From: a virus
Reading direction: 5' to 3' (one strand)
IMG/VR virus record: IMGVR_UViG_3300027969_000086
Location: 1-64,000 of that record
DNA: 64,000 nucleotides
Part shown: positions 1 to 64,000 of the stretch, piece after piece
How the letters are laid out: every line of letters begins with the position of its first letter
Numbering within the stretch: position 1 is the stretch's first letter
Position numbers and translations under genes: made by a program
Notes under the pieces: generated by a model
What the model saw: only the letters and a program-made list of their open reading frames with translations
Database searches by the model: none
Told to the model about the DNA's origin: nothing

Positions 1-473
1 CTGCTCTAGCTGTTCAAATCAATCGTGCAGCTAACTTGATCGCTCAGCGTACACGTCGTGGTGCTGGTAACTACGCTGTTGTATCTCCAACAGTATTGAC
101 ATTGCTACAAAGCGCAACAACTTCTGCTTTTGCTCGCACTACAGAAGGCACTTTTGAAGCTCCTACAAACACCAAGTTTGTTGGTACATTGAACAGCGCA
201 ATGAAAGTTTATGTTAACGGTTACGCAACTACTGATGATGTTCTTATCGGTTACAAAGGTTCTAGCGAATCTGATGCTCCAGCATTCTATTGCCCATACA
301 TTCCATTGATGAGCAGTGGTGTTGTTCTTGACCCAGCAACTTTCGAACCAGTCGTATCATTCATGACACGTTATGGTTATGTTGAGTTGACAAATACAGC
401 TTCTTCTCTAGGTAACGCAGCTGACTACCTAGCAAAAGTTGCAGTAACTTCCGCTAACCTACGCTTCGCTTAA
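1..473 (+). CDS. 23: Major capsid protein gp23, C-terminal part (5' end outside window)
   Basis: The frame is open from the first base of the window, so the gene starts upstream; only about 156 C-terminal residues are visible. The segment GNYAVVSP, the stretch VYVNGYATTDDVLIGYKG and the stretch APAFYCPYIPLM match the pattern of the T4 gp23 C-terminal half (VYID.YA, VGYKG, YYAPYV). The region MTRYGYVELTNTAS followed by the terminal LRFA also fits. In T4, gp23 forms the hexamers of the capsid shell and is cleaved by the prohead protease near its N-terminus, which is not in view. A strong terminator follows 26 bases after the stop. Identity is based on recognised motifs, without a search. Confidence 0.9.
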   Translation, partial: ALAVQINRAANLIAQRTRRGAGNYAVVSPTVLTLLQSATTSAFARTTEGTFEAPTNTKFVGTLNSAMKVYVNGYATTDDVLIGYKGSSESDAPAFYCPYIPLMSSGVVLDPATFEPVVSFMTRYGYVELTNTASSLGNAADYLAKVAVTSANLRFA

Positions 474-499
474 TCCGCGAATTGTATTTTTGCAAACCC

Positions 500-530
500 A
501 AAAAGGCTCTTCGGAGCCTTTTTGTTTGAC
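500..530 (+). terminator. Rho-independent terminator after gp23
   Basis: A ten base-pair stem (500-509 with 514-523) closes on a TTCG tetraloop and ends in a T-rich run. The core GGCTC-TTCG-GAGCC recurs in the terminator before gp17 (49317-49344). Confidence 0.92.
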
Positions 531-531
531 T

Positions 532-537
532 TAAATA
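532..537 (+). promoter_or_regulatory. Putative late promoter TAAATA
   Basis: TAAATA lies just after the gp23 terminator and four bases before the GTG start at 542. It matches the T4-type late promoter core found before many genes here. Confidence 0.55.
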
Positions 538-541
538 TCAA

Positions 542-811
542 GTGAAAATAGAATCAGACAAAGACTTTGAACAACTTCGCGCTCAGTTTACCGGATGGCG
601 TCGACGCTTTCCTATGTTCACACATGATGTGAAACTGATTGAAAAAATGATCAACGAACACATACAAGAACATAGTAAAATTATGGTCTTGCATAGACAA
701 ACTCATAGCAGAAGTTATTTAGAAAAAGCGCAACTTGAGATAGATGCCATCAATAAAATAATAGATACTGTGGAAAAAATGGAACTGATGGCTATGCTGA
801 GCCGCGGATAA
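542..811 (+). CDS. Small conserved-type phage protein, unknown function
   Basis: An 89-aa, charged, mostly helical protein. The start is GTG, four bases after a TAAATA motif. No Shine-Dalgarno site is visible, so it may be read from a leaderless late transcript. Residues 1-25 contain an aromatic/basic patch (FTGWRRRFPMFTHD), followed by a long amphipathic helix likely to form a coiled coil (heptad-like Ile/Leu/Met to residue 85). The position directly downstream of the capsid gene suggests a virion or head-related role, but this is inference. I do not recognise a family. Confidence 0.7.
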   Translation: MKIESDKDFEQLRAQFTGWRRRFPMFTHDVKLIEKMINEHIQEHSKIMVLHRQTHSRSYLEKAQLEIDAINKIIDTVEKMELMAMLSRG

Positions 812-814
812 ATA
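809..814 (+). promoter_or_regulatory. Putative late promoter GATAAATA
   Basis: TAAATA overlaps the stop codon of the 542-811 gene and lies 66 bases before the ATG at 881. Confidence 0.65.
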
Positions 815-880
815 AAGTATCTAAGTATATTATGCAGAATCCCTCTGCGTAGACCTAGAACGTCAACAAAGGAGAAACAA

Positions 881-1276
881 ATGGGACGTCCAATTAACAA
901 AGATGTAAACGGTATTCAAGTTTTCGGCACATACGCATCAACTAATGTAGGCATTAGAGTTATTGCTAACATTGGCGGTACAATTAGAGATGATGTATAC
1001 ATCCTTAAACAAAAAGGTGCAAGATCATACAGAGTATTTGATGTATCAGACAGTGCCACAGCACAATGTAGATTAGTCAACAAAGAAGGCGCAAACTTAT
1101 TAACAGGCGAAATGGTAATGACAGGTCGTGTGACTGCTGATGTTAATCAAGCAACCAACGGTCGTAACATTATGAAGTTAAACAAGCGTATAGCTACAGA
1201 TTTTAACGGTGCTCGATACAAGTGGCAAATGGCTGATGATTCTGGATCTGACGATATTTTATTAGTAGCACTATAA
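881..1276 (+). CDS. Small putative virion protein of the fibre region
   Basis: 131 aa, starting MGRPINKDVNGIQVFGTY. A strong ribosome site (AAAGGAG, 869-875) fixes the start. The sequence is rich in beta-prone segments (IRVIANIGGTIRDDVYIL, then GEMVMTGRVTADVNQ) and has no signal peptide or membrane segment. It is the first gene of a run of fibre-like genes with short spacings and its own late-type promoter, so a small structural role is likely. The N-terminal MGR..NG resembles that of the fibre at 20069-21001 (MGRTVRNGVG). No enzymatic motif is visible. Confidence 0.75.
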   Translation: MGRPINKDVNGIQVFGTYASTNVGIRVIANIGGTIRDDVYILKQKGARSYRVFDVSDSATAQCRLVNKEGANLLTGEMVMTGRVTADVNQATNGRNIMKLNKRIATDFNGARYKWQMADDSGSDDILLVAL

Positions 1277-1290
1277 TCTAGGATTACGCA

Positions 1291-2313
1291 ATGGGACAGT
1301 ATTTCCGAGTTAATGGTGATTATAATATTAAATCTAAAGACGGTGGTACCATCGTCTTGGATCCTGGAACTTCTGGATTAGTATATATTCCAGGCAACCT
1401 AACCGTTGCAGGTTCTACAACTTCAATTTCTACAACTAACACTGACATTGAAGACAATATTATCACCTTAAATAAAGGAGAGGCTAGTTCTGGAGTATCT
1501 CTAAGATATTCGGGTCTGGAAATTGATCGGGGTAGTTCTTCAAGAGCTGCCTTGATCTTTGATGAAGTGAATCCAACAGGCATAGGCAGTTCTGTAGGAA
1601 CATGGGTTATTGCATCTGCAACAGTTCCAGGAACTACCTACGCTTTTGGTGATAGTAATTTAAAATTAAAAAGAATTTTGACCGATGCAGGTGAAGACAG
1701 TGGTGACCTTACTTTAATTGGTACTGGTACTGGTGTAGTTAAAGTTGCAGGCACAGCAAATTATCGTCTACAGGTAACCGACAACGACGATATTCCAAAT
1801 AAAGATTATGTGGATTATTCTATTTTGAACAATCCCACTTTCCAGATTAGAGCCCCACAGGCTCAAGATACTCGTGTGATCATTGCAGATACACAAGTAA
1901 CACCAAATAATGCATCAACTGGCGGAAGTCCGGCTTATTACTATGCACAGACAGGTTACCCAACAACTGAAAGTACTGTTGGATTCTTTATTGACGGAGT
2001 ATTGGCAGCAAATATCTATGCGGATAGAGTACAGCTACAACGATTAGAGTTTGATCAAACTGAAATTTTAACAGTTGGATCTGGAAACGACAATATAAAG
2101 TTTACAACCTACGGAACTGGCAAGGTTGAAATTAATGCATCCTTGCAGTTAAACAATGACGTTGGAAGTCCTGGAATTGTTTCGGGTAGTCATGTCATAT
2201 ATTCTAGAGCAGAAAGTGTTGGTAAGTCGGGAATTTATTTTGTAAATACTGAAAACAACAGAGACGAACTAGTTAGTAAAAACAGAGCATTGCTGTTCAG
2301 CATGTTATTTTAA
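1291..2313 (+). CDS. Fibre-like virion structural protein
   Basis: 340 aa. The segment around residues 35-65 (NLTVAGSTTSISTTNTDIED followed by NIITLNKGE) is the beta-repeat module seen at the N-terminus of many T4-like marine phage fibres and baseplate appendages, where it forms a triple-stranded shaft. The rest is Gly/Thr/Asn-rich beta sequence (GDLTLIGTGTGVVKVAG, then VGSGNDNIKFTTYGTGKVEI). There is no enzymatic motif. It sits 14 bases after the previous gene and 12 before the next, as part of one late operon. The exact place on the particle cannot be told from sequence. Confidence 0.75.
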   Translation: MGQYFRVNGDYNIKSKDGGTIVLDPGTSGLVYIPGNLTVAGSTTSISTTNTDIEDNIITLNKGEASSGVSLRYSGLEIDRGSSSRAALIFDEVNPTGIGSSVGTWVIASATVPGTTYAFGDSNLKLKRILTDAGEDSGDLTLIGTGTGVVKVAGTANYRLQVTDNDDIPNKDYVDYSILNNPTFQIRAPQAQDTRVIIADTQVTPNNASTGGSPAYYYAQTGYPTTESTVGFFIDGVLAANIYADRVQLQRLEFDQTEILTVGSGNDNIKFTTYGTGKVEINASLQLNNDVGSPGIVSGSHVIYSRAESVGKSGIYFVNTENNRDELVSKNRALLFSMLF

Positions 2314-2325
2314 GAGAACACAAAT

Positions 2326-2706
2326 ATGATCACAGGAAGAATAGTCACAGGAACAACAGCAACATCCCCTACTCTAATTTATACCAGTGTCGGAGATAAC
2401 GCTATTACCACAATAGCATTGTGCAATACCGGCGCTCCAAACTTAGCCGACGAAACTGTTAATTCAATAGATGTTAATGTATATCTAGTAGCACCAAACG
2501 GCACCTACGCAGATAATCGTACAGTTGGCAATGGCAGTTTGATTGTGAGTAAATTAACAGTGCCGGCTGGAGAAACTGTATTTCTTAGCGAAGAAAGAAT
2601 TGTACTATCAAACACTGATTATGTTTCAGTAGGTTACAGTCCCAGCACTGGTGCTGCTACAGTAGGTAGTTTGTTAACAGTGACAGTGAGCACATTGACA
2701 GTATGA
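2326..2706 (+). CDS. Small beta-sandwich-like protein, paralogue of 5580 and 19733 genes
   Basis: 126 aa. The pattern is: N-terminal beta strands, an IALCNTGAP segment, a VYLVAPNG segment, then a LTVPAGETVFLSEE segment and a hydrophobic C-terminus. Two other genes here share this layout: 5580-5912 has IGCNIANV, VFVVDENST, PIPPNTSVKVITNGEKL; 19733-20053 has VSLCNRGAT and GIVMDAGKILVV. Each stands between fibre genes, so a fibre-associated or decorating role is likely. Its stop overlaps the next ATG by four bases. No named family is recognised. Confidence 0.7.
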   Translation: MITGRIVTGTTATSPTLIYTSVGDNAITTIALCNTGAPNLADETVNSIDVNVYLVAPNGTYADNRTVGNGSLIVSKLTVPAGETVFLSEERIVLSNTDYVSVGYSPSTGAATVGSLLTVTVSTLTV

Positions 2707-3293
2707 AATTCCTAAAACAGAAAAATATCAGCAGATTCAGTATCAGTGACAACACACTGTTTGCCAATCACTATGGCCGAGCTGTTATGGATCTAACGGG
2801 CGGATTAAGAATTCCTAAAGGAACTACATCAGAGCGTCCCCAACTTAGTAATGTTCGAACACCTAATGGCCCTAACGGATATATTAGATATAACACAACT
2901 ACTAATGCCGTAGAAGCATATATTAATGGAGTTTGGGAAGTAGTTAGAGCTAGCGGTGCAACCGCTATTCAAGTCAGCAGATTTGCTGCCAACGGTACAG
3001 AAACAACATTTGGGCCGTTGAATACTGCCTATGTAACAAACTACACAGCCAGTGATTATAATGTAATGATATTAATTGATAATGTCATACAGATTGGCGC
3101 AAAGGTAAACTACACTGTGGTTAAAAGACAAGCAGGCAGTTTTGTTAGTGTAAATTATAGTCCGTTCAGCGCATCGGGTCCTGGCACTTATACCAACGAC
3201 GAATATTATATCCAGTTTCCGACAGCTGTACCTGCGTTAGGCGGAACTGGTGATCCTATCTATGTAACTGTGTTTTACGGTTACGGAAACTAA
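2703..3293 (+). CDS. Fibre-associated structural protein
   Basis: 196 aa, starting inside the end of the previous gene (ATGA overlap), which suggests coupled translation. Residues about 30-80 carry the motif GLRIPKGTTSERP...GYIRYNTTTNAVEAYINGVWE, a short beta module common in phage tail fibres; relatives appear at the N-termini of the 21006 and 21828 proteins here (LQLPSGTTAQRP). The C-terminal half is beta-rich (VTNYTASDYNVMILIDNVIQ), like a receptor-binding or trimerising knob. The role is inferred from these motifs and from neighbours. Confidence 0.7.
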   Translation: MKFLKQKNISRFSISDNTLFANHYGRAVMDLTGGLRIPKGTTSERPQLSNVRTPNGPNGYIRYNTTTNAVEAYINGVWEVVRASGATAIQVSRFAANGTETTFGPLNTAYVTNYTASDYNVMILIDNVIQIGAKVNYTVVKRQAGSFVSVNYSPFSASGPGTYTNDEYYIQFPTAVPALGGTGDPIYVTVFYGYGN

Positions 3294-3295
3294 TT

Positions 3296-4399
3296 ATGTC
3301 ACAGTTGGGTCGTATCAGTGGTCCACTACTAGAAGCTAACCTAAATAGACTAGGTGTTAATCTTACCTTTAGAAACTACAGTGCTAGCGACGATTTATTA
3401 TACCTCGATGTAAACAACAACAGAATTGGCGTTAATAAAACTCCAGCGTCTCATCGTGCAGAGATCAACGGCACAACTCATACCACAAATTTAATTGCAA
3501 CAACGTCCGGTGATATTGCAACTATTACCTTGAATGGAAATACATTTTCTACAGATATTGTAAGCACAATTATAATTCGTCCAAATCAAACTAGTCCGTT
3601 AGTAACTATGGACAACATGATTGCTGGCAACTTAGATTTTAAAGATAACATTATTAAAAATGCTTCAGTTAACGGTAGCATTACCCTTGACCCCAATGGA
3701 ACAGGTATAACTGATATTCAAAGCAGTACTACAATTAACGGCAATCTTGGGGTAACTGGTAATTTTCGCATAGACGGCAATCTCCAAAAAAACGGTAATA
3801 TCATTGTAGGCGATACAATTTATGATACAGTTACCGTGGTTCCTGATTTTACTCAAAGTCTAATCCCAGGAGCACACCTAACATACGATCTAGGCAAAGA
3901 ACTAGGCGACTCTACTACAGGCAGATGGCGAAAAATTTATGCACATTTTAATACTGATATTGGTAATTTACAGTTCAACGACCTTACCATTGGTAATCAA
4001 CTAACTATTGAAAGCAGTGCTCCGTCAATTAGCACACCATTATCAAACGACAGTGTGATATTAAATTCTGCAACAGGCAATATTGATATCGAACGAATTA
4101 GATTCAACGATAACACTATTACAAATCTAGACCCCACAGCATTCACACTGGAATCTACTGGTATTGGCTATGTTCGATTTGTAGGAGACAACGGACTAGT
4201 GATACCATCCGGTACTGATGCTACTCGCGCTGTGTCACCAGAAGTAGGTGAAACTAGATGGAATACTCAAGTGCCGTTGAGCCAATACCTAGAATGTTTT
4301 GACGGCACAGTTTGGAACACTTCAACAGGACCCGGAGCCACAGTTACTCAGGCAGGGATGGAAGACTTGAGTAATGTTTACATCCTTATACTAGGTTAA
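3296..4399 (+). CDS. Fibre protein of the RISGPLL family, copy 1
   Basis: 367 aa. It begins SQLGRISGPLLEANLNRLGV and continues into LLYLDVNNNRIGVNKTPA, then repeated short beta modules (GSITLDPNGTGITDI, STTINGNLGVTGNFRIDGN) typical of a trimeric fibre shaft. The C-terminal part has VIPSGTDATRA...GETRWNTQ...LECFDGTVWN, a terminal module shared with other fibres here. The next gene (4523-5575) is a clear paralogue with the same order of modules. Spacing to the upstream gene is two bases. There is no catalytic motif. Confidence 0.78.
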   Translation: MSQLGRISGPLLEANLNRLGVNLTFRNYSASDDLLYLDVNNNRIGVNKTPASHRAEINGTTHTTNLIATTSGDIATITLNGNTFSTDIVSTIIIRPNQTSPLVTMDNMIAGNLDFKDNIIKNASVNGSITLDPNGTGITDIQSSTTINGNLGVTGNFRIDGNLQKNGNIIVGDTIYDTVTVVPDFTQSLIPGAHLTYDLGKELGDSTTGRWRKIYAHFNTDIGNLQFNDLTIGNQLTIESSAPSISTPLSNDSVILNSATGNIDIERIRFNDNTITNLDPTAFTLESTGIGYVRFVGDNGLVIPSGTDATRAVSPEVGETRWNTQVPLSQYLECFDGTVWNTSTGPGATVTQAGMEDLSNVYILILG

Positions 4400-4412
4400 A
4401 TCTCCTTTGAGC

Positions 4413-4418
4413 TAAATA
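4413..4418 (+). promoter_or_regulatory. Putative late promoter GCTAAATA
   Basis: TAAATA lies between the two paralogous fibre genes, 105 bases before the ATG at 4523. The resulting transcript would carry a structured leader of about 100 bases. Confidence 0.65.
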
Positions 4419-4423
4419 ATAAT

Positions 4424-4522
4424 ACTGCGGTGTCCACCCGCGGTCTATTACTGTGGTAAACCAGCAAAGAGCGCAAGCTGAGAATTTGGTTAACCGTGAA
4501 ACACGGGGTACAAAGGAGAGCT
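4424..4522 (+). other. Structured 5' leader between paralogous fibre genes
   Basis: A non-coding stretch with three foldable parts: a seven-pair hairpin (4424-4430 with 4438-4444), a short stem closed by a GCAA tetraloop inside an AACCA/TGGTT pairing, and a five-pair hairpin (CCGTG-AAA-CACGG, 4494-4506) just before the AAAGGAG ribosome site (4512-4518). No tRNA or known riboswitch pattern was recognised. Confidence 0.4.
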
Positions 4523-5575
4523 ATGGCTATTGGACGAATTTCGGGGCCGCTCTTAAAGGCAAATTTAAACCGAGAAGGTGTAAATTTAGCATTTGAGACC
4601 GACCTACTCTATCTTGATGTTAACAACTCTCGCATAGGTGTTAAGACCGCCAGCCCTCAATACGATTTAGACATCGTTGGTACCACAAGAACTACAAACC
4701 TTGTAGTTGACACACAAGCAAATATTGCACAGTTTACCATTAGCGGTAACACAATCGCTAGTTCTAACAACACAATTAATTTTATTCCAACGGGCGGAAC
4801 TGCCACAGTTTATCAAGCACGCCTGCAGGTCAACGACTTTGAAATTCAAGGTAATACAATTTCTACAATTGTATCAAACTCAAACATTGAGTTACGACCA
4901 AACGGTATAGGTATAGTAGATATCTACTCTAATACCACAGTTAACGGAAATCTAATAGTAACTGGTAATACTAATGTTACTGGAAATGTTACCATTGGTG
5001 GAAATATCACCATAGGTGATGCACTAACTGATAGTATTACTATCAATGCCAGTATCAACAGTGACCTAGTGCCTCAAACAGACAATGCATATGATCTAGG
5101 AAGCCCTAGCTTCTATTGGAGAAATGTCTACGCACAGAATTTCTTTACAGACATGTTGAGTTTAGATTCTCTAGATATAGGAAACCTACAGTTTAGAGAC
5201 AACGAAATCACGACTACTACCAGTATGAACCTATCGATATTTGGCAACGGTACAGGTGGTGTCGATCTAGGTAATTTTAGATTCAAAGATAATACAATAA
5301 CAAACATTGCTAACAATGCAATCAGTCAGATACTTGCAACAGGCACAGGCTATTTTAAAATTGCAGGTACCAACGGTGTTGTAATGCCTCGAGGAGGCAA
5401 CGGAACACGACCAACAGCCTATGCAGTTCTCGGTATGACTAGATTCAATACTGATTCAAGGGCCTTGGAAGTTTGGGACGGATTTGGTTGGGCTAGCCCC
5501 GCAGGTAGCTCAGGAGCAGTAACTGGTAGCCAAGCTGAAGATATATCTATAGCGTTTGCGCTCACATTAGGATAA
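4523..5575 (+). CDS. Fibre protein of the RISGPLL family, copy 2
   Basis: 350 aa from the ATG at 4523, chosen over an in-frame GTG 27 bases upstream because AAAGGAG lies at 4512-4518 and the protein then starts MAIGRISGPLLKANLNREGV, matching its neighbour. It has the same module order as the 3296-4399 product: LLYLDVNNSRIGV, shaft repeats such as NTTVNGNLIVTGNTNVTGNV, a strongly conserved DNAYDLGSPSFYWRNVYA segment, and the terminal VMPRGGNGTRP...TRFNTDSRALEVWDGFGW module. It probably forms a trimeric fibre or baseplate-associated shaft. The duplication suggests two related fibres or a heteromer. Confidence 0.8.
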   Translation: MAIGRISGPLLKANLNREGVNLAFETDLLYLDVNNSRIGVKTASPQYDLDIVGTTRTTNLVVDTQANIAQFTISGNTIASSNNTINFIPTGGTATVYQARLQVNDFEIQGNTISTIVSNSNIELRPNGIGIVDIYSNTTVNGNLIVTGNTNVTGNVTIGGNITIGDALTDSITINASINSDLVPQTDNAYDLGSPSFYWRNVYAQNFFTDMLSLDSLDIGNLQFRDNEITTTTSMNLSIFGNGTGGVDLGNFRFKDNTITNIANNAISQILATGTGYFKIAGTNGVVMPRGGNGTRPTAYAVLGMTRFNTDSRALEVWDGFGWASPAGSSGAVTGSQAEDISIAFALTLG

Positions 5576-5579
5576 CAAC

Positions 5580-5912
5580 ATGCCAACAGTTTTTAAACAT
5601 GCAGTTAATACCGGAATAGGAACAGATCCAGTGGATGTGTTACAAATTCCTGCAGGTGTTAGAGCAACAGTGATAGGATGCAACATTGCAAATGTTACTG
5701 AGTACGATACAGTATCAGTGAATGTGTTTGTTGTTGACGAAAATTCAACACAGGCTCACTATGTTAAGGGATTACCTATCCCACCAAACACCAGTGTTAA
5801 AGTTATTACCAACGGTGAAAAGTTAATTTTACCAGAAACATCTGGTATTCGCATTGTTAGCGATACAGAAGACAGCATCGATACAACAATAAGTTATGTA
5901 GAGATATCGTAA
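5580..5912 (+). CDS. Small beta-sandwich-like protein, paralogue of 2326 and 19733 genes
   Basis: 110 aa, four bases after the fibre at 4523-5575. Beta strands alternate with turns (VDVLQIPAGVRATVIGCNIANV, then VFVVDENSTQAHYVKG, then PPNTSVKVITNGEKLILPE). The layout matches two other small genes that each follow a fibre gene. It may cap or decorate the fibre encoded just upstream; this is inference from order only. There is no signal peptide, membrane segment or catalytic motif. Confidence 0.7.
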   Translation: MPTVFKHAVNTGIGTDPVDVLQIPAGVRATVIGCNIANVTEYDTVSVNVFVVDENSTQAHYVKGLPIPPNTSVKVITNGEKLILPETSGIRIVSDTEDSIDTTISYVEIS

Positions 5913-5922
5913 GGAATATATA

Positions 5923-6291
5923 ATGAGCAATAGCAATTATTACATCGGAAGAGATCCTGTAGAAACACTAGGCGATAGTCCTAGATATTGGTATGCTCTA
6001 AGAAGAAATGACGACGGTGAGCTTTATATTGTAAGAAGCGATCAGGTTACTGATAAAGAAGCATATACTATCAACGAAGTTGGCAACCCTACTGAAAACT
6101 TTGAAGACTTTGAACCGGGGATTGACCATTTTGAAGGTGTAGATGAGAGTCACAACAAAGTATTTGATAATATGAAATATACTCAGTATCGTTGGGACGA
6201 TAGAAGTATATTCTATTATGTAGATTCAAGCGGTCAATTAGTACAAAGAATTTTCCAAGGATATGCATATCCTAACGGAATTTCATCATAA
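5923..6291 (+). CDS. Conserved-type hypothetical virion protein
   Basis: 122 aa, acidic and aromatic: 16 Tyr plus several Trp/Phe, with segments GDSPRYWYALRRNDDGELYIVR, FEDFEPGIDHFEGV and YTQYRWDDRSIFYYVDSSGQ. It lies between a small beta protein and the first giant fibre and has an AAGGAA ribosome site close to the start. This pattern is familiar from hypothetical proteins of T4-like marine phages, but I cannot name a function. A structural or assembly role is the simplest reading. Confidence 0.65.
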   Translation: MSNSNYYIGRDPVETLGDSPRYWYALRRNDDGELYIVRSDQVTDKEAYTINEVGNPTENFEDFEPGIDHFEGVDESHNKVFDNMKYTQYRWDDRSIFYYVDSSGQLVQRIFQGYAYPNGISS

Positions 6292-6303
6292 ACGGAATAG
6301 AAC

Positions 6304-9300
6304 ATGGCAGATTTTAAGATCAGTAGATTTAGGTATACTTGGAAAGGTCAATGGACTACCGGTACTGCCTATGTCAGAGATGACGTAGTCAAGTATGGAG
6401 GTGGATCATATGTTTGCGTTAGAGGGCACACAGCTTCCTCTGATTTCTACACTGATGTAGACTATACTGTACCTGGATCTAATCCAGCAGTGTCAAGTCC
6501 TGCTTGGGTCACAATGACCGAAGGCTCTGCATGGAGAAGCGACTGGGTAACTGTTACGCAATACAATATAGGCGATGTTGTACAGTATGGTGGCTACACT
6601 TACCTGTGTGTTGATGGACACTTGTCGGGCGCAACATTTGCAACTAATAGCACGAAATGGGTTGACTATATTATTTCAGCAAGTTGGAAAGGAACATTTT
6701 TACCGGTAACAAGATACGGCAAAGGCGACATTGTTCGTTACGGTGCAACAGTCTATGAATGCGTAGTAGAGCACACTTCAGGAACTAGATTAGAAACTAA
6801 TCAAGCTAATTGGACCATCTACTATCAGAATGTTGACACCTTTAATACATGGACAGCATTAACAAATTATAAAGTCAACGATTTAGTTAAGTATGGTGGT
6901 AGCATTTGGAAGTGCGTTACAGCGCATACTGGAGAATTAGCATTTACTCCAACTAATTGGCAAGTAGAATTATACGGCTATCAATTTGGTGGCGACTGGG
7001 CATCATTTACCCTTTATCAAATTGGTGACATTGTACGATATGGCGGCGATTTATTTTACAGCAATATCAACAACAACGATTTAAATCCAAGAGATTTTGA
7101 AGATAGTACTATTGCTTGGACAAAACTTGCCCAAGGTTACAATCCTAGAGGCGATTGGACTCATACAGAATTGTACAGGCCCGGTGACCTAGTTCGTCGA
7201 GGCGGCGACCTTTATGTAGCTCTAAGAGAATCAGACAATGACCTAAGTAGCTTAGATTATCTAAGTGACAGCGACTGGGAAAAATTAGTTCCAGGATTTA
7301 ATTGGAGAGGTCGTTGGGGAACCGAAAACTCTTATGCCATTGGAGACCTAGTCATATACACTGGTGTAACCTATCGATGCGCGGCTCCACACTATTCTGA
7401 CAGTATTAATTTCCCAGGTGACAACGGTTCAGTATTAGGACTTTGGGAAATATATGTTAATGGCGGAGACATACTTGGATTAACTAATCCAGGTGATCTA
7501 GTTTATTACGGCTTATCAAGAACTAACGTCGGCGACGGAAGTTCGTTTGGTCCTACTAGCATTCCAATTGGTATCGAAGATCAGTTGTTAAAGGTTGACG
7601 ACACTAATCTAAAAACCTATTATGAAAAATATGGAACACTAGTTACTGGTCGATTTGTTGCACCCAACGGAACTGATCGACCAGATTATGGTGCAAGTCC
7701 TTACACTCCTTATAAAACTGTTAGATATGCTTGTGAACAGGCAGAAGCCATCGAGGGCAATGTTGACATTACGGTATACCCTGGTGTTTACGAAGAAATA
7801 TTGCCTATTATTATTCCAGCAGGAACAGCAGTTAAGGGTCTAGAAGTAAGAGCAGTTACAGTAAAAGCCAATGAACCCATTGCAGCACTAGCAGGAGACA
7901 GTAACTATAGTATTGAAGTATTGGAACACTTAAAAACACTAACAGATAATATTGTTAGAGGCATTCCAGTAACAGTGATATACCCTGGCAACAATGAAAT
8001 ACAAGATATTAGAAACGCAGGCACGCCTGCCGATGTAACTCAGATTAATGCATTGTATGACAACATCATTGACTACATTAACTTCTACATTAATAGTACT
8101 AGTACAGATCCAGTTATGGTTGGTACCAATACTGCCAACCCTGCTACAGCCGATGCAATTGCTGCGTTAACAGCAAATAAAAATTTCTTGGCTGCTGAGG
8201 CTGTGGCCTATAACCAATCAACACACCCCGAATATAGTTTTGATCCTGACGGTTGTAAACGAGATGTGGCCAGTTATATTGACGCAATTTGCTACGATCT
8301 AAGATACACTGGAAATTATAAATCATTGCTGGCCGCTAGATACTATAGAAATGCAGTACTTGGGTCAGCCAGCGAAGACATGTTCTATATACGAGATGCC
8401 TGCGGTCTTCGAAATATGACCGTTTCCGGCCTTAGTGGAACTTTGAATCCCTTTGGAGTTTTTGATTTTTATCAACGACCAACAGGCGGCGCTTATGTAA
8501 GTCTTGATCCAGGCTGGGGCCCAGACGACAACCGCACATGGATTATTACTCGAAGCCCATACATTCAGAACGTAGCAACATTTGGATATGCAGCCTACGG
8601 CCAAGTTATTGATGGTTCATTGCACAACGGCGGAAATAAATCTATAGTTAGCAATGACTTTACACAGATTATCTCAGATGGTATTGGCGCTTATGTTTTA
8701 AACGGTGGTCGCGCAGAACTGGTTTCAGTGTTTACATATTACAGTCAAGTTGGATACCTAGCAGAAAATGGTGGTATCATCCGTGCTACCAACGGTAACA
8801 ACAGCTACGGCAAATACGGAGCAATGGCGCTAGGAGTTGACGATACTGAAACGCCGATCAGTGTTACAGTTAACAACTATAATCATCAAGCCAGTGTTGA
8901 AGCTGCCTTTGCTGGATTGTTAGGCGGCGACTCTGATAAAATTATTGCTTTTGAATTTGAAAACTGCGGTCAAAACTATACCACAGCATCTTATGGAATC
9001 ACCGGAGCCGGTGCAGGTGCTTCGGTTATACAAGAAGAAATTAGAGATCAAGCGGTGTTTGAAGCATTGCTGGTCAATCCTTACGATTCAACAGGCCCCG
9101 GCGGAACTGGTTTTACATTTAGAACTGCCAATGCTCAGACCGGTACTACAACAACAATTAAACTAGCAGGAACCGATAACGGAGTAGAAGCAGAATATCT
9201 AGGATTAAGAATTATTATTATCAGTGGTGCAGGTACCGGCCAGTATGGTTATATTTCTGCTTATAATCCAACTTCCAAATATGTATCTGTTAGAAAAGAA

Positions 9301-11754
9301 AGTGACGGCACACCGGGTTGGGACCATATAATTCCAGGATATCCTATCAATGATGTTCTATTGGCAAGTACTAGATATCAGATCGAACCAAGAGTTACAT
9401 TTACAGCACCAGATTTTAATACCTATCCAATAACTCTGCCTAGCAACAGCGTGTGGTCAAAAGTTATATGGGGCGAAACTTCTTCAACTTACAACGACAT
9501 TACTGGTTCTGCTGGTACCGGAGTAGTTGATGAAGAAGTCACACCGGTAGCCGCAATCTGGGATGTTGTAAAAACTGGCAGAAGTTATAGTGTTACCCTA
9601 TCTTCAGCAGGTGCTGGATATGCAGTCGGACAGGCTATTACTATTGATGGTTCTGATGTTGGCGGCATAGATGATGACAACGATATTACAATATATGTAA
9701 CAGCTATATCAGACGATAGTACAAATTCTATCACAGGATTTAGATACGACGGGCAAGCAGCCAGCGGAAACTTTGTAGCATTTGCGTCAGCTAGCAATGC
9801 ATTTGCATATTCTGCGGACGGTATTACTTGGAGCCCGGGCTTTTTGCCAACTTCTGGCAACTGGACTGTAGCAGCCTCAGGTGGTCAACGATTTATTGCT
9901 ATTGCAACCGGATCAACCAATGCCGCAGTATCAATAGACGGTATTACCTGGACTGCGGTCACCCTTCCTTTGTCAAGAAATTGGGTAGGTGCTGCTTACG
10001 GCGGTGGGACATTTGTAGCAATCAGCAATAACTTAGACAGCGCAGTATATAGCACTAACGGTGGAACATCGTGGAATGCAACAGCAATGCCATCATTTGG
10101 TGACTCGTCATTCAATACTTGGGTCGATGTTTGCTACGGACAAAATAAATTCTTTGCAATTGCTAACACGTTAAACACAGGAGCATTTAGCTCTAACGGT
10201 ATAACATGGACTGGAGCACTAGTTGATGCAACAGATGACTCTAGTCAAGTAGACTGGGTAAGCTGTGCCTATGGTAATGGACGCTTTGTAGTTTTATCAA
10301 GTCAAGGAAACCTAGGTTACAGTTTTGACGGTAACACTTGGTACGCAGGTACAGCATTGCCAAAGCAAGACGGTTCTACCGTAATGAACTGGAAGAAAAT
10401 TAGGTTTGCTCAAGGCGTGTTTGTAGCAGTTTGCGACACTGGAAGCGCAGTTATGGGCGGTGACCCAACTACAGGACCAACAGTTTATGCTGCCAAGACT
10501 GAAGACGGCATACTATGGGAAGGTGTAAATCTTTCATCAGCACTGTCGTGGACCGATCTTGCATTTGGAAACCCAAATGTTACACTAGGCGACTCAACAA
10601 TTCTTAATAACTTAGGAACTTGGGTAGCTGTTGGATCGGAAACAGGAACAGCCGCAACAAGATTCTACACCGGAGCAAGAGCCAAAGGTCGTGCAATTAT
10701 TACCAGTGGTAGATTGACAAATATTAGGTTATGGGATCCGGGTTCTGGTTATACTATCGAGCCCACAATGACGGTAACTGATCCTAATAATACCAGCGAG
10801 GCATTTACTTGGAATAGACTAGGCAGCGGAGTTTTAGGACAACCAACATTCTTAAATAGAGGTATTGGTTACAGAAGCAGTACCACAACAGTTACATTAA
10901 ACGGCGACGGATTTGCAGATGTTATACCGACGGGCAAGTTTATTACATTAACTGGATTTACAGAAATTCCTGGCCCAGGAGCACAAGTCATCTTTAATGG
11001 CAAGCCTACTCGATATAGACTAGTTACTATTGCTAATCTAGGAGACTTAGGTGACGGGACACTTAGCATCCAAGCACAAATCAGTCCAACTCTTGATGTA
11101 GATGATTTGATTGAACACGGCCTACAAGTTGCTGTTAGAACACGATACAGTTCTTGTCGAATTACTGGACACGACTTTTTAGATATTGGAACTGGAAATG
11201 TTTTAAACACAAATTATCCCGAACTATATTCGCAAGCAACTTTTCAGTCTTCTCCAGAGAATGAAGTAGTCGAAGGCAACGGTGGTCGAGTATTCTACAC
11301 CTCAACTGATCAAAACGGTAATTTTAGAACCGGCGAATTGTTTGCGGTTGAACAAGCAACTGGTATTGTTACTATTAGTGCAGATTTCTTCGATCTTCAA
11401 GGTCTAAGTGAACTAAAACTAGGTGGAGTTCGACTAGGCGGATCAGCAGTTGTTATTAGAGAATTTTCAACAGATCCTCTATTCAGTGAAGATAGCAATA
11501 ACATTGTTCCAACACAGCGAGCAATTAAAACTTACCTTGCAAGTAGACTAAGTGTTGCAGGATCAGACTTGATTGCCAATGCATTCCAAGCTGGTGAAGT
11601 ATCTGTAGGCGGACAAGAATTTACCAATGTCTTGTTAAACGATATTACTATCCCTGTTAAGGTAGATTTTTCTGGACCAAATGCAGGAGTAACAGGAATG
11701 ATGTTGGCAATGGCAATGTTTTATCGATCATTTAAAGATGACGAAGGGCGATAA
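6304..11754 (+). CDS. Giant fibre/adhesin protein (1816 aa) with CBM-like, beta-helix and BNR-like regions
   Basis: Residues about 10-390 hold seven repeats of roughly 45-55 aa, each with W..W...T.Y..GD.V.YGG..Y.C...H, similar to the chitin/carbohydrate-binding fold CBM5/12. Around 450-530 comes a pectate-lyase-like start (GRFVAPNGTDRPDYGASPYTP, ITVYPGVYEEILPI). One helical module with CKRDVASYIDAICYDLRYTGN is at about 649, followed by a beta-helix-like region containing SLDPGWGPDDNRTWI and ISDGIGAYVLNGGRAELVS. Residues about 1154-1424 carry six or seven Asp-box-like repeats (S.DG.TW) as in sialidase-type propellers. The C-terminal region has FSTDPLFSEDSNNIVPTQRA. It is a likely host-surface-binding fibre. 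The 11800-19713 product is its paralogue. Confidence 0.82.
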   Translation: MADFKISRFRYTWKGQWTTGTAYVRDDVVKYGGGSYVCVRGHTASSDFYTDVDYTVPGSNPAVSSPAWVTMTEGSAWRSDWVTVTQYNIGDVVQYGGYTYLCVDGHLSGATFATNSTKWVDYIISASWKGTFLPVTRYGKGDIVRYGATVYECVVEHTSGTRLETNQANWTIYYQNVDTFNTWTALTNYKVNDLVKYGGSIWKCVTAHTGELAFTPTNWQVELYGYQFGGDWASFTLYQIGDIVRYGGDLFYSNINNNDLNPRDFEDSTIAWTKLAQGYNPRGDWTHTELYRPGDLVRRGGDLYVALRESDNDLSSLDYLSDSDWEKLVPGFNWRGRWGTENSYAIGDLVIYTGVTYRCAAPHYSDSINFPGDNGSVLGLWEIYVNGGDILGLTNPGDLVYYGLSRTNVGDGSSFGPTSIPIGIEDQLLKVDDTNLKTYYEKYGTLVTGRFVAPNGTDRPDYGASPYTPYKTVRYACEQAEAIEGNVDITVYPGVYEEILPIIIPAGTAVKGLEVRAVTVKANEPIAALAGDSNYSIEVLEHLKTLTDNIVRGIPVTVIYPGNNEIQDIRNAGTPADVTQINALYDNIIDYINFYINSTSTDPVMVGTNTANPATADAIAALTANKNFLAAEAVAYNQSTHPEYSFDPDGCKRDVASYIDAICYDLRYTGNYKSLLAARYYRNAVLGSASEDMFYIRDACGLRNMTVSGLSGTLNPFGVFDFYQRPTGGAYVSLDPGWGPDDNRTWIITRSPYIQNVATFGYAAYGQVIDGSLHNGGNKSIVSNDFTQIISDGIGAYVLNGGRAELVSVFTYYSQVGYLAENGGIIRATNGNNSYGKYGAMALGVDDTETPISVTVNNYNHQASVEAAFAGLLGGDSDKIIAFEFENCGQNYTTASYGITGAGAGASVIQEEIRDQAVFEALLVNPYDSTGPGGTGFTFRTANAQTGTTTTIKLAGTDNGVEAEYLGLRIIIISGAGTGQYGYISAYNPTSKYVSVRKESDGTPGWDHIIPGYPINDVLLASTRYQIEPRVTFTAPDFNTYPITLPSNSVWSKVIWGETSSTYNDITGSAGTGVVDEEVTPVAAIWDVVKTGRSYSVTLSSAGAGYAVGQAITIDGSDVGGIDDDNDITIYVTAISDDSTNSITGFRYDGQAASGNFVAFASASNAFAYSADGITWSPGFLPTSGNWTVAASGGQRFIAIATGSTNAAVSIDGITWTAVTLPLSRNWVGAAYGGGTFVAISNNLDSAVYSTNGGTSWNATAMPSFGDSSFNTWVDVCYGQNKFFAIANTLNTGAFSSNGITWTGALVDATDDSSQVDWVSCAYGNGRFVVLSSQGNLGYSFDGNTWYAGTALPKQDGSTVMNWKKIRFAQGVFVAVCDTGSAVMGGDPTTGPTVYAAKTEDGILWEGVNLSSALSWTDLAFGNPNVTLGDSTILNNLGTWVAVGSETGTAATRFYTGARAKGRAIITSGRLTNIRLWDPGSGYTIEPTMTVTDPNNTSEAFTWNRLGSGVLGQPTFLNRGIGYRSSTTTVTLNGDGFADVIPTGKFITLTGFTEIPGPGAQVIFNGKPTRYRLVTIANLGDLGDGTLSIQAQISPTLDVDDLIEHGLQVAVRTRYSSCRITGHDFLDIGTGNVLNTNYPELYSQATFQSSPENEVVEGNGGRVFYTSTDQNGNFRTGELFAVEQATGIVTISADFFDLQGLSELKLGGVRLGGSAVVIREFSTDPLFSEDSNNIVPTQRAIKTYLASRLSVAGSDLIANAFQAGEVSVGGQEFTNVLLNDITIPVKVDFSGPNAGVTGMMLAMAMFYRSFKDDEGR

Positions 11755-11764
11755 TGAGAATGAA

Positions 11765-11770
11765 TAAATA
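11765..11770 (+). promoter_or_regulatory. Putative late promoter AATAAATA
   Basis: TAAATA in the gap between the two giant fibre genes, 30 bases before the ATG at 11800. Confidence 0.65.
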
Positions 11771-11799
11771 CACTAACTTCAACAAACGCGGAGTGAATA

Positions 11800-14700
11800 A
11801 TGGCAGAATTTAAATTAGGTAGAATTAGATTTGTATGGAAAAGTGACTGGGCGACTGGCACCACATACTACAAAGATGACGTTGTCAAGTATGGCGGTAA
11901 AGTGTTTATCTGTATTACAGGTCACGCAGCATCTGCCGACTTCTACACAGACTTAGATGCAATTCCTTCTAAGTGGAATCAACTAAGCGACGGCTTTACA
12001 TGGGAAAACGACTGGGCAGTTGGCACAACTTATAAGACCAACGACATGGTCAAGTACGGTGGCCGCTTATATGTTTGCCGTATTCCTCACACATCCGCAG
12101 CAACCTTAGCATCAGGCTTGGAAGCAGATCTAAATCTAGCAGACAGCACACTTTCTAAGTGGGATAATGTTGCCGACGGTATTGATTGGAAAGGCACATG
12201 GACTGTGTCTACTCGCTACAAAGTTAATGATGTTGTTAAGTATGGTGGTATCAACTATATCTGTAACACTTACCACACTTCAGCAGCGTCTATTTCGCTG
12301 GGTCTAGAAACTGACCTAGGAAAATGGGATGTATTCAATCGCGGTATTGAATATCGCGATGCCTGGACAGCTCTAACACGCTATCGTGTTAACGATGTTG
12401 TTAAGTATGGCGGAACATTATACATCTGTACTCTATTACATACTTCTACATCGAACTTTGGTGTAGATATTAACAATTGGTCTTCTTTTGTTGAAGGCCT
12501 GCAATTTGAAAATACTTGGAGCAGTGCAACATCATACCAGCCAGGCGATATTGTACGCTACGGTGGTAACCAATATGTTGCAACCACAGTCAATCTTGCC
12601 GCAGTTCCATCTACATCTACTGCAAACTGGGATTTATTCAGCAAAGGATTTAGCTTTACAACTGACTGGAGCAATGCAACATCTTATAAAGTAGGTGAAG
12701 TTGTTAGATTAAACGGCTATACCTATCTATGCATATTAGACCACAGTGGACAAACTCCGCCTAGTGCAACCTACTGGACAAGATTAAACAGTGGTGTTCT
12801 TTGGAAAGGTGAATGGGCAAACAGTACCGCTTATTATCTAGGCGACGCAGTTAGATACATGTCCAACGTCTACATCTGCGTTCAGAACCATACCAGCAAC
12901 GATGACGACAGCACAACATTTACAGATTCAACCCGCAGCCCTTCAGGAGACACCGAAGGTGTTTATTGGAATATCTTTAATGTAGGTAATGAATATGCTG
13001 TTATGACCAATCCAGGTGATATGGTCTATTATAACGGTGATCAAGGCCCTGCAAGACTGCCAATTGGTATTGAAGGACAGGTTCTAAAAGTTACTTCCAG
13101 TGGCAATCCTGACTGGGATTATCTAGGAGTTGTTGATCAAAATTATTATGTTGGCAATCACGGAGTTGATTTACCAGCTCCAATCCACGGAAGAACTTCA
13201 GACAAGCCATGGAAGACTGTTCGTTATGCCTTAGAGCAAATCGAAAAAGGTCCTCGCAACCCTGCCGCTCAGCGCCTACTAGAAATGAATCGCGTATTCA
13301 TTCAACGAGAAGTAACAGAATGGATTGCAAGACAGATAATTTCTAATGCATCGCCATTTACTACTTCTTTTGTCTATGACGAATTTAAATGCGAGCGCGA
13401 TGTAGGATTTGTTGTTGACAGAATCATACACGATATCGGCCACGGTGGAAATTTAAAAACTCTTGCAGCAGCATTATCATACATTAATGCCTTAGATGGC
13501 GGTATACTATTTGCCACAGCCTTTGACGAAAACGGTACCGGCACATACTCACGCCTTGCAGAACAAAAAGATGAAGATGTAGCAGCCTACAATTACATGT
13601 TAACCGTGATTGGAAATGTTCTAAATAACCAAGCACCACAGGTAAACTATCAAGTATTAAACGGCGATAATTCTACTGCTATTGTTCCTCAATTCATTGA
13701 CGCTGACTTAGTTGCAGAAACAGGAGTTCTAGCAACTATTACGGATTTAGTTGGCATAGTAACAACTGCACTAACAGATGGCAATACAACTAATCTACCG
13801 GATCGTACTGTACCAGCATCCTTGTTGAATGTTAAAACAGGATCTTATTCTGAAACATTGCCAATGATTGTTCCAACTGATGTTTGTGTACTAGGCGACG
13901 AAAAACGAGCAGTAACAGTTTCCGCAGCAGGCAGCTTAATTGACATATCCGATGCATACTATACTGTTGACACTTTCAATCATGTTCAATCAATTGTTGA
14001 AGACATTGTTACAGGAACTACAATTACTCGAACTACCGGAAATAGTCTAGACCAAAGCATTAATGCTCCGTTCTCTGATGCTACACAAGCTACTGTAACT
14101 GGAAGACTAGTCAAGCTAATGAAGCAACAGGCAGATTTTAAACTAGGTACTATGCATCTTGCCAGTTTAACTGACCCAACTGGATACAATGTCAGCTATC
14201 TAGCAGGTTACGGTAATGCTAGAAAACTAATCAAAGAAAACAAAAAGTTTTTCCAAGAAGAAGTTGTTGCTTACATGGTGGCAACTTATCCTACTTTGAG
14301 TTATGGTAAAGTAAAAACTCGAAGAGATGCTGGATATATCGTAGATGCAGTAATCTATGACTTGACCTATGGCGGAAATGCATTAAGCGTTAAAGCCGGT
14401 CTTGCTTATTATGACGGTGATGACAATACACAACCACAATTACCAACTTCTATTAAAGCACCTACACTGGCAGCACTAGCATTCTTGAAAGATAGACTGC
14501 AGGCCATTGCGGTTAATACACCAGTAACTCCTCTTCAAACAACAGTAGTTCAATTTAGAGGAACAGCAGGTGCAGCTGGAACAGCAACATTTGTTGGCGC
14601 AAGACTAGACGAAATTATTACTATTATTAATACTGGACCTTCTGCTGTAGGAACCACAGTTACATTAACTGATCCAACTCCCGCAAACGGTGTTAACTCT

Positions 14701-17700
14701 ACAACTGCACTAATCAGTGCATATAGTACATTGAGTTCAGCCAACGAAACTATAGTTACCAATGTTGTTGACTATCTAAATACAAACTTTGGCAGCTTTA
14801 GATACAATAGTGCATTTTGCCGCAGAGACAGTGGTTACTTGGTAGATGCAGCATACTACGATGCAGCGTTTGGCTCTAACTTCTGGGCAGTGCAAAACGG
14901 ACTGTCTTATCTACGCAGTCAAGCAGGTGAAGTAACAGCTAACCAACTTGACCAAGAGATTGGTTCAATTAATTATATTAAAGGTCGAGTAGCTGCATCA
15001 GTGGCCAGCGATGCAACAGCAGTATCAAGAGCCAACGCTGCTTATGTTGAAATTGTTGATATCATCGAAAACGGAGTAGCCAATGCTGATGCATTAGTCT
15101 ACACCAGTACAGGCACAGCTAACTTTACCAACGCTAGAGCACAATTGGTTACCAACCGTGCATTCATTATCAGTACTATGGTAACATGGCTAACTGCTAA
15201 CGTTCCTGGATATGTTGCCCTATCAGCAGCTAAAAAATTACTTTGCCAGCGTGACCTAGGCTACGCAATTGATGCATTGGCCTACGATGTTAACTACGGT
15301 GGCAACATTGCTACCCGTAACTTCTGTCGCTCATTGTTCAATAACATCACAGGCGTTGGAATTGAATCAGTTAACAGCGGAACTACTTACACACAACTAG
15401 GTGTAATCACAGCGCAGATTGTTCGTGAAACTTATGCTGGTCAAGATACCAGCGGTACAGCAGCAAGTGCTACTGAGGCAACACGCATGACAACATTGTG
15501 CGGCAATATTTCCACAGTGGCCACAGCAGGTAACCTAAGTGGATTAGTTGCAGAAAGCCTTCCAAGCATTACTTGGGCATCAGCTGGTATTCAAACAGCT
15601 CTAGGTACTCTTGCAACTGACAAAACTGATATTGTTAAGGATACGCTACAATATATCTCTGACAACTACAGCGATTTTACTTACAATCATGCTAAAGCAG
15701 AAAGAGATGCAACAATTGTATTGAAAGCAGTTGGATATGACTTCATGTTCAACACAAATTATCAATCAATTAAAGCAGCGCATGCCTACCTAAGACTAAC
15801 TGCTTCTGAGTTGTTTGATCAATCAACAATTATCAAACAAGTGACTCTTGCATCATTAGAATATACACGCACTCAAGCAATTGCCAATGTTGGAAGTAAT
15901 GCAACAGCTATTGCTAGAATCAATACTCTAATGGACGATGTCTACGCTATTGTCTACAGTGGAAGTAGAGAAGGTGACATGTGTCAAACTGTTGAAAGAA
16001 ACAAAGACTATGCTGCACTACAACTAGAACGCAACAGAGATTTTATTGTTGCTGAAGTTAGTGCATACATTGCAGACACATATACCGATACAGTTACAGC
16101 AGCCACAGCCGCAACTGATGTATTCACTTGCAGCGATACAAGTTGGATGAAGAGAAATGTTGCTGTAAGATTTACTGGAACAACATTTGGTGGCGTAACT
16201 GCTGGAACAACATACTATATACAAGATGTTGTGAGTTCTACAACATTCAAAATTGCAACTACACGAAACACTGCAACAGCATTAGATATTTCAGCTAATG
16301 CTAGCGGTTCAATGACTGTGGCATTGTATTATAATACTGAATTGTGTGCAAGAGATGTTGGAACATACATTGACGCATTGAAGTGGGATTTAAAATACAC
16401 TTCAAATTACAAATCTATGTTTGTTGCACGATACTATGCAAATGCAGTAACAGGCAGTCAAGAAGAAGACATGTACTATCTACGCAACGGCACTGGTCTT
16501 CGTAATATGACATTGCGAGGTCTAGAAGGAGATCTAACACCTCCTAACGCATACGGTACAAGTCGTGTAACCTCAGGAGCATATGCAAGTTTGGATCCAG
16601 GTTGGGGCCCAGCAGACTTCCGCACATGGATTACTGCTCGTTCACCATACATTCAGAACTGTGCTACATTTGGTAATGCTGCGATTGGTCAAAAGATCGA
16701 CGGCTCTTTACACAATGGTGGTAACAAGTCCTTTGTATCCAACGACTTCACACAATTGATCAGTGATGGTATTGGCGCATGGGTTACAAATAATGCTAGA
16801 GCAGAACTTGTTTCGGTATTCTCGTATTATTCACACATTGGTTACCTGTCAGAAAACGGTGGTCGTATTCGTGGTACCAACGGCAACAACAGTTATGGTG
16901 ACTTTGGATCTGTAGCAGAAGGTTTTGACGCAACTGAAACAACCAAGACAGCGATTGTTGACAATAGATATCAATACAAATCAGTAGTTGGTACAGTGAC
17001 CACCGACAGTGATGCAATTTATAGATACGAATTTGACCATGCTGGTAACGAATATACTGAAGCAGCTTGGTTATTGATTGGCCCAGGTAACAACGCCATA
17101 GCTTATCAAGATGAATTCCGTGACGATGCGGTATATCAAGTGCGTATGATTGACAACGTTGATGATAGTACAGCAGCGCCCGAAGCTGACGGAAATCAAG
17201 GTGGCTTTGGTTATGTAACAAATACAGGTACTGCGCAAAACGGATCTTCTACTACTATTACACTGTCAGCCACCGACAACCAACTAAGCACAGCTTATAT
17301 TGGAATGGTACTGCATATCACTTCAGGTAATGGTATTGGTCAATATGCAATTATCAACACCTACGATGCTGGTACTAAAATTGCAGCAGTAATTAAAGAA
17401 ACAACAGGTGCAGGTGGTTGGGATCACCAAGTACCTGGAACAACAATTGTTTCTCCTGACTCTTCAAGTTCATACTTAATTGAACCAAGAATCAGTTTTA
17501 CAAGCCCTACATACTCTGCGGCAGCTACAACATTGCCAACCAGCGGTGCATGGACAGCCGTTGCATACGGAAACACTGCAACTACCTATACCAGCGTTAC
17601 TGGAACCTATTCTGGAGCTGGTCTAAGTGCTAGTTTTATGGTGGTTAGAAACGGTAGCAAATATCAAGTAACAGTACAGGCCGGTGGAACTGGTTACACA

Positions 17701-19713
17701 AGACTTGAAACTATTACAATTCTTGGTACAAGTGTTGGAGGCCTAGCACCGACCAACAATATCACAGTTACAATAACCAGCGTAAACTCAGTAACTGGAG
17801 CAATTCAAGCAGTTGATTTTGAAGGTTACGGACTCGGCGGTAGATTTGTTGCCGTAAGAAGCGGTAGCATTATTGGAGCAACCAGTGAAGATGGAACAAG
17901 TTGGACCACAAGAACTAGTTTGATGCCAAGCGGAGCAGCATGGAAGGCCCTGGCATTTGGACAGTTTGAAGATGGATCGTCTGTAAATCGCAGTACTAGA
18001 TTTGTTGCAGTAGCAGGAACTAGTGCAAATACAACTGGTGCATATTCTGAAGACGGTATAACATGGTCATCATCAACTATGGTAACCAGCGCGACCTGGG
18101 TTGATGTGGCCTACGGTGAAGGCAGATTTGTAGCAATTGCCAGCGACACTACCACTGTTAGAATCAGCTTAGACGGCGAAACCTGGGATCTAACAGGTGC
18201 ATTACCTGCAACAGGATTCACTGCAATTACCTACGGTATGGGATTGTTTGTTGCTGTTAAGTCAGGCGGAACAGCAGCCGCAAGTTCAGTTGATGGTGTT
18301 ACATGGATTTCTAGAACATTGCCAAGTAGCAGTGCATGGAATGCTGTATCATGGGGCAATGGTAGATTCGTAGCAATTTCCAACACCGCAGGATCTACAG
18401 TAGCAGCCTACAGCTTAAACGGAACTAGTTGGACTGCAAGTACATTGCCAGCTTCTGCAACTTGGACAAAAATTGCCTACGGTCAAGGTATGTTCTACGC
18501 AGTTAGTACAACTACACAGGCTGCAAGCAGCCCAGACGGTGTACATTGGACTTCAAGAACCACAGGCGCAGCCGCAAGCGGATTTGCTGCCATTACGCAT
18601 GGTAACCCGCAGCGAATAGGATCATTTGCTGCTGTTGGTGCCGGTACTGGTACTGTAGCAGGTCAAGTATTCTGTGGCGCTACAACAAAGGCTCGTGCAT
18701 ATGTTTCAAGTGAGAAAATTGCAATAATTCGTATTGTTGAACCAGGATCTGGTTACGCCAGCGCACCAACAATTACAATCACAGACCCTAACAACATCTA
18801 TGAAGCACCAACCACAGTAAGATTAGGTGACGGAGTATTGGCTAACCCATCGTTTGTTAACCGTGGTACTGGGTATCAAACATGTAGTGCTGAAATTGAT
18901 ACAGGAGACGGCTATGCTGACTTCTTCCAAGACGGTGCATATGTTGCTGTTAGAAGAATTAGTTCAAGACCAGCACCTGGTGCTAACTTGGTATTTGCAG
19001 GCAGCGATATAACCTACAAAGTTGTTAGCGTGGTCAGCTTTAGAGGCGAATACGACGGTGCATATACTGCGTTCTTCCAAGTAAGTCCAATTCTAAAAGT
19101 TTCAGACAATCTTGCAAATGGAACAGCAATCACAACTAGAATTCGATACAGTCAAGTTCGATTAACTGGACACGACTTCTTAGACATTGGGACAGGCGGA
19201 GTTGGGACAACAAATTACCCTGACCATCCTACGCAGGCCCCAGTCCAGGCAAACGAGGCAGTTGAAAGCAACGGTGGACGAGTGTTCTTTACATCAACGG
19301 ACCAAGACGGTAACTTCCGAGTCGGCGACTTGTTTACTATTGAACAGTCAACTGGTATTGCTACATTGAATGCTGATGCATTTAATATTTCAGGACTGCA
19401 AGAACTTAGCTTGGGCAACTTGTCACTAGGCGGAGCAAGTGCAGCGATTACTGAATTCTCAACAGATCCGTTCTTTACAGCGGACAGCGATTCGGTAGTA
19501 CCGACACAACGAGCTATTAAAGCCTACATTGCTAGCCAAATTGGCGGCGGCGGTGCGAGCTTGATTGTTAACAGCGTAACAGCTGGCGACATTTTGATAG
19601 GAACAAACCAAATTACTAACGTGACAGGTGGAACTATCAACTTTAATGCAACAGTAAACTTCACCGGCGGCCTAACTGGCTCGCCACTTGCATTAAGCTA
19701 TTTCTTAAACTAA
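11800..19713 (+). CDS. Giant fibre/adhesin protein (2637 aa) with expanded internal repeats
   Basis: It has the same architecture as the 1816-aa paralogue just upstream: seven W..W/YGG..Y.C CBM-like repeats (residues about 10-400), a central region, a SLDPGWGPADFRTWI...ISDGIGAWVTNNARAELVS beta-helix-like part, Asp-box-like repeats (about 2012-2273), and the same C-terminal STDPFFTADSDSVVPTQRAIKAY. The extra 820 residues come mainly from a helical module present once in the shorter fibre and about six times here (near residues 528, 838, 1006, 1148, 1298 and 1515; pattern C.RD.GY.VDA..YD..YGGN). It is probably a very long host-recognition fibre. It carries its own late-type promoter upstream. 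Confidence 0.82.
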   Translation: MAEFKLGRIRFVWKSDWATGTTYYKDDVVKYGGKVFICITGHAASADFYTDLDAIPSKWNQLSDGFTWENDWAVGTTYKTNDMVKYGGRLYVCRIPHTSAATLASGLEADLNLADSTLSKWDNVADGIDWKGTWTVSTRYKVNDVVKYGGINYICNTYHTSAASISLGLETDLGKWDVFNRGIEYRDAWTALTRYRVNDVVKYGGTLYICTLLHTSTSNFGVDINNWSSFVEGLQFENTWSSATSYQPGDIVRYGGNQYVATTVNLAAVPSTSTANWDLFSKGFSFTTDWSNATSYKVGEVVRLNGYTYLCILDHSGQTPPSATYWTRLNSGVLWKGEWANSTAYYLGDAVRYMSNVYICVQNHTSNDDDSTTFTDSTRSPSGDTEGVYWNIFNVGNEYAVMTNPGDMVYYNGDQGPARLPIGIEGQVLKVTSSGNPDWDYLGVVDQNYYVGNHGVDLPAPIHGRTSDKPWKTVRYALEQIEKGPRNPAAQRLLEMNRVFIQREVTEWIARQIISNASPFTTSFVYDEFKCERDVGFVVDRIIHDIGHGGNLKTLAAALSYINALDGGILFATAFDENGTGTYSRLAEQKDEDVAAYNYMLTVIGNVLNNQAPQVNYQVLNGDNSTAIVPQFIDADLVAETGVLATITDLVGIVTTALTDGNTTNLPDRTVPASLLNVKTGSYSETLPMIVPTDVCVLGDEKRAVTVSAAGSLIDISDAYYTVDTFNHVQSIVEDIVTGTTITRTTGNSLDQSINAPFSDATQATVTGRLVKLMKQQADFKLGTMHLASLTDPTGYNVSYLAGYGNARKLIKENKKFFQEEVVAYMVATYPTLSYGKVKTRRDAGYIVDAVIYDLTYGGNALSVKAGLAYYDGDDNTQPQLPTSIKAPTLAALAFLKDRLQAIAVNTPVTPLQTTVVQFRGTAGAAGTATFVGARLDEIITIINTGPSAVGTTVTLTDPTPANGVNSTTALISAYSTLSSANETIVTNVVDYLNTNFGSFRYNSAFCRRDSGYLVDAAYYDAAFGSNFWAVQNGLSYLRSQAGEVTANQLDQEIGSINYIKGRVAASVASDATAVSRANAAYVEIVDIIENGVANADALVYTSTGTANFTNARAQLVTNRAFIISTMVTWLTANVPGYVALSAAKKLLCQRDLGYAIDALAYDVNYGGNIATRNFCRSLFNNITGVGIESVNSGTTYTQLGVITAQIVRETYAGQDTSGTAASATEATRMTTLCGNISTVATAGNLSGLVAESLPSITWASAGIQTALGTLATDKTDIVKDTLQYISDNYSDFTYNHAKAERDATIVLKAVGYDFMFNTNYQSIKAAHAYLRLTASELFDQSTIIKQVTLASLEYTRTQAIANVGSNATAIARINTLMDDVYAIVYSGSREGDMCQTVERNKDYAALQLERNRDFIVAEVSAYIADTYTDTVTAATAATDVFTCSDTSWMKRNVAVRFTGTTFGGVTAGTTYYIQDVVSSTTFKIATTRNTATALDISANASGSMTVALYYNTELCARDVGTYIDALKWDLKYTSNYKSMFVARYYANAVTGSQEEDMYYLRNGTGLRNMTLRGLEGDLTPPNAYGTSRVTSGAYASLDPGWGPADFRTWITARSPYIQNCATFGNAAIGQKIDGSLHNGGNKSFVSNDFTQLISDGIGAWVTNNARAELVSVFSYYSHIGYLSENGGRIRGTNGNNSYGDFGSVAEGFDATETTKTAIVDNRYQYKSVVGTVTTDSDAIYRYEFDHAGNEYTEAAWLLIGPGNNAIAYQDEFRDDAVYQVRMIDNVDDSTAAPEADGNQGGFGYVTNTGTAQNGSSTTITLSATDNQLSTAYIGMVLHITSGNGIGQYAIINTYDAGTKIAAVIKETTGAGGWDHQVPGTTIVSPDSSSSYLIEPRISFTSPTYSAAATTLPTSGAWTAVAYGNTATTYTSVTGTYSGAGLSASFMVVRNGSKYQVTVQAGGTGYTRLETITILGTSVGGLAPTNNITVTITSVNSVTGAIQAVDFEGYGLGGRFVAVRSGSIIGATSEDGTSWTTRTSLMPSGAAWKALAFGQFEDGSSVNRSTRFVAVAGTSANTTGAYSEDGITWSSSTMVTSATWVDVAYGEGRFVAIASDTTTVRISLDGETWDLTGALPATGFTAITYGMGLFVAVKSGGTAAASSVDGVTWISRTLPSSSAWNAVSWGNGRFVAISNTAGSTVAAYSLNGTSWTASTLPASATWTKIAYGQGMFYAVSTTTQAASSPDGVHWTSRTTGAAASGFAAITHGNPQRIGSFAAVGAGTGTVAGQVFCGATTKARAYVSSEKIAIIRIVEPGSGYASAPTITITDPNNIYEAPTTVRLGDGVLANPSFVNRGTGYQTCSAEIDTGDGYADFFQDGAYVAVRRISSRPAPGANLVFAGSDITYKVVSVVSFRGEYDGAYTAFFQVSPILKVSDNLANGTAITTRIRYSQVRLTGHDFLDIGTGGVGTTNYPDHPTQAPVQANEAVESNGGRVFFTSTDQDGNFRVGDLFTIEQSTGIATLNADAFNISGLQELSLGNLSLGGASAAITEFSTDPFFTADSDSVVPTQRAIKAYIASQIGGGGASLIVNSVTAGDILIGTNQITNVTGGTINFNATVNFTGGLTGSPLALSYFLN

Positions 19714-19716
19714 ATA
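19711..19716 (+). promoter_or_regulatory. Putative late promoter ACTAAATA
   Basis: TAAATA overlaps the stop codon of the giant fibre and is followed by a GGAG ribosome site and the ATG at 19733. Confidence 0.6.
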
Positions 19717-19732
19717 CATTGGAGAAAACATT

Positions 19733-20053
19733 ATGGCAACAGGAAGATTAGGAATTCAGGACTGCGCAGCAACAACAAACTATTCTGTGTACACAGTACC
19801 AGTAGGTTATTTTGCAGTGGTGTCTGTTTCGTTATGTAACAGAGGTGCAACATCCTCTAACGTTAGAATTTCAGTTAGTAGTGCGGCAACACCTGCTACT
19901 GGCGAATATCTAGAATACGATTCAGAATTGGTAGCAAACGGTGTTCTAGAAAGAACAGGCATTGTTATGGACGCTGGCAAGATTCTAGTAGTACGCTCAA
20001 GCGCAGCAAGCGTTAGCGCAGTTGTAATGGGTATCGAAACCTCAACAGCTTAA
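19733..20053 (+). CDS. Small beta-sandwich-like protein, paralogue of 2326 and 5580 genes
   Basis: 106 aa with a clear GGAG ribosome site. It begins MATGRLGIQDCAATTNYSVY and carries the VSLCNRGAT and GIVMDAGKILVVRSSAA segments that place it with the two other small genes that follow fibre genes. It lies between the 2637-aa fibre and the S74-type fibre. Short paired beta strands and lack of charge clusters suggest a compact decorating or connector protein. No named family is recognised. Confidence 0.7.
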   Translation: MATGRLGIQDCAATTNYSVYTVPVGYFAVVSVSLCNRGATSSNVRISVSSAATPATGEYLEYDSELVANGVLERTGIVMDAGKILVVRSSAASVSAVVMGIETSTA

Positions 20054-20068
20054 TTTAAGGAATAAATC

Positions 20069-21001
20069 ATGGGAAGAACCGTACGTAATGGTGTAGGAGG
20101 GCAGGCTGGATTTGGTAAGGTTACCATCGGCGCTAGTACCATTTCAACAACACAAGCCAACACCGACCTTACCATTGATCCTAACGGAACAGGTATTGTT
20201 AGAATTACCAACGACATGTTGCTGACAGCAGCTGGTGAACTGCGACTAGCAGACACTGACTCGTCAAACTGGGTTGGTTTCAAAAGTCCAGGGACCGTTG
20301 CAGCCAACAAAGTCTGGACACTGCCTGCTGCTGACGGTTCTGCTAACCAAGTATTAAAAACTGACGGCAGTGCAGCTCTAGGTTGGGCTGCAATTGCAGT
20401 TGCACTTGGAGATGAAACTGCTTCAGCATCCACTCATTATCCCTTGTTGCAGACTGCAACCAGCGGAACTGCCGCAACACTATACGCATCAAGTACAAAA
20501 CTAGCCTTTCAGCCAAGCACTGGTACAATGACATTTCCTATTCTAACAGGAAGTACAGGCTCTGGAGCAAACCTTGTGCTGAGAAGCACAAGCAATGCTA
20601 CAAAAGGACAAGTCTACATTGACGAAACCACAGTAAGCTCAAGTGTAACTACAGGTGCTTTGCGTGTTGGCGGTGGCGTTGGTATCAGTGGCACATTGTA
20701 TGTGGCCAGTCTAGTTGAAACATCAAGTATTGCTATCAAAGAAAATATCAATCCTATCAGTGATGCACTAGATAAAATCATGCAGTTGACTGGTTACACC
20801 TATGATAGAACAGATATCAAAACAAAAAATGAAGCAGGATTTATTGCTGAATATGTCAATGACATTTTGCCCGGTATTGTAAACAAAGATGAAAATGGTC
20901 AAGCCAACGGTATTCAGTATTCAAAATTAACTGCCTACTTGGTTGAAGCAATCAAAACACTCAATCAAGAAGTTAAAGAATTAAAAGCAAAACTAGGATA
21001 A
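20069..21001 (+). CDS. Tail fibre with C-terminal intramolecular chaperone (peptidase S74)
   Basis: 310 aa. Residues 1-215 are beta-rich shaft modules (NTDLTIDPNGTGIVRITNDM, ASSTKLAFQPSTGTMTFP). From about 218 the sequence matches the endosialidase-type S74 chaperone: SSIAIKENINPI, then DALDKIMQLTGYTYD, EAGFIAEYVNDILPGIV, and a final coiled coil LVEAIKTLNQEVKELKAKLG. In that family a Ser-Lys dyad drives self-cleavage after the domain has guided trimer folding; S219 or S220 and K224 are the visible candidates. The released mature fibre would therefore end near residue 218. The gene precedes the LamG protein by four bases. Confidence 0.85.
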   Translation: MGRTVRNGVGGQAGFGKVTIGASTISTTQANTDLTIDPNGTGIVRITNDMLLTAAGELRLADTDSSNWVGFKSPGTVAANKVWTLPAADGSANQVLKTDGSAALGWAAIAVALGDETASASTHYPLLQTATSGTAATLYASSTKLAFQPSTGTMTFPILTGSTGSGANLVLRSTSNATKGQVYIDETTVSSSVTTGALRVGGGVGISGTLYVASLVETSSIAIKENINPISDALDKIMQLTGYTYDRTDIKTKNEAGFIAEYVNDILPGIVNKDENGQANGIQYSKLTAYLVEAIKTLNQEVKELKAKLG

Positions 21002-21005
21002 AAAG

Positions 21006-21815
21006 ATGGCGATATTACAGAATACCAGTTTTAGAGGAACAACGAACACGTTGCAACTGCCTTCTGGAACCACAGCCCAACGCCCAGCAAGTCCTATAGA
21101 AGGCATGATTCGTTTCAATTCCACAATAGGAATAAACGAAGTGTTCATGAACAATGCTTGGGAAAACATGACATCTCCCATAGCCAACACAAAATGTTAT
21201 CTTCCGTTGTTTGGAACAGCCGACGGAGACATCACTGACACAACCAGCGGTGTTGTAGGAACATTAAGTGGCGGCACAAGAAATTATCTGCAAAGCGGAT
21301 ACAATGGACTTAGACTCGAATCTGATGCTTACCTAGATATCATGACCACAGAGCTTAGAAAACTAGACGGTAACCCTTTTTGGACCATTGAATTCTGGTT
21401 GTACAAAACCGGCGGCGTTGGCAGCTCAGCAGAAACCATGGTTGAACTATGTCACTACACTCGTGGATTGCTATATAGAGCAAACGACAGTGACGGAACC
21501 AACAACTATTGGAGAGGTACATCTATTAACTTAGGTACAACTACTAGTAACGCATGGGTTCATCATGCTGTAGTTGGCTATGGAGCAAACATCAAAGTAT
21601 TTAAAAACGGAACACAGGTAGCCGACACCATGAATGCCGTGGGAGTTTCAAGATTTGCTGATCCGATAACCACAGGTGGACATGATTTGTGTCGCATCGG
21701 CCGTTCAAGTCACACTAGTGGTCAGTATACCAACGGAACATTTAGAAAATTCAAGGTAAGTAACAGCGCAAGATATCTAGCAAACTTTACTTCATCTTCA
21801 GTATATCCTTTATAA
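21006..21815 (+). CDS. Adhesin with LamG/concanavalin A-like domain
   Basis: 269 aa. Residues 1-45 are a fibre attachment module (LQLPSGTTAQRPASPIEGMI, then RFNSTIGINEVFMNNAWENM) shared with neighbours. From about residue 60 a jelly-roll pattern follows: the GLRLESDAYLDI strand, PFWTIEFWLYKTGGV, WVHHAVVGYGANIKVFKNGT and a closing GTFRKFKVSNSARYLANF, as in LamG/ConA-like lectin folds. The likely role is glycan or surface binding at a fibre tip. It has no signal peptide. The ATG sits five bases after the S74 gene, with AAAAGATGG and no strong ribosome site, so translational coupling is likely. Confidence 0.75.
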   Translation: MAILQNTSFRGTTNTLQLPSGTTAQRPASPIEGMIRFNSTIGINEVFMNNAWENMTSPIANTKCYLPLFGTADGDITDTTSGVVGTLSGGTRNYLQSGYNGLRLESDAYLDIMTTELRKLDGNPFWTIEFWLYKTGGVGSSAETMVELCHYTRGLLYRANDSDGTNNYWRGTSINLGTTTSNAWVHHAVVGYGANIKVFKNGTQVADTMNAVGVSRFADPITTGGHDLCRIGRSSHTSGQYTNGTFRKFKVSNSARYLANFTSSSVYPL

Positions 21816-21827
21816 GGTAAGAAATAA

Positions 21828-23717
21828 ATGGCGATTTTACAAAGTACAACAATTGGAGGAACTGGTTATCTACAACTACCAGTTGGAACCAGTGCCGCCC
21901 GCCCAACAGAGCCAGCTTGGACTGTAGTATCGTTGACCGCAACAGGCAGCGGTAACTGGACAGTTCCAGCAGGCGTTACACAAGTCGATGTACTTGTAGT
22001 TGGTGGTGGTGGTGGTGGTGGCTGCTGGGTAGGTGGTGGTGGTGGTGGTGGTGGCGTTCTTTATCGTGAAGGCTACGCGGTTACAGCAGGCAGCACCATA
22101 GCATATACAGTAGGTGTAGGCGGAACTGGTGAATATAATCCGGGAGGCTACAGTGGGATGCCTAGAGCAACCAACGGTGGTGCATCAACCTTTGGTGCTA
22201 TTACAGCACTAGGTGGCGGCCGTGGCGGCAGCTGGGACACATATCCTGCAACAACAGGAGCTAGTGGCGGTGGTAACGGATATTCAACGGTTGGCGCAGC
22301 CGGCACAGCTGGACAGGGATTTCGAGGCGGTACAGGACGAGGTGATAGCACTAACGGCTACCCAACAGGTGGTGGCGGTGGTGCAGGCGGCCCCGGCGGT
22401 AATTGGCGTGAAGCAGGAAGTGGGGAACTTACCACAGGGCCTTGGGGTCAAAATGGTAAAAGTGGAGACGGTGGTCCTGGACTAGGATTTAACATTTCCG
22501 GCACAATGACCTTTTATGGTGGTGGTGGTGGTGGTGGCATCCACGGAAGTAGCAGTGATGCCCGTCCGGGATTTGGTGGTATCGGTGGCGGTGGTGACGG
22601 CAATGGCCCGTCAACAACACTAGCAGCACATCAAACTGCACGAGCAAACAGCGGTGGCGGTGGAGGTGGCGGTGGCAACGGTGGTGGATCACCTAGTTAT
22701 GGTGGCGCGGGCGGCAGTGGTGTTATTATCATTAGATACACTACAGGCGACGCAGTTAACCTAAGACAAGGCGCAATCCGCTTAAACACACAAAAAGGAC
22801 TTGAGTTCTATCGCGGTGAAGGCCGCTGGTTGAACTTGTCGATGCCATTCCCATACAGAACAGTTATTACCACTGGTTATATGGCCGGTGGATATAAAGA
22901 TTCAAGTCCGTGGAACAACGTTAATAGAATTTATCATTCAACAGATGTATCGGTTAACCTAGGCGACGGCGCAATTGCAAGAACCTTTAACTATCAAAGC
23001 GGCTCCTGCGGTCTAAACATTGGCTACATATGGGGCAGCGGAAACGGCCATGCGGTAGCAAGTAATTATGTACAAGGGTTTAACATGCGAACTGAAACTG
23101 CATATAATCCGCCGATTACTGCGTTGACCAACAATAGATACAACTCTGGTACAATATTCAACGAACATTATTTTTCTTTCACTTCGGGCGGCGGGGCAGC
23201 TGAAATTGAAGAATACAATTTGACCAACGAAGTCAAACAAACTTCCCCAGCAGGCGGCTTTTCCTCTACAGGTCAATGGGGTATGAGTCACGAAACCTAC
23301 GGTACTTGGTATTGGGAAGAAGATTCAAGAAACTTCCACTATGCTGCAAGAACAGTTACAGCACAATTTGGCGGACAGCCTAGTGCATACCATCAACAGA
23401 AATCTGTACAAAGTAAATACTCAAATAACTATGCAGGTAACGAAGGCAGCTATAACGGTGGATACAATCTTCGTAGAACCAATATGTATACTAGAACAAG
23501 TAGCGGTACTGTGGCCAAACCTAGAACCAACAACGGAGAAGAAAACTATAGCTTAGGGCAAGACTGGCAATACCTACTAGGCGAATATAATGGCGCTCAA
23601 AACAACAATAGTTGGAAGTTCTATTATTCAACCGAATCTGGTTTTGCTGGCAGCAGCAGCATGGAGCCAAAAGGGCATGCCGGCTCAAGTTCTGGCGTTT
23701 GCTTCTGGAGATCATAA
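21828..23717 (+). CDS. Glycine-rich adhesin
   Basis: 629 aa. Residues 1-25 are an attachment module (LQLPVGTSAARP). Residues about 30-305 are an extreme Gly-rich domain beginning WTVPAGVTQVDVLVVGGGG and ending GGSGVIIIRY, the recognised glycine-rich phage fibre domain, which in T4-like gp38 adhesins forms polyglycine II sandwiches that carry receptor-binding loops. Residues about 330-629 are a distinct beta domain (MAGGYKDSSPWNNVNRIYHS, VNLGDGAIA, then SSMEPKGHAGSSSGVCFW at the end) shared with the next gene. GGT triplet runs encode the Gly tracts. The stop overlaps the next ATG (TAATG). Confidence 0.82.
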   Translation: MAILQSTTIGGTGYLQLPVGTSAARPTEPAWTVVSLTATGSGNWTVPAGVTQVDVLVVGGGGGGGCWVGGGGGGGGVLYREGYAVTAGSTIAYTVGVGGTGEYNPGGYSGMPRATNGGASTFGAITALGGGRGGSWDTYPATTGASGGGNGYSTVGAAGTAGQGFRGGTGRGDSTNGYPTGGGGGAGGPGGNWREAGSGELTTGPWGQNGKSGDGGPGLGFNISGTMTFYGGGGGGGIHGSSSDARPGFGGIGGGGDGNGPSTTLAAHQTARANSGGGGGGGGNGGGSPSYGGAGGSGVIIIRYTTGDAVNLRQGAIRLNTQKGLEFYRGEGRWLNLSMPFPYRTVITTGYMAGGYKDSSPWNNVNRIYHSTDVSVNLGDGAIARTFNYQSGSCGLNIGYIWGSGNGHAVASNYVQGFNMRTETAYNPPITALTNNRYNSGTIFNEHYFSFTSGGGAAEIEEYNLTNEVKQTSPAGGFSSTGQWGMSHETYGTWYWEEDSRNFHYAARTVTAQFGGQPSAYHQQKSVQSKYSNNYAGNEGSYNGGYNLRRTNMYTRTSSGTVAKPRTNNGEENYSLGQDWQYLLGEYNGAQNNNSWKFYYSTESGFAGSSSMEPKGHAGSSSGVCFWRS

Positions 23718-24754
23718 TGGCAATTTTAGCAGCTAACTCATCAATAAATTCAACAGGCTTTTTACAGCTACCGTCAGATAATTCTACTAGCGGTACAGCT
23801 GGACAACTTAGATTTAATCCTAGAAGTAACATGATTGAAAGTTACGGTGGCTCAATAAACAGCAGCTGGGAGTTTGTAGGCATACCTTTCCAAGCACGAG
23901 ATGTTCAGGTTGCCGGATATCTACACGGTGGTTATGCTGCCAGCGTTGTATGGAATAATACCAACAGATTAACATTCGCCACAGACACATCTGTTAACCT
24001 TGGTGATAATCAAGAAGCTGGACACAACTATCAAAGCAGCGGATTTAGTCTAACAAGAAACTATACATGGGGTGCCAGCGGTTCTCACTGTGTTGCAGCC
24101 AGCAATATCATCTGTTTTGACATGGTCACTGAAGTATCGATTACTACAGGATATACTCGCAACATGCCAGGCAGTACTATTAACACTGGTACTATTCAAC
24201 AAGAACACTATTTTGCCTATATTGCACCGTCAAGCTACCTCAGCGGACAAATTTACGAATTCAACTTGACTACTCAAACACTGGGCACAACCTACGGCAC
24301 AGGTAACAACACCACCAGTTGGGGTGCTTGGACTGAACACTTTGGTATTTTTTATGGTGGTACAGAAAGAATTTTCAATTTTGCCACAAGAACACCATAT
24401 GATCGTTCAGCATCTACTGCAATAGCCGGAGATCCTTATCAACATAACATACAGACTAGACAGGCAACAACCATTGCAGGCCGCGAAGGTAATCCAAGCA
24501 CCAATTGGCGTATTACTAACTATCAAAACAATGCCAGCTATAATGCTATAGGTGCTAAACCTGCATATAGCGGTGAAGAAAATATGGTCAGTGCAAGAGA
24601 TTGGGGATATTGCCAAGGTTTTTACAACGGAAGTCACGTTAATACAACCTACAAAGTTCAATTTGCAACTTGGGGAGGATTTGTTGGGTCAAGCTCAATG
24701 GAACCAAAAGGCAAAAGTGGTAACAGTTCCGGAACTATGTCATGGCGTCCATGA
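23717..24754 (+). CDS. Putative adhesin sharing the C-terminal domain of the Gly-rich protein
   Basis: 345 aa from the ATG at 23717, which overlaps the upstream stop by one base. An upstream in-frame start at 23612 would lie inside the previous gene and was rejected because MAILAANSSINSTGFLQLPS matches the N-termini of the two preceding proteins (MAILQ...). The body is a domain of about 300 aa shared with the C-terminus of the 21828 product: YLHGGYAASVVWNNTNRLTF, TSVNLGDNQEAG, and a C-terminal GFVGSSSMEPKGKSGNSSG. The fold is unknown but resembles repeated-blade beta proteins. A receptor-binding role is inferred. Confidence 0.75.
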   Translation: MAILAANSSINSTGFLQLPSDNSTSGTAGQLRFNPRSNMIESYGGSINSSWEFVGIPFQARDVQVAGYLHGGYAASVVWNNTNRLTFATDTSVNLGDNQEAGHNYQSSGFSLTRNYTWGASGSHCVAASNIICFDMVTEVSITTGYTRNMPGSTINTGTIQQEHYFAYIAPSSYLSGQIYEFNLTTQTLGTTYGTGNNTTSWGAWTEHFGIFYGGTERIFNFATRTPYDRSASTAIAGDPYQHNIQTRQATTIAGREGNPSTNWRITNYQNNASYNAIGAKPAYSGEENMVSARDWGYCQGFYNGSHVNTTYKVQFATWGGFVGSSSMEPKGKSGNSSGTMSWRP

Positions 24755-24759
24755 CCCTT

Positions 24760-24767
24760 TATAAATA
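24760..24767 (+). promoter_or_regulatory. Late promoter with full TATAAATA
   Basis: A perfect match to the T4 late consensus, 23 bases before the ATG at 24790. Confidence 0.78.
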
Positions 24768-24789
24768 GACACACAATAAAGGAAACACT

Positions 24790-25635
24790 ATGACTGACCG
24801 TAGAATGCAATATAACTCTAGTCGTTTTAATAGCGAAATTAACAGCGATGTTAGTATGCTATCAGAAGAAGATCAGAGTTTGATCAAAATTGCAATGAAC
24901 AAAGAATGGACCAACCCAAAATTCAAACTAAGATGGTTTGTTGGCCAGGCACAAATTACTCCATTTGCCAAGTTCCGTCAATGGCTTCTTGAAATTAAAG
25001 CAAAGGAAGAATCCATTGAAAACATGGAATATGAAATTGCCAAGCACGAAGTAGAGTGCGAGCGTTTTAGAAGAATGGCTGCAGAAGCCATTGACGACTT
25101 AGATCGTCGCCTTGCCGAGCTTGAATTATGGAATAGAGAACGCCTAAGCTATACCAGCAAGCGCAGACTGCAAGACTGGTATCTAGAACGCCAGCATCTA
25201 ATTGACTTATGCACCGAATTCATGGCTTCTGAAGAAGCAAAGCTCCCAGACGGCTCTGGCAGAACTTACATGGACATCATGAATACTGCCGAAGAAGATG
25301 TCTACGAAAGCCAATATTGGACTAATAGATTAGCCAAGCAGGCTGCATGTGATATGATTTTTTATGGTAGAATCAACAGCGGTAACATGGATGCTATCTT
25401 AATGTTAAGCCCAGATCAACAGTCTGAGACTCTAGCATTAACTGTTAATTTTGCAACCAAATTACAAGCATATCAAGGACAATTACAAAGTGCGGCAGAC
25501 AAACAACTAGGAGTTGGAACATTTAACACCGACGCCCTTACCACACCAAAAGAATTAATACAAGATAATTCGCTAGGATTAGCGCAAGAAAAGGAGATAT
25601 TTGATGTTTATAATTTACGAAACGATAGCCAGTAA
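24790..25635 (+). CDS. Helical hypothetical protein, possibly structural or assembly
   Basis: 281 aa with a late promoter upstream. The N-terminal third is polar (NSSRFNSEINSDVSMLSEED). Residues about 75-150 form a long charged helix or coiled coil (EESIENMEYEIAKHEVECER, then RRMAAEAIDDLDRRLAELEL). A Trp/Tyr-rich segment (RRLQDWYLERQHLIDLCTEF) follows. The pattern is typical of conserved helical proteins of T4-like phages with no assigned function. The next gene starts 32 bases before its stop and has its own AAGGAG site inside this gene. Confidence 0.7.
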   Translation: MTDRRMQYNSSRFNSEINSDVSMLSEEDQSLIKIAMNKEWTNPKFKLRWFVGQAQITPFAKFRQWLLEIKAKEESIENMEYEIAKHEVECERFRRMAAEAIDDLDRRLAELELWNRERLSYTSKRRLQDWYLERQHLIDLCTEFMASEEAKLPDGSGRTYMDIMNTAEEDVYESQYWTNRLAKQAACDMIFYGRINSGNMDAILMLSPDQQSETLALTVNFATKLQAYQGQLQSAADKQLGVGTFNTDALTTPKELIQDNSLGLAQEKEIFDVYNLRNDSQ

Positions 25636-26149
25636 TGATCCAAGGCGTGACAGCCGGATACAAGATATCGGTTCATTTTGGCATTATACGATAGCCAGAG
25701 TAGATCCAAGTGTCGCCAACGGAGTTCAAGTTGACTGGCTTAAGGGTGATGTAACCACAGAACAAATTGCCATGGCTCACAAGTTGGCAACTTCAGTAGA
25801 CGGTGAAATCACTGTTGTAAATGCAAACATTAGTTCGTATGCTGATATTTCTTATCCTAGCAGTGGTGGCAATCTAGGCTATACCAAACAAACTTATTTC
25901 TTAACTGATGTTGATAAAACTTATACTAAAACTTTCTTGCAAAAAGTTTGTAAAATACATATCAAAAATCACCTAGTCTGTGACGGAACAAAAAATCCCG
26001 TTGGTACAGATGTTAAGTTAAATGAAGAAATTGATAATGCATATGATGTCAACCAAATGCATATATTGATGAGGAATTATTTTGAAATGGATTGCAGTGC
26101 CTATACTATAAATCGACCAAGGGATCCCAAGTTTGTTGTGAAATGGTAA
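25604..26149 (+). CDS. Hypothetical protein
   Basis: 181 aa from the ATG at 25604, preferred to an in-frame TTG three bases earlier because AAGGAG at 25591-25596 fits the ATG. It overlaps the upstream gene by 32 bases in another frame. Segments include GSFWHYTIARVDPSVANGVQ, ITVVNANISSYADISYPSSG and a C-terminal INRPRDPKFVVKW. It is soluble, with no signal peptide or recognised catalytic motif. It ends 8 bases before the TTGCGA of the promoter for the halogenase cluster, so it is the last gene of the upstream late unit. Confidence 0.65.
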   Translation: MFIIYETIASNDPRRDSRIQDIGSFWHYTIARVDPSVANGVQVDWLKGDVTTEQIAMAHKLATSVDGEITVVNANISSYADISYPSSGGNLGYTKQTYFLTDVDKTYTKTFLQKVCKIHIKNHLVCDGTKNPVGTDVKLNEEIDNAYDVNQMHILMRNYFEMDCSAYTINRPRDPKFVVKW

Positions 26150-26156
26150 TATCACA

Positions 26157-26185
26157 TTGCGAAGTCCAACTAAAGGTGTTATACT
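26157..26185 (+). promoter_or_regulatory. Sigma70-like promoter of the halogenase cluster
   Basis: TTGCGA (26157-26162), a 17-bp spacer and TATACT (26180-26185), 28 bases before the ATG at 26213. This is a host-type promoter in a region otherwise served by late motifs. Confidence 0.7.
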
Positions 26186-26198
26186 AAGTAGTATACAC
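26172..26198 (+). other. Hairpin overlapping the promoter -10: terminator or operator
   Basis: An inverted repeat of about 12-13 pairs with one bulged T and an AAGT loop (left arm 26172-26184, right arm 26189-26201 approximately), followed by a T-rich ATTTA. It could end transcription from the upstream unit while its left arm contains the -10 box, or act as an operator. Confidence 0.6.
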
Positions 26199-26212
26199 CT
26201 TTATTTACGACT

Positions 26213-27892
26213 ATGCGAAAAATATTCAGCGTACCACTTAATCCCAAACTAAATCCAGAGCAGTACTCAGAGTTCCTTAGTTTTCTTTCACAATACAAAG
26301 ATTATATTAGAGATGTGTATTTTACATCTCGCATCAAACCTTTTGTGCAAGATGCTATGGGAGATGTATTTCTACTAGAGGAGTATCACTTCAGTGCTAT
26401 TGAAGCAGCATTGAATATACAAAAAACCCTAGGAATTTCAGTAAGCGCAACATTTAATAATATCGAAATCCCTGCCACACAACAAAATTTAGATTTGTTT
26501 ATTAAAAATTTTAAACCATTGTATGATGCAGGGATCCGTAGTGCTACAATTCCGCACACACATTGGATGGCAACTGGCCAGATCAAAGCTGCCTTTCCTG
26601 AGTTGTATGTAAAAAATACCATACTTCGTGAAGTACACACTGCACAGGAAGTAGTTAATCTTGCTAATTACGGGTTTGATTATATTAATCTTGATAGAGA
26701 CATGATGCGAGATCATGTCCTCCTTCGAACAATTAAAAAAGCAAAAGCATACATCAAAGAAACCACAGGCAGAGATATTGCAATTAGCCTATTAGGTAAC
26801 GAAGGATGTGTAGGTGGTTGCAGCATGATGGTTGAGCATTTTCAATTCAATAACAATCGATCCGGGGATACGCCGCAATACTTCAACGATGCTATTAGCA
26901 GAACCAGTTGTAAAAAATGGGAAGTTGAAGACCCTGCAATATTTTTAAAAACTGCAAACTTTCCGCCATGGAGAGCAGACTGGGATCAATTTATCGACGA
27001 GCTAGGCATTGATAGTATCAAAATGCATGGCCGTGAAGCAATCACTCGTCTGTATGAAACTATGGACATTATTAAAAACTATGCAGAAGGCAAAGACATA
27101 TTGTTTCAAGGATTCGAAAATTATCTAGAAGAAACAAACCTAACAGAAAAGCCAATAAACATTTGGCGTGAAAAAATTAAAACTTGTCAGTTCGAATGTT
27201 GGTCATGCCAATACTGCGATAAAATTTACGATAAAAAATCCAAGTTGGTATATTCTGAATTAGTTCAACATACAGCACAATGTATTTCAGATTCCGGAAT
27301 ACCAACAATGCGATTAGATATCCCCGGTCTTACCAGTCCTAGAGTACAGACGCTGTTAAATTCTCTAGCTAAGGGTGTAAACACCTATTTAGAAGTGGGC
27401 GCCGCAATGGGTGCAACCTTTTGTGCCGCTATTAAAGGCAATCCAATACATGCAATTGCTGTTGACAATTGGAAAGAACAAATTCAACCTGCAAGAAATG
27501 ATTTAAATCAGCTTCCTAGGAACAATGTTCAAACATTTATTGAAAATGTTAAGAAGCATAAAGGACTAGCTGAAGTAGATATTTTAAACGGCGACTTATT
27601 TAAAGCAGATGTTTCTCAATTCTCATCCAACATTGAGATGTTTTTTTATGACGGCCCTCATGATTTTGAAAGTACAAAGCGAGCGGTTGAGCATTACTAT
27701 CCAATTCTAGCCAATGAGTGTATTATTGTATTTGATGATGCAAATTGGCAATCAGTTGTTGAAGGTGCGCAGGCCGGCATTAACAGTGTAGGCGCTCGAG
27801 TTACTTTTGAAAAGATGATGTTGAACTCCCTAGAAAGCCCAAACGAATGGTGGAATGGGCTATACATTGTTGTAATTAGAAAAAATGATTAA
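26213..27892 (+). CDS. U32-peptidase-like domain fused to a SAM methyltransferase
   Basis: 559 aa. Residues about 40-300 resemble U32-family TIM-barrel proteins: a long run of strand-helix units, then LDRDMMRD (160-167) and LLGNEGCVGGC with C199 and C203 before H209. In that family cysteines near this place bind an Fe-S cluster; C233 and the group C325, C329, C332, C335 are further candidates. Residues about 360-555 are a class I SAM methyltransferase: YLEVGAAMG (392-400) is motif I, FFYDGPHDFESTKRAVEHYY fits the Methyltransf_24 type, and IIVFDDANW follows. No substrate is known. It is first in a promoter-headed cluster and overlaps the halogenase gene by eight bases, so the two probably act together. 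Confidence 0.6.
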   Translation: MRKIFSVPLNPKLNPEQYSEFLSFLSQYKDYIRDVYFTSRIKPFVQDAMGDVFLLEEYHFSAIEAALNIQKTLGISVSATFNNIEIPATQQNLDLFIKNFKPLYDAGIRSATIPHTHWMATGQIKAAFPELYVKNTILREVHTAQEVVNLANYGFDYINLDRDMMRDHVLLRTIKKAKAYIKETTGRDIAISLLGNEGCVGGCSMMVEHFQFNNNRSGDTPQYFNDAISRTSCKKWEVEDPAIFLKTANFPPWRADWDQFIDELGIDSIKMHGREAITRLYETMDIIKNYAEGKDILFQGFENYLEETNLTEKPINIWREKIKTCQFECWSCQYCDKIYDKKSKLVYSELVQHTAQCISDSGIPTMRLDIPGLTSPRVQTLLNSLAKGVNTYLEVGAAMGATFCAAIKGNPIHAIAVDNWKEQIQPARNDLNQLPRNNVQTFIENVKKHKGLAEVDILNGDLFKADVSQFSSNIEMFFYDGPHDFESTKRAVEHYYPILANECIIVFDDANWQSVVEGAQAGINSVGARVTFEKMMLNSLESPNEWWNGLYIVVIRKND

Positions 27893-29399
27893 TAGAACAC
27901 AAAAAATAATTATATTTGGCGGTGGTACAAGTGGTTGGCTGTCAGCAGCATACCTTACACACAATTTACAAGTGCCCTGTGAAATCACTTTAATTGAAGA
28001 TACTACATTAGGCCCTATCGGAGTCGGCGAAGGAACACAACCACTGACAGCTCAGTTCTTGTTTCAATGTGGACTTAATCCGGCCCAATGGATGAAACCC
28101 AGTAATGCAGCATTTAAATTAGGTGTAGAACTCAGCGGATGGAACGACGAGCCTTATTTTGTAGACAATGACGGATTACAAAGTTCGTTCATAGCTGAAG
28201 ATTTATATACCAGCGACTATTTCATTAAAAAACCCTATAGCGAATTTGCAAAGTTTCATCCCGCCTATCAACTAGCTAAGGCTAACCTAAGTCCAAAAAT
28301 GTTTGATCATTTAGACACTAGCTTTGGCGCAAACAACGAAGGCTACGGTGCCGTACATTTTTCTGCATACGAAATTTTAGATGCTCTTAAAGAACTGATA
28401 GGCAATAAGGTCAAACATATTGATACTAGAATTGCCAAGGTTGAAAAAGACATACACGGCATCACTAAACTAATTGACGACAACGGACAGAGTTATTCTG
28501 CAGATCTTTATATTGACTGTAGTGGATTCAATTCTATACTATTGGAAAAAACACTAGGAGTTGCATTTACATCTTACGATAAATGGTTGCCTAATGATCG
28601 TGCTGTAGTAATGCCTACGCAATTTAAAGACCCGGAAACTGAATGCTTCCCATATACAAAAGCAACTACAATGACTGCCGGATGGAGATTTACTATCCCT
28701 ATCTATACAAGAACAGGCAACGGCTATGTTTACAGCAGTAAATTTATCAGCGACGAAGACGCTGAAAAAGAACTAAGAGAAACAATTGGAGAATTTGAGG
28801 CCCCGGCAAAATTCTTAAAAATGAAGTGCGGGTATCATAAAGAAATTGCAGTTAAGAATGTGGTAGCAGTAGGACTCAGTGCAGGATTTGTAGAGCCATT
28901 AGAAGCAACAGGTATCACCTTTACTACCGCAGTGATTAAATCAGTAACCGATTTGCTGAATATGAATAGAAATATATGGAATCAACCAATCAAAGATTTA
29001 ATTAATCGAGGCTTCTATGAAATGAACATGGAAATTCTAGCATTTGTTTGGGCGCACTATCATTTCTCAAAGAGGTCAGATACACCATTCTGGCAAAGCA
29101 TTAGACAACAAGATATCAAAGATCTGCCTGAAGATGTACAATTCATACTAGGTCATTTCTATCCTCGTCCGGGAAGATTCCTATACTTTAGTAAAAGCTC
29201 TATGTTTAATATTGTTCAGTGGTTCAGTGTGTTACATGCCGGCGGGGCCTACGACAATCTAGAAAAAATTGACAGACCAAACGAAAACGAATATGCAGAA
29301 TATTTTATTGATGTTCAAAACTATAGAGTAGAGCAAGCAAAAAAACGATTTCCGAATCATTACGCTTACTTAGATCAATGGTATAAAAATAATTCTTAA
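27885..29399 (+). CDS. FAD-dependent halogenase (tryptophan-halogenase family)
   Basis: 504 aa. The FAD-binding GGGTSGW is at 12-18. K78 in NAAFKLGVELSGW sits where PrnA has its catalytic lysine (K79). GWRFTIP (266-272) takes the place of the family WxWxIP motif, here W.F.IP. GFVEPLEATGI (334-344) keeps the glutamate (E340) and the Thr-Gly pair that in PrnA contact the halide site. DCSGFNS (211-217) is a further family segment. Relatives are known in cyanophages (VirX1 of phage Syn10). The enzyme would need a reduced-FAD supply from the host. The substrate is unknown; the upstream fusion enzyme and downstream genes are candidates for the same pathway. Length is normal for the family. Confidence 0.88.
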   Translation: MINRTQKIIIFGGGTSGWLSAAYLTHNLQVPCEITLIEDTTLGPIGVGEGTQPLTAQFLFQCGLNPAQWMKPSNAAFKLGVELSGWNDEPYFVDNDGLQSSFIAEDLYTSDYFIKKPYSEFAKFHPAYQLAKANLSPKMFDHLDTSFGANNEGYGAVHFSAYEILDALKELIGNKVKHIDTRIAKVEKDIHGITKLIDDNGQSYSADLYIDCSGFNSILLEKTLGVAFTSYDKWLPNDRAVVMPTQFKDPETECFPYTKATTMTAGWRFTIPIYTRTGNGYVYSSKFISDEDAEKELRETIGEFEAPAKFLKMKCGYHKEIAVKNVVAVGLSAGFVEPLEATGITFTTAVIKSVTDLLNMNRNIWNQPIKDLINRGFYEMNMEILAFVWAHYHFSKRSDTPFWQSIRQQDIKDLPEDVQFILGHFYPRPGRFLYFSKSSMFNIVQWFSVLHAGGAYDNLEKIDRPNENEYAEYFIDVQNYRVEQAKKRFPNHYAYLDQWYKNNS

Positions 29400-29408
29400 G
29401 GATTTAAC

Positions 29409-29822
29409 ATGTTAACTGAGACAACACTAGGCGAATATGTACTGTATACAAATACAATACGACAAGCTAAAGATGCTTACACTGCTAGAAAAGTACAAAA
29501 AGACAAAAAGAAATTAAAAACTTGGATGAATGCATTATTAGAAGATAGAGATCTTATAGTATTTCATAAAGAAAACGGCAACGAAAAGATGTCAGTGGTA
29601 ACAAGAAAAACTAATAATATAATATTTGCCGATGCACCTCTTTCTTGGGAAACAGTTGGTCCTCAGACATATCTTGTTTTAGATTATGTATTGGGTTATG
29701 AGCTGCCAAGTACATTTGCAATAGCAATTCATGCCAACGACATTACAAAATTTATGTGCAAAGCAGAAGGTATAACAGAACTTAGCAGAACTGTACAGTG
29801 GTATTCATATGGACACTATTGA
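29409..29822 (+). CDS. Hypothetical protein of the halogenase cluster
   Basis: 137 aa, nine bases after the halogenase and overlapping the next gene by 14. It has a basic N-terminal helix (ARKVQKDKKKLKTWMNALLE), then a compact alpha/beta-looking segment (SVVTRKTNNIIFADAPLSWE, TYLVLDYVLGYELPSTFAIA) and a terminal WYSYGHY. There is no known motif, signal peptide or membrane segment. Tight spacing makes it part of the same operon, so a role in supplying or presenting the halogenation substrate is possible but unproven. Confidence 0.65.
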   Translation: MLTETTLGEYVLYTNTIRQAKDAYTARKVQKDKKKLKTWMNALLEDRDLIVFHKENGNEKMSVVTRKTNNIIFADAPLSWETVGPQTYLVLDYVLGYELPSTFAIAIHANDITKFMCKAEGITELSRTVQWYSYGHY

Positions 29823-30543
29823 ATTTTTTACAGCAGCACCGGGTCTTTCGGATCTATTTCCAATCATACCAGCCAGCCAATATAGAGCTAACTGGATGGC
29901 CGCGGCCAAGAACGACTGGGTCGCCAACAAAGATAAATTTACTAAGTCTCGACAGACACATATATTTCAATGTCCTGGAATATTTGACATGTTCAATCAC
30001 GGGTACATTATTCCTTTATGGCATGATCTAATAATTCGAACAGACGGACCCACCCGCCCATTTTCGTGGAGTATACCTTCGGGAGCATTAAATTCCTATC
30101 GAGGAAAAGAAGTTGTGGGAACGCATAAACCCGGTCTTGATAAATTTATCCCTAAGCGTCCTTGGAGTCACCAACAGGTTATAAAATTAGATACTCCTTG
30201 GAATATAATAGCACCAAAGGGTGTAAAGTTCTTAATGTTGCCTATTGCATATCCCGACGAATTTACATTTGAAAATGCCGCAGGCATTTTAGACCCTGCA
30301 GTTAGTACAGAAATAAATTTACAAATTCATTGGAATGTACTACAAGGAGAAACACTTATCAAAGCAGGCACGCCAATCGGACATTTAATTCCACTATCCG
30401 AAAAAAACTACGATTTAGTTGTAAGAGAAATGTCCGATAACGATAAAATGTGGATAGAAAAACGAAACTTGTTTATGAGTGTATTTTTTAGACAGAACAG
30501 AAATCTGCTAAAAGATTTCTATCACAAGCATTTTAAAAAATGA
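29809..30543 (+). CDS. Hypothetical protein (DUF6065-like pattern) of the halogenase cluster
   Basis: 244 aa. It contains DMFNHGYIIPLWHDLIIRTD, PWNIIAPKGVKFLMLPIAYP, AAGILDPAVSTEINLQIHWN and LIKAGTPIGHLIPL. The order W.I.AP.GV, GILDP, IN, G..I.AGTP...IPL is one I associate, from memory, with the DUF6065 family, whose function is not established; this should be confirmed by search. The segments suggest a cupin-like double-stranded beta barrel. It overlaps the genes on both sides by 14 and four bases. A linked role with the halogenase is inferred from order. Confidence 0.6.
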   Translation: MDTIEFFTAAPGLSDLFPIIPASQYRANWMAAAKNDWVANKDKFTKSRQTHIFQCPGIFDMFNHGYIIPLWHDLIIRTDGPTRPFSWSIPSGALNSYRGKEVVGTHKPGLDKFIPKRPWSHQQVIKLDTPWNIIAPKGVKFLMLPIAYPDEFTFENAAGILDPAVSTEINLQIHWNVLQGETLIKAGTPIGHLIPLSEKNYDLVVREMSDNDKMWIEKRNLFMSVFFRQNRNLLKDFYHKHFKK

Positions 30544-30869
30544 AATTTACAAAGATTTCGTTTACTACAAGATTTACCGAGCAAGGGCAAATATACACAA
30601 CATATCGAGCTCTTGAAAAGATATTTGGGCGCCCCTATTTCGGGCCCGGCGAAGAAGACAACCCACCTACGGACGGAATGTTAGCTAGAGTCACTTGTCA
30701 GTGGCGGCTGCGGTATGAAGACGGCACTGTGGCAATCGTATACGACGATCGTCAAAAAACCACAAACTATGCTCCGTATTACTGGCGAGTTGGCGGATTT
30801 AGTGGCCGATCTTTTGAACTAGTACAACAAACAATCAAAGAATACAATGAACAACAGAAACATAAATAG
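30540..30869 (+). CDS. Small conserved-type protein ending the halogenase cluster
   Basis: 109 aa with an ATGA overlap with the previous stop. The core FGRPYFGPGEEDNPPTDGML, WRLRYEDGTVAIVYDDRQ and YYWRVGGFSGRSFELVQQTI has the shape (W...F.DGT...IYD...W.IGG.S..A) of a small protein common in marine T4-like phages and of unknown function. It lacks catalytic motifs. A late promoter lies within its stop codon region and starts the next virion unit. Confidence 0.6.
   Translation: MKFTKISFTTRFTEQGQIYTTYRALEKIFGRPYFGPGEEDNPPTDGMLARVTCQWRLRYEDGTVAIVYDDRQKTTNYAPYYWRVGGFSGRSFELVQQTIKEYNEQQKHK
30863..30868 (+). promoter_or_regulatory. Putative late promoter CATAAATA
   Basis: TAAATA overlaps the end of the 30540-30869 gene and lies 25 bases before the ATG at 30893. 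It marks the switch back to virion genes. Confidence 0.65.
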
Positions 30870-30892
30870 TGTAATACTGAGCAAATTACATT

Positions 30893-32368
30893 ATGCCATC
30901 CAATAGAAATCCAGTTGTAAATTTAGTAAGATTTACACCGAATGATGAAGACTTCCTTAATAGAAAGCTAGGTTCGCGAGGGGAAGTTTTCTATGATCAA
31001 GATAACGATACCCTTAGAATTTATAACGGTGCTGATACTGCTGGTATTAAGTTAGCCCGAAACGACCTCATTGGGGTGTCAGCAGCATCTATGCGGGATG
31101 CTTTGATTATCAGCAGATCCGCCACAGTCTACTATACTACAACTATTGTAGGTCCACAGAGTCCTGATACAGGAAACAAATATGCATTAAATGGCGAGTA
31201 CAGACCCAAGCCAAATTTTGTAACCGGCTATACCTATATATTTGATCAAAGCGATGACACCAATGTCTACTGGCCTAATGCCAACGGCACTACACAAAAT
31301 AGACACCCATTGAATTTTTCATCAGATAATCTAAGCGGTGTTCGAGGTGGCGGTACCGCCTATACTTCAAATGTAGTATATAAATTAGATGGCGAAATTG
31401 TAACATACGCAACTTATAACAGTGTGGCATTTGATAATGCCGACACTCGTACGGTACAGATTACAGTAACTAACGCTACCCCAACAACACTATATTATTG
31501 GTGTTATAATCACCTTGCTATGGGAGAAGAAATTGCCGTAGCAGATCCAGGCAGTGGTGCAGGTGGTGCAACAGTTTCAGTTGGCAATACACTACCAGAA
31601 GATCCAATAAGTGGAAATTTATGGCTTAATACTGACAATGGTAGATTATATGTTTACATAGATGACGGTACATCTACACAGTGGATGCAGCCAAGTGTGC
31701 CTATGCCTAGCTTAGGCAGTATATCATTTACTGGCACAGTTATAGATTCAGTTGACTCTAGTTCGATATCATTTACACCTGCGGTGACTTTCAATTCAGA
31801 TATACGCATTGAAAATGATTTAATTATTGCAGGCAATATTGTATACGGAAACGAAAAATTAGCCACAGAGTCATATGTTAGCACAGCACTTGAACAAGTG
31901 GTTGTTGAAGCACTTTCAATAAATGCTTCAACTGTTGGATTAGGCAATGTAACTAACGAATCAAAAGCTACAATGTTCACTAGTCCAACATTTACCGGAA
32001 CTTCTACATTCCAACAATCTGTCGAAGTATTGAATACTAAAACAGGGGCAACAGGAACTGTTGATCACGATTATTCTACAGGAGCCATTTGGTATCATAC
32101 TAGTTTAGCTGATAATTTCACAGCTAATTTTACCAATGTGCCTACCACTGCTAGTCGAGCTATCTCAATTGTTCTTGTATTAATACAAGGAGCTACCCCG
32201 TATGTTCCAAATGTATTACAGATAGACGGTACACCTGTAACTATTAATTGGCTAGCTGGATTAACACCATCCGGAAACGCCAGCAAAAAAGACATTGTTA
32301 GTTTTACATTTACTAGAATAGCATCGAGTTGGACAGTTTTTGGCAGTTTAAGCTCATTCGGAACATAA
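30893..32368 (+). CDS. Fibre-like virion protein with cupredoxin-like domain
   Basis: 491 aa. Residues 1-55 are an attachment module (FTPNDEDFLNRKLGSRGEVF, YDQDNDTLRIYNGADTAG). Residues about 75-215 resemble a cupredoxin: YTYIFDQSDDTNVYW, NRHPLNFS with H138, and LYYWCYNHLAMGEE with C204, H207 and M210, spaced as type-1 copper ligands (C-x2-H-x2-M). Residues 225-275 (LPEDPISGNLWLNTDNGRLY) are a further fibre module, and the C-terminal half is beta-rich shaft and knob. Such modules are recurrent in marine T4-like phage structural proteins. Whether metal is bound is not known. Confidence 0.75.
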   Translation: MPSNRNPVVNLVRFTPNDEDFLNRKLGSRGEVFYDQDNDTLRIYNGADTAGIKLARNDLIGVSAASMRDALIISRSATVYYTTTIVGPQSPDTGNKYALNGEYRPKPNFVTGYTYIFDQSDDTNVYWPNANGTTQNRHPLNFSSDNLSGVRGGGTAYTSNVVYKLDGEIVTYATYNSVAFDNADTRTVQITVTNATPTTLYYWCYNHLAMGEEIAVADPGSGAGGATVSVGNTLPEDPISGNLWLNTDNGRLYVYIDDGTSTQWMQPSVPMPSLGSISFTGTVIDSVDSSSISFTPAVTFNSDIRIENDLIIAGNIVYGNEKLATESYVSTALEQVVVEALSINASTVGLGNVTNESKATMFTSPTFTGTSTFQQSVEVLNTKTGATGTVDHDYSTGAIWYHTSLADNFTANFTNVPTTASRAISIVLVLIQGATPYVPNVLQIDGTPVTINWLAGLTPSGNASKKDIVSFTFTRIASSWTVFGSLSSFGT

Positions 32369-32369
32369 T

Positions 32370-33437
32370 ATGCCACGATTAACTAGTGTTCAGAGTAGAC
32401 AACTTAGCGGGCTAGCAACCAGTAGACCGTGGCTAATAACTTCTAGTGCAAATCCGGTTGCGGAAGGAAACACCTTTACATTAACAGCCTCTAATCCTCC
32501 AGGCTACGTCAGTGTATCACCATATACCCTTTCTGGTAATGCAGCAGCTGGTGAATCTCTAGAGTATCTACCAGTTCCGGGAACTTCTACATTGAGTTAT
32601 GTCCTAGGCAGCGTTGTTGATAAAATAGAATTAAAAACACTGAACGATCATCAAAATGCAACATCCAAGTCAGTGACTATGACAATTCAAGACGGAACAA
32701 TAACCGTTCCTATTACCGAAGCTGGGACACAATTAGGCGTACCAACTTATTCTACAGGAACTAATATTACATCGGGTAGTCTAGGCGGCATCAATAATGC
32801 AACCATAACAACAACAGGATGGCGCAAATATCTTTCAGCTAATCAGAGTACCGGTAGACTAACATTAACATTACCTAGTACTTTATCAATTCCTTGCACG
32901 ATTGAATTCTATGGAAGATTAAACGGTATTAATACAGGATCATCTGATCTAGCAACATATCTAAGCGTATCTAATTCAGCAACAGATCAGTTTGTTGGCC
33001 TGATGTATAAGCCACAGGTATTTCCGTATACGCACCAGGGTGGTATTAATGTACGACCCGACGGCGGATTCGATGTAACCGCAGCTACAGATATTTGGAC
33101 TTGGCATGTAATAACCATTGATGCAAGCTGGGTTCCTCGTTATTATCATTTGCAACTATACACCGAAAACGGTACAAGAAAGTGGGGTTATAGAAATGCA
33201 ACAGGTCTTGATCAAGCAATCAACGTTACCTCAAGAACCTCCTGGAATCGACTTAACTTTATTGCACCACCTGCAACCTATTCTAATACATTCTACGACG
33301 GATTAACCTATGTTGACTATCACACTGTTCGAATTAGCAATATCAATAGATACGGAACTTCTACAATGATTACCCCACCAGATCCGTATACATTAGAAAC
33401 AGATGGAAATACTGTGGCGATTTATAGATTTGCATAA
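32370..33437 (+). CDS. Virion protein with lectin-like C-terminal domain
   Basis: 355 aa, one base after the previous stop. Residues about 20-120 look like an Ig/calx-beta-like module (NPVAEGNTFTLTASNPPGYV, then SKSVTMTIQDGTITVPITEA). From about 150 a jelly-roll pattern appears: RLTLTLPSTLSIPCTIEFYG, IWTWHVITIDASWVPRYYHL, ENGTRKWGYRNATG, and a final YVDYHTVRISNINRYGTS, similar to LamG/ConA-like folds. It may bind glycans at the phage surface. There is no signal or catalytic motif. Confidence 0.7.
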   Translation: MPRLTSVQSRQLSGLATSRPWLITSSANPVAEGNTFTLTASNPPGYVSVSPYTLSGNAAAGESLEYLPVPGTSTLSYVLGSVVDKIELKTLNDHQNATSKSVTMTIQDGTITVPITEAGTQLGVPTYSTGTNITSGSLGGINNATITTTGWRKYLSANQSTGRLTLTLPSTLSIPCTIEFYGRLNGINTGSSDLATYLSVSNSATDQFVGLMYKPQVFPYTHQGGINVRPDGGFDVTAATDIWTWHVITIDASWVPRYYHLQLYTENGTRKWGYRNATGLDQAINVTSRTSWNRLNFIAPPATYSNTFYDGLTYVDYHTVRISNINRYGTSTMITPPDPYTLETDGNTVAIYRFA

Positions 33438-33439
33438 CA

Positions 33440-33445
33440 TAAATA
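33440..33445 (+). promoter_or_regulatory. Putative late promoter CATAAATA
   Basis: TAAATA lies 21 bases before the ATG at 33461, with an AGGA ribosome site between them. Confidence 0.65.
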
Positions 33446-33460
33446 ATTTTAGGAACAACT

Positions 33461-34321
33461 ATGGCAATTAATTTTCCATCATCGCCCGCTGCAAATGCAA
33501 CATACTCGTCAGGAGATGCTACCTGGATCTTTGACGGAACAGTTTGGGACTTGTTAACTGCTAGCAGCCAAGTGGTAATTTCTACCCCTAATACTTTTTC
33601 AACAGTAGCGGTTGCTGGACAGAGTAATGTGGTTGCAGATACTTCAACCGATACCCTTACATTAATTGCCGGTAGCAATGTCACGCTAACTACCGATCCC
33701 TCATCCGACAGTATCACTATTAATTCTACAGCAGGTGGCGGTGGCGGCGGCACTAGCAATTCATTTGCAAATATAGCGGTTGCTGGACAAACTACGGTAG
33801 CGGCAGACAGTGATACTGATACACTTACCTTGGTAGGTAGTGGTATTACTATTACTACCAATGCAGGTACTGATACAATTACATTTACTAGTTCAGCAGC
33901 CAGTACTTTTGCAGGACTTACTGAAGTAGCTCTTGGAAGTTTTAGTATAGATCAAGTTTACATGCCTGCTATTACCATGCTCACTGTTAGCAATAGTGGA
34001 GCGGTTTCTTATTTGTTTGATCAATATTCAGGAAGCAATCCGACTATCTATGCCATAGGCGGAACTACTATAGCATTTAAATTACAATGTGCAGGCCACC
34101 CGTTTGTGATTCAAGACGGAACAGGTACAAATTACAATACTGGATTATTCCATGTAGCACTTAATGGAGCGGTTAGTACCGGATCAAATGCACAAGGACA
34201 GGTAAATGGAACACTATACTGGAAAGTTCCTGCATCTATTTCTGGAGGATACAGGTATCAATGTACACTGCATCCAATCATGGTCGGCGCTATTACAGTT
34301 AAAAACATCGTGAGCTTATAA
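33461..34321 (+). CDS. Virion protein with amicyanin/plastocyanin-like C-terminal domain
   Basis: 286 aa. Residues 1-35 are a common phage structural N-terminus (MAINFPSSPAANATYSSGDA, then WIFDGTVWDLL). Residues 45-145 hold two similar beta repeats (VAVAGQSNVVADTSTDTLTL; IAVAGQTTVAADSDTDTLTL) separated by a GGGGGG linker. Residues about 160-286 resemble a cupredoxin: GHPFVIQDG with H213, then YRYQCTLHPIMVGAITV with C268, H271 and M274. The C-x2-H-x2-M spacing and the HPxM sequence match the copper site of amicyanin. All four ligands of a type-1 site are present. A copper-binding virion protein is plausible but not shown. Confidence 0.75.
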   Translation: MAINFPSSPAANATYSSGDATWIFDGTVWDLLTASSQVVISTPNTFSTVAVAGQSNVVADTSTDTLTLIAGSNVTLTTDPSSDSITINSTAGGGGGGTSNSFANIAVAGQTTVAADSDTDTLTLVGSGITITTNAGTDTITFTSSAASTFAGLTEVALGSFSIDQVYMPAITMLTVSNSGAVSYLFDQYSGSNPTIYAIGGTTIAFKLQCAGHPFVIQDGTGTNYNTGLFHVALNGAVSTGSNAQGQVNGTLYWKVPASISGGYRYQCTLHPIMVGAITVKNIVSL

Positions 34322-34322
34322 A

Positions 34323-34571
34323 ATGAATACTACTGGAATTTATCAATGGTCGAAGACCGAGAACGGAGTCCGCCAAGTTACTCCAGAAATCACCAAGCCG
34401 TTATATGATGTTGTGATCTTTAATACACAAACCAATCAAAGAATATTGGTCATACAGATGGTTGAATTTTTTGAAAGAGAGAATTTTATTCAAGAAATAT
34501 TTGACGGTGCAGTTAGATTTTTAAATGGCGAACCTAACTGCTGCTACGAAGATAAAGTTAGTTGGATTTAA
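34323..34571 (+). CDS. Small hypothetical protein
   Basis: 82 aa, one base after the previous gene. It is acidic and soluble (PLYDVVIFNTQTNQRILVIQ, MVEFFERENFIQEIFDGAVR) and ends NCCYEDKVSWI. Its 3' end overlaps the convergent minus-strand gene by 14 bases and no terminator separates them. No family is recognised. Confidence 0.6.
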   Translation: MNTTGIYQWSKTENGVRQVTPEITKPLYDVVIFNTQTNQRILVIQMVEFFERENFIQEIFDGAVRFLNGEPNCCYEDKVSWI

Positions 34572-34836
34572 CTTTTTCGTAATCTTCTAATTGCCTAGCT
34601 ATACTTTGACGAATCTCAGATAGTGTATTGCGACTATCGGAAATCATATTAGGCAACTGTTTAGCCATTAGCACATCTCTATGCTGTTGATCAACAGCTC
34701 TAACTTCTCGCAATAACTGATTTAGTTTTTCGTTAAGTTCAGTTTTAACTCGATCATTGGTAACATTGTTAATCCGTGATCTCCAATCGTTAAATTCAGT
34801 TTTAAATCTTTCACTGTTTTCCAAAGTTGGCAGCAT
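34558..34836 (-). CDS. Small coiled-coil hypothetical protein
   Basis: 92 aa, almost wholly helical and charged (RFKTEFNDWRSRINNVTNDR, VKTELNEKLNQLLREVRAVD). It is the last gene of the minus-strand neck cluster and starts inside the upstream Nudix-like gene (26-base overlap). A scaffold or accessory role is possible. It has no known motif. Confidence 0.6.
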   Translation of the reverse strand: MLPTLENSERFKTEFNDWRSRINNVTNDRVKTELNEKLNQLLREVRAVDQQHRDVLMAKQLPNMISDSRNTLSEIRQSIARQLEDYEKVKSN

Positions 34837-35206
34837 TTTCTAACTCCATTATAGTATCAATTTTTGTGCGTATCAGCTGATTATTTAATGTGACCTTAAG
34901 ACCACCATGCAATTGTTTAGGAAGATAATCTAGACCGCACCACGCTAGTGTGGGCACAGCCTGCGTTAAAAATTCGTTAGAGACCAAACACACATAGGTA
35001 CCGTATTCAAACCCACGGTCTTCGCTGAGATACAACTCAATGGGCAGTATTCTTCCCGAGTGATAATCTTTAAGTAGCACATCGGCATCTTCTAACAGTG
35101 ATGCAGATCTAGCAAATGTGGGCACAGTCCATTTCTCATCTTGAAGAATGAGTAGGATTCTACCCGTAGTTTTTGCTAGAAATAATAAGCCGGCTCGTTG
35201 TTGCAT
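34811..35206 (-). CDS. Nudix-like protein with degenerate Nudix box
   Basis: 131 aa. The start AGLLFLAKTTGRILLILQDE followed by KWTVPTF has the layout of the first strands of a Nudix hydrolase. After it one expects GX5EX7REUXEEXGU, but the sequence reads ARSASLLEDADVLLKDY and has no REXXEE core. A later YGTYVCLVSNEFL and the WCGLDYLP segment fit the rest of the fold. The protein is therefore probably not an ordinary Mg-dependent pyrophosphohydrolase. It sits between gp15 and a small gene on the minus strand, 10 bases after gp15. Confidence 0.6.
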   Translation of the reverse strand: MQQRAGLLFLAKTTGRILLILQDEKWTVPTFARSASLLEDADVLLKDYHSGRILPIELYLSEDRGFEYGTYVCLVSNEFLTQAVPTLAWCGLDYLPKQLHGGLKVTLNNQLIRTKIDTIMELENAANFGKQ

Positions 35207-35216
35207 CCAGTACTTA

Positions 35217-37097
35217 TTAAGGATTTAGAGTCAATCTCCAAGATCCTGGCAAGTATTCACCCTCAAACGATTTCAACCATTGGACACCGTCCCACTTGTA
35301 TTGTATACCTGTTCGTAGGTTGGTAATGTAGATGTTGGTAGTAACTTCTTCAGGATCAAAAACACTAACCCAACGACTTCCATTCCACTCAATAATGCTG
35401 TTGGCTTTAATGAATACATCTGAATCGTCTAGATTTTTCCAAGCAGTTGGTCCCGAACTACGCTCTGGTTTACCTGGTAAGTAAACATCAGTTTCAACGA
35501 GTAGGGTATCGGGATCGTCGCCTTCTGAGAACCAATCTGGATAGGTATATTTTTCAATGGTGTACTTTATAACACTGGCAACGCCATTGCCGTCTTCTAG
35601 TGGAGGAAACTCATTCAGTCGTATTTTGTATTTGCCTGACACTGTTCTGTAACTTGTTGATGCAAAAGTTTCAAATACACCGCCGTCTTCAACTTCTGTA
35701 AATCCCACTTCAACACCGTTGACATACACTTTGGTTTGAAAAATGTTGCTATACGACCTTGGCAAGTTAGAGGCGCTGGCCTTTTGCTTTTGATCGGGTC
35801 TAACAATTCTGTAGTAATCTATGTCAGTGTCAATAATATTGGTAGCAATGCTGGCTGCTCGAGTTGGTGCAAGAAACATGTTTAGATCATCTAACATTAG
35901 ATATCTTAATCCAACAGGATAGTTTGCCTTTGTTCCGTAGGTCGACAACGGATTGAAGTTATAGGGATTAATGATAGCATCTATTGTGCCCTTGCTGGCT
36001 GAACGCACACTGGTATAAACTGTGTTGTCAGGATATCTTCCTGTGGCAATCAATGTATTGCCCGGAACGGTGTCCATGTCCATAGACACAACCAATAGTG
36101 TAGGATCTACAGGGTTGACAGTAATGGAGCCAACAAGTTCGCCACCGTTAGGCTGTTTAAATGTAATTCTGCTAACACCTTCTTTATAACCACCATATTG
36201 ATCTAGCACCAATTGCCAATCTAATTTTTTGCCAATTTTTTCAGGAGGTAAATCTAGTCCAGCATCAAGCACAGCCTGTCCAACATCCACAATACTGATA
36301 TTATAATCTCCAGCTACTCCGTTATCTGCCTTTAGCATAACAATGCCATAGCGTTTGTATTCAACAGCAGTTTGCAGATCTCCGTCGTTGTAAATCAAGT
36401 TGTTGATGTTAACTGCATCGCCTGTATTAGTAAACATATTGTTGATAACTGCACGAACAACACCCAGTTTCTTGACTTTAGTCGGAGGACTAATGTATAT
36501 AGGCATTTCAAATTCTAAACTGGCAATGTCTATATCGGTGTCTGTACCTTGTGGTATTGACCTAGAACTAAAATTTGTACTAGTAAGATAGATAACACTA
36601 AGACTGGTCCAATCAACATAGTTGTCTGTAGTCTGCACTTCAAGACTAGGATTGAATAGGATTAATATTTGCTCAAGCAATTGCAATTTTTGATCAGTGT
36701 TAGATGTCCATACATCTGCCTTGACCTTGAGTTTAAAAGGAGTAGGCATCAATCTTTCAACAGTATAGCCTGCACCTTGTTCAGTACCATATACTCGTTG
36801 CCCTGCAACATCTTCATAGGTGCGCTCTCGTATATTCACCTTGCTGACAAATGTGCTGTCTGCTAATCTACTAGTGTCTAATTCTAACCCCGTAATATAA
36901 CAGGAAATTCTAGGAACTGTAGGCATTTTGTTTTCGCTATTATCTTTAATGATACTAGCAACTTGCCTAGTTAGGTCACCATACATAACAGGCACCAGGC
37001 GTTCTTCTTTGTCCCCAGCCTGATATTTAAATCCAATAAACACCCGCATGAACTGTGTTACATACCGGCGTATCTGTCCATCATAAAAGAAATCCAT
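35217..37097 (-). CDS. 15: Tail sheath stabiliser and completion protein gp15-like
   Basis: 626 aa. The N-terminus MDFFYDGQIRRYVTQFMRVF compares with T4 gp15 (YFYNSSFRRYATL), and VPVMYGDLTRQVASIIKDNS, VERLMPTPFKLKVKADVWTS and EQILILFNPSLEVQT are typical of the T4-like marine gp15. In T4, gp15 forms the hexameric ring ending the contracted or extended tail and joins it to the neck. The protein is more than twice the T4 length (272 aa); the extra C-terminus has W-rich fibre-like modules (SIIEWNGSRWVSVFDPEE, IQYKWDGVQWLKSFEG). It follows gp14 with a TAATG overlap. Confidence 0.8.
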   Translation of the reverse strand: MDFFYDGQIRRYVTQFMRVFIGFKYQAGDKEERLVPVMYGDLTRQVASIIKDNSENKMPTVPRISCYITGLELDTSRLADSTFVSKVNIRERTYEDVAGQRVYGTEQGAGYTVERLMPTPFKLKVKADVWTSNTDQKLQLLEQILILFNPSLEVQTTDNYVDWTSLSVIYLTSTNFSSRSIPQGTDTDIDIASLEFEMPIYISPPTKVKKLGVVRAVINNMFTNTGDAVNINNLIYNDGDLQTAVEYKRYGIVMLKADNGVAGDYNISIVDVGQAVLDAGLDLPPEKIGKKLDWQLVLDQYGGYKEGVSRITFKQPNGGELVGSITVNPVDPTLLVVSMDMDTVPGNTLIATGRYPDNTVYTSVRSASKGTIDAIINPYNFNPLSTYGTKANYPVGLRYLMLDDLNMFLAPTRAASIATNIIDTDIDYYRIVRPDQKQKASASNLPRSYSNIFQTKVYVNGVEVGFTEVEDGGVFETFASTSYRTVSGKYKIRLNEFPPLEDGNGVASVIKYTIEKYTYPDWFSEGDDPDTLLVETDVYLPGKPERSSGPTAWKNLDDSDVFIKANSIIEWNGSRWVSVFDPEEVTTNIYITNLRTGIQYKWDGVQWLKSFEGEYLPGSWRLTLNP

Positions 37098-38377
37098 TAT
37101 TCGTCTGCCTCTGGTCTAAGAGCTTTTGACAAACTCTGGCGCTCTTTAACTGTCTTACCATTAATAGTAGTAGCTTTTGTATTATTGACAAAATCTGCTT
37201 TTTGTGTTTGTCTAACATCTTTACCAACAAATCTGTCACCAGTTCCTACATCGCTTTCACCCAGATTGTTCATGGTCATTCTTACATTGTCCTCAATCTT
37301 GATCCAGCGTGTGCCACTGTACCTAAACAAGCGAGTAGGCAAGTAATCTGTTCGCAAACAGAATTGGCCTTCTTGAGGTGTTGTTGGGAAAGCAATACCA
37401 GCGGTAAATCTAGCACCGTTGGCCGGAATGGCGTCAGCCAACCAAGTATCTGTATTGCCGTTTATTTCCCCATACCCGCCACGCTCAATACTTCTATAAG
37501 TTTGATCAGCAGTAACCCCAGCATATATTGGATTACCTTCAGTGTCAAATAGTGGAGCACCGTTTTCATCTGTGGCCTGCGGCTGGTTGTTTGTAATGAA
37601 AGTTGTTTCTAGGTCAGCACTGATCAGTTGAGGATTACCATCTGGACCTTTTTGTAAATGATAAAACTGTGTAGTATCAAATCCACTCTTCGGCGCATCC
37701 GCTTCTGCTTGATCCAATACCGCAGCAGTGATCTGCATTTCTTTTTCATAGGTTGACATGATATCGCGCAGTGTGGTATTACTGCCTTCTTCTGCAACAC
37801 CGTCAAGTATCTGTTTAAATTCTTGACTGTCAACCAGTGGTTTACATTTTGCACGATATAAATGTGGGTACCAAGTTACTGAAAATCCTTCTGCTGCCCT
37901 ATTAACTTCTTCAACAACATAGAATCGTTTGAGAGCAAATTGCAAATTGTTTAAAGCGTGTTCGTCTTTTAGGTGCGGAAGTTCAATAACATCGCCACTC
38001 ATAATCTTACGACCTATTTTTTCCACAGTATCGTTAATATGGAAAGTCATAAAGATTGTGTCGTTTTGTAAAAATAAGCCAAATTGACTTAGGTTAAAAT
38101 CAATGTCTGCTAGATTGTAAACACCACGCAATAGATAAATGTCGGGATCGTACTTGCGATCACGGTTTTCTAAAAACAACAGGTCTTGAATTTGTGTTTC
38201 GTTGGAAGTTCCGTAGTCTGGAGTACTTGGTGTATCACCTTGTGTGGCAGCACCGGGTCCAATATACTTGTGAACCAGCACATCAGTACCGCCAACTTGG
38301 AACATTTCCCAAATGGTTTTGTCAATAAATTTATAATCATTGCCCTTTTCTGGGCGGTATAAGCTGAGTCTTGGCAT
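37097..38377 (-). CDS. 14: Neck protein gp14-like
   Basis: 426 aa. It starts MPRLSLYRPEKGNDYKFIDK and has QDLLFLENRDRKYDPDIYLL, FNLSQFGLFLQNDTIFMTFH and GDVIELPHLKDEHALNN, which correspond to the T4 gp14 sequence order (DVLVAESIQM, SNFGMQVQDEVTLS, EGDLIYFP). In T4, gp14 with gp13 completes the neck at the capsid portal. A C-terminal insert contains PQEGQFCLRTDYLPTRLFRY followed by SGTRWIK, a fibre-like module also seen in sheath and gp15 here. The late promoter at 38385-38390 is eight bases from the start. gp13 is transcribed divergently. Confidence 0.8.
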   Translation of the reverse strand: MPRLSLYRPEKGNDYKFIDKTIWEMFQVGGTDVLVHKYIGPGAATQGDTPSTPDYGTSNETQIQDLLFLENRDRKYDPDIYLLRGVYNLADIDFNLSQFGLFLQNDTIFMTFHINDTVEKIGRKIMSGDVIELPHLKDEHALNNLQFALKRFYVVEEVNRAAEGFSVTWYPHLYRAKCKPLVDSQEFKQILDGVAEEGSNTTLRDIMSTYEKEMQITAAVLDQAEADAPKSGFDTTQFYHLQKGPDGNPQLISADLETTFITNNQPQATDENGAPLFDTEGNPIYAGVTADQTYRSIERGGYGEINGNTDTWLADAIPANGARFTAGIAFPTTPQEGQFCLRTDYLPTRLFRYSGTRWIKIEDNVRMTMNNLGESDVGTGDRFVGKDVRQTQKADFVNNTKATTINGKTVKERQSLSKALRPEADE

Positions 38378-38384
38378 AGTAGTA

Positions 38385-38390
38385 TATTTA
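38385..38390 (-). promoter_or_regulatory. Putative late promoter of the gp14-gp15 unit
   Basis: On the minus strand TAAATA ends at 38385 and the ATG begins at 38377, leaving seven bases between. The divergent gp13 promoter is only ten bases away. Confidence 0.65.
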
Positions 38391-38400
38391 CCGCTGCCGA

Positions 38401-38406
38401 TAAATA
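38401..38406 (+). promoter_or_regulatory. Late promoter GATAAATA of gp13, leaderless spacing
   Basis: TAAATA is followed by exactly five bases and then the ATG at 38412, so the predicted transcript starts at or beside the A of ATG. Confidence 0.75.
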
Positions 38407-38411
38407 GCTGT

Positions 38412-39170
38412 ATGAACCAAATAGATCAAGCCAAAAAAGAAGTCTACGACTACTGCAAACTCATGCTGGGCGACGGCATGATCGACATTGAACTAGACCC
38501 GCAGCACTACGAAATTGCGCTGACTCGAAGCCTAGCTGTTTTCCGTCAACGAAGCGATAATGCAGTTGAAGAAAGTTATGCGTTTATGACCTTGTTGCCT
38601 GACACTAATGAGTATATTCTTCCAAAGGAGATACAGCAGGTTCGACAGATTTTCCGTCGAAGTGTTGGTTCAAGAAGCGGCAACGGCTCTGGCGGCACCG
38701 TATTTGAACCGTTCAACATGGCCTACACAAACACCTATTTGTTATCATCAACAAACATGGGTGGCTTACTAACCTATGAATTGTTCAGTCAGTATCAAGA
38801 ACTAGTTGGTAAAATGTTTGGAAGTTTTATTAACTTTACATGGCATCCAACACATCGCAAGTTGATTATTCAACAACGGCCCCGTGGTGAAGAAGAAGTA
38901 ATGCTATGGGTGTATAATACTCGTCCGGATTTTGGGATCATCAACGATACCTATGCAGGGCAATGGGTCAAAGACTACAGCCTAGCCAACTGCAAAATGA
39001 TGCTAGGGCAAGCTCGTGAAAAGTTTGCTCAAATTGCAGGACCCGGAGGTGGTAGCAGCCTAAACGGTGCAGCCATGAAAGCTGAAGCGCAAACAGATCT
39101 AGAACGATTGACCAAAGAATTAGAAACTCTAGTTTCGGGCGGTTCTGGCTACAGTTTCATAATTGGTTAA
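38412..39170 (+). CDS. 13: Neck protein gp13-like
   Basis: 252 aa from the ATG at 38412; an earlier in-frame start would run through the divergent promoters. Recognisable parts: LMLGDGMIDIELDPQHYEIA, FRQRSDNAVEESYAFMTLLP, VRQIFRRSVG, TYELFSQYQELVGKMFGSFI, and the C-terminal REKFAQIAGPGGGSSLNGAA with MKAEAQTDLERL. This is the gp13 neck protein pattern of T4-like marine phages. T4 gp13 (309 aa) works with gp14 to seal the head and receive the tail. No ribosome site is present and the start is five bases after a late promoter. Confidence 0.85.
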   Translation: MNQIDQAKKEVYDYCKLMLGDGMIDIELDPQHYEIALTRSLAVFRQRSDNAVEESYAFMTLLPDTNEYILPKEIQQVRQIFRRSVGSRSGNGSGGTVFEPFNMAYTNTYLLSSTNMGGLLTYELFSQYQELVGKMFGSFINFTWHPTHRKLIIQQRPRGEEEVMLWVYNTRPDFGIINDTYAGQWVKDYSLANCKMMLGQAREKFAQIAGPGGGSSLNGAAMKAEAQTDLERLTKELETLVSGGSGYSFIIG

Positions 39171-39176
39171 CCAGAG

Positions 39177-39205
39177 TTGACCTTGTAGTTATTCTATAGT
39201 ATACT
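39177..39205 (+). promoter_or_regulatory. Sigma70-like promoter of dNMP kinase gene
   Basis: TTGACC (39177-39182), a 17-bp spacer and TATACT (39200-39205), followed by an AGGAGA ribosome site (about 39213-39218) and the ATG at 39225. Confidence 0.8.
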
Positions 39206-39224
39206 TGTCTTATAGGAGACATTT

Positions 39225-39878
39225 ATGATTATAGGAATATGCGGATTCATCGGCAGCGGCAAAGACACAGTTGCTGATTACCTTGTTAACTTCCACGAAT
39301 TTAGACGAGAGTCATTTGCCAACACACTTAAAGATGCAGTGGCCGCAGTGTTCGGGTGGGACCGCACCTTGCTTGAAGGGCGTACCAAAGAAGCCCGTGA
39401 GTGGCGTGAACAAGTAGATCCGTGGTGGGCAGAACGACTAGCAATGCCTACACTAACTCCTAGGTGGGTACTACAATACTGGGGCACCGAAGTATGCCGT
39501 AGATCATTCCATGACGACATATGGATTGCTAGCCTAGAAAACAAACTCCGAATGAGCAAAGATAATGTAGTAATCAGTGACTGCCGCTTTCCTAACGAAA
39601 TACAAAGCATACGAGATGCAGGTGGAAAGATCGTTTGGGTACAGCGTGGCAACTTACCTGATTGGTACCAAACAGCCCTGGATGCTAATGCAGGGCACAA
39701 TTATGCAGTACAGGATTTAAAAATGCGTAAGATCCATGCCAGCGAAACGGCTTGGGTAGGAACAGACTTTGACAGTATCCTAGATAACAATTACACAATC
39801 GATAACTTGTATCAACAAGCAAAACTAATAGTCAGCAACGAGATCACCTTGCTTCCAGTTAACTCCGTCCTTGGCTAA
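39225..39878 (+). CDS. 1: Deoxynucleoside monophosphate kinase gp1-like
   Basis: 217 aa. The P-loop GFIGSGKDT (7-15) is followed by VADYL and the characteristic FANTLKDAVAAVFGWDRTLL, EGRTKEAREWREQVDPWW, PRWVLQYWGTEVCRRSFHDD and VVISDCRFPNEIQSIRDAGG. These match the T4 gp1 dNMP kinase, which phosphorylates dGMP, dTMP and hydroxymethyl-dCMP in T4 to feed phage DNA synthesis. A host-type promoter precedes it, consistent with early or middle expression among late genes. Its 3' end overlaps the convergent HNH gene by 54 bases. Confidence 0.88.
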   Translation: MIIGICGFIGSGKDTVADYLVNFHEFRRESFANTLKDAVAAVFGWDRTLLEGRTKEAREWREQVDPWWAERLAMPTLTPRWVLQYWGTEVCRRSFHDDIWIASLENKLRMSKDNVVISDCRFPNEIQSIRDAGGKIVWVQRGNLPDWYQTALDANAGHNYAVQDLKMRKIHASETAWVGTDFDSILDNNYTIDNLYQQAKLIVSNEITLLPVNSVLG

Positions 39879-40160
39879 TACCTGAGCACAATTAGCGCAG
39901 ACTGTTTTTAAATTAGCAGGCCGGCAGTTATCAAGATTGCCATCAACATGAAAAACCTTAAAAGGTTCTTTGTGAACACTTCTAAATCCACAGCGATCAC
40001 ACTGTGACTTTATTCTATACCCTGCTCTAAACCAGCGGGGTATCCCGTGATTAACTCCGTGTGCCATGCAGATCTCGCAGAGGCTACGATAGTAGATTCT
40101 GTTGTTTTTCTTGTAGTTAACCGCACGGGGTCTAGAACCGCATTTGCATAAAGGTCTCAT
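39825..40160 (-). CDS. HNH-type endonuclease-like protein
   Basis: 111 aa from the ATG at 40160, chosen because a minus-strand TAAATA lies exactly five bases upstream; an ATG at 40211 would start before the promoter. Two zinc-ribbon-like pairs (C5/C7 with C28/C31, and C54/C57) are followed by the HNH core HVDGNLDNCRPANLKTVCAN, with H71, D73, N83, C88 and C91. HNH genes of this kind are often homing or free-standing endonucleases. It is convergent with the dNMP kinase gene and stands before the sheath gene. Nuclease activity is inferred. Confidence 0.75.
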   Translation of the reverse strand: MRPLCKCGSRPRAVNYKKNNRIYYRSLCEICMAHGVNHGIPRWFRAGYRIKSQCDRCGFRSVHKEPFKVFHVDGNLDNCRPANLKTVCANCAQVLAKDGVNWKQGDLVADY

Positions 40161-40165
40161 ACAGA

Positions 40166-40171
40166 TATTTA
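40166..40171 (-). promoter_or_regulatory. Late promoter of the HNH gene, leaderless spacing
   Basis: TAAATA on the minus strand with five bases to the ATG at 40160, the same spacing as at six plus-strand genes. Confidence 0.7.
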
Positions 40172-40227
40172 CACCTTTTTCGCCCCTTTTCAATATGCTA
40201 TAAGTGCCCATTTTTCCTAGACTACGC

Positions 40228-40233
40228 TAAATA
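40228..40233 (+). promoter_or_regulatory. Putative late promoter GCTAAATA of the sheath gene
   Basis: TAAATA is 33 bases before the sheath ATG at 40266, with an AGGAGA ribosome site between. Confidence 0.7.
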
Positions 40234-40265
40234 TTATGAGAGAACTAAACTCAGGAGATAACGAT

Positions 40266-43200
40266 ATGGCACTAGTTTCCCCAGGCGTACAAGTTACGAT
40301 AATTGATGAGAGCTTTTATACACCAGCTGAACCTGGTACCACTCCTCTTATTGTTGTAGCTACAGCACAGGATAAAAGCAATGGAGCAGGCACAGGCACT
40401 GCTACTGCGACAACAAAAGCAAATGCTGGAAAAGCATTTAGATTAACAAGTCAGAAAGATGTTGGCGACTTGTTTGGTGTTCCTTTCTTTGAAAAGACCC
40501 CTAGCAACACACCGATTCACGGTAGTGAGCGTAATGAATATGGACTATTAGCAGCTTACAGCTACCTAGGTGTTTCAGCAAGTGCATTTATTGTACGTGC
40601 CGATGTTAACCTAAGCGAGCTAGAAGGCACAGCAACAGAGCCAGGTGCAGAGCCAGATGATGGTGCATGGTGGGTTGATACTCGCGGCACAACATACGGT
40701 ATCTTTGAGTGGAATGGTGCAGCCGGTGACACCACAGGCGGCCAATCATTCACAATGAAAGAGCCAATCGTTCTAACAGACGATGATGCAACAACAAAAA
40801 TTACCAGCAATGCACCAAGAGGATCAGTTGGATCTATTGGCGATTATGCTGTGGTATTTGAAACTGGTACAGTACAAAAAGAACTAGCAAGAATTTACTT
40901 CAAAAGCCCAGGTGGCGGCTACAACCAAAGCGGTAGTCTAGTAACAGCAGGTTCATGGGTTAAGGTTGGTAGCGGTGGTTGGGCAGCTAGCTGGCCAACA
41001 GTTACTTCTAAAACTATTGGAACACCTTCATGGTCAATAAGTGACACCTTTACATTAAACGGTACATTAATTACAGTTAGCGGTGTAACACTAGCAGCTC
41101 TAGTCAGCGACATTAATACAGCAATGGGCGGCAGCTCTGGTGTTTATGCTAAAGCAGTAAACAACAAACTGTATCTATACAGCAACGGTGCAACTGAAGG
41201 CAATGCAGACTCAACAAGTTCTGGTAGCATTGTTCTAACAGCCGGCACAGGTGATGTTATTGCCGCAACTACAACATTGAGTGATGTTGGTATTAAGGCA
41301 GGTGAATATTTCCCCCCAACATTGTCTATCGCTCCGCATACAAGTGTTCCAGAATACAAGTCTGGTGATACTGAGCCAAAGCCAACTGGAAGTGTGTGGT
41401 TGAAAACCACAGAGCCAGGCGAAGGCGCCCGTTGGAGAGTCAAACGTTGGAATTCTGCTACACAAGCATGGGTAGCCTACGATGCTCCAATCTATGACAC
41501 CAGCGCAAGTGCATTGTATTACCTAGACCGTAGTGGCGGTGGTACAAGTATTCCTTCTGACAGCATTTATGTGTTAGCCAATGCTGAAGAACAATTCAGC
41601 TATGCTGACGGCACTGACGAAGCTCCAGATGCTCGCGATACAACTTTTAAAGAGTTAAGTTTCCGTGTTTGGAGACGAGCAACTACAGGTGCAACCGTTG
41701 TTGAATCTGCAGTTATCACAACAGGTACACTTACAGGTGGCGCCAATACATTCACAATTAAACAGAGTATCAAAGGCAGTTTAGCACTATCAGCTGCTAG
41801 CACAGTTAGTTTTACAGCAGTAGGTACAAGTGCTGATGCTGAAACACTAGCGGCAGCTATCAATGCTATCACAATGTTTGGTGCTGACGGTAGTCAAGTT
41901 ACTAACCATATCGAAGCAGCAGTTACAGCAGACGGTACAGTTACACTAAGCCACAAAGTTGGTGGTGAAATTCGTTTAACAAATGGTACACTTAACCCTG
42001 TTTCTGCATTGTTTACAGCTTATAATGTAATTACAGAAGCTGGTACAGCTAATTTCTATACTGCTCCTACAGAAGCTCCAGAAGATTACATTGTTACTAA
42101 CTGGCGTCCACTGGCTGACGAAGCCACAAATGGCTTTGCAGCAAGTCCAGATGCTCCATTGAACGAGCCAACAGATGGTCAACTATGGTACAACAACAGC
42201 TTTGCTGAAGTTGATATTATGGTTCACAACGGTCGTACTTGGGTTGGTTACAAGCATTCTACAAGCCCATACTATAACGTTACAGCATCACTAAAAACAA
42301 GCCCAGGTGGTCCTATTGTAGGCGCAACTGCTCCAGCAGCAGCCAACGGTCAAAGCGACGGTACAGCACTAGTTAACGGCGATCTATGGATCAGCACAGC
42401 TGACATGGAAAACTTCCCAACAATTTACAAGTGGGATGGCTTAAACCTAGAGTGGGCATTGGTTGACAAAACTGATCAAATCACCGATCAAGGCGTGCTA
42501 TTTGCCGATGCTCGTTGGGCAACCAGTGGTGCATCAAGCACACCAAGCACAATTGCTGATCTATTAGAAAATAATTTCTTAGACACAGATGCTCCAGATC
42601 CTGCACTATATCCAAAGGGTATGTTGCTATGGAACCTACGCCGAAGTGGTGGTAACGTTAAGAAATATCAAAACAGCTACATTGATCTAGCCGCAGACAA
42701 CGCAAGAACTGGCGCCGCTACTCTAGCTGGTAACGCATTTGTTTCCGGTGAAAGTATGAGCGGTTACTGGTCAGATCGTTGGACTACAGAAAGTGGCAAC
42801 AACGAAGACGGTTCAGGCGCATTTGGTCGTCTTGCACAACGTAAGGTTGTTGTACAGGCAATGAAGTCAGTTATTGATACCAGCATTGAAATCCGCGACG
42901 AAGAGCGCAGAAACTTCAACTTGATCGCTGCCCCTGGATATCCAGAAACGCTACAGAACTTGATCAGCTTGAACATTGATCGTGGTCAAACAGCGTTTGT
43001 TATCGGTGATACACCATTGCGTCTACCAAGCGATGCTACATCATTGTTGAACTGGGGTACTAATGCTGCTCTAGTAACAGACAACGGTGACGACGGCATT
43101 GTCAGCTATGACGAATATTGTGCAGTTTACTATCCAAATGGATTTACCACAGACTTAGGCGGCGCTAACGCAGTTGTTCCAGCTTCACACATGATGATGA

Positions 43201-43760
43201 AAACATTTGCACTAAGCGACCAAGTTAGCTATCCATGGTTTGCACCAGCTGGTACAAGACGCGGTGGTATTTCTAACGCAACCAGTGTTGGATACATTGA
43301 TGCACTAAGTGGAGAATTCCAAACTGTTGCATTGAACGAAGGTACAAGAGATGTGCTTTATGATCTAAAAGTTAACCCAATTCCATTCTTTGTTGGAGTA
43401 GGTCTAGTTGCTTATGGTCAAAAGACTCGTGCTAGAAATGCCAGCGCATTAGATAGAATCAACGTAGCTCGTCTAGTTGTTTATCTAAGAAGCCAGCTAT
43501 CAAAACTAGCTCGCCCATATGTGTTTGAACCAAACGATTCTATCACCCGTGATGAAATCAAAGGCGCAGTAGAGAGCTTGTTATTAGAATTAGTTGGTCT
43601 AAGAGCTCTATATGACTTTGCAGTAGTTTGTGATGAGTCAAACAACACACCAAGTAGAGTTGATCGTAATGAGTTGTATGTTGATATTGCTATTGAGCCA
43701 GTTAAGGCAGTAGAATTCATCTACATTCCAGTGCGCATCAAGAATACTGGTGAAATTTAA
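40266..43760 (+). CDS. 18: Tail sheath protein gp18
   Basis: 1164 aa from the ATG at 40266; an in-frame ATG at 40236 lies in the predicted leader, and the AGGAGA site and the typical start MALVSPGVQVTIIDES favour 40266. The C-terminal third (VYYPNGFTTDLGGANAVVPA, ISNATSVGYIDALSGEFQTV, then RNASALDRINVARLVVYLRS) matches the conserved T4 sheath core that makes the contractile sheath. T4 gp18 is 659 aa; here about 500 extra residues sit in the N-terminal and middle part and include four W-rich modules (GAWWVDTRGTTYGIFEWNG, GSVWLKTTEPGEGARWRVKR, GQLWYNN, GDLWISTADMENFPTIYKWD). These probably decorate the outer surface of the sheath. Confidence 0.88.
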   Translation: MALVSPGVQVTIIDESFYTPAEPGTTPLIVVATAQDKSNGAGTGTATATTKANAGKAFRLTSQKDVGDLFGVPFFEKTPSNTPIHGSERNEYGLLAAYSYLGVSASAFIVRADVNLSELEGTATEPGAEPDDGAWWVDTRGTTYGIFEWNGAAGDTTGGQSFTMKEPIVLTDDDATTKITSNAPRGSVGSIGDYAVVFETGTVQKELARIYFKSPGGGYNQSGSLVTAGSWVKVGSGGWAASWPTVTSKTIGTPSWSISDTFTLNGTLITVSGVTLAALVSDINTAMGGSSGVYAKAVNNKLYLYSNGATEGNADSTSSGSIVLTAGTGDVIAATTTLSDVGIKAGEYFPPTLSIAPHTSVPEYKSGDTEPKPTGSVWLKTTEPGEGARWRVKRWNSATQAWVAYDAPIYDTSASALYYLDRSGGGTSIPSDSIYVLANAEEQFSYADGTDEAPDARDTTFKELSFRVWRRATTGATVVESAVITTGTLTGGANTFTIKQSIKGSLALSAASTVSFTAVGTSADAETLAAAINAITMFGADGSQVTNHIEAAVTADGTVTLSHKVGGEIRLTNGTLNPVSALFTAYNVITEAGTANFYTAPTEAPEDYIVTNWRPLADEATNGFAASPDAPLNEPTDGQLWYNNSFAEVDIMVHNGRTWVGYKHSTSPYYNVTASLKTSPGGPIVGATAPAAANGQSDGTALVNGDLWISTADMENFPTIYKWDGLNLEWALVDKTDQITDQGVLFADARWATSGASSTPSTIADLLENNFLDTDAPDPALYPKGMLLWNLRRSGGNVKKYQNSYIDLAADNARTGAATLAGNAFVSGESMSGYWSDRWTTESGNNEDGSGAFGRLAQRKVVVQAMKSVIDTSIEIRDEERRNFNLIAAPGYPETLQNLISLNIDRGQTAFVIGDTPLRLPSDATSLLNWGTNAALVTDNGDDGIVSYDEYCAVYYPNGFTTDLGGANAVVPASHMMMKTFALSDQVSYPWFAPAGTRRGGISNATSVGYIDALSGEFQTVALNEGTRDVLYDLKVNPIPFFVGVGLVAYGQKTRARNASALDRINVARLVVYLRSQLSKLARPYVFEPNDSITRDEIKGAVESLLLELVGLRALYDFAVVCDESNNTPSRVDRNELYVDIAIEPVKAVEFIYIPVRIKNTGEI

Positions 43761-43776
43761 TTAACGGAGCAAAGAA

Positions 43777-44406
43777 ATGCCAATTACATCATTAAATAAC
43801 TTTTCGATCAACCCAGCTGGTCCTGGTACCAATACTGGTATGTTGATGCCAAAACTGAAGTATCGCTTCAGAGTGACATTGCTTGGCTTCGGTACTCAGG
43901 CTAGTACAGAATTAACCAAGCAGGTCATTGACGTAAGCAGACCAAAAATTGCTTTTGAAGAGATTGAAGTTCCTATTTACAACTCAAAGATCTATCTAAG
44001 CGGTAAACCAACGCATGAAATGTTGACCTTAAACGTCCGTGATGACGCAGCAGGCAATGTTATCAAGCTAGTTGGACAACAGATCCAGAAGCAATTCGAC
44101 TTCTTAGAGCAAGCAAGTGCTCGTTCTGGTATTGACTACAAGTTTACAACTCGTGTCGAAGTACTAGACGGTGGTAACGGCGCTCTAGGACCACAAGTAC
44201 TTGAAACATTTGAGTGCTTTGGTTGTTTCCTACAAAACACTGATTACGGTGATTTAAACTATGGAACTAACGAAGTTGCTACTGTTGCATTAAGCATTAG
44301 ATATGACAACATCCTACACGAAGCTGGTACAGTTGGTGTTGGTACACTAGTTGGTCGTCAAGCAGCTACTCAGGCAATTACTGGATTAACTCCGGGCGCA
44401 GTTTAA
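43777..44406 (+). CDS. 19: Tail tube protein gp19
   Basis: 209 aa, 16 bases after the sheath gene. YRFRVTLLGFGTQASTELTK, VIDVSRPKIAFEEIEVPIYN and KIYLSGKPTHEMLTLNVRDD, then the C-terminal GCFLQNTDYGDLNYGTNEVA, match the gp19 tube family, whose hexameric rings stack inside the sheath. T4 gp19 is 163 aa, so this is slightly larger. A strong terminator follows the stop, so sheath and tube form one late unit. Confidence 0.88.
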   Translation: MPITSLNNFSINPAGPGTNTGMLMPKLKYRFRVTLLGFGTQASTELTKQVIDVSRPKIAFEEIEVPIYNSKIYLSGKPTHEMLTLNVRDDAAGNVIKLVGQQIQKQFDFLEQASARSGIDYKFTTRVEVLDGGNGALGPQVLETFECFGCFLQNTDYGDLNYGTNEVATVALSIRYDNILHEAGTVGVGTLVGRQAATQAITGLTPGAV

Positions 44407-44420
44407 TCTTAATTGATTCA

Positions 44421-44449
44421 AAAAACCCGGTTTTATACCGGGTTTTTTT
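44421..44449 (+). terminator. Rho-independent terminator after tail tube gene
   Basis: An 11-pair stem (44421-44431 with 44437-44447) with a five-base loop, ending in seven Ts. Confidence 0.92.
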
Positions 44450-44455
44450 GTGGCA

Positions 44456-44461
44456 TAAATA
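44456..44461 (+). promoter_or_regulatory. Late promoter CATAAATA, leaderless spacing
   Basis: Directly after the tube terminator; TAAATA is five bases from the ATG at 44467. Confidence 0.75.
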
Positions 44462-44466
44462 ATTGT

Positions 44467-45567
44467 ATGGCAAATAAATTCACAAGATATCTACTCGGTG
44501 ACGGTAACTTTTTTGGCGGCTTAGTCGGCGGTATTACCAAGCCAAAAGGTATCATGGCCGATTGGCAACACGCTTCTCGAACATTTGTTGACGATACATT
44601 TAGACTTGCCCCAAGACATAAGTTCCTGTACTATGTGGTATTTGAAATTAATTCTTCTGCACACAACGCCTCAGCATTTACAGCTAAACACAGTCAAGAA
44701 GTTGCCTTACTTTGCAAGACAGCCGAACTGCCAAAATTTAATTTTGAGATGGTTACAAAGAATCAGTACAATAGAAAAAAATTATTGTATAAGTCAATGA
44801 ATTACGAACCTGTTAATATTACCATGCACGACGATAATACCGGAATCGTTAGTTCAATGTGGGCAATATATTATGCAGCCTATATACAAGATCGTAAGTT
44901 GCCGTTGAATGCCTACGAAGATTTACATTACAGAAACGCCGGTACAAGTTTTGACAATTATCGATATGGCCTAGACAACGATAAGAGATATGACTTTTTT
45001 ACAAGTATTAGTATCTACACAATGAGTCGAAGCCGCTTCAACGGATATACTCTAGTAAATCCTAGAATTCAAAGTTGGAATCACGGAAATGTTGACTACG
45101 GCGACGGCGGCACTATGGAAAGTGCGATGTCTATACAGTATGAATCTGTTCAGTATAGTACCGGTAGTGTTTCAAATAACAGTCCTAAAGGATTTGCCAC
45201 TTTACATTACGATGTAACGCCTAGTCCATTAAGTGTACAAGGTGGCGGAACATCTGCACTATTTGGTGGTGGAGGAGTATTAGCAGGTGTAGAAAGCATA
45301 TTTGGTGATGTAGCTAATAGCAAAAGTCCGCTATACAACAGTCCTGCTGGTTTCTTAGGTACTGCAATTAAATCTATAAACACTTATAAGAATATCAAAG
45401 GTCTAAGTAAAGACGGTATTGCACAAGAATTAGGACAGATTATTAGTAGTCCAGCAGCCATTGGTGGAATTGTTAATAAAGTTGGCGGTATTGCAGGTAG
45501 CATATTTCCTAAAAATATTCCTAGTGGTGATTCAATAATTGCCTCAGCTAAAAAGTTTTTTGGATAA
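44467..45567 (+). CDS. Tail tube-fold protein, possibly baseplate/tube initiator (gp54-like)
   Basis: 366 aa from the ATG at 44467, placed by the late promoter; a longer reading would start inside the terminator. The middle part has the tube-fold pattern also seen in gp19: HKFLYYVVFEI, EVALLCKTAELPKFNFEMVT, then NQYNRKKLLYKSMNYEPVNI with TMHDDNTG. The C-terminal 100 residues are Gly/Ser-rich (GGGTSALFGGGGVLAGVESI). In T4 the tube proteins gp48 and gp54 share this fold and start the tube at the baseplate; gp54 (320 aa) is closest in size. The assignment is by pattern and place only. Confidence 0.55.
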   Translation: MANKFTRYLLGDGNFFGGLVGGITKPKGIMADWQHASRTFVDDTFRLAPRHKFLYYVVFEINSSAHNASAFTAKHSQEVALLCKTAELPKFNFEMVTKNQYNRKKLLYKSMNYEPVNITMHDDNTGIVSSMWAIYYAAYIQDRKLPLNAYEDLHYRNAGTSFDNYRYGLDNDKRYDFFTSISIYTMSRSRFNGYTLVNPRIQSWNHGNVDYGDGGTMESAMSIQYESVQYSTGSVSNNSPKGFATLHYDVTPSPLSVQGGGTSALFGGGGVLAGVESIFGDVANSKSPLYNSPAGFLGTAIKSINTYKNIKGLSKDGIAQELGQIISSPAAIGGIVNKVGGIAGSIFPKNIPSGDSIIASAKKFFG

Positions 45568-45570
45568 TAC

Positions 45571-45942
45571 ATGAGAACAAATTTACCTCCTATTGAATCT
45601 AGTGCGGATAGTGCAGCTAAAACCAAATTGTTCTTTGATGAGTATGGTCAATCTCCTTTAGAATTTTCAGCTAACGATGTAGAAGCAGCCATTGGATTTT
45701 TTATGAGCAATGGCTTTGATCGTGATGCTGCCGAAATTACTGCGGCAGTGGTATTACGACAGGCCAAGCTAGAAACTATTCCTGTGTTTCAATTGATTGA
45801 TCAATTAAAAGCCCTTGATGGTGTAAAACTCAGCGCCATGGTTGCAGAAATTTTAAACAACAACAGACCTAGTTCAAGTGCCCTAGGATATAAAGCAGCC
45901 AATTCGGACGATCAGTTTAAGACTCGCAACATTGCGGCCTAA
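45571..45942 (+). CDS. Small hypothetical protein
   Basis: 123 aa, three bases after the tube-fold gene. Helical and acidic: TKLFFDEYGQSPLEFSANDV, EAAIGFFMSNGFDRDAAEIT, VVLRQAKLETIPVFQLIDQL. A recognised family is not visible, but the type occurs beside tail and head-completion genes of T4-like marine phages. It precedes gp4 by two bases in the same operon. Confidence 0.65.
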   Translation: MRTNLPPIESSADSAAKTKLFFDEYGQSPLEFSANDVEAAIGFFMSNGFDRDAAEITAAVVLRQAKLETIPVFQLIDQLKALDGVKLSAMVAEILNNNRPSSSALGYKAANSDDQFKTRNIAA

Positions 45943-45944
45943 AT

Positions 45945-46382
45945 ATGAAATTTGCCCAAGGTCGGTTTGAAATGAAGAATCCTGAAAAGTATGTAGGGAA
46001 AAAGATTCCACTGGCTCGTAGTAGTTGGGAATTTGTATTCATGCGTATGCTGGATGAACATCAGGGTGTAGAAAAATGGGCCAGCGAAAGTATACAAATT
46101 CCCTATCGTGATCCCTTTAGCGGCAAGTATACAATATATGTTCCTGATTTCTTTATTGTGTACAACGATAAAACTGGTGGCAAACATGCTGAAGTTGTTG
46201 AAGTAAAACCAGAAAGTCAAACTATATTAGAGAAAGTGGGAAAGAGTCGATACAATCAAGAGCAGTATGTAAAGAACATGGCCAAGTGGGAAGCCGCTAG
46301 GGCATGGTGCAAACAGCAAGGATTAAAATTTAGGGTGGTCAACGAAGGTGATATTTTCCATCAAGGAGCAAAAAGAAAGTGA
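45945..46382 (+). CDS. 4: Head completion protein gp4-like
   Basis: 145 aa. YVGKKIPLARSSWEFVFMRM, WASESIQIPYRDPFSGKYTI, YVPDFFIVYND and AEVVEVKPESQT follow T4 gp4 (YRSLWERKFM, WSSEEVIIPY, DFYI, EIKPSKQT), and the W..A..W....G..F end also fits. T4 gp4 (also gp50) finishes the head after packaging. The E...D...ExK arrangement (E29 region, D67 region, EVK) is like that of PD-(D/E)XK or TnsA-type nucleases, suggesting a DNA-end cutting or binding ancestry. Lies in the operon before the FkbM and gp16 genes. Confidence 0.8.
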   Translation: MKFAQGRFEMKNPEKYVGKKIPLARSSWEFVFMRMLDEHQGVEKWASESIQIPYRDPFSGKYTIYVPDFFIVYNDKTGGKHAEVVEVKPESQTILEKVGKSRYNQEQYVKNMAKWEAARAWCKQQGLKFRVVNEGDIFHQGAKRK

Positions 46383-46957
46383 TGGAGTATTCACAGGTTG
46401 GCCAAGATATCTTTGCACTCCAAATATGTAATCATAAATCATATGTAGAGATTGGTGCAGCAGATCCTATAAAACAGAATAATACTTTTTTGTTAGAAAA
46501 ACAGGGCTGGACGGGTATTAGTTTAGAACTTAATACAGATTTTAAAGCAGATTGGAATAACATTAGAAGTAATTCTTGCTATTATACAGACGCAGTTAAT
46601 TATAAGTATAATTTAAAAGATCGAATGGGATATTTGAGTTGTGACATTAATCCTCCAGAATTAACATTACAGGCACTTAAAAATGTAATTGATCAGGGTG
46701 TCGTTTTTGACTGTATTACTTTTGAACATGACGATTATTTGCGAGAAGAAAAAGGATTTTTAGAAACATGTAATTCTGCAAAAAAATATTTAGATAGTAA
46801 AGGATACAGAGTTGCAGTAAATAATGTATTTGCTACTAGAAGAAGAAAATCCTGGAAAGGTGAATGTCATTTTGAAACCTGGTATGTGAATAAAGATATA
46901 GAATTTAAAACTGTAGAATATAGAGACTGGTTGAAAGCACAGATAAGTATGATATGA
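46382..46957 (+). CDS. FkbM-like SAM methyltransferase inserted between gp4 and gp16
   Basis: 191 aa from the ATG at 46382, which overlaps the gp4 stop (TGATG); a GTG three bases earlier is also possible. YSQVGQDIFALQI, SYVEIGAADPIKQNNTFLLE and KQGWTGISLELN match FkbM-family methyltransferases that act on glycans. A later DCITFEHDDYLREEKGFLET continues the pattern. The base composition is more AT-rich than the flanking packaging genes and the function is foreign to head assembly, which suggests an added gene. It overlaps gp16 by four bases. Confidence 0.75.
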   Translation: MEYSQVGQDIFALQICNHKSYVEIGAADPIKQNNTFLLEKQGWTGISLELNTDFKADWNNIRSNSCYYTDAVNYKYNLKDRMGYLSCDINPPELTLQALKNVIDQGVVFDCITFEHDDYLREEKGFLETCNSAKKYLDSKGYRVAVNNVFATRRRKSWKGECHFETWYVNKDIEFKTVEYRDWLKAQISMI

Positions 46958-47445
46958 CTAAAAAATTAGAAGAACTATTTAATCTAGATGAAAAAGCTCA
47001 GCCTGTTCCAGAAGTAGAGCTGGCTGTAGAAACACCAGTAAAAGATCATACACCCGTGCGTAGCATTGACGAAAGCTATGCTGAAGTTGAGCGCATCACA
47101 CAGAGTCTACCAGCAATCAACGAATTAAACGATCTAGGTGATGCTGAACTCGATGATCTAGCTAATAAGGCTGAAAAAGCCTATGATGAGCTAATGGATC
47201 TAGGTATGAATGTTGAAGTTCGTTATAGCAGCAGAATTTTTGAAGTAGCTAGCTCAATGCTGGGTCATGCAATCACAGCAAAAACTAATAAAGTTGAAAA
47301 GAAACTCAAAGCAATTGATCTGCAATTAAAGAAGTATAAGATTGACAAAGACAACAACGAAGACCCAAATGATGTTATCAACGGGCAGGGTTATGTAATC
47401 ACTGACCGTAATGAGCTCATTAAAAAATTAAGCGGAAAAGCATAA
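46954..47445 (+). CDS. 16: Terminase small subunit gp16-like
   Basis: 163 aa with ATGA overlap upstream. After an acidic N-terminus, the segment ELDDLANKAEKAYDELMDLG, MNVEVRYSSRIFEVASSMLG and a long helix KVEKKLKAIDLQLKKYKIDK fits the T4-like gp16 helical core that oligomerises and helps gp17 recognise DNA. The C-terminus has YVITDRNELIKKL. In the same region as gp17, from which it is separated by three probable core or structural genes. Confidence 0.75.
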   Translation: MTKKLEELFNLDEKAQPVPEVELAVETPVKDHTPVRSIDESYAEVERITQSLPAINELNDLGDAELDDLANKAEKAYDELMDLGMNVEVRYSSRIFEVASSMLGHAITAKTNKVEKKLKAIDLQLKKYKIDKDNNEDPNDVINGQGYVITDRNELIKKLSGKA

Positions 47446-47448
47446 ATA
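47443..47448 (+). promoter_or_regulatory. Late promoter CATAAATA, leaderless spacing
   Basis: Overlaps the gp16 stop region; TAAATA is five bases from the ATG at 47454. Confidence 0.75.
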
Positions 47449-47453
47449 CTCGT

Positions 47454-48020
47454 ATGAAAACTCTAAAAGAATATCTTACCGAAAGCAAAAAGGTCTATGA
47501 CTTTAAGGTCAAAGTAGCCGGTGACTTGCCAGAGACTTTTCAAGAAAATCTAAAAACAGCTTTAGACAGATGCAAATGCATTAAACTTGAAAAGATCAGC
47601 ACAACACCAATTCAATCTTTGCCTTTGGACTTTCCTACCATGAAGAACTGCGAAGTTCATATCTTCGAAGTTATTTGCGAATACCCAATTACTGGTCCAG
47701 AAATTATCAATGATATTAAAAGTCTGGGCCTAGAAGAACACAGCTTCCGTGTTAGAGGCAGCGACGAACCAAGTGAAACTGACCAAGTGTTTGCAGATCT
47801 AGAAGAAGTTAAAAATGTATTACTGACTGATGCACAAGTTGGTGATCCCAAGATCAAAGGCAAAGACTATTTTGGAGATGACTTCAATCGTAGTTTCTTA
47901 AAAGATTTAGAAAAAACAGCAAAGCAACGCAAAAAAGATCAAGACGGGCCGACAGAATATAAACTGCCCAAGGCTAAAACAGACAAGGCCGGCCTAAAAA
48001 GCGCCATGGGGAGTAAATAA
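47454..48020 (+). CDS. Putative prohead core/internal protein with capsid-targeting-like N-terminus
   Basis: 188 aa. The N-terminus MKTLKEYLTESKK resembles the capsid-targeting sequence of T4 internal proteins (MKTYQEFI.E), and LTE is a fit to the prohead protease rule (I/L-x-E). The rest is alpha/beta and charged (VHIFEVICEYPITGPEIIND, IKSLGLEEHSFRVRGSDEPS) with a Lys-rich C-terminus. If processed, the mature protein would start near residue 11. It has no ribosome site and follows a late promoter at the leaderless spacing. Targeting is inferred from the motif alone. Confidence 0.55.
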   Translation: MKTLKEYLTESKKVYDFKVKVAGDLPETFQENLKTALDRCKCIKLEKISTTPIQSLPLDFPTMKNCEVHIFEVICEYPITGPEIINDIKSLGLEEHSFRVRGSDEPSETDQVFADLEEVKNVLLTDAQVGDPKIKGKDYFGDDFNRSFLKDLEKTAKQRKKDQDGPTEYKLPKAKTDKAGLKSAMGSK

Positions 48021-48859
48021 TGGATTTTAATCAGTTAATGGCAAGAATGCGTGAGTTGGATCAACCAGCACAGGCACAAGTACAAGAATCACCGGTTGCA
48101 GAATGTGGCGATCCTATTATGGGACAAGCACCAATGGGCATGGGCAATCAAATGCCTCCGCCGCCATCACATCCTAGTATGAGTGTTAATCTAAATGCTC
48201 AAGGTATGGACAACATTGAAAGTTTAATGAAGTTGATGACCAAAGTCAACCCAGACATGATCAATCAACCAATGCCCAAGGCTATTGAAATTGAACCAAT
48301 GGGTATGCCTTCGTTAACACCTCCAGGTCCTAGCATTTCCAGTATTGGCGATCTAGGCAATCTAGATGCAGGTCCGTTGAAAATGTTGCCAGACTTAGAC
48401 AAGGATGAGCCACATGATGAGCCTGATGCAGATAACATGGGTGGTCCAAGCGACATGGATGCAGACAACATGCCTCCAATGGGCGACTTAGACAGCGATG
48501 ACGGTGATGATGTAACCAAAGCAATGGGTGACATCGACGGTGACGGTGATCACGATATGGATGATCATGAAGCCGAGAAAGACGGTCCAGAAGACAAAGA
48601 GCCAGAAGACGACGAAGAGAAAAAAGAAGGATTTGGAAACGCTGTTGCCGGTAGTCCAGGCTCTGATTACAAAGATGTTGACTACATGGTGAACAAACTT
48701 GCAGGTGGCATGAATGAGCCTAAGAAGAGTTACAGTGGCAAACCATATCGTGGAGACAATCCAATGGCTGCAGGCGCCTACGAAAGCAGAGATGCTCTCC
48801 GTGCTAGCATCCGTTTAGAATTACAACAGAGATTAGCAGAAGCTAAAGGAGCAAAATAA
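48020..48859 (+). CDS. Acidic low-complexity protein, possible scaffold
   Basis: 279 aa, with a TAATG overlap with the previous stop. Met/Pro-rich first half (MGQAPMGMGNQMPPPPSHPS) and a strongly acidic centre (DEPHDEPDADNMGG, DDEEKKEG). One stretch, DGDGDHDMDDHE, fits a canonical EF-hand calcium loop (D1, D3, D5, D9, E12). The C-terminus is a basic amphipathic helix (RDALRASIRLELQQRLAEAK). The composition is like that of prohead scaffold or core proteins, and it lies between a possible core protein and the large terminase. The function is not proven. Confidence 0.6.
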   Translation: MDFNQLMARMRELDQPAQAQVQESPVAECGDPIMGQAPMGMGNQMPPPPSHPSMSVNLNAQGMDNIESLMKLMTKVNPDMINQPMPKAIEIEPMGMPSLTPPGPSISSIGDLGNLDAGPLKMLPDLDKDEPHDEPDADNMGGPSDMDADNMPPMGDLDSDDGDDVTKAMGDIDGDGDHDMDDHEAEKDGPEDKEPEDDEEKKEGFGNAVAGSPGSDYKDVDYMVNKLAGGMNEPKKSYSGKPYRGDNPMAAGAYESRDALRASIRLELQQRLAEAKGAK

Positions 48860-49299
48860 TGGCAGATTTATACGGCGTAGCGGCAGCTGGCACATCAGTA
48901 AATGTTGATGCCAATGCAAGAAAATTATTAGGTGATGGCGCATCAGGTGTTGGTCCATATACAAGTTTTGGTACTCCTACATTGGTAGCACTCAAGATTG
49001 TATCGGCAACCATTAACTTTACCACTTCACCTGCTTCTGCTAACAGCAATATGTCTAAAGCAGTTACTGGACTGCAAAGTCGTGCAGAAGTTTATTATGT
49101 TGGTGTACCAACAGCCTCAGGTGCCAATCAGTTTGTGGCATTAGTTCATGCAGAAGATAGTGGTAACGGATACGGTGCGTCAACTAGCATGGACGGAACT
49201 TATGAAAACCTCGAAGACGCGATCGGTGCTGCACTAGGTGTTGCAGAAAACGATATCACAATTACCGAAGTAACATTAGGTGGTTTAACATTTGCTTGA
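48859..49299 (+). CDS. Small putative virion protein
   Basis: 146 aa with an AAAGGAG ribosome site in the end of the previous gene. Beta-rich and Ala/Gly/Thr-rich (LYGVAAAGTSVNVDANARKL, LVALKIVSATINFTTSPASA, then RAEVYYVGVPTASGANQFVA). No membrane or signal segment. A strong terminator follows, closing the unit that began at 47454. A structural or decoration role is plausible; no family is recognised. Confidence 0.65.
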   Translation: MADLYGVAAAGTSVNVDANARKLLGDGASGVGPYTSFGTPTLVALKIVSATINFTTSPASANSNMSKAVTGLQSRAEVYYVGVPTASGANQFVALVHAEDSGNGYGASTSMDGTYENLEDAIGAALGVAENDITITEVTLGGLTFA

Positions 49300-49316
49300 T
49301 ATAATAAAGCAAAATC

Positions 49317-49344
49317 AAATAGGCTCTTCGGAGCCTATTTTTTT
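49317..49344 (+). terminator. Rho-independent terminator before gp17
   Basis: A ten-pair stem (49317-49326 with 49331-49340) with a TTCG loop and a T-run. It shares the core GGCTC-TTCG-GAGCC with the terminator at 500-523. Confidence 0.92.
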
Positions 49345-49347
49345 CAG

Positions 49348-49353
49348 TAAATA
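49348..49353 (+). promoter_or_regulatory. Late promoter AGTAAATA of gp17, leaderless spacing
   Basis: Begins three bases after the terminator run; five bases separate TAAATA from the ATG at 49359. Confidence 0.75.
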
Positions 49354-49358
49354 ACAAT

Positions 49359-50945
49359 ATGGCAAAATCACTAGACGGTAATTTAATTAAGAAGGCTCAT
49401 GCTCCTCAACGATATACTCTTGAGGAAGTCAAACACCTTGAAGCCTGCATGGATCCGGTAACTGGCCCAATTTACTTTGCAAAAAACTTTTTAAAAATCC
49501 AACATCCTGTGCGCGGCTCAATTCCGTTTGTTCCTTACGATTACCAAGAACGCCTAATTGATGCGTACCATAACAACAAACAGTGTATTGCCATGTTGCC
49601 TCGTCAGATGGGTAAGACCACATGTGCATGTGCCTACCTACTATGGTACACAATGTTTGTACCCGAAGCACAGGTATTGATTGCTGCTCACAAGTATGAA
49701 GGTGCGCAGGATATTATGAATCGTTACCGCTTTGGTTACGAGAATTTGCCAGACTTTATTCGTGCAGGTGTGTACTCATACAATAGAAACACTATTGAAT
49801 ACGACAACGGTGCTCGTATACAGGCAGTGACAACTACAGAAAATACAGGCCGCGGTAAATCTCTTTCATTGATCTATTGCGATGAGTTTGCATTCGTACA
49901 ACCTCCAGAGAAAGCCAAAGAGTTCTGGACTGCACTATCACCAACATTATCAACGGGCGGTAAGTGTATTATTACATCAACACCAAACTCAGACGAAGAT
50001 CAGTTTGCGTTAATTTGGACAGAAGCGCAAAAGCGTTTTGACGAGTTCGGAATTGAACAGCCCTTGGGTACAAACGGCTTTAACAGTTTCTTTGCACACT
50101 GGAACGAACATCCGGATCGCGACGAAGCATGGGCACAAACAGAACGTGCCAAGATTGGCGAAGAAAGATTTCGTCGTGAGTTTGACTGTGAATTTTTGAT
50201 CTTTGACGAAACATTGATCAATGCTGTGCGACTGGCTGAAATGAAAGGAGTCGAACCCACAATGATTATGGGACAGACTCGATGGTATAAAGACATAAAC
50301 CCGCAAGCAACTTATCTAGTGGCACACGATCCCAGTCTTGGTACAGGCGGAGACTATGGAGCTATACAGGTCTTTGAAATGCCCACAATGGAACAGGTTG
50401 CAGAGTGGCGTCACAACCTAACACCTATACAAAATCAAGTAAAGGTAATGCGAGAAATATTAAGATATATTCAAGAGCGTGGCCAAGAAAAAGGTGGACA
50501 ACCACAGCTATATTATTCAGTAGAAAATAATACACTGGGAGAAGCCGCACTTATTGTTATTCGTGACATAGGTGAAGAAAACTTTCCAGGGTTATTCCTA
50601 AGCGAGCCTATCCGCAAAGGGCATGTGCGTAAATTCCGCAAAGGATTCAACACCACACACCGTACAAAAATTACAGCTTGCAGTCAACTCAAGAACATGC
50701 TAGAAACACAAAAGATGAAGATCTACAGTAAGCCCTTGGTTTCTGAACTTAAGACCTTTGTAGCAACTGGTGTAGGATTTAATGCTAAAACAGGCGAACA
50801 CGATGATCTTATCAGTGGTGTTTTGTTAATTATACGCATGGCCACTGTGTTAGCAGACTGGGATCCGCAGATCTATGACAAGCTAACAGAAAGAATCACT
50901 GAAGATCAGATGCCCATGCCTATCTTTGTGTCTAGCGGTTTTTGA
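49359..50945 (+). CDS. 17: Terminase large subunit gp17
   Basis: 528 aa. Walker A PRQMGKTT (81-88), Walker B LIYCDE (171-176) and the coupling motif ITSTP give the packaging ATPase. The C-terminal nuclease has HDPSLGTGGDYGAIQVFE, then YYSVENNTLGE, and HDDLISGVL, placing three acidic residues as in RNase H-like terminase nucleases. T4 gp17 (610 aa) drives DNA into the prohead and cuts the concatemer. Start is preceded by a late promoter with no room for a ribosome site. The 5' neighbour terminator isolates the gene as its own unit. Confidence 0.93.
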   Translation: MAKSLDGNLIKKAHAPQRYTLEEVKHLEACMDPVTGPIYFAKNFLKIQHPVRGSIPFVPYDYQERLIDAYHNNKQCIAMLPRQMGKTTCACAYLLWYTMFVPEAQVLIAAHKYEGAQDIMNRYRFGYENLPDFIRAGVYSYNRNTIEYDNGARIQAVTTTENTGRGKSLSLIYCDEFAFVQPPEKAKEFWTALSPTLSTGGKCIITSTPNSDEDQFALIWTEAQKRFDEFGIEQPLGTNGFNSFFAHWNEHPDRDEAWAQTERAKIGEERFRREFDCEFLIFDETLINAVRLAEMKGVEPTMIMGQTRWYKDINPQATYLVAHDPSLGTGGDYGAIQVFEMPTMEQVAEWRHNLTPIQNQVKVMREILRYIQERGQEKGGQPQLYYSVENNTLGEAALIVIRDIGEENFPGLFLSEPIRKGHVRKFRKGFNTTHRTKITACSQLKNMLETQKMKIYSKPLVSELKTFVATGVGFNAKTGEHDDLISGVLLIIRMATVLADWDPQIYDKLTERITEDQMPMPIFVSSGF

Positions 50946-50951
50946 TAAATA
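50946..50951 (+). promoter_or_regulatory. Late promoter GATAAATA, leaderless spacing
   Basis: Begins right after the gp17 stop; TAAATA is five bases from the ATG at 50957. Confidence 0.75.
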
Positions 50952-50956
50952 TAACT

Positions 50957-52858
50957 ATGGATGCAACAAACAATATTGCCACTGATTTATTTTATAAAAT
51001 TCGCAGCCGCTTCAAAGGCCTAAAACTAGGCAATGAATTGGGTGCTATTACCATTAACCCAGAAGAAGCACGATTCTTCGATTTTGATTACATGGAAGGT
51101 GAAACTGCTGTAGGACATGTTAGTATCAGTCTTGCAGAACAGAATTCTATCAAAGTTTATTTCAGTACAGGCATCACAGAAAGCATGGATCCCTTACAGA
51201 AAAACAACTGGTACGGATTCCTAAAAGAATTAAGACTATTTTCTAAAAGAAGATTGATGAGCTTTGATACTAGAGACATTGCCAAAGACAATCTAGATCG
51301 TAGAGATTATGAGTTTTTAACTCAGCACAATCAACCAAAACAACAACCAAATACAGTGATACAACCTGTCGGAGAAAGTATTATGAGTGAAAGCCAACTA
51401 TACGGTAGTAAGACAATGAGCTACCAAAAGTTAATGGATACCCGTTTGATTATCAAACACAGCCAAGCACTAGCAGACGATATGCAGCCTGGTGCTAGAA
51501 GCAGAAACATCTCAGCATTGTTTGTAGAGAACCAAGACGGTGAAAGATTTAAATATCCTTTCATCCATCTAAGTGGCGCTCGTGCAATGCAACGACATGT
51601 GGCCAACGGCGGTGTACCTTACGACGACATAGGCAAAAGTATTATCAACATGAGCGAGCAAATTGCTCAATTAAAAAGTTTCAACAACTATGTTGTTCGT
51701 AACGATTTAATGAACTTTGAAACTAACGATGTTGTTGAGCGTAGTCAACAACAGTTAAACATGATGCGTGAGCAACTGTCTAGGCTGGCTAAACAAAGTC
51801 ACTACGAAGTCTATAAAGAAACATTCCAGCCACAAGAGGCATTAGAAGTTCCACAAGAAGTAGTCGAAGATTACACTGAAAAATTCACAGTTAAGAACTT
51901 TAAAGAAGATATCAAAAGCGTATTTCCAGTTCTGTACAGACTAATGAAGGAAAGCGAACTAGGCTATGACGACATAGTCGCAATGACAAACATTGAACAA
52001 CCAACCACAGAAGATTTTGATCTTGAAGAAAATGATAATGAGTTTGATCGCTTTGAATCATGGGTTATGGGCCTAGGAGAAGACAGTCCTATACAAAGTC
52101 AAGAACCAGAAGAGCAGGCAACCGCAATACAAGCACTACAAGAATTAGTAGCTCAAGCCTTCCCAATAGGTGTAGATGGATCTAACGCAATCGAAAGCCT
52201 CAAAGGTATCATTGAAGATCCTCAATTAGAAAAACAAATCCAGACACAGGCAGAGCAAGATCCCGAGATGGATGCAAGAGGGCTAGTACAACAATGGTTG
52301 AGCCTATATGCACCAGAAGTATTGGAGCAATTAGATTTCGGAGATTTTGATCCGAACGCAACAGCGGAACCAGAAGGTGAAGCGCCGGCGACTGACCAAG
52401 GGGGTGATATAACAGCGCCAGAAGCACCAGCAGCAGAGGTTCCAGCAGAAGAACCAGTTCCGCAAGAATCAGCGAACGGACCAAACAAGAGTGATGTTCC
52501 TGCTTTTATGAGAAAAAGCAAAGGCGGCGATGATTGGAAGATGAGCTCAAAAGATCTAGATGATGAGAAAACAAAATCACCAACTAGTTCAGCAGGCTTA
52601 GAGCGTAAGAAGAAAGAATTAGGAATAGAGAGTCAGCAAATGAATGTTCAAGAAGTTGCAGAATTTATTCACAGCTTCTATGATCGCAATTCAGGCACAT
52701 TCCCTAAAGGCCCGGAAGGCGTTTGTACTATGGTAGGCAAAAAGTTTGGCGAACAGGCAGAACAAGTTGCTCGTAAAATGGTAGAAAGAATGGCTCCACA
52801 ACAACAAGATCCACAGATTGCAGAATTGGCTCGTATTAGAGAATTAGCAGGCTATTAA
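50957..52858 (+). CDS. Large conserved-type hypothetical protein downstream of gp17
   Basis: 633 aa from the ATG at 50957, placed by the late promoter. The N-terminal 120 residues (ARFFDFDYMEGETAVGHVSI, FLKELRLFSKRRLMSFDTRD, then LDRRDYEFLTQHNQP) form a compact domain I associate with large uncharacterised proteins of T4-like marine phages. The middle is helical; residues about 460-560 are an acidic Pro/Glu/Ala-rich linker (EAPAAEVPAEEPVPQE), and the C-terminus is a small helical domain (EVAEFIHSFYDRNSGTFPKG). A terminator follows. Probably a virion or assembly protein; its role is unknown. Confidence 0.65.
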   Translation: MDATNNIATDLFYKIRSRFKGLKLGNELGAITINPEEARFFDFDYMEGETAVGHVSISLAEQNSIKVYFSTGITESMDPLQKNNWYGFLKELRLFSKRRLMSFDTRDIAKDNLDRRDYEFLTQHNQPKQQPNTVIQPVGESIMSESQLYGSKTMSYQKLMDTRLIIKHSQALADDMQPGARSRNISALFVENQDGERFKYPFIHLSGARAMQRHVANGGVPYDDIGKSIINMSEQIAQLKSFNNYVVRNDLMNFETNDVVERSQQQLNMMREQLSRLAKQSHYEVYKETFQPQEALEVPQEVVEDYTEKFTVKNFKEDIKSVFPVLYRLMKESELGYDDIVAMTNIEQPTTEDFDLEENDNEFDRFESWVMGLGEDSPIQSQEPEEQATAIQALQELVAQAFPIGVDGSNAIESLKGIIEDPQLEKQIQTQAEQDPEMDARGLVQQWLSLYAPEVLEQLDFGDFDPNATAEPEGEAPATDQGGDITAPEAPAAEVPAEEPVPQESANGPNKSDVPAFMRKSKGGDDWKMSSKDLDDEKTKSPTSSAGLERKKKELGIESQQMNVQEVAEFIHSFYDRNSGTFPKGPEGVCTMVGKKFGEQAEQVARKMVERMAPQQQDPQIAELARIRELAGY

Positions 52859-52898
52859 AATTTCGTTGCAGTTAGAGTCTAGTTAACTCTATTAGATC

Positions 52899-52924
52899 GG
52901 GCAACTAGGTTGCCCTTTCTTTTG
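52899..52924 (+). terminator. Rho-independent terminator
   Basis: A seven-pair GC-rich stem (GGGCAAC / GTTGCCC, 52899-52915) with a three-base loop and a T-rich tail. Confidence 0.88.
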
Positions 52925-52953
52925 GCTTAATAATAATGTAATGCTATTTTGAG

Positions 52954-52959
52954 TAAATA
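52954..52959 (+). promoter_or_regulatory. Putative late promoter AGTAAATA
   Basis: TAAATA is 41 bases before the end of the leader and 46 before the ATG at 53000; an AAAGGAG ribosome site precedes the ATG. Confidence 0.6.
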
Positions 52960-52999
52960 TATTGTAGAGAGTCTACATACATAAATTAAAGGAGCGCAC

Positions 53000-53956
53000 A
53001 TGGCGTCAGAAATAGAAAATTTACAAGCACAGATAGATGATATTAAAGCCAAACTTTGTGCAGTGGGTACAATACTCAGCGAGTATTGCAACATTGAGCC
53101 TAAAGTAGAAATACCTGCCGGAGCATTTGTTCACATCGATGGTTCAAAAGGTAATGCCAACGACCAAACAGGTCACGGATACAACGCTGTACAAAGTCAA
53201 CACTCTGGTGCTCCGACTTATGATGCGGCTACTAAGGCTTGGAACTTCACAGGTAGCAAGACTGCTAACCAAGGTTTAAGTTTCAATCCAAATGCGGCCG
53301 TAACTGATATTCCGGGTTTAACTCCTGCACAATTTGCAGCAACAGATCCAGGCACAAGAAGTTTAGGTGCTCAGATTGGTTCTAACAAGGCTCGTACTTT
53401 CTTGACTTGGGTCAAGTTCAATCCATTTGCCTATACCAACATCAACAGTGGTCAAAAGCGTTATCAGTATGCTGTGGCATTTGGTCGTGATGAAGTTGGC
53501 TATCAGTTTGCTCTAGGTAGCACATATGATTGCAAGCCATTGATCTATACAGGTCGTGAAGTGGCCGCAAACAATACAAGTGCAACACAGGCTGTTCCTC
53601 CAGCAGATGCAGCACACAACAATCCACAAGTGATGACAACTGCTTATCCAAGTCAGTGGATTTTGATGACTGCAACTGTTACTCCAACAACCCCAGGTAA
53701 AGGTACAACTAGTATCTATATTAACGATGGCGCAGTTACACAGTCATTTACACCAAACTTGGCGATTAATACTATTTCAAACTTCTTCCAGATTGGACAG
53801 TATTGCCCAGTTCCAAACCTACAAGATCCACAGTACACACAGTACTTTATGGGATTGAATGGTTCAGTTGGTACTGTTACAGTTTACAACAGAGTGTTGA
53901 CACCTGCTGAAATCAAACAGTATTATGATGCGACTAAGTCAAATTATATAAAGTAA
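53000..53956 (+). CDS. Adhesin/decoration protein with LamG-like domain
   Basis: 318 aa, strong AAAGGAG site. A short coiled coil (residues 3-30, IENLQAQIDDIKAKLCAVGT) probably trimerises the protein. The body is a jelly-roll of LamG/ConA type: FVHIDGSKGNANDQTGHGYN, RTFLTWVKFNPFAYTN, WILMTATVTPTTPGKGTTSI, and the classic ending GLNGSVGTVTVYNRVLTPAE with IKQYYD. Such domains bind glycans or surfaces. The gene stands alone between a terminator upstream and one downstream, so it has its own late unit. Confidence 0.75.
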   Translation: MASEIENLQAQIDDIKAKLCAVGTILSEYCNIEPKVEIPAGAFVHIDGSKGNANDQTGHGYNAVQSQHSGAPTYDAATKAWNFTGSKTANQGLSFNPNAAVTDIPGLTPAQFAATDPGTRSLGAQIGSNKARTFLTWVKFNPFAYTNINSGQKRYQYAVAFGRDEVGYQFALGSTYDCKPLIYTGREVAANNTSATQAVPPADAAHNNPQVMTTAYPSQWILMTATVTPTTPGKGTTSIYINDGAVTQSFTPNLAINTISNFFQIGQYCPVPNLQDPQYTQYFMGLNGSVGTVTVYNRVLTPAEIKQYYDATKSNYIK

Positions 53957-53975
53957 TTGTCGGCAACACAAATAG

Positions 53976-54000
53976 AAGCACCTTTGGGTGCTTTTATTTT
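53976..54000 (+). terminator. Rho-independent terminator
   Basis: A seven-pair stem AAGCACC/GGTGCTT (53976-53993) with a TTTG loop and a T-rich tail. Confidence 0.88.
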
Positions 54001-54090
54001 GGCTAAATTGATTGTAAACGAATGTTAAGGCTACCGCGTTATATATATGTAGGGGTAGAAATTCCTACTTAACCAAAAGGAAACTTTGAA

Positions 54091-54336
54091 ATGAAATCAG
54101 CAATCGCAATCCTCGCTACCGTGTTCGCAGTATCAGCATTTGCACAAGCACCTGCTAAGAAAGAAGAAGCCAAGCCAGCAACACCGGTTGCAACAGCACC
54201 AGCTGCAACAGCAAGTGCTCCAGCACCAGCTAAGGCAGAAGTTAAGAAAGACGAGAAAAAGCCTGCAAAAAGTGAGCCTGCTAAGAAAGAGCCAGCTAAA
54301 GCAGACGCAAAGCCCGCCGCTACGCCAGCAAAGTAA
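54091..54336 (+). CDS. Exported Ala/Pro/Lys-rich protein with signal peptide
   Basis: 81 aa. Residues 1-18 (MKSAIAILATVFAVSAFA, cut likely after A18) are a clear Sec signal peptide. The mature part is Ala, Pro, Lys and Glu-rich repeats (APAKAEVKKDEKKPAKSEPA), low complexity and unstructured. A AAAGGA ribosome site precedes it. Proteins of this kind are common in the periplasm of proteobacteria and are unusual in a phage core block; a host-derived gene is likely. The ORF ends in a TAA that overlaps another reading frame of the next open stretch. Confidence 0.75.
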   Translation: MKSAIAILATVFAVSAFAQAPAKKEEAKPATPVATAPAATASAPAPAKAEVKKDEKKPAKSEPAKKEPAKADAKPAATPAK

Positions 54337-54511
54337 GTTTGACCTAGACGATAGTGACCTCATAATAGACGATGAGGTCACATTTGGTCGTAATCGACGC
54401 AGTGAACAGTTTGGTAAGTTAGTTGAAGATGACCTATCAGACTATGTAAAGTTTAGATTATGGCTAGCTAGGCAAATGGCAATGGCCAAATATAAAGAAG
54501 TCCACGGTTAA
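54272..54511 (+). pseudogene. Conserved-looking small ORF without a clear start (frame +1 to the exported protein)
   Basis: From about 54325 the frame reads SKFDLDDSDLIIDDEVTFGR, then NRRSEQFGKLVEDDLSDYVK and FRLWLARQMAMAKYKEVHG, with good coding character. No ATG precedes it: CAA stands where ATG would give MSKFDLDD. A GTG at 54272 opens the same frame but translates the Ala/Lys-rich DNA out of frame. A +1 shift at the TAA of the upstream ORF (AAG TAA to AAG) would join the two. I cannot say whether it is translated, frameshifted, or broken. A terminator follows. Confidence 0.5.
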
Positions 54512-54527
54512 GCCCTGGGCTTTTTTA
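54510..54527 (+). terminator. Weak Rho-independent terminator
   Basis: A five-pair stem AAGCC/GGCTT (54510-54514 with 54518-54522) with a run of Ts. Confidence 0.6.
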
Positions 54528-54563
54528 TTGGCAAAACAAAATCAAAAAAACAACAGAAAATCA

Positions 54564-54592
54564 TTGACCTTGCTAAATAAAAAGCGCATAAT
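54564..54592 (+). promoter_or_regulatory. Sigma70-like promoter of gp32
   Basis: TTGACC (54564-54569), a 17-bp spacer and CATAAT (54587-54592). A TAAATA motif (54574-54579) lies in the spacer. Confidence 0.75.
54574..54579 (+). promoter_or_regulatory. Putative late promoter GCTAAATA, inside a sigma70 spacer
   Basis: The late motif sits between the -35 and -10 boxes of a host-type promoter, 71 bases before the gp32 ATG; it may allow both early and late expression, or be chance in AT-rich DNA. Confidence 0.4.
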
Positions 54593-54649
54593 AACATATG
54601 TGCATAAGGCATATAAAACATTTTAGGCATAACATAGGAGGCATTTAAA

Positions 54650-55636
54650 ATGGCAACTCTCGCAGAAATCCGTGCTAAACTTCAAGAAGCACAATCAAAG
54701 TCCACAGGACAATCCACAGGCGGTGGAGACAACGCAATTTACCCACATTGGAATATGCAGGAAGGTAAGGAAGCAGTAATTCGCTTGCTACCAGACGGTA
54801 ATCCCAACAACACATTTTTCTGGGTAGAACGAGCAATGATCAAATTGCCGTTCGCAGGTATCAAAGGTGAAACAGACAGTCGTCCAGTTCAAGTGCAAGT
54901 TCCTTGCGTTGAAATGTACAACGACGGTACAGCTTGCCCAATCCTTTCAGAAGTTCGTGGTTGGTTCAAGGATAAAGCCCTTGAAGAAATGGGTCGTAAG
55001 TACTGGAAAAAGCGTTCATACATTTTTCAAGGCTTTGTTGTTGAAGATCCTATCCGTGAAGAAAAGACTCCGGACAATCCAATCCGTAGATTCATCATCG
55101 GTCCTCAAATCTATCAAATCATCCGTTCAGCACTGATGGATCCAGAGTTGGAAGAATTGCCAACTGACTTCCTGCGTGGTGTTGACTTCCGTATTGCTAA
55201 GACTAGCAAGGGCGGTTTTGCTGACTACTCTACTTCAAAGTGGAGCCGTCGTGAACGAGCATTGAGCGATATTGAAAAGGCAGCTTTGGAATCACATCAG
55301 TTACACAACTTGAGTGACTTCCTTCCTAAGAAGCCTACTGATGTTGAACTCAAGGTAATGAAAGAAATGTTTGAAGCGTCAGTTGACGGTGAAGCATATG
55401 ACCTAGAGCGTTGGGGACAATATTTCAAACCAGCAGGTTTGGGTAGTGCCACTGGCGATCCTAACAAGGCCACAAGCCGTGCAGCCGCTCCTGCTCCAGT
55501 AGCAGATGAAGACGATGCTCCGTTCGATACTACTCCTGCTCCAAAAGCAGAGGCAGCTCCTACTCCGGTAGGCGATGCAGGTGGCGCAAGTCGTGCGCAA
55601 GACATTCTTGCAATGATTCGTAACCGTCAAAAGTAA
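54650..55636 (+). CDS. 32: Single-stranded DNA-binding protein gp32
   Basis: 328 aa with an AGGAGG ribosome site. A basic/polar N-terminus (LAEIRAKLQEAQSKSTGQST) is followed by the core: YPHWNMQEGKEAVIRLLPDG, FFWVERAMIKLPFAGIKG, CPILSEVRGWFKDKALEEMG and YIFQGFVVEDP, the gp32 OB-fold pattern with aromatic DNA-binding residues. The C-terminus is an acidic tail with Ala/Pro/Asp (DEDDAPFDTTPAP), as in T4, where it recruits replication partners. It coats ssDNA in replication and recombination. It heads the gp32-uvsX block with a host-type promoter. Confidence 0.92.
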   Translation: MATLAEIRAKLQEAQSKSTGQSTGGGDNAIYPHWNMQEGKEAVIRLLPDGNPNNTFFWVERAMIKLPFAGIKGETDSRPVQVQVPCVEMYNDGTACPILSEVRGWFKDKALEEMGRKYWKKRSYIFQGFVVEDPIREEKTPDNPIRRFIIGPQIYQIIRSALMDPELEELPTDFLRGVDFRIAKTSKGGFADYSTSKWSRRERALSDIEKAALESHQLHNLSDFLPKKPTDVELKVMKEMFEASVDGEAYDLERWGQYFKPAGLGSATGDPNKATSRAAAPAPVADEDDAPFDTTPAPKAEAAPTPVGDAGGASRAQDILAMIRNRQK

Positions 55637-55650
55637 ATCGTTGTAGACAA

Positions 55651-55674
55651 GAGTACGAGCCCGCGCTCGTACTC
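55651..55674 (+). other. Perfect ten-pair hairpin after gp32
   Basis: The arms GAGTACGAGC and GCTCGTACTC pair perfectly around a CCGC loop with no T-run after it. It does not look like a standard terminator and may protect or cut the mRNA between gp32 and the next gene. Confidence 0.7.
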
Positions 55675-55697
55675 GCCTTCATTTCAGGAGAATAAAA

Positions 55698-55910
55698 ATG
55701 GCAAAAATATTAAAAGTAAATGAGAACTTTTCTCTAAGTTATAATAGTCGCGAAGATCAATCTGGCGACACTGTGGCGGATATTGATATTAGATTCGATA
55801 ACCCTAAGGATGATTCTGTTATAATTAAAAGACTAAACACTTGGCTACAAGCAATTGGTCGAGAAGACATTGTTGTAAGCCCAAAGAAATTTCCAAAGGG
55901 TGAACTATAA
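55698..55910 (+). CDS. Small hypothetical protein before uvsX
   Basis: 70 aa with an AGGAG ribosome site. MAKILKVNENFSLSYNSRED, then DIDIRFDNPKDDSVIIKRLN, and a basic C-terminus (SPKKFPKGEL). Compact alpha/beta appearance. The TAA stop overlaps the uvsX ATG by one base, so it is probably co-translated with uvsX. Similar small genes accompany uvsX in T4-like marine phages. No function is known. Confidence 0.65.
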   Translation: MAKILKVNENFSLSYNSREDQSGDTVADIDIRFDNPKDDSVIIKRLNTWLQAIGREDIVVSPKKFPKGEL

Positions 55911-56989
55911 TGGCAAAAGCATTTGATATTAGTAAATTTAGAAAGTCAATTACTAAATCTATCGACGGTTTAAGTATTGGCTTTAACGATCCAACTGATT
56001 GGGTCAGCACAAACAACTATGCATTAAACTATCTTATCAGCGGATATTTTGATCGAGGTATTCCACTAGGTAAAGTTACGGTGTTCGCAGGTGAAAGTGG
56101 TGCAGGTAAATCATTTATCTGTTCAGGTAACCTTGTAGCAAACGCACAGAAAGCAGGCATCTATCCTATCTTGATTGATACAGAAAATGCGCTTGACGAA
56201 AAATGGTTACACGCACTTGGCGTTGATACAAGTCCAGACAAGTTGTTAAAACTTAACATGGCCATGATCGACGATGTGGCAAAGACTATTACAGAGTTCA
56301 TTGCAGAATATAAAACAATGGATGAAGCAGATCGTCCTAAGATCTTGTTTATCATTGATTCATTAGGTATGTTATTGACTCCTACTGATGTCAATCAATT
56401 CCAGGCAGGTGATATGAAAGGTGACATGGGCCGTAAGCCTAAGGCATTGACAGCATTGGTTCGTAATTGTGTTAATATGTTCGGCGCTTACAACATTGGT
56501 ATGGTATGTACTAATCACACATACGCTAGTCAGGATATGTTCGATCCAGATGATAAAATTTCAGGTGGCCAAGGTTTTATCTATGCAAGTTCAATCGTTG
56601 TTGCTATGCGTAAATTAAAATTGAAACTTGATGCAGACGGCAATAAGACTACAACGGTTCAAGGTATTCGTGCAGCTTGTAAGATTATGAAAACTCGTTA
56701 TGCAAAACCGTTTGAAAGTGTGCAGGTTGAGATTCCTTATGAAACAGGTATGAGTCCATATAGTGGATTGGTCGACCTGTTCGAAGCCAAAGGCATGCTC
56801 AAGAAAGAAGGTAACAGCCTTGTATACACCACCAAAGACGGTGAGATCATCAAGCAGTTTCGTAAGGCTTGGGAAAAGAATGAAAAGAATGGATTAGATA
56901 TTGCTATGGAAGATATTTCAAAACATGGCGAAATTTCCGTTTCAGAGATAACTACTAATGTTGAAACTGAAACGGAGATTACTGAATGA
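55910..56989 (+). CDS. uvsX: UvsX recombinase (RecA-like)
   Basis: 359 aa. Walker A GESGAGKS (61-68), ILIDTENALDEKWLHALGVD, FIIDSLGML (Walker B) and VCTNHTY motifs give the RecA/UvsX ATPase fold. It forms the presynaptic filament on ssDNA with gp32 and catalyses strand exchange for recombination-dependent replication. The C-terminus is acidic (ETETEITE). It overlaps the next gene by four bases and follows gp32, matching the T4-type functional group. Confidence 0.93.
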   Translation: MAKAFDISKFRKSITKSIDGLSIGFNDPTDWVSTNNYALNYLISGYFDRGIPLGKVTVFAGESGAGKSFICSGNLVANAQKAGIYPILIDTENALDEKWLHALGVDTSPDKLLKLNMAMIDDVAKTITEFIAEYKTMDEADRPKILFIIDSLGMLLTPTDVNQFQAGDMKGDMGRKPKALTALVRNCVNMFGAYNIGMVCTNHTYASQDMFDPDDKISGGQGFIYASSIVVAMRKLKLKLDADGNKTTTVQGIRAACKIMKTRYAKPFESVQVEIPYETGMSPYSGLVDLFEAKGMLKKEGNSLVYTTKDGEIIKQFRKAWEKNEKNGLDIAMEDISKHGEISVSEITTNVETETEITE

Positions 56990-57222
56990 AAGAAGATTTA
57001 ATCGCAGATATTTGGACCTTGGTCATAGAACACATTCCAGAGAAGCATCGTAAAGATCTTGCTGCCGACTTTGTTAATACATTGTTAGACTACAGCATTA
57101 AAGAAAGTGTTCTACAAAGTCTATTGGGAGTTGACGGATATCTCGACGATGCTATTAACTATGCAATCGACGGCGAAGACATTGACGACGAAGATCCAGA
57201 ATATTACGAAGATGAGGAATAA
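56986..57222 (+). CDS. Small acidic protein after uvsX
   Basis: 78 aa with an ATGA overlap with the uvsX stop. Helical N-terminal part (DLIADIWTLVIEHIPEKHRK, DLAADFVNTLLDYSIKESVL) and a very acidic C-terminus (DGEDIDDEDPEYYEDEE). It is the sort of small conserved companion seen after uvsX in marine T4-like phages. No enzymatic motif. It is translated directly before the 57223 gene, which starts one base after its stop. Confidence 0.65.
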   Translation: MKEDLIADIWTLVIEHIPEKHRKDLAADFVNTLLDYSIKESVLQSLLGVDGYLDDAINYAIDGEDIDDEDPEYYEDEE

Positions 57223-57678
57223 ATGAATTGGTATGATCGGGTTAGTAAAGATATTTCAAACATACCTGATGCTGTGGCATATTATGAAGCTGAATTAATA
57301 GCAGCAAAACAAGATGTTCGCGTATCAGGAAGCATTGAGAAAGCCTCTGCAGCAATGCCTGGCATAGTTGAAAACCGATTTAACCAACTTCAAGAAATTG
57401 AAGGTATTTTAGAATACCTTAATATTGAACTTCGTAGACTTCGTAGTCAGCATTTTCGAAAGTATCTTGAAAACTATCAAAGGTCCTTGTCTTCTAGAGA
57501 CTGTGAAAAGTTTGTAGAAGGCGAGGCCGATGTAGTTGACTTTGAAAAAATTATCAACGACTTTGCCTTACTTCGTAATAAATGGCTTGGTATTATCAAA
57601 GCATTAGATATCAAACAATGGCAGTTAAGCAATATTGTTAAACTTCGAACTGCCGGATTAGAAGACGCCACTCTTTAA
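57223..57678 (+). CDS. Possible UvsY-like recombination mediator
   Basis: 151 aa, helical throughout. The C-terminal stretch CEKFVEGEADVVDFEKIIND...LGIIKALDIKQWQLSNIVKL with RTAG is similar in spacing to the end of T4 UvsY (a K..L....DV..., then LD.I..R.F.I..I...R.F.AG), and the place just after uvsX fits. UvsY loads UvsX on gp32-covered ssDNA. The N-terminal half has no clear match. This is a pattern-level suggestion only. The 3' end overlaps the convergent methyltransferase by 21 bases. Confidence 0.45.
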   Translation: MNWYDRVSKDISNIPDAVAYYEAELIAAKQDVRVSGSIEKASAAMPGIVENRFNQLQEIEGILEYLNIELRRLRSQHFRKYLENYQRSLSSRDCEKFVEGEADVVDFEKIINDFALLRNKWLGIIKALDIKQWQLSNIVKLRTAGLEDATL

Positions 57679-58212
57679 TCTTTCGGCAAACTTAATTACA
57701 TCAAACGGTTCTTGTGGACCTATCCATAATATTTTGAGTTTATCGTCTTGAAGTTTTTCTTCCCACCACTCTTCACTTTTGATACACACAAAGGGTTTTT
57801 TGCTTTTTCTAGCTTGTAAATCACTGTGCAATCCTACTACACAAAGAGTATTGGTCATTGACAGCATTAAATTTTTTACAACATCAATATCTTCTTCAGG
57901 AATAAACGGAAGCACGTCAAGGCATACCGTTAAATCCCATTTTCCGACCGGTAGTTCTTTATATTTTTCATAGGCCGGATCATATAAATTGTAAGAGTTA
58001 ATCCCTATCAATTGGGCAAAATCTAACTCATCTCCAGAATACTGTGTTCCTTTTCCGCAACCATAGTCTAACATAGTTTTGCAATTATATTGTTTAATTA
58101 TTTCTTGTAGTTGTTTAATATACTGGTAACTACCGCCCCCGTCCCAGGTTACACTCTTATTATGAAATTCTATACTTTTAGATAGTGTTTGTTTGTATTT
58201 GTTTGAAAACAT
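57658..58212 (-). CDS. Class I SAM methyltransferase
   Basis: 184 aa on the minus strand. MLDYGCGKGTQY (about 47-58) is the SAM-binding motif I, with LTVCLDVLPFIPEEDIDVVK as the later acidic and post-I motif. An AAAGGAT ribosome site and a minus-strand TAAATA (58229-58234) lie upstream. The substrate is not known. It shares the regulatory gap with the glycan island on the plus strand. The overlap with the UvsY-like gene has no terminator. Confidence 0.8.
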   Translation of the reverse strand: MFSNKYKQTLSKSIEFHNKSVTWDGGGSYQYIKQLQEIIKQYNCKTMLDYGCGKGTQYSGDELDFAQLIGINSYNLYDPAYEKYKELPVGKWDLTVCLDVLPFIPEEDIDVVKNLMLSMTNTLCVVGLHSDLQARKSKKPFVCIKSEEWWEEKLQDDKLKILWIGPQEPFDVIKFAERLKSGVF

Positions 58213-58228
58213 AAAATATCCTTTTTAA

Positions 58229-58234
58229 TATTTA
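58229..58234 (-). promoter_or_regulatory. Putative late promoter of the minus-strand methyltransferase
   Basis: TAAATA on the minus strand, 17 bases from the ATG at 58212, leaving room for the ribosome site. Confidence 0.6.
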
Positions 58235-58251
58235 CCAGTAATAGTAGCAGA

Positions 58252-58257
58252 TAAATA
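58252..58257 (+). promoter_or_regulatory. Late promoter GATAAATA of the glycan island, leaderless spacing
   Basis: Divergent to the methyltransferase promoter; five bases separate TAAATA from the ATG at 58263. Confidence 0.72.
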
Positions 58258-58262
58258 TCTGC

Positions 58263-59033
58263 ATGAAAAAGATTGTTTTAATCACTGGGGGCTTTGACCC
58301 TCTACATTCTGGGCACATTGCCTATATCAACGCAGCTAGAGAACTTGGCGATTCCTTAATCGTCGGGGTCAATTCTGATCAATGGTTACGCCGAAAGAAA
58401 GGGCAAGAATTTATGCCCTGGGAAGAACGAGCAACTATCATTGCAGCACTACATAATGTCGACAGAGTTATCAACTTTGATGACAGCGATAACAGCGCCA
58501 AAGATGCTATTAGAAAAGTTAGAGCAATATATCCAACTGCTCAAATAATCTTTGCCAACGGCGGCGACCGAACCAAAGAAAATATTCCGGAAATGGATCT
58601 ACTTGAAGAAATGCTTCACTTAGATTTTGTATTTGCTGTAGGCGGCGAAGACAAAAAGAATTCCAGCAGCTGGATTCTCCAAGAATGGAAAGCACCTAAG
58701 ACTAGTCGAGCTTGGGGATATTATCGAGTGTTGCACGAAGTTGACAATCATGTCAAACTCAAAGAACTCACGGTTATTCCCAAGACTTGTCTTAGTATGC
58801 AACGTCATCAAGACCGTGCAGAACATTGGTTTGTAGCTGAAGGCACAGCCACGGTCTATAGCATAGATCACAGTTCAGACATGGATCTATTAGGTGAATA
58901 TACACAACATCAACACATACATATCAATAGAACTCAATGGCATAAGTTATGTAATGAAACTGATCAACCCTTGCGAGTTATTGAAATACAGTACGGTGAA
59001 AATTGTGTCGAAGAGGATATAGAAAGAAAATGA
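58263..59033 (+). CDS. Nucleotidyltransferase fused to a sugar-isomerase-type cupin
   Basis: 256 aa. The N-terminal domain has the cytidylyltransferase-like start ITGGFDPLHSGHIAYINAAR with HSGH at 15-18, then a VNSDQWLRRKKG segment, as in glycerol-3-phosphate cytidylyl- or heptose-phosphate adenylyltransferases. From about 150 a cupin domain follows: MQRHQDRAEHWFVAEGTATV with H182, E187 and H188 as metal ligand candidates, as in type II phosphomannose isomerase/GDP-mannose pyrophosphorylase C-termini. It may activate a sugar or polyol phosphate for the transferases downstream. It starts the glycan island and overlaps the next gene by four bases. Confidence 0.82.
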   Translation: MKKIVLITGGFDPLHSGHIAYINAARELGDSLIVGVNSDQWLRRKKGQEFMPWEERATIIAALHNVDRVINFDDSDNSAKDAIRKVRAIYPTAQIIFANGGDRTKENIPEMDLLEEMLHLDFVFAVGGEDKKNSSSWILQEWKAPKTSRAWGYYRVLHEVDNHVKLKELTVIPKTCLSMQRHQDRAEHWFVAEGTATVYSIDHSSDMDLLGEYTQHQHIHINRTQWHKLCNETDQPLRVIEIQYGENCVEEDIERK

Positions 59034-59707
59034 TTAACATTTTTATTGGTTATGACCATCGTGAGGCCATTGCATATCATGTATGTGCAAATAGCATCAT
59101 TAGACATTCGAGTAAACCAGTCTCACTAACACCACTTGCGTTACAAAACATGCAGGACTATCAAGAAACACATACTGACGGAAGTAATCAATTTATCTAC
59201 AGTAGATTTCTTGTGCCGCATCTGATGGAATATAAGGGATGGGCAATCTTCATGGATGGCGATATGTTGCTACGAGACGACATTGAAAAATTATGGGAAT
59301 TGCGGGACGACACCAAAGCAGTAATGGTGGTCAAGCATGATTACAAAACAAAAATGGCAGAAAAGTATCTAGGTGCTAAAAACGAAAACTATCCTCGTAA
59401 GAATTGGTCAAGTGTTATTTTATGGAATTGCGGACACGCTTCGAATAAAGTAGTAACTCCTGAGTTTATCGAAACTGCTACAGGTGCGCAACTTCATAGG
59501 TTTACTTGGCTTGCCGATGACCTAGTTGGAGAGTTGCCTAAGGTGTGGAACTGGTTGCCCGATGAGTTTGGTGCTAATCAAGATGCAAAATTATTGCACT
59601 ACACCCTAGGAACTCCAAGTTTTCATGACTTTGCTACAACTCCTATGGGAGACGAATGGCATCGTGAACGCATTTATACTGATTACTGCCTACAAAGAAA
59701 TCTATGA
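59030..59707 (+). CDS. Glycosyltransferase, GT8-like
   Basis: 225 aa from the ATG at 59030 (ATGA overlap); an earlier in-frame start lies in the upstream gene. IFIGYDHREAIAYHVCANSI and FIYSRFLVPHLMEYKGWAIF, followed by MDGDMLLRDDIEKLWEL with the DxD metal site (D76-G77-D78), match glycosyltransferase family 8-like proteins. A CGHASNKVVTPEFIET and a WLPDEFGANQDAKLLHYTLG segment complete the pattern. It would transfer a sugar from a nucleotide donor. The acceptor, phage virion protein or host glycan, is unknown. Confidence 0.8.
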   Translation: MINIFIGYDHREAIAYHVCANSIIRHSSKPVSLTPLALQNMQDYQETHTDGSNQFIYSRFLVPHLMEYKGWAIFMDGDMLLRDDIEKLWELRDDTKAVMVVKHDYKTKMAEKYLGAKNENYPRKNWSSVILWNCGHASNKVVTPEFIETATGAQLHRFTWLADDLVGELPKVWNWLPDEFGANQDAKLLHYTLGTPSFHDFATTPMGDEWHRERIYTDYCLQRNL

Positions 59708-60501
59708 TCTTTTTAAGCAAAGAAGGCGAAGACGAATACATTAACATGTTTGCCTCTGGGTGTAAACAGAGTTCTATATCAACTGACAATTTCGCCTACG
59801 ATATATCTACAGAACCAATAGTACTGCGAGGTATATTAAAACATAAAATAATGAAACGCTGCTGGAAAGACGGTCGAACATTTTATTATATGGATACCGG
59901 GTATTTTGGTAATGAAAGGACAGCTTCAAATCCCAATGGATGGAAGTACTGGCATCGCATAGTAAAAAACGATCTTCAGCACGGTGAAATTATTACTAGA
60001 CCCGACGATCGTTTTAAAAAATTTAACAAAACTTTTACACCTTGGAAAAAAGACGGTAGAAAGATATTAGTTGCAGCCCCGGATGATAAACCTTGTAAAT
60101 TCTACGGAGTTACAAGAGAGCAATGGGTCGCTGACACCGTTGCAACAATTAAACAACATACAGATAGACCAGTAGTCGTAAGAGAACGAGCACCTAAAAG
60201 GATCGACAGAATTGCTACAGATACTTTACAACAGGCATTAGACAACGATGTATTTGCTCTAGTAACATATAATAGTGTTGCCGCAATTGAAAGTGTTTTT
60301 TACGGTATACCAGCGTTTACTATGGCTCCCGCAAATGCTGCAAGTCCAGTAGCATTACAAGATCTTAGTAAAATAGAAACACCGTACTATGCAGATAAAG
60401 ATAAGTTATATGCCTGGGGTTGTCATTTAGCCTATGGGCAATTTCACATAACTGAGTTAAAAAGCGGTGAAGCAAAAAGGATGCTAGAAGAACTATGGTA
60501 A
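59704..60501 (+). CDS. Glycan-island paralogue 1, transferase-like
   Basis: 265 aa, four-base overlap upstream. N-terminal part FYYMDTGYFGN...YWHRIVKNDLQHG, C-terminal part IKQHTDRPVVVRERAPKRID, YNSVAAIESVFYGIPAFTMA, then PVALQDLSKIETPYY and a HLAYGQFHITELKSGEA tail. The NS.A..E....GIP motif followed by a conserved P is like that of the KpsC/GT-B type capsule glycosyltransferases. Three similar genes follow in tandem. Function as a transferase is inferred. Confidence 0.65.
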   Translation: MIFLSKEGEDEYINMFASGCKQSSISTDNFAYDISTEPIVLRGILKHKIMKRCWKDGRTFYYMDTGYFGNERTASNPNGWKYWHRIVKNDLQHGEIITRPDDRFKKFNKTFTPWKKDGRKILVAAPDDKPCKFYGVTREQWVADTVATIKQHTDRPVVVRERAPKRIDRIATDTLQQALDNDVFALVTYNSVAAIESVFYGIPAFTMAPANAASPVALQDLSKIETPYYADKDKLYAWGCHLAYGQFHITELKSGEAKRMLEELW

Positions 60502-61286
60502 TGAAAATAGAAGATGTTACTTGCATTGAACAGCTGATTGTTTACGGTTCCGGCGGCCAATGTACAGATGACTACAATGATAAAACAAAACCTTTTGTAG
60601 CAAGAGGTGTAGTAAAACGAAAAGAAATACATCAGTGTATTAAAGAGGGTAGGAGTTTCTATTATACCGATACTGGATATTTTGGAAACTTTAAAAGCGA
60701 AGGTAATTCTAGTGGCAAGAAAAAATGGGTACGGATTGTCAAAGACGAACTACAGAAATCCACACTAGAAACATGGCCTTCGGACCGATGGGATTTTCTT
60801 GTAAAGCTAGATAAGCGCCTGGAATGGAAAGGATGGAAAACCAAAGGAAACAAAATTTTATTGGTAACTCCAAATCCTAAATCTTGTCACTACTTTGGAT
60901 TTGAATTAGATGATTGGAAAAACAACACAATCGCTGAAATTAAAAAACATACAGACATGCCAATTATTATTAGAGATAAAGCATCTCGAAGTGAACGACA
61001 TGCTAACTCGATATATGAAGCACTAGATCAAGGAATTTTTGCCACAGTAACCTTTAATAGTATTGCTGCTATTGAATCAATTGCCTATGGAATCCCTGCG
61101 TTCGTTGCAGTTCCTTGTGCAGCAAGCCCATTAGCACTAACTGATCTTTCAAAGATTGCAACACCGTATTATCCAGACGAATCTCTAGTTAAAAAACAAT
61201 GTTCCAATTTAGCTTACGGACAGTTCCGCGGCGAGGAAATTGAAAACGGTACTGCTTGGAAAATTTTACAAAGAACCGCCAAATGA
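60495..61286 (+). CDS. Glycan-island paralogue 2, transferase-like
   Basis: 263 aa; a second ATG at 60501 is an equally good start. Same layout as paralogue 1: SFYYTDTGYFGN, WVRIVKDELQKS, then IKKHTDMPIIIRDKASRSER, FNSIAAIESIAYGIPAFVAV, AASPLALTDLSKIATPYYPD, and LAYGQFRGEEIENGTAW. It is the closest relative of paralogue 1, keeping the NS.AAIES..YGIPAF core exactly. Overlaps the next gene by four bases. Confidence 0.65.
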   Translation: MVMKIEDVTCIEQLIVYGSGGQCTDDYNDKTKPFVARGVVKRKEIHQCIKEGRSFYYTDTGYFGNFKSEGNSSGKKKWVRIVKDELQKSTLETWPSDRWDFLVKLDKRLEWKGWKTKGNKILLVTPNPKSCHYFGFELDDWKNNTIAEIKKHTDMPIIIRDKASRSERHANSIYEALDQGIFATVTFNSIAAIESIAYGIPAFVAVPCAASPLALTDLSKIATPYYPDESLVKKQCSNLAYGQFRGEEIENGTAWKILQRTAK

Positions 61287-62386
61287 AATTACTAATTAAC
61301 GATAAAGAGATTGCATATTTTTTATTGAGCCTTATTGATCATACCGAATCATTAAAGGATATCAAGCTGCCAGAAAACGAAACTGCACTGGCAATAAACT
61401 ATGTGTTAGAGTTAACCCATCGTCCATTAAAAGGTAAAAAATTTAATCTGTCAAAACATAAACAAAAAATAAAAGACAGAATTAAACGAGCAGTGTATCG
61501 AGATTTAAAACATTATCGCGATGCTATCGTAGAACAACTGCATAGATCTCGTCTTGAACATTTTACAAAAGTTCACGAAAACATTGAATATTTTATCAAG
61601 AAATTAGGCGAAGACAAAGTTCTAAACTTATATCAAAAAAGCAAAAAACAAAATTTTGTTAAAAGTACTGGATTTTTCTTAGATCAAAATGCAGAGCTAA
61701 TCAGGCGTAACAGATTTAATTCATACGAAGAAGATTGTCTAATTAGAAATACAGTAGGCAACGAAAATCTATTGATAACAAAAATTAAAAAACAATATCC
61801 TTTTTGGTTTATCGATAGCGGCTACACTAATTTTTTAGAAGAAAATAAAATATGGCATAGGATTGTTCGTAGCCATTTACATCATGGAAACTCTTTTGAC
61901 GCTCCAGTTGATAGATTAGGAATATTTAAATCGTTTCCTCAACAATGGCGACAAGGCGGAGAAAAGATAATGGTTATCGAACCAGGACGATTTGCCGCAG
62001 GTATTTTTGGCGTCGATCTTAAGACATGGAAATACGACATAGAAAAAGAAATTAGACAGTATTCAGATAGGCCGATTGTGTTCAGAGAAAAAGCACCAAA
62101 GAAAGTAAGAGATCCGTTGTATAAACATTTATGCAATGAAGATTATTATTGTTTAATTAATATTAATTCTAATGCTGCTACCGAAGCAGTTTGGGCCGGC
62201 ATTCCAGTAATTACCTTAGACCAACATGTTACTAACCCAGTTACTAGCAATAGTATTTCTAATATTAACGATCTGTATAGACCTAATCTAGCTCAATGGT
62301 TGTGTATGCTAAGTTATAGTCAATTTACCTATGAAGAATTAATAGATGGATCTTTTTTAAAAATTGTAAAAAGGTATCATGTCTAA
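61283..62386 (+). CDS. Glycan-island paralogue 3, with extra N-terminal helical domain
   Basis: 367 aa from the ATG at 61283 (ATGA overlap). About 140 N-terminal residues are Lys/Glu-rich and helical (LSKHKQKIKDRIKRAVYRDL) and have no counterpart in the other copies. The C-terminal 230 residues repeat the family: FWFIDSGYTNFLEENKIWHR, IRQYSDRPIVFREKAPKKVR, NSNAATEAVWAGIPVITLDQ, and LSYSQFTYEELIDGSFLK. The GIP core is kept but the AAIE part is diverged. Confidence 0.62.
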   Translation: MKLLINDKEIAYFLLSLIDHTESLKDIKLPENETALAINYVLELTHRPLKGKKFNLSKHKQKIKDRIKRAVYRDLKHYRDAIVEQLHRSRLEHFTKVHENIEYFIKKLGEDKVLNLYQKSKKQNFVKSTGFFLDQNAELIRRNRFNSYEEDCLIRNTVGNENLLITKIKKQYPFWFIDSGYTNFLEENKIWHRIVRSHLHHGNSFDAPVDRLGIFKSFPQQWRQGGEKIMVIEPGRFAAGIFGVDLKTWKYDIEKEIRQYSDRPIVFREKAPKKVRDPLYKHLCNEDYYCLININSNAATEAVWAGIPVITLDQHVTNPVTSNSISNINDLYRPNLAQWLCMLSYSQFTYEELIDGSFLKIVKRYHV

Positions 62387-63302
62387 AATTGCTGTAGCTT
62401 ATTATGGGGGAATTCCTCCTAATAATAATAACATAGAAAAACCTATGATTCTTGATTATTTTTGTCAAGGAGTTACTGCTGCTGGAGATACTGCGATTGC
62501 TCACCGAGGAATGAATGCAATAAGATGTGATGTTGCTCTTATTCAGGGATTTGTACACGAACACGGTAAATCAGCACCACATTTGCAATTGAGACAAAAT
62601 GCTGTAGACACTCAAAAACGAAACGGCAATCGTAGTTTAATCGTTGATAGTAATTTATTTTTATATGCAGATCTTGGAAATAGTAAACGATACCTTCGTT
62701 ATAGTTTTGACGGAGTTTTTCCAACTACTGGATTTTATTTTGACAAAGAGGTTGACTCTGGTCGCTGGGCCAAAATCAGTCAAAACTTAAATATCAATCT
62801 TAAACCATATCGTAGTGTAGGAAACCATATTTTAATTTGTTGCCAGCGTAACGGCGGATGGAGTATGCGGGGACTTCATGTACAACAATGGCTCGACGAC
62901 ACAATTTTAAAAATTAAAAAGTTTAGTGATAGACCTATTGTTGTTAGAGCGCACCCCGGAGATAAAAAAAGTAGATTGTATTTAAAAATTAATCATAGAA
63001 ATGTAACATTGAGTCCTCCAACAAAGCCATTAACTGATGATTTGAAAAATGCATGGGCAACTGTAGTGTATAATAGTAGTCCTAGTGTTGCTAGTTTAAT
63101 AGAAGGAATTCCGGCATTCCTTACAGACCCTATCCCCGAATACAGCCAAAGTTCTGTAGCATCTAATACAGAACTAAGTATGATAGAGCACCCTACTTTG
63201 TATGAAAGACAAGAATGGATTGAACGATTGTCAATGTGTCATTGGAACTTTGACGAGCTTAGATCAGGTGAAGCATGGCAATTTTTTAAAAGGTATTTAT
63301 GA
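62379..63302 (+). CDS. Glycan-island paralogue 4, transferase-like
   Basis: 307 aa, eight-base overlap upstream. Distinct N-terminus (IAVAYYGGIPPNNNNIEKPM, then LIQGFVHEHGKSAPHLQLRQ). The C-terminal part again has IKKFSDRPIVVRAHPGDKKS, VVYNSSPSVASLIEGIPAFL and LSMCHWNFDELRSGEAWQFF. The RAHPGDKKS segment and YNSSPSVASLIEGIP resemble the phosphate- and nucleotide-binding side of capsule transferases. Most diverged of the four. Confidence 0.62.
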   Translation: MSKIAVAYYGGIPPNNNNIEKPMILDYFCQGVTAAGDTAIAHRGMNAIRCDVALIQGFVHEHGKSAPHLQLRQNAVDTQKRNGNRSLIVDSNLFLYADLGNSKRYLRYSFDGVFPTTGFYFDKEVDSGRWAKISQNLNINLKPYRSVGNHILICCQRNGGWSMRGLHVQQWLDDTILKIKKFSDRPIVVRAHPGDKKSRLYLKINHRNVTLSPPTKPLTDDLKNAWATVVYNSSPSVASLIEGIPAFLTDPIPEYSQSSVASNTELSMIEHPTLYERQEWIERLSMCHWNFDELRSGEAWQFFKRYL

Positions 63303-64000
63303 GACAATTACACAATGGATGGCATGTGCCAGATGACGACAAGAAAATAAGTTTTGTTCTTGAGGGGGATGCCAACATGGAAAATCCTGCATACGAAGGA
63401 AAGTATCGTAATTTAATACTAGAACTTATACCTAACAAGCGAACATTTGTTGATGTGGGGACCAATGTAGGAATTTGGAGTAGGCCCATGATGACGCGGT
63501 TTAATACTACAGTTTCCTACGAACCAAGTCGTCAAAATTTAGAATGTTTAAAGGCAAATATTCCAAGCGGTATCGATCTTCGTGAAAAAGCTGTGGCAAA
63601 CTTTCAAGGCACCGCAGCCTTTCATCAAGCTGGAAAAAATTGTGGTGACGGAAAATTATGTAGGCCAGGGATTGGCGCATCGTATGATGTGCCTGTAGTT
63701 AAATTAGACGACGAAGAGTTAACTAATGTTGATTTAATTAAAATCGATGTACAAGGATGGGAATACGAAGTATTACAGGGAGCAGTTGGTATTATTAAAG
63801 AACAACGACCGTGGGTAATATTTGAAGTTAATCAAGACATCGACGAATGTTGTAAGTTAATGGAAGAACTAGGATACGAAACAATCAGTTGCAAGAGCAA
63901 ACGAGTGTTTATATGGGCTCCGCTCACCGGATATAATACGCCTACAGATTCTACAAGGTTTGGTCGATATCTAGGACCGGGTCCTTATAAAGAAAGATTT
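63299..64000 (+). CDS. FkbM-family methyltransferase, 3' end outside window
   Basis: Open from the ATG at 63299 (ATGA overlap with paralogue 4) to the window end, 234 codons with no stop. FVDVGTNVGIWSRPMM is SAM motif I, SYEPSRQNLECLKANI binds the adenosine, and DLIKIDVQGWEYEVLQGA is the FkbM family signature. These enzymes O-methylate sugars. Its place suggests methylation of the glycan built by the island. A second FkbM-like gene is at 46382-46957. Confidence 0.85.
   Translation, partial: MRQLHNGWHVPDDDKKISFVLEGDANMENPAYEGKYRNLILELIPNKRTFVDVGTNVGIWSRPMMTRFNTTVSYEPSRQNLECLKANIPSGIDLREKAVANFQGTAAFHQAGKNCGDGKLCRPGIGASYDVPVVKLDDEELTNVDLIKIDVQGWEYEVLQGAVGIIKEQRPWVIFEVNQDIDECCKLMEELGYETISCKSKRVFIWAPLTGYNTPTDSTRFGRYLGPGPYKERF

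What the first reader, a model, noticed from the sequence alone, without database searches (positions are those of the whole stretch)
26157..30869. Halogenase enzyme cluster under its own host-type promoter inside the late virion region
A five-gene run (U32-like/methyltransferase fusion, FAD halogenase, and three unknown genes) with short overlaps follows a TTGCGA-17-TATACT promoter, while nearly every flanking unit uses a TAAATA late motif. The cluster looks like a separately expressed auxiliary pathway, active before or besides virion assembly. It could make a halogenated small molecule or modify a protein or peptide. I know of single viral halogenases (VirX1) but not of this gene set.
Basis: partly seen in the sequence, partly recalled or inferred. 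Interest (0 to 1): 0.8.

Follow-up and report, generated by a model that had tools for sequence, protein, structure and literature searches.

The report
Phage halogenase cassette beside tail fibres
A marine phage carries a conserved set of oxidising enzymes, including a halogenase, in its tail-fibre gene region; the same core set surrounds the known viral halogenase VirX1, which may mean that these phages chemically modify their own proteins.

Summary
Five genes (26213-30869) follow TTGCGA-17-TATACT. In the window alone such a match is no better than chance, but a sigma70-type promoter precedes gene 1 in 29 of 58 halogenase-bearing relatives against 3 of 79 without halogenase, while flanking units carry TAAATA. 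The -10 lies inside a terminator-like hairpin.

The set is widespread. Gene 1 stands directly upstream of this halogenase in 47 of 49 unique loci, gene 4 downstream in 48 of 59, a 2OG-Fe(II) oxygenase nearby in 44 of 47; the window has no oxygenase. VirX1-type halogenases share the core: gene 4 in 34 of 40, an oxygenase in 37 of 40, and there the late TAAATA motif precedes it in 36 of 57.

Gene 1 is a seven-cysteine barrel fused to an O-methyltransferase fold. Gene 4 has a predicted dUTPase fold without dUTPase motifs. Genes 3 and 5 are unknown.

Best reading: a virion-coupled oxidative modification cassette, most likely acting on tail-fibre proteins. Function and substrate are inferred, not shown. 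Rivals: a halogenated small molecule; nucleic-acid modification. New variant of a known kind.

The parts
26157..26185 (+). Sigma70-type promoter TTGCGA-17-TATACT with extended -10 (TG)
   Evidence: conserved in relatives; strict motif TGNTATAMTAAGT occurs once in this 68.6 kb record
26171..26203 (+). Hairpin overlapping the -10 (terminator-like; in several relatives followed by a T run)
   Evidence: z -3.84; relatives
26213..27892 (+). Gene 1: seven-cysteine barrel-like domain fused to an O-methyltransferase fold (phrog_1458; Methyltransf_24)
   Evidence: seven Cys invariant in 164 of 164
27885..29399 (+). Gene 2: flavin-dependent halogenase (PF04820) with the conserved catalytic motifs
29409..29822 (+). 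Gene 3: unknown protein; within 94 gene-1 loci found in 31 of 45 with gene 2 and 0 of 49 without
29809..30543 (+). Gene 4: predicted dUTPase-fold protein without dUTPase motifs (phrog_7084)
30540..30869 (+). Gene 5: unknown; by tblastn in the first 51 loci found only in the closest relatives (contigs of L009-L012) and in the identical contig
24790..25635 (+). Late-motif gene upstream (phrog_1409, unknown function), near gene 1 in 100 of 103 loci
25601..26149 (+). Small fast-evolving protein directly upstream; present in 44 of 45 halogenase-bearing gene-1 loci against 17 of 49 without
21828..24754 (+). Two related genes before these, at the end of the tail-fibre region (phrog_1417, unknown function; the first also matches a tail-fibre-assembly family weakly, E 1.2e-5, and Gly_rich_2)

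Best explanation
It is a virion-coupled oxidative modification cassette. Shown: the halogenase (gene 2), the dUTPase-fold protein (gene 4) and 2OG-Fe(II) oxygenases (PF13759 or PF13640) form a conserved module, mostly in the tail-fibre region; in this phage group it is joined to gene 1 (cysteine-rich barrel + O-methyltransferase fold) and has its own sigma70-type promoter, while a late motif precedes it in most VirX1-type phages. Inferred: host RNA polymerase transcribes the cassette from 26157-26185, separated from the late unit upstream by the hairpin. The enzymes then modify tail-fibre polypeptides as these are made. Gene 2 takes reduced flavin from a host reductase and makes hypohalous acid, which its conserved lysine directs to an aromatic residue. 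Gene 1 and, in relatives, the oxygenases add hydroxyl or methyl groups. Gene 4 binds or presents the substrate, not dUTP. Altered fibre residues would change receptor binding or stability. Which protein and residue are modified is not known.
For: Linkage in unique IMG/VR loci: gene 1 directly upstream of gene 2 in 47 of 49, gene 4 downstream in 48 of 59, a 2OG gene nearby in 44 of 47. Distances of genes 1, 2 and 4 correlate at r 0.85-0.89 over 45 loci, against 0.71-0.79 with the 24790 gene and 0.65-0.66 with the phrog_1417 gene. VirX1-type loci: gene 4 in 34 of 40, 2OG in 37 of 40; syn9 gp42 is VirX1 itself, identical from residue 2 on, and is followed by a gene-4 homologue. Isolates: a gene labelled tail fibre, tail-fibre assembly or adhesin within three genes of the halogenase in 8 of 14 regions read (syn9, S-RIM44, P-TIM40, Sf-FR1, S-WAM1, P-SSM2, P-RSM6, S-SRM01; picked by hand from 82 records, four of them through the gene-4 search); in S-SRM01 it lies between a tail-fibre gene and the adhesin tip gene. 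Halogenase motifs: GGGTSGW 65, GW.[FW]TIP 66, F[VI]EPLEATGI 65 and FK.GV[EK] 59 of 66. Own promoter. Late motif before VirX1-type genes: 36 of 57. Flavin_Reduct matches in 0 of 8 records searched.
Against: No modified residue, substrate or expression has been seen. In the window the genes directly before the cassette belong to families of unknown function; the tail-fibre label rests on genes further upstream (6304-21815). Of the 14 isolate halogenase regions, S-H35 (replication genes), S-MbCM6 (photosynthesis genes), S-PM2, S-H38 and HTVC008M lack an annotated tail-fibre gene within three genes, and S-CREM1 has only a collagen-like gene. In L036 and L276 the halogenase stands without the cassette. 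The window record has no 2OG gene by three profiles. Gene 4's fold could point to nucleotides. Position may reflect an insertion hot spot. A host-type promoter would also suit a metabolic gene.
Confidence: 0.4

Rival explanations
1. Auxiliary small-molecule pathway: the enzymes hydroxylate, methylate and halogenate a host metabolite, for example an indole or phenol, to make a signal, antibiotic or antioxidant during infection.
For: Flavin-dependent halogenases act on small aromatics, and VirX1 iodinates many (review PMC8407142, passages). Literature suggests antibiotic protection (PMC2984593, passages; PMC9964418, passages). The separate host-type promoter would suit a metabolic gene, and S-MbCM6 has its halogenase among photosynthesis genes.
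Against: Recurrent position in the tail-fibre region. None of the five proteins matched a carrier, synthetase or transporter model. A late motif precedes the VirX1-type genes. PyrH His92 (role in tryptophan binding recalled) aligns with Asp94 of gene 2.
Confidence: 0.2
2. Nucleic-acid modification: a nucleotide, DNA or tRNA base is hydroxylated, methylated and halogenated; gene 4 binds the nucleotide.
For: Gene 4 has a predicted dUTPase fold. The methyltransferase part of gene 1 resembles O-methyltransferases including TrmR (Z 16.6), and natural fusions of a tRNA hydroxylase (TrhO type) with TrmR exist (PMC6599085, passages). Two halogenase groups sit directly upstream of a gene that looks like DNA polymerase (read by eye), and S-H35 carries its halogenase among replication genes.
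Against: Patterns for dUTPase motifs 1, 2 and 5 match 0 of 62 gene 4 proteins. Residues essential in the U32 hydroxylase TrhP are not conserved in gene 1. The cassette lies in the tail region in most loci read.
Confidence: 0.15
3. Mobile accessory genes parked in a variable slot of the tail region, with no joint function.
For: The halogenase is optional (present in 51 of 103 gene-1 loci), the order of genes 3 and 4 varies, and oxygenases come and go.
Against: Recurrent partner choice across two halogenase groups, correlated distances, g2 x g4 association p 8e-7, not corrected for relatedness, and a promoter tied to halogenase presence (29 of 58 against 3 of 79).
Confidence: 0.16

Closest known systems
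VirX1, flavin-dependent halogenase of cyanophage Syn10 (PDB 6QGM); syn9 gp42 is identical to the solved chain from residue 2 on
   Same: PF04820 halogenase in a marine phage, followed by a gene-4 homologue in syn9 and by gene 4 and 2OG oxygenases in 34 and 37 of 40 relatives.
   Different: About 31% identity to the syn9 and Syn10 proteins; gene 1 is beside it in 1 of 40 VirX1-type loci; late motif instead of a sigma70-type promoter in most.
Bacterial tryptophan halogenases (PyrH, RebH, PrnA; nearest solved chain 9luq)
   Same: Family profile and catalytic motifs.
   Different: Viral operon; no Flavin_Reduct gene found in 8 records; PyrH His92 is not kept.
dUTPase (PF00692)
   Same: All 50 rows shown for the gene 4 model are dUTPases in both comparisons (Foldseek best E 3.4e-4; VIA best Z 10.6, 132 residues, rmsd 3.6); 4 of 62 members reach the Pfam profile, best E 3.3e-4.
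   Different: 244 aa; patterns of motifs 1, 2 and 5 in 0 of 62; invariant Cys55 and Trp131; the 62-member profile finds no PDB chain up to E 1.
Peptidase U32 hydroxylases (TrhP, RlhA, UbiU/UbiV)
   Same: Weak profile similarity of the barrel in collinear segments, above 40 of 40 column shuffles.
   Different: No Glu eight residues before the first Cys, C-x3-C instead of the TrhP spacing (C170, C177), seven invariant Cys, methyltransferase fusion.

Membership tests
Flavin-dependent halogenase (PF04820) | Family profile over the full length | tested here: met
   E 6.4e-96, cut-off passed
Flavin-dependent halogenase (PF04820) | FAD motif, WxWxIP-type motif, catalytic Lys and Glu | tested here: met
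   GGGTSGW 65, GW.[FW]TIP 66, F[VI]EPLEATGI 65, FK.GV[EK] 59 of 66 unique proteins (the exceptions were not examined one by one); K78 and E340 align with PyrH K75 and E354 (residue roles recalled)
Flavin-dependent halogenase (PF04820) | Halogenating activity with reduced flavin | not testable with these tools
   needs an assay
Tryptophan halogenase in the strict sense (free tryptophan as substrate) | Conserved tryptophan-binding residues | tested here: inconclusive
   PyrH His92 aligns with Asp94; the C-terminal lid is outside the PyrH alignment
dUTPase | Fold | tested here: met
   predicted model only
dUTPase | Conserved motifs 1, 2 and 5 | tested here: not met
   0 of 62 for each pattern (patterns recalled); the motif 3 Asp position is kept in 59 of 62
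Peptidase U32 | Family profile | tested here: inconclusive
   hhalign probability 17%, P 0.0014; score 33.6 against at most 28.6 in 40 shuffles and 15.2 with the reversed profile; not listed by Pfam up to E 1
Peptidase U32 | Glu and two Cys essential in TrhP (E162, C170, C177) | tested here: not met
   position 191, eight before C199, is Ile, Leu, Tyr or Phe in 162 of 164 (the other 2 not shown); C199-x3-C203 (paper passages)
Class I O-methyltransferase (Methyltransf_24) | Profile and fold | tested here: met
   E 1.2e-10; Z 17.4, 173 residues, rmsd 2.8 to TomG
VirX1-type module | Halogenase followed by gene 4 and 2OG oxygenase | tested here: inconclusive
   gene 4 present; 2OG not found in the record by three profiles but near the halogenase in 44 of 47 relatives

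The most novel reading that the evidence does not exclude
Marine phages carry a dedicated system that halogenates, hydroxylates and methylates residues of their own tail-fibre or other virion proteins, built on a halogenase, a catalytically repurposed dUTPase-fold adaptor, 2OG oxygenases and a seven-cysteine barrel-methyltransferase; VirX1 is one of its enzymes.
Probability: 0.3. Interest if true: 0.88.

Novelty: new variant of a known kind. Interest (0 to 1): 0.62.

Why it matters
Viral halogenases have been known for years, but their natural substrate and role are open; printed guesses are antibiotic protection or changed host metabolites. A conserved partner set and a recurrent place in the tail-fibre region turn that into a direct question with a simple mass-spectrometry test on purified virions. 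If true it would be a phage system for oxidative protein modification, and it would give enzymologists a reason to try proteins or peptides as substrates for VirX1-type enzymes. It also offers a functional reading for some of the many 2OG oxygenases of marine phages.

Tried and rejected
Chance promoter: plausible from the window alone, rejected by conservation. Terminator only: the hairpin is real, but in L020, L023, L032 and L039 the promoter-like sequence is kept where the fold of the 90 bases is weaker (-9.8 to -15.7 kcal/mol) and no T run follows, so both functions may overlap. L012, L026, L029 and L031 stay under score 11. In the larger set half of the halogenase-bearing loci (29 of 58) lack the promoter by this score, and 1 of 58 has TAAATA there.

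Gene 1 as a plain U32 protein: weak profile match only, TrhP residues absent. The barrel was not folded alone; the Foldseek and VIA lists were mostly filled by methyltransferases, and no U32 chain is among the 50 rows shown, which excludes nothing. The full gene 1 model is modest (pLDDT 75, parts of the Cys regions under 50).

Gene 4 as an active dUTPase: rejected on motifs. DUF6065 was hit by 1 of 62 members (E 0.0052); a distant Rhizobium plasmid homologue (E 2e-3) gave no informative context. Gene 3: no family below E 0.04; gene 5: nothing in Pfam or NCBIfam, PHROGs E 0.062 at best.

Upstream protein 25601-26149 as substrate: an alignment of 77 unique sequences showed no Trp column above 80%. 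Gene 1 in cellular genomes: 3 loci in genome contigs, all MAG contigs; L285 carries tail-type genes by eye, so probably viral; L286 and L287 were not examined.

A first linkage count dropped a counterexample through the choice of representatives; it was redone, which is the one cited. Bacterial TonB/SapC/halogenase clusters were recalled as a parallel, but the search listing gave nothing useful. The syn9 transcriptome paper is not held.

Full report
What the window is. The window is 64,000 of the 68,591 bases of an IMG/VR virus record. Its genes are those of a myovirus structural region: several proteins with tail-fibre family matches between 6 and 22 kb, and a baseplate-fibre connector, tail sheath stabiliser, head-tail adaptor, sheath and tube from 33 to 45 kb. 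The nearest isolates by sheath protein are large phages (Sinorhizobium phage Phosso, the Pseudomonas PA5oct group) at about 41% identity. No record of the phage collection matches 24,000-33,500 at the DNA level. The IMG/VR contig 3300009164_000167 encodes genes 2, 3 and 4 at 100% identity, and genes 1 and 5 and their neighbours likewise.

The observation. The five ORFs and their short overlaps are as described. The promoter TTGCGA-17-TATACT is at 26157-26185. A scan of 23-35 kb finds 38 such matches and expects 37.4, and the TATACT lies within a 14-pair hairpin, so the window alone does not establish a promoter. Relatives do. In 25 loci with gene 1 (the window included), a sigma70-type match with score 11 or more precedes gene 1 in 17, against 2% in shuffled upstream sequences; for eight control genes the same test gives 0 or 1 locus each. 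In the best cases the sequence is TTGACA-17-TATACT or TTGACA-17-TATAAT (L017, L020, L023, L039). TAAATA, which resembles the T4 late motif, lies within 80 bases of the gene at 24790 in 20 of 24 loci and of the gene at 30893 in 18 of 22, but of gene 1 in 0 of 25; it also precedes gene 2 in 6 of 28 and gene 4 in 2 of 24, so some relatives may have a late start inside the cassette. In a wider set the promoter is found in 29 of 58 loci where the halogenase follows gene 1 and in 3 of 79 where it does not (Fisher p 1e-10, not corrected for relatedness). A strict form of the motif occurs once in each of 4 of 9 long records and in none of the other five; the reversed-pattern control gave 1 match. In those four records the single copy lies just before gene 1 (this record; the other three). 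The hairpin, with a T run in several relatives, suggests that the late unit upstream is terminated where the new one begins; this is inference.

The genes. Gene 2 is a PF04820 halogenase (E 6.4e-96); the best solved relatives are a bacterial tryptophan halogenase (9luq) and PyrH, with VirX1 further down the list. Catalytic motifs are kept in most of 66 unique relatives (59 to 66 by pattern). Gene 1 belongs to phrog_1458 (E 2.5e-163). Its C-terminal part has an O-methyltransferase fold (Z about 17, TrmR at 16.6). Its N-terminal part is modelled with alternating strands and helices as in a barrel; seven cysteines are invariant in 164 of 164 unique sequences, which suggests Fe-S binding. Similarity to the U32 family is weak: hhalign probability 17%, P 0.0014, in collinear segments; the score exceeds all 40 column shuffles and the reversed profile. 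The residues essential in TrhP (E162, C170, C177; PMC6599085, passages read) are not matched. I therefore call it a barrel with U32-like traits, not a member. Gene 4 is modelled with high confidence (pLDDT 94.8, 62 sequences) and has a dUTPase fold: all 50 rows shown are dUTPases in both comparisons, though Foldseek's best E-value is only 3.4e-4 and a sequence profile finds no PDB chain up to E 1. Patterns of dUTPase motifs 1, 2 and 5 occur in 0 of 62, while Cys55 and Trp131 are invariant, so it is unlikely to be a dUTPase. Gene 3 and gene 5 match no family convincingly.

Linkage. For the halogenase the loci were used: of 60 unique proteins, gene 1 is directly upstream in 47 of 49 with enough flank, gene 4 within 2.5 kb downstream in 48 of 59, gene 3 in 39 of 57, a 2OG-Fe(II) oxygenase nearby in 44 of 47 (the contig identical to the window is one of the three without), and the gene at 24790 upstream in 39 of 41. 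The two groups without the cassette (L036, L276) carry the halogenase in front of a gene that looks like DNA polymerase (read by eye, no family search). Seen from gene 1, 103 loci: halogenase in 51, gene 4 in 62, oxygenase in 83, the 24790 gene in 100. The oxygenases tested are PF13759 or PF13640 proteins. The record has no oxygenase by the three profiles, though its nearest relatives have one between genes 1 and 2 or behind gene 2. Distances between genes 1, 2 and 4 correlate at 0.85-0.89 over 45 loci, against 0.71-0.79 with the 24790 gene and 0.65-0.66 with the phrog_1417 gene, for which the best-scoring of several copies was taken. The loci come from searches seeded with these very genes and ranked by similarity, so the proportions describe this clade, not all viruses.

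The VirX1 connection. VirX1 comes from cyanophage Syn10 (PMC8407142, passages read), and syn9 gp42 is identical to the solved VirX1 chain from residue 2 on. In syn9 it is preceded by another halogenase and followed by gp43, a gene-4 homologue, and a 2OG oxygenase two genes on. With gp42 as query, 40 unique loci with flanks gave gene 4 downstream in 34, an oxygenase in 37, a second halogenase in 13 and gene 1 in 1. In 57 unique loci the late motif TAAATA lies within 80 bases of the halogenase in 36, a sigma70-type match in 4 (no shuffle control). Thus two distant halogenase groups share the same partners but differ in the type of promoter. In the 14 isolate regions read, a gene labelled tail fibre, tail-fibre assembly or adhesin lies within three genes of the halogenase in 8; S-CREM1 has a collagen-like gene two genes away; HTVC008M, S-H35, S-H38, S-MbCM6 and S-PM2 do not fit. 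I chose these regions by hand, four of them through the gene-4 search, and the labels are those of the records. In the window's own clade the two genes directly upstream are of unknown function, and the tail-fibre setting rests on genes further upstream.

Interpretation. Gene 2, gene 4 and the oxygenases form a module whose usual setting is the tail-fibre region. Enzymes of a small-molecule pathway would have no obvious reason to follow fibre genes or to be under the late motif in one group. Shown: presence, linkage, predicted folds, motifs, promoter conservation. Inferred: transcription, timing, activity, substrate and benefit. None of 8 records searched, some of them fragments, has a Flavin_Reduct match, so reduced flavin would come from the host or another enzyme.

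What is known. Cyanophage papers list the halogenase (prnA) and 2OG oxygenases as separate genes and suggest antibiotic protection, changed host metabolites, nitrogen signalling or DNA repair (PMC3037559, PMC2984593, PMC9964418, PMC10452541: passages read); PMC9964418 also lists protein modification among predicted roles of the oxygenases. In PMC9964418, 14 S-CREM1 proteins were found in virions; the passages read do not say whether the halogenase or the gene-4 homologue is among them. I found no paper that treats halogenase, gene 4 and oxygenases as one system (searches; listings seen, passages of some papers read; the library holds open-licence papers only).

Verdict. New variant of a known kind; interest 0.62.

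Noticed in passing
window 6304-11754: Tail-fibre protein of 1816 aa with five CBM_5_12 carbohydrate-binding modules.
   Followed up: no
window 35217-38377: Two minus-strand genes inside the + strand late region: a tail sheath stabiliser with a long extra C-terminal part (626 aa) and a virion structural protein of 426 aa.
   Followed up: no
window 40236-43760: Very long tail sheath protein (1174 aa), nearest to large phages Phosso and PA5oct at about 41% identity.
   Followed up: partly
L036:9995-11494 and L276:8004-9503: Relatives of gene 2 standing directly upstream of a polymerase-like gene, without gene 1, gene 4 or 2OG genes.
   Followed up: partly
L015:11965-13775: A second, divergent 394 aa halogenase-family protein followed by a 2OG oxygenase within the cassette.
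   Followed up: no
L003 (S-CREM1): Eight genes annotated as 2OG-Fe(II) oxygenases and one JmjC gene in a single run behind the halogenase and gene 4.
   Followed up: no
L014:12787-13566 and similar places: A second, divergent gene-4 paralogue in several cassettes.
   Followed up: partly
window 25601-26149: Fast-evolving small protein that accompanies gene 4 (52 of 57 loci) and the halogenase (44 of 45); role unknown.
   Followed up: partly

What the first reader, a model, noticed from the sequence alone, without database searches (positions are those of the whole stretch)
59704..63302. Four tandem diverged paralogues in a glycan island
All share the SDRPIV.R region, NS.A..E...GIP and a W...L.Y.QF...E...G tail, but differ at the N-terminus; one has a 140-aa helical addition. 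With a nucleotidyltransferase-cupin, a GT8-like enzyme and a methyltransferase they could build and cap one multi-step glycan on the virion or the host. The family is not one I can name with confidence.
Basis: partly seen in the sequence, partly recalled or inferred. Interest (0 to 1): 0.65.

Follow-up and report, generated by a model that had tools for sequence, protein, structure and literature searches.

The report
Phage KpsC-like glycosyltransferase operon
Four neighbouring phage genes, with a fifth just past the window, are related sugar-adding enzymes that fold like the bacterial capsule enzyme KpsC; they are kept together in many uncultured aquatic phages and probably build a short sugar chain, most likely on the phage's own particle.

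Summary
Genes A (59704-60501), B (60495-61286), C (61283-62386) and D (62379-63302) are diverged paralogues; a fifth copy, E, lies just beyond the window (65256-66110 of the same virus record). AlphaFold models of C and D fold as GT-B enzymes whose closest solved structures are the retaining beta-Kdo transferases KpsC, WbbB and KrkA (D: Foldseek E 1e-8, Z 14). All five keep the acid that aligns with KpsC's general base. D and E also keep the CMP-binding RxHP motif, but no copy here has the QxxxD nucleophile. Some phage relatives keep the whole QxxxD/RxHP signature and link by profile to KpsC. The island is a real unit: in all 42 related loci spanning it, a GT8-like gene, A, D and another putative GT-A gene are present, B and C come or go together, and fusions occur. 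In other phage lineages the family sits among tail-fibre, portal or terminase genes. No thymidylate-synthase-type gene was found, which argues against DNA glycosylation. Best reading: a multi-enzyme oligosaccharide pathway, probably decorating a virion protein. Donor sugar, stereochemistry and acceptor are inferred. New variant of a known kind (phage glycan clusters).

The parts
58263..59033 (+). NT: HIGH-type nucleotidyltransferase (HldE/TagD-like, HSGH motif) fused to a mannose-6-P-isomerase-type cupin
   Evidence: Pfam PF01467 and PF01050; best NCBIfam rfaE domain II, below cut-off; present in 41 of 42 related islands
59030..59707 (+). G8: GT8-like GT-A glycosyltransferase with an FMDGD (DxD) motif
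   Evidence: Pfam PF01501 E 5e-8; phrog_28018; in 42 of 42 islands; fused to a paralogue in five loci and to NT in one
59704..60501 (+). A: KpsC-like GT-B paralogue 1
60495..61286 (+). B: KpsC-like GT-B paralogue 2
61283..62386 (+). C: KpsC-like GT-B paralogue 3 (ORF can be read from TTG at 61256; ATG at 61283 overlaps B's stop)
   Evidence: model pLDDT 93.5; fold matches KpsC/KrkA; start
61301..61681 (+). helical insertion of C, after beta-strand 1 of its N-terminal domain (model residues 16-142)
62379..63302 (+). D: KpsC-like GT-B paralogue 4
   Evidence: model pLDDT 95.7; KpsC is the top fold match
62646..62648 (+). D Asp90: acid in the column aligned with KpsC's general base Glu66
   Evidence: hhalign of canonical relatives with KpsC; Asp/Glu in 242 of 243 members
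62844..62846 (+). D Gln156: the Q of QxxxD; the nucleophile position (residue 160) is Gly
   Evidence: motif defined in PMC12887879 and PMC10148158
62946..62957 (+). D Arg190-Ala-His-Pro193: (K/R)xHP CMP-binding motif
   Evidence: aligns to WbbB RAHP
63299..64000 (+). FkbM-type methyltransferase (continues to 64009 in the record)
   Evidence: Pfam PF05050 E 6e-16
57658..58212 (-). methyltransferase on the opposite strand at the island's edge; variable between loci
   Evidence: phrog_24759 E 3e-16

Best explanation
A to E are a phage-rich, divergent branch of the KpsC/WbbB/KrkA group of GT-B glycosyltransferases. Each has a shared nucleotide-sugar-binding C-terminal domain and its own acceptor-binding N-terminal domain. 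With the NT-cupin (making an activated sugar), two GT-A enzymes (G8 and, beyond the window, the putative GT-A GM) and an FkbM methyltransferase (possible cap), they probably build one short oligosaccharide step by step, most likely on a virion protein such as a tail fibre. Shown by tool results: homology, fold, conserved putative active-site residues, operon conservation, gene fusions. Inferred: one enzyme per linkage, CMP-sugar donors for D and E and other donors for A to C, a single-displacement (possibly inverting) mechanism after loss of the nucleophile, and the virion as acceptor.
For: Confident models (pLDDT 95.7 and 93.5) whose best solved matches are KpsC, WbbB and KrkA. Ten relatives with QxxxD match KpsC modules by profile (prob 86.5, E 4.6e-6; three control families 0.5% or less) and match D at 100%. 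General-base acid kept in 242/243 members; RxHP kept in D (58/59) and E (18/18). G8, A, D and GM in 42/42 spanning islands, NT in 41/42, B and C only as a pair. G8-paralogue and NT-G8 fusions. Nucleotide-sugar enzymes in variant islands. In Caulobacter phages the cluster follows tail genes, and on a Bradyrhizobium phage-plasmid it lies between a collagen-like tail fibre and a head-tail adaptor. A cellular relative overlaps a CMP-sugar-synthetase-type gene.
Against: No activity is shown. A to E all lack the nucleophile that defines the Kdo transferases, so mechanism and donor cannot be carried over. Profiles of A, B, C, D or E alone do not match KpsC; the link is transitive plus fold. In the window's own lineage the island lies beside recombination genes (UvsX, UvsY, UvsW), not tail genes. 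No acceptor protein has been identified, and no CMP-sugar synthetase was found in the phages.
Confidence: 0.6

Rival explanations
1. The pathway modifies the host envelope (LPS or capsule) during infection, for example to block competing phages, as proposed for cyanophage polysaccharide clusters.
For: KpsC and its kin act on envelope polysaccharides. Comparable phage clusters have been read this way (PMC7824862). Cellular relatives lie beside polysaccharide genes in Prochlorococcus and an alphaproteobacterium.
Against: No flippase, polymerase or membrane anchor was seen in the island. The cluster is strictly conserved instead of variable between relatives, and other phage lineages carry it inside virion-assembly modules.
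Confidence: 0.22
2. The enzymes glycosylate phage DNA, like T4 alpha- and beta-glucosyltransferase or multi-step DNA hypermodification.
For: The island lies next to uvsX; in T4 the beta-glucosyltransferase gene also lies near uvsX. Virus-encoded DNA glycosyltransferases from metagenomes are known (cited).
Against: No thymidylate-synthase-family (hydroxymethylase) gene in 15 phage records carrying the family, including the complete Mosig and CcrColossus genomes, while T4 gp42 is found by the same search. A TET/JBP search was also empty but had no positive control. Fold matches are to saccharide-acting enzymes.
Confidence: 0.08
3. A, B and C are not catalytic: they have lost both the Q and the HP motifs and serve as scaffolds or specificity subunits for D, E, G8 or GM.
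For: They lack Q and HP, and B and C occur as a fixed pair.
Against: The general-base acid (81/82, 48/48, 36/36), the donor-side Arg (82/82, 43/48, 36/36) and the Ser of NS are kept, with Lys or Arg in place of His. dN/dS is 0.02-0.04.
Confidence: 0.1

Closest known systems
KpsC (GT107), WbbB N-terminal module (GT99), KrkA N-terminal module (GT140): retaining beta-Kdo transferases
   Same: Whole-chain fold; acid at the general-base position; RxHP in D and E; QxxxD in some phage and cellular relatives; C-terminal extension ending in conserved W...E...G
   Different: No QxxxD nucleophile in any of the five copies; A to C lack Q and HP; single-module 260-380-aa proteins in groups of two to seven; no Pfam Capsule_synth match; phage-borne
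Phage and cyanophage polysaccharide clusters (Iyer et al. 2021, PMC7824862)
   Same: HIGH nucleotidyltransferase, cupin, several paralogous glycosyltransferases and methyltransferases in one phage cluster
   Different: Those clusters are described as sporadic and polymorphic; this one is nearly fixed in order between UvsY and UvsW and built around KpsC-like paralogues
Gene clusters of Caulobacter giant phages (CcrColossus gp126-131, CcrBL9 gp174-178) and Pelagibacter phage Mosig
   Same: Paralogues next to G8 and methyltransferase or sulfotransferase genes; cultured, so testable
   Different: Two copies in Mosig and CcrColossus instead of five; in Caulobacter phages placed between tail and lysis genes; the copies are annotated only as hypothetical proteins
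Glycosyltransferase orthogroups of the moraphages (PMC12619734)
   Same: Several core putative glycosyltransferases in large aquatic phages with UvsW

Membership tests
Retaining beta-Kdo transferases (GT99/GT107/GT140) | Modified GT-B fold of KpsC/WbbB/KrkA | tested here: met
   D: KpsC E 1.4e-8, Z 14.2 over 244 residues; C: KpsC Z 10.0, KrkA E 4e-5
Retaining beta-Kdo transferases (GT99/GT107/GT140) | QXXXD motif with nucleophilic Asp | tested here: not met
   D has QRNGG, E has QHSRS, A to C have P in place of Q; relatives in L012, L018, L024, L025, L049, L105, L107 and L111 do have QxxxD
Retaining beta-Kdo transferases (GT99/GT107/GT140) | (K/R)XHP CMP-binding motif | tested here: inconclusive
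   Met in D (RAHP) and E (RPHP); not met in A, B and C (R-x-R/K)
Retaining beta-Kdo transferases (GT99/GT107/GT140) | General-base acid in the N-terminal domain | tested here: met
   Column aligned with KpsC Glu66 is Asp or Glu in 242/243 members; geometry not checked
Retaining beta-Kdo transferases (GT99/GT107/GT140) | Transfer of Kdo from CMP-Kdo with retention | not testable with these tools
   needs enzyme assay
Pfam Capsule_synth (PF05159) | Score above the curated cut-off | tested here: not met
   No match for A-D at E up to 10; one of 52 A2 members at E 0.068
CDP-glycerol glycerophosphotransferases (TagF type) | Whole-chain fold or sequence match | tested here: inconclusive
   No Pfam match; TagF 3l7l aligns only over 122 residues of the C-terminal domain, Z 9.6
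Phage DNA glucosyltransferase systems (T4 type) | Accompanying hydroxymethylase of the thymidylate synthase family | tested here: not met
   0 of 15 phage records with the family; T4 positive; some records are fragments and the window's own record was not in this search
Phage polysaccharide clusters (Iyer et al. 2021) | HIGH nucleotidyltransferase + cupin + paralogous GTs in one cluster | tested here: met

The most novel reading that the evidence does not exclude
An unrecognised, abundant phage family of KpsC-fold glycosyltransferases in which the catalytic nucleophile was lost while the general base stayed, turning covalent retaining enzymes into single-displacement ones, with five co-conserved paralogues dividing the labour of building one defined virion glycan.
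Probability: 0.33. Interest if true: 0.7.

Novelty: new variant of a known kind. Interest (0 to 1): 0.56.

Why it matters
KpsC-type enzymes use a covalent double-displacement mechanism described as so far unique among glycosyltransferases (PMC12887879). This family offers natural variants with and without the nucleophile, so how that mechanism arose or was lost becomes testable. It also gives a probable function to genes annotated as hypothetical in cultured Caulobacter and Pelagibacter phages and in hundreds of uncultured phage contigs (529 or more matches in IMG/VR), and predicts that these phages carry a specific glycan.

Tried and rejected
Single-sequence Pfam, PHROGs and NCBIfam scans gave only weak hits (DUF6716 'putative glycosyltransferase', E 0.009 for A and best 2e-4 in relatives; chorismate mutase, E 0.005, taken as chance). 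Phmmer of A against PDB sequences gave nothing; the D/E profile gave only WbbB at E 0.01-0.04. A genome scan with the broad D/E alignment could not be run, as no stretch was conserved enough; the four-sequence alignment was used instead. The two 'Neomarinimicrobiota' matches are phage contigs, not cellular genes. CMP-sugar synthetase and NeuB genes in the phages were searched for and not found. Collagen-like repeats in the window's own proteins: none found. DUF6716, CDP-glycerol transferase and DNA glucosyltransferase assignments were considered and not adopted.

Full report
Observation. The window is part of a 68,591-base virus record. Reading on, the record continues with the end of the FkbM methyltransferase, a putative GT-A enzyme (GM, 64006-64818, minus strand; no Pfam or NCBIfam match, assigned from its sequence and DAD motif), a 135-aa ORF, paralogue E (65256-66110), a 396-aa ORF and a UvsW-like helicase. 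Genes overlap by a few bases, as in a translationally coupled operon. All five paralogues are under purifying selection (dN/dS 0.02-0.13 against L009).

Family and fold. Pfam, PHROGs and NCBIfam do not name the family. AlphaFold2 models built only from window and locus sequences are confident: D pLDDT 95.7, C 93.5. D's best solved relatives are KpsC (E 1.4e-8), WbbB and KrkA; with VIA-align these score Z 14.2 to 11.9 while other GT-B enzymes score 11.0 or less. C matches the same three with lower scores. In C the extra helices lie after the first beta-strand, inside the N-terminal domain.

Active site. [quoted passage not shown] PMC10148158). Counted on 243 distinct family members: D-type Q 59/59, RxHP 58/59, nucleophile position Gly 49, Asp 9, Trp 1; E-type Q 18/18, RPHP 18/18, nucleophile position Ser 18/18; A, B and C have Pro or Ser for Q and Lys or Arg for the His. 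The general-base column is Asp or Glu in all but one of the 243. So the five copies in this genome keep the acid, D and E keep the CMP motif, and none has the nucleophile. Nine D-like phage sequences keep QxxxD, for example QLPGDASL...RNHP; KpsC modules fetched for comparison read QVRGDASL...KLHP. A profile of ten QxxxD relatives (eight from phage loci, plus L111 and the Endozoicomonas copy in L107) matches KpsC modules over 188-194 columns (hhalign probability 86.5, E 4.6e-6 for a one-model search); the GM, UvsX and methyltransferase families do not (at most 0.5%). The same profile matches D at 100%, and A, B, C and E match D at 98.9-99.9%, whereas A to E taken alone do not match KpsC. The sequence link from the window's genes to KpsC is therefore transitive, and it agrees with the fold.

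The island as a unit. In the 42 fetched loci that span UvsY and the GM gene, all contain G8, A, D and GM, 41 contain NT, and B and C are both present (29) or both absent (13). Those loci were fetched through this family, so the counts speak for co-occurrence within its carriers, not for prevalence; some loci are near-duplicates. Order is nearly fixed: UvsX-UvsY-NT-G8-A-B-C-D-(methyltransferase)-GM-ORF-E-...-UvsW. Fusions of G8 with a paralogue (five loci) and of NT with G8 (one locus) tie these proteins to one pathway. Variants add a UDP-sugar dehydratase, a UDP-sugar dehydrogenase, a DegT aminotransferase, a CAP59-type mannosyltransferase and further methyltransferases. Islands without B and C often carry a longer G8 protein or a G8-paralogue fusion instead, as expected if single steps of a pathway are exchanged.

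Where the product goes. Among 50,697 phage records, the B and D queries hit only 16 each: Caulobacter giant phages, Pelagibacter phage Mosig and one spring podovirus. The G8 query hits 18, mostly the same phages. In Caulobacter phages the cluster directly follows tail genes. On a Bradyrhizobium plasmid that is evidently a phage-plasmid, the order is portal, collagen-like tail fibre, sialyltransferase-like, G8, GT9, two methyltransferases, a GT, the paralogue, head-tail adaptor. In the podovirus the paralogue lies two genes from terminase, and in another podovirus a G8 with an FkbM gene lies downstream of the major capsid gene. This favours a virion protein as acceptor. Against DNA: no thymidylate-synthase-family gene in 15 phage records carrying the family, with T4 as positive control; the window's own short record was not in that search. 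A host-surface target remains possible, because two cellular relatives lie beside polysaccharide-type genes, one overlapping a CMP-sugar-synthetase-type gene.

Mechanism proposed. NT-cupin makes an NDP-sugar, perhaps heptose-like, as its best NCBIfam match is heptose-1-P adenylyltransferase (below cut-off). G8, GM and the KpsC-like enzymes add sugars in turn; the divergent N-terminal domains would give each a different acceptor, since in KpsC acceptor choice lies in that domain. D and E would use CMP-activated sugars taken from the host, because no CMP-sugar synthetase was found in the phage records; A to C would use other donors. With the nucleophile gone but the base kept, a direct single displacement is the simplest mechanism, and it would change the stereochemical outcome. 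The FkbM enzyme may cap the chain. Family, fold, motif counts and co-occurrence are shown; donors, stereochemistry, order of steps and acceptor are inferred.

Novelty. Phage sugar clusters with HIGH nucleotidyltransferases, cupins and paralogous glycosyltransferases are known (PMC7824862), and a 2025 study reports four core putative glycosyltransferase groups in large aquatic phages (PMC12619734) that may include these genes. What appears new is the KpsC kinship, the graded loss of the catalytic motif, and the strict multi-copy arrangement. I therefore file it as a new variant of a known kind, and not as a member of a retaining Kdo transferase family, because the nucleophile test was not met.

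Noticed in passing
window 27885-29399: Tryptophan-halogenase-like gene (phrog_2928, E 8e-100) inside the tail-fibre region; another possible virion- or metabolite-modifying enzyme.
   Followed up: no
window 54091-54336: An 81-aa ORF with a signal-peptide-like start followed by an Ala/Pro/Lys/Thr-rich tail, between virion genes and the single-strand binding protein gene; an exported low-complexity protein of unknown role.
   Followed up: no
window 40236-43760: Unusually long tail sheath protein (1174 aa, phrog_10581), with about 500 residues before the part matched by the common sheath family phrog_23.
   Followed up: no
window 30893-33437: Tail-fibre-region proteins with 22-25% Ser+Thr; possible glycan acceptors, not tested.
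   Followed up: partly
L111 and L112: Contigs of 335 and 153 kb filed under a Neomarinimicrobiota MAG carry UvsX, UvsY, UvsW and this island, so they look like large-phage contigs binned with a bacterium.
   Followed up: partly
L131 (Bradyrhizobium elkanii plasmid NZ_CP126028.1): The 67-kb plasmid carries portal, tail and tape-measure genes, so it looks like a phage-plasmid, with two sialyltransferase-like genes and a glycan cluster beside a collagen-like tail fibre.
   Followed up: yes
L040:6782-8224, also L095, L101 and others: In islands without B and C, G8 carries an extra C-terminal region of about 250 aa without Pfam match.
   Followed up: partly
L132:4876-5607 (podovirus MW202713.1): A KpsC-like gene is left unannotated in this record, between a methyltransferase gene and a PLP-enzyme gene.
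   Followed up: partly
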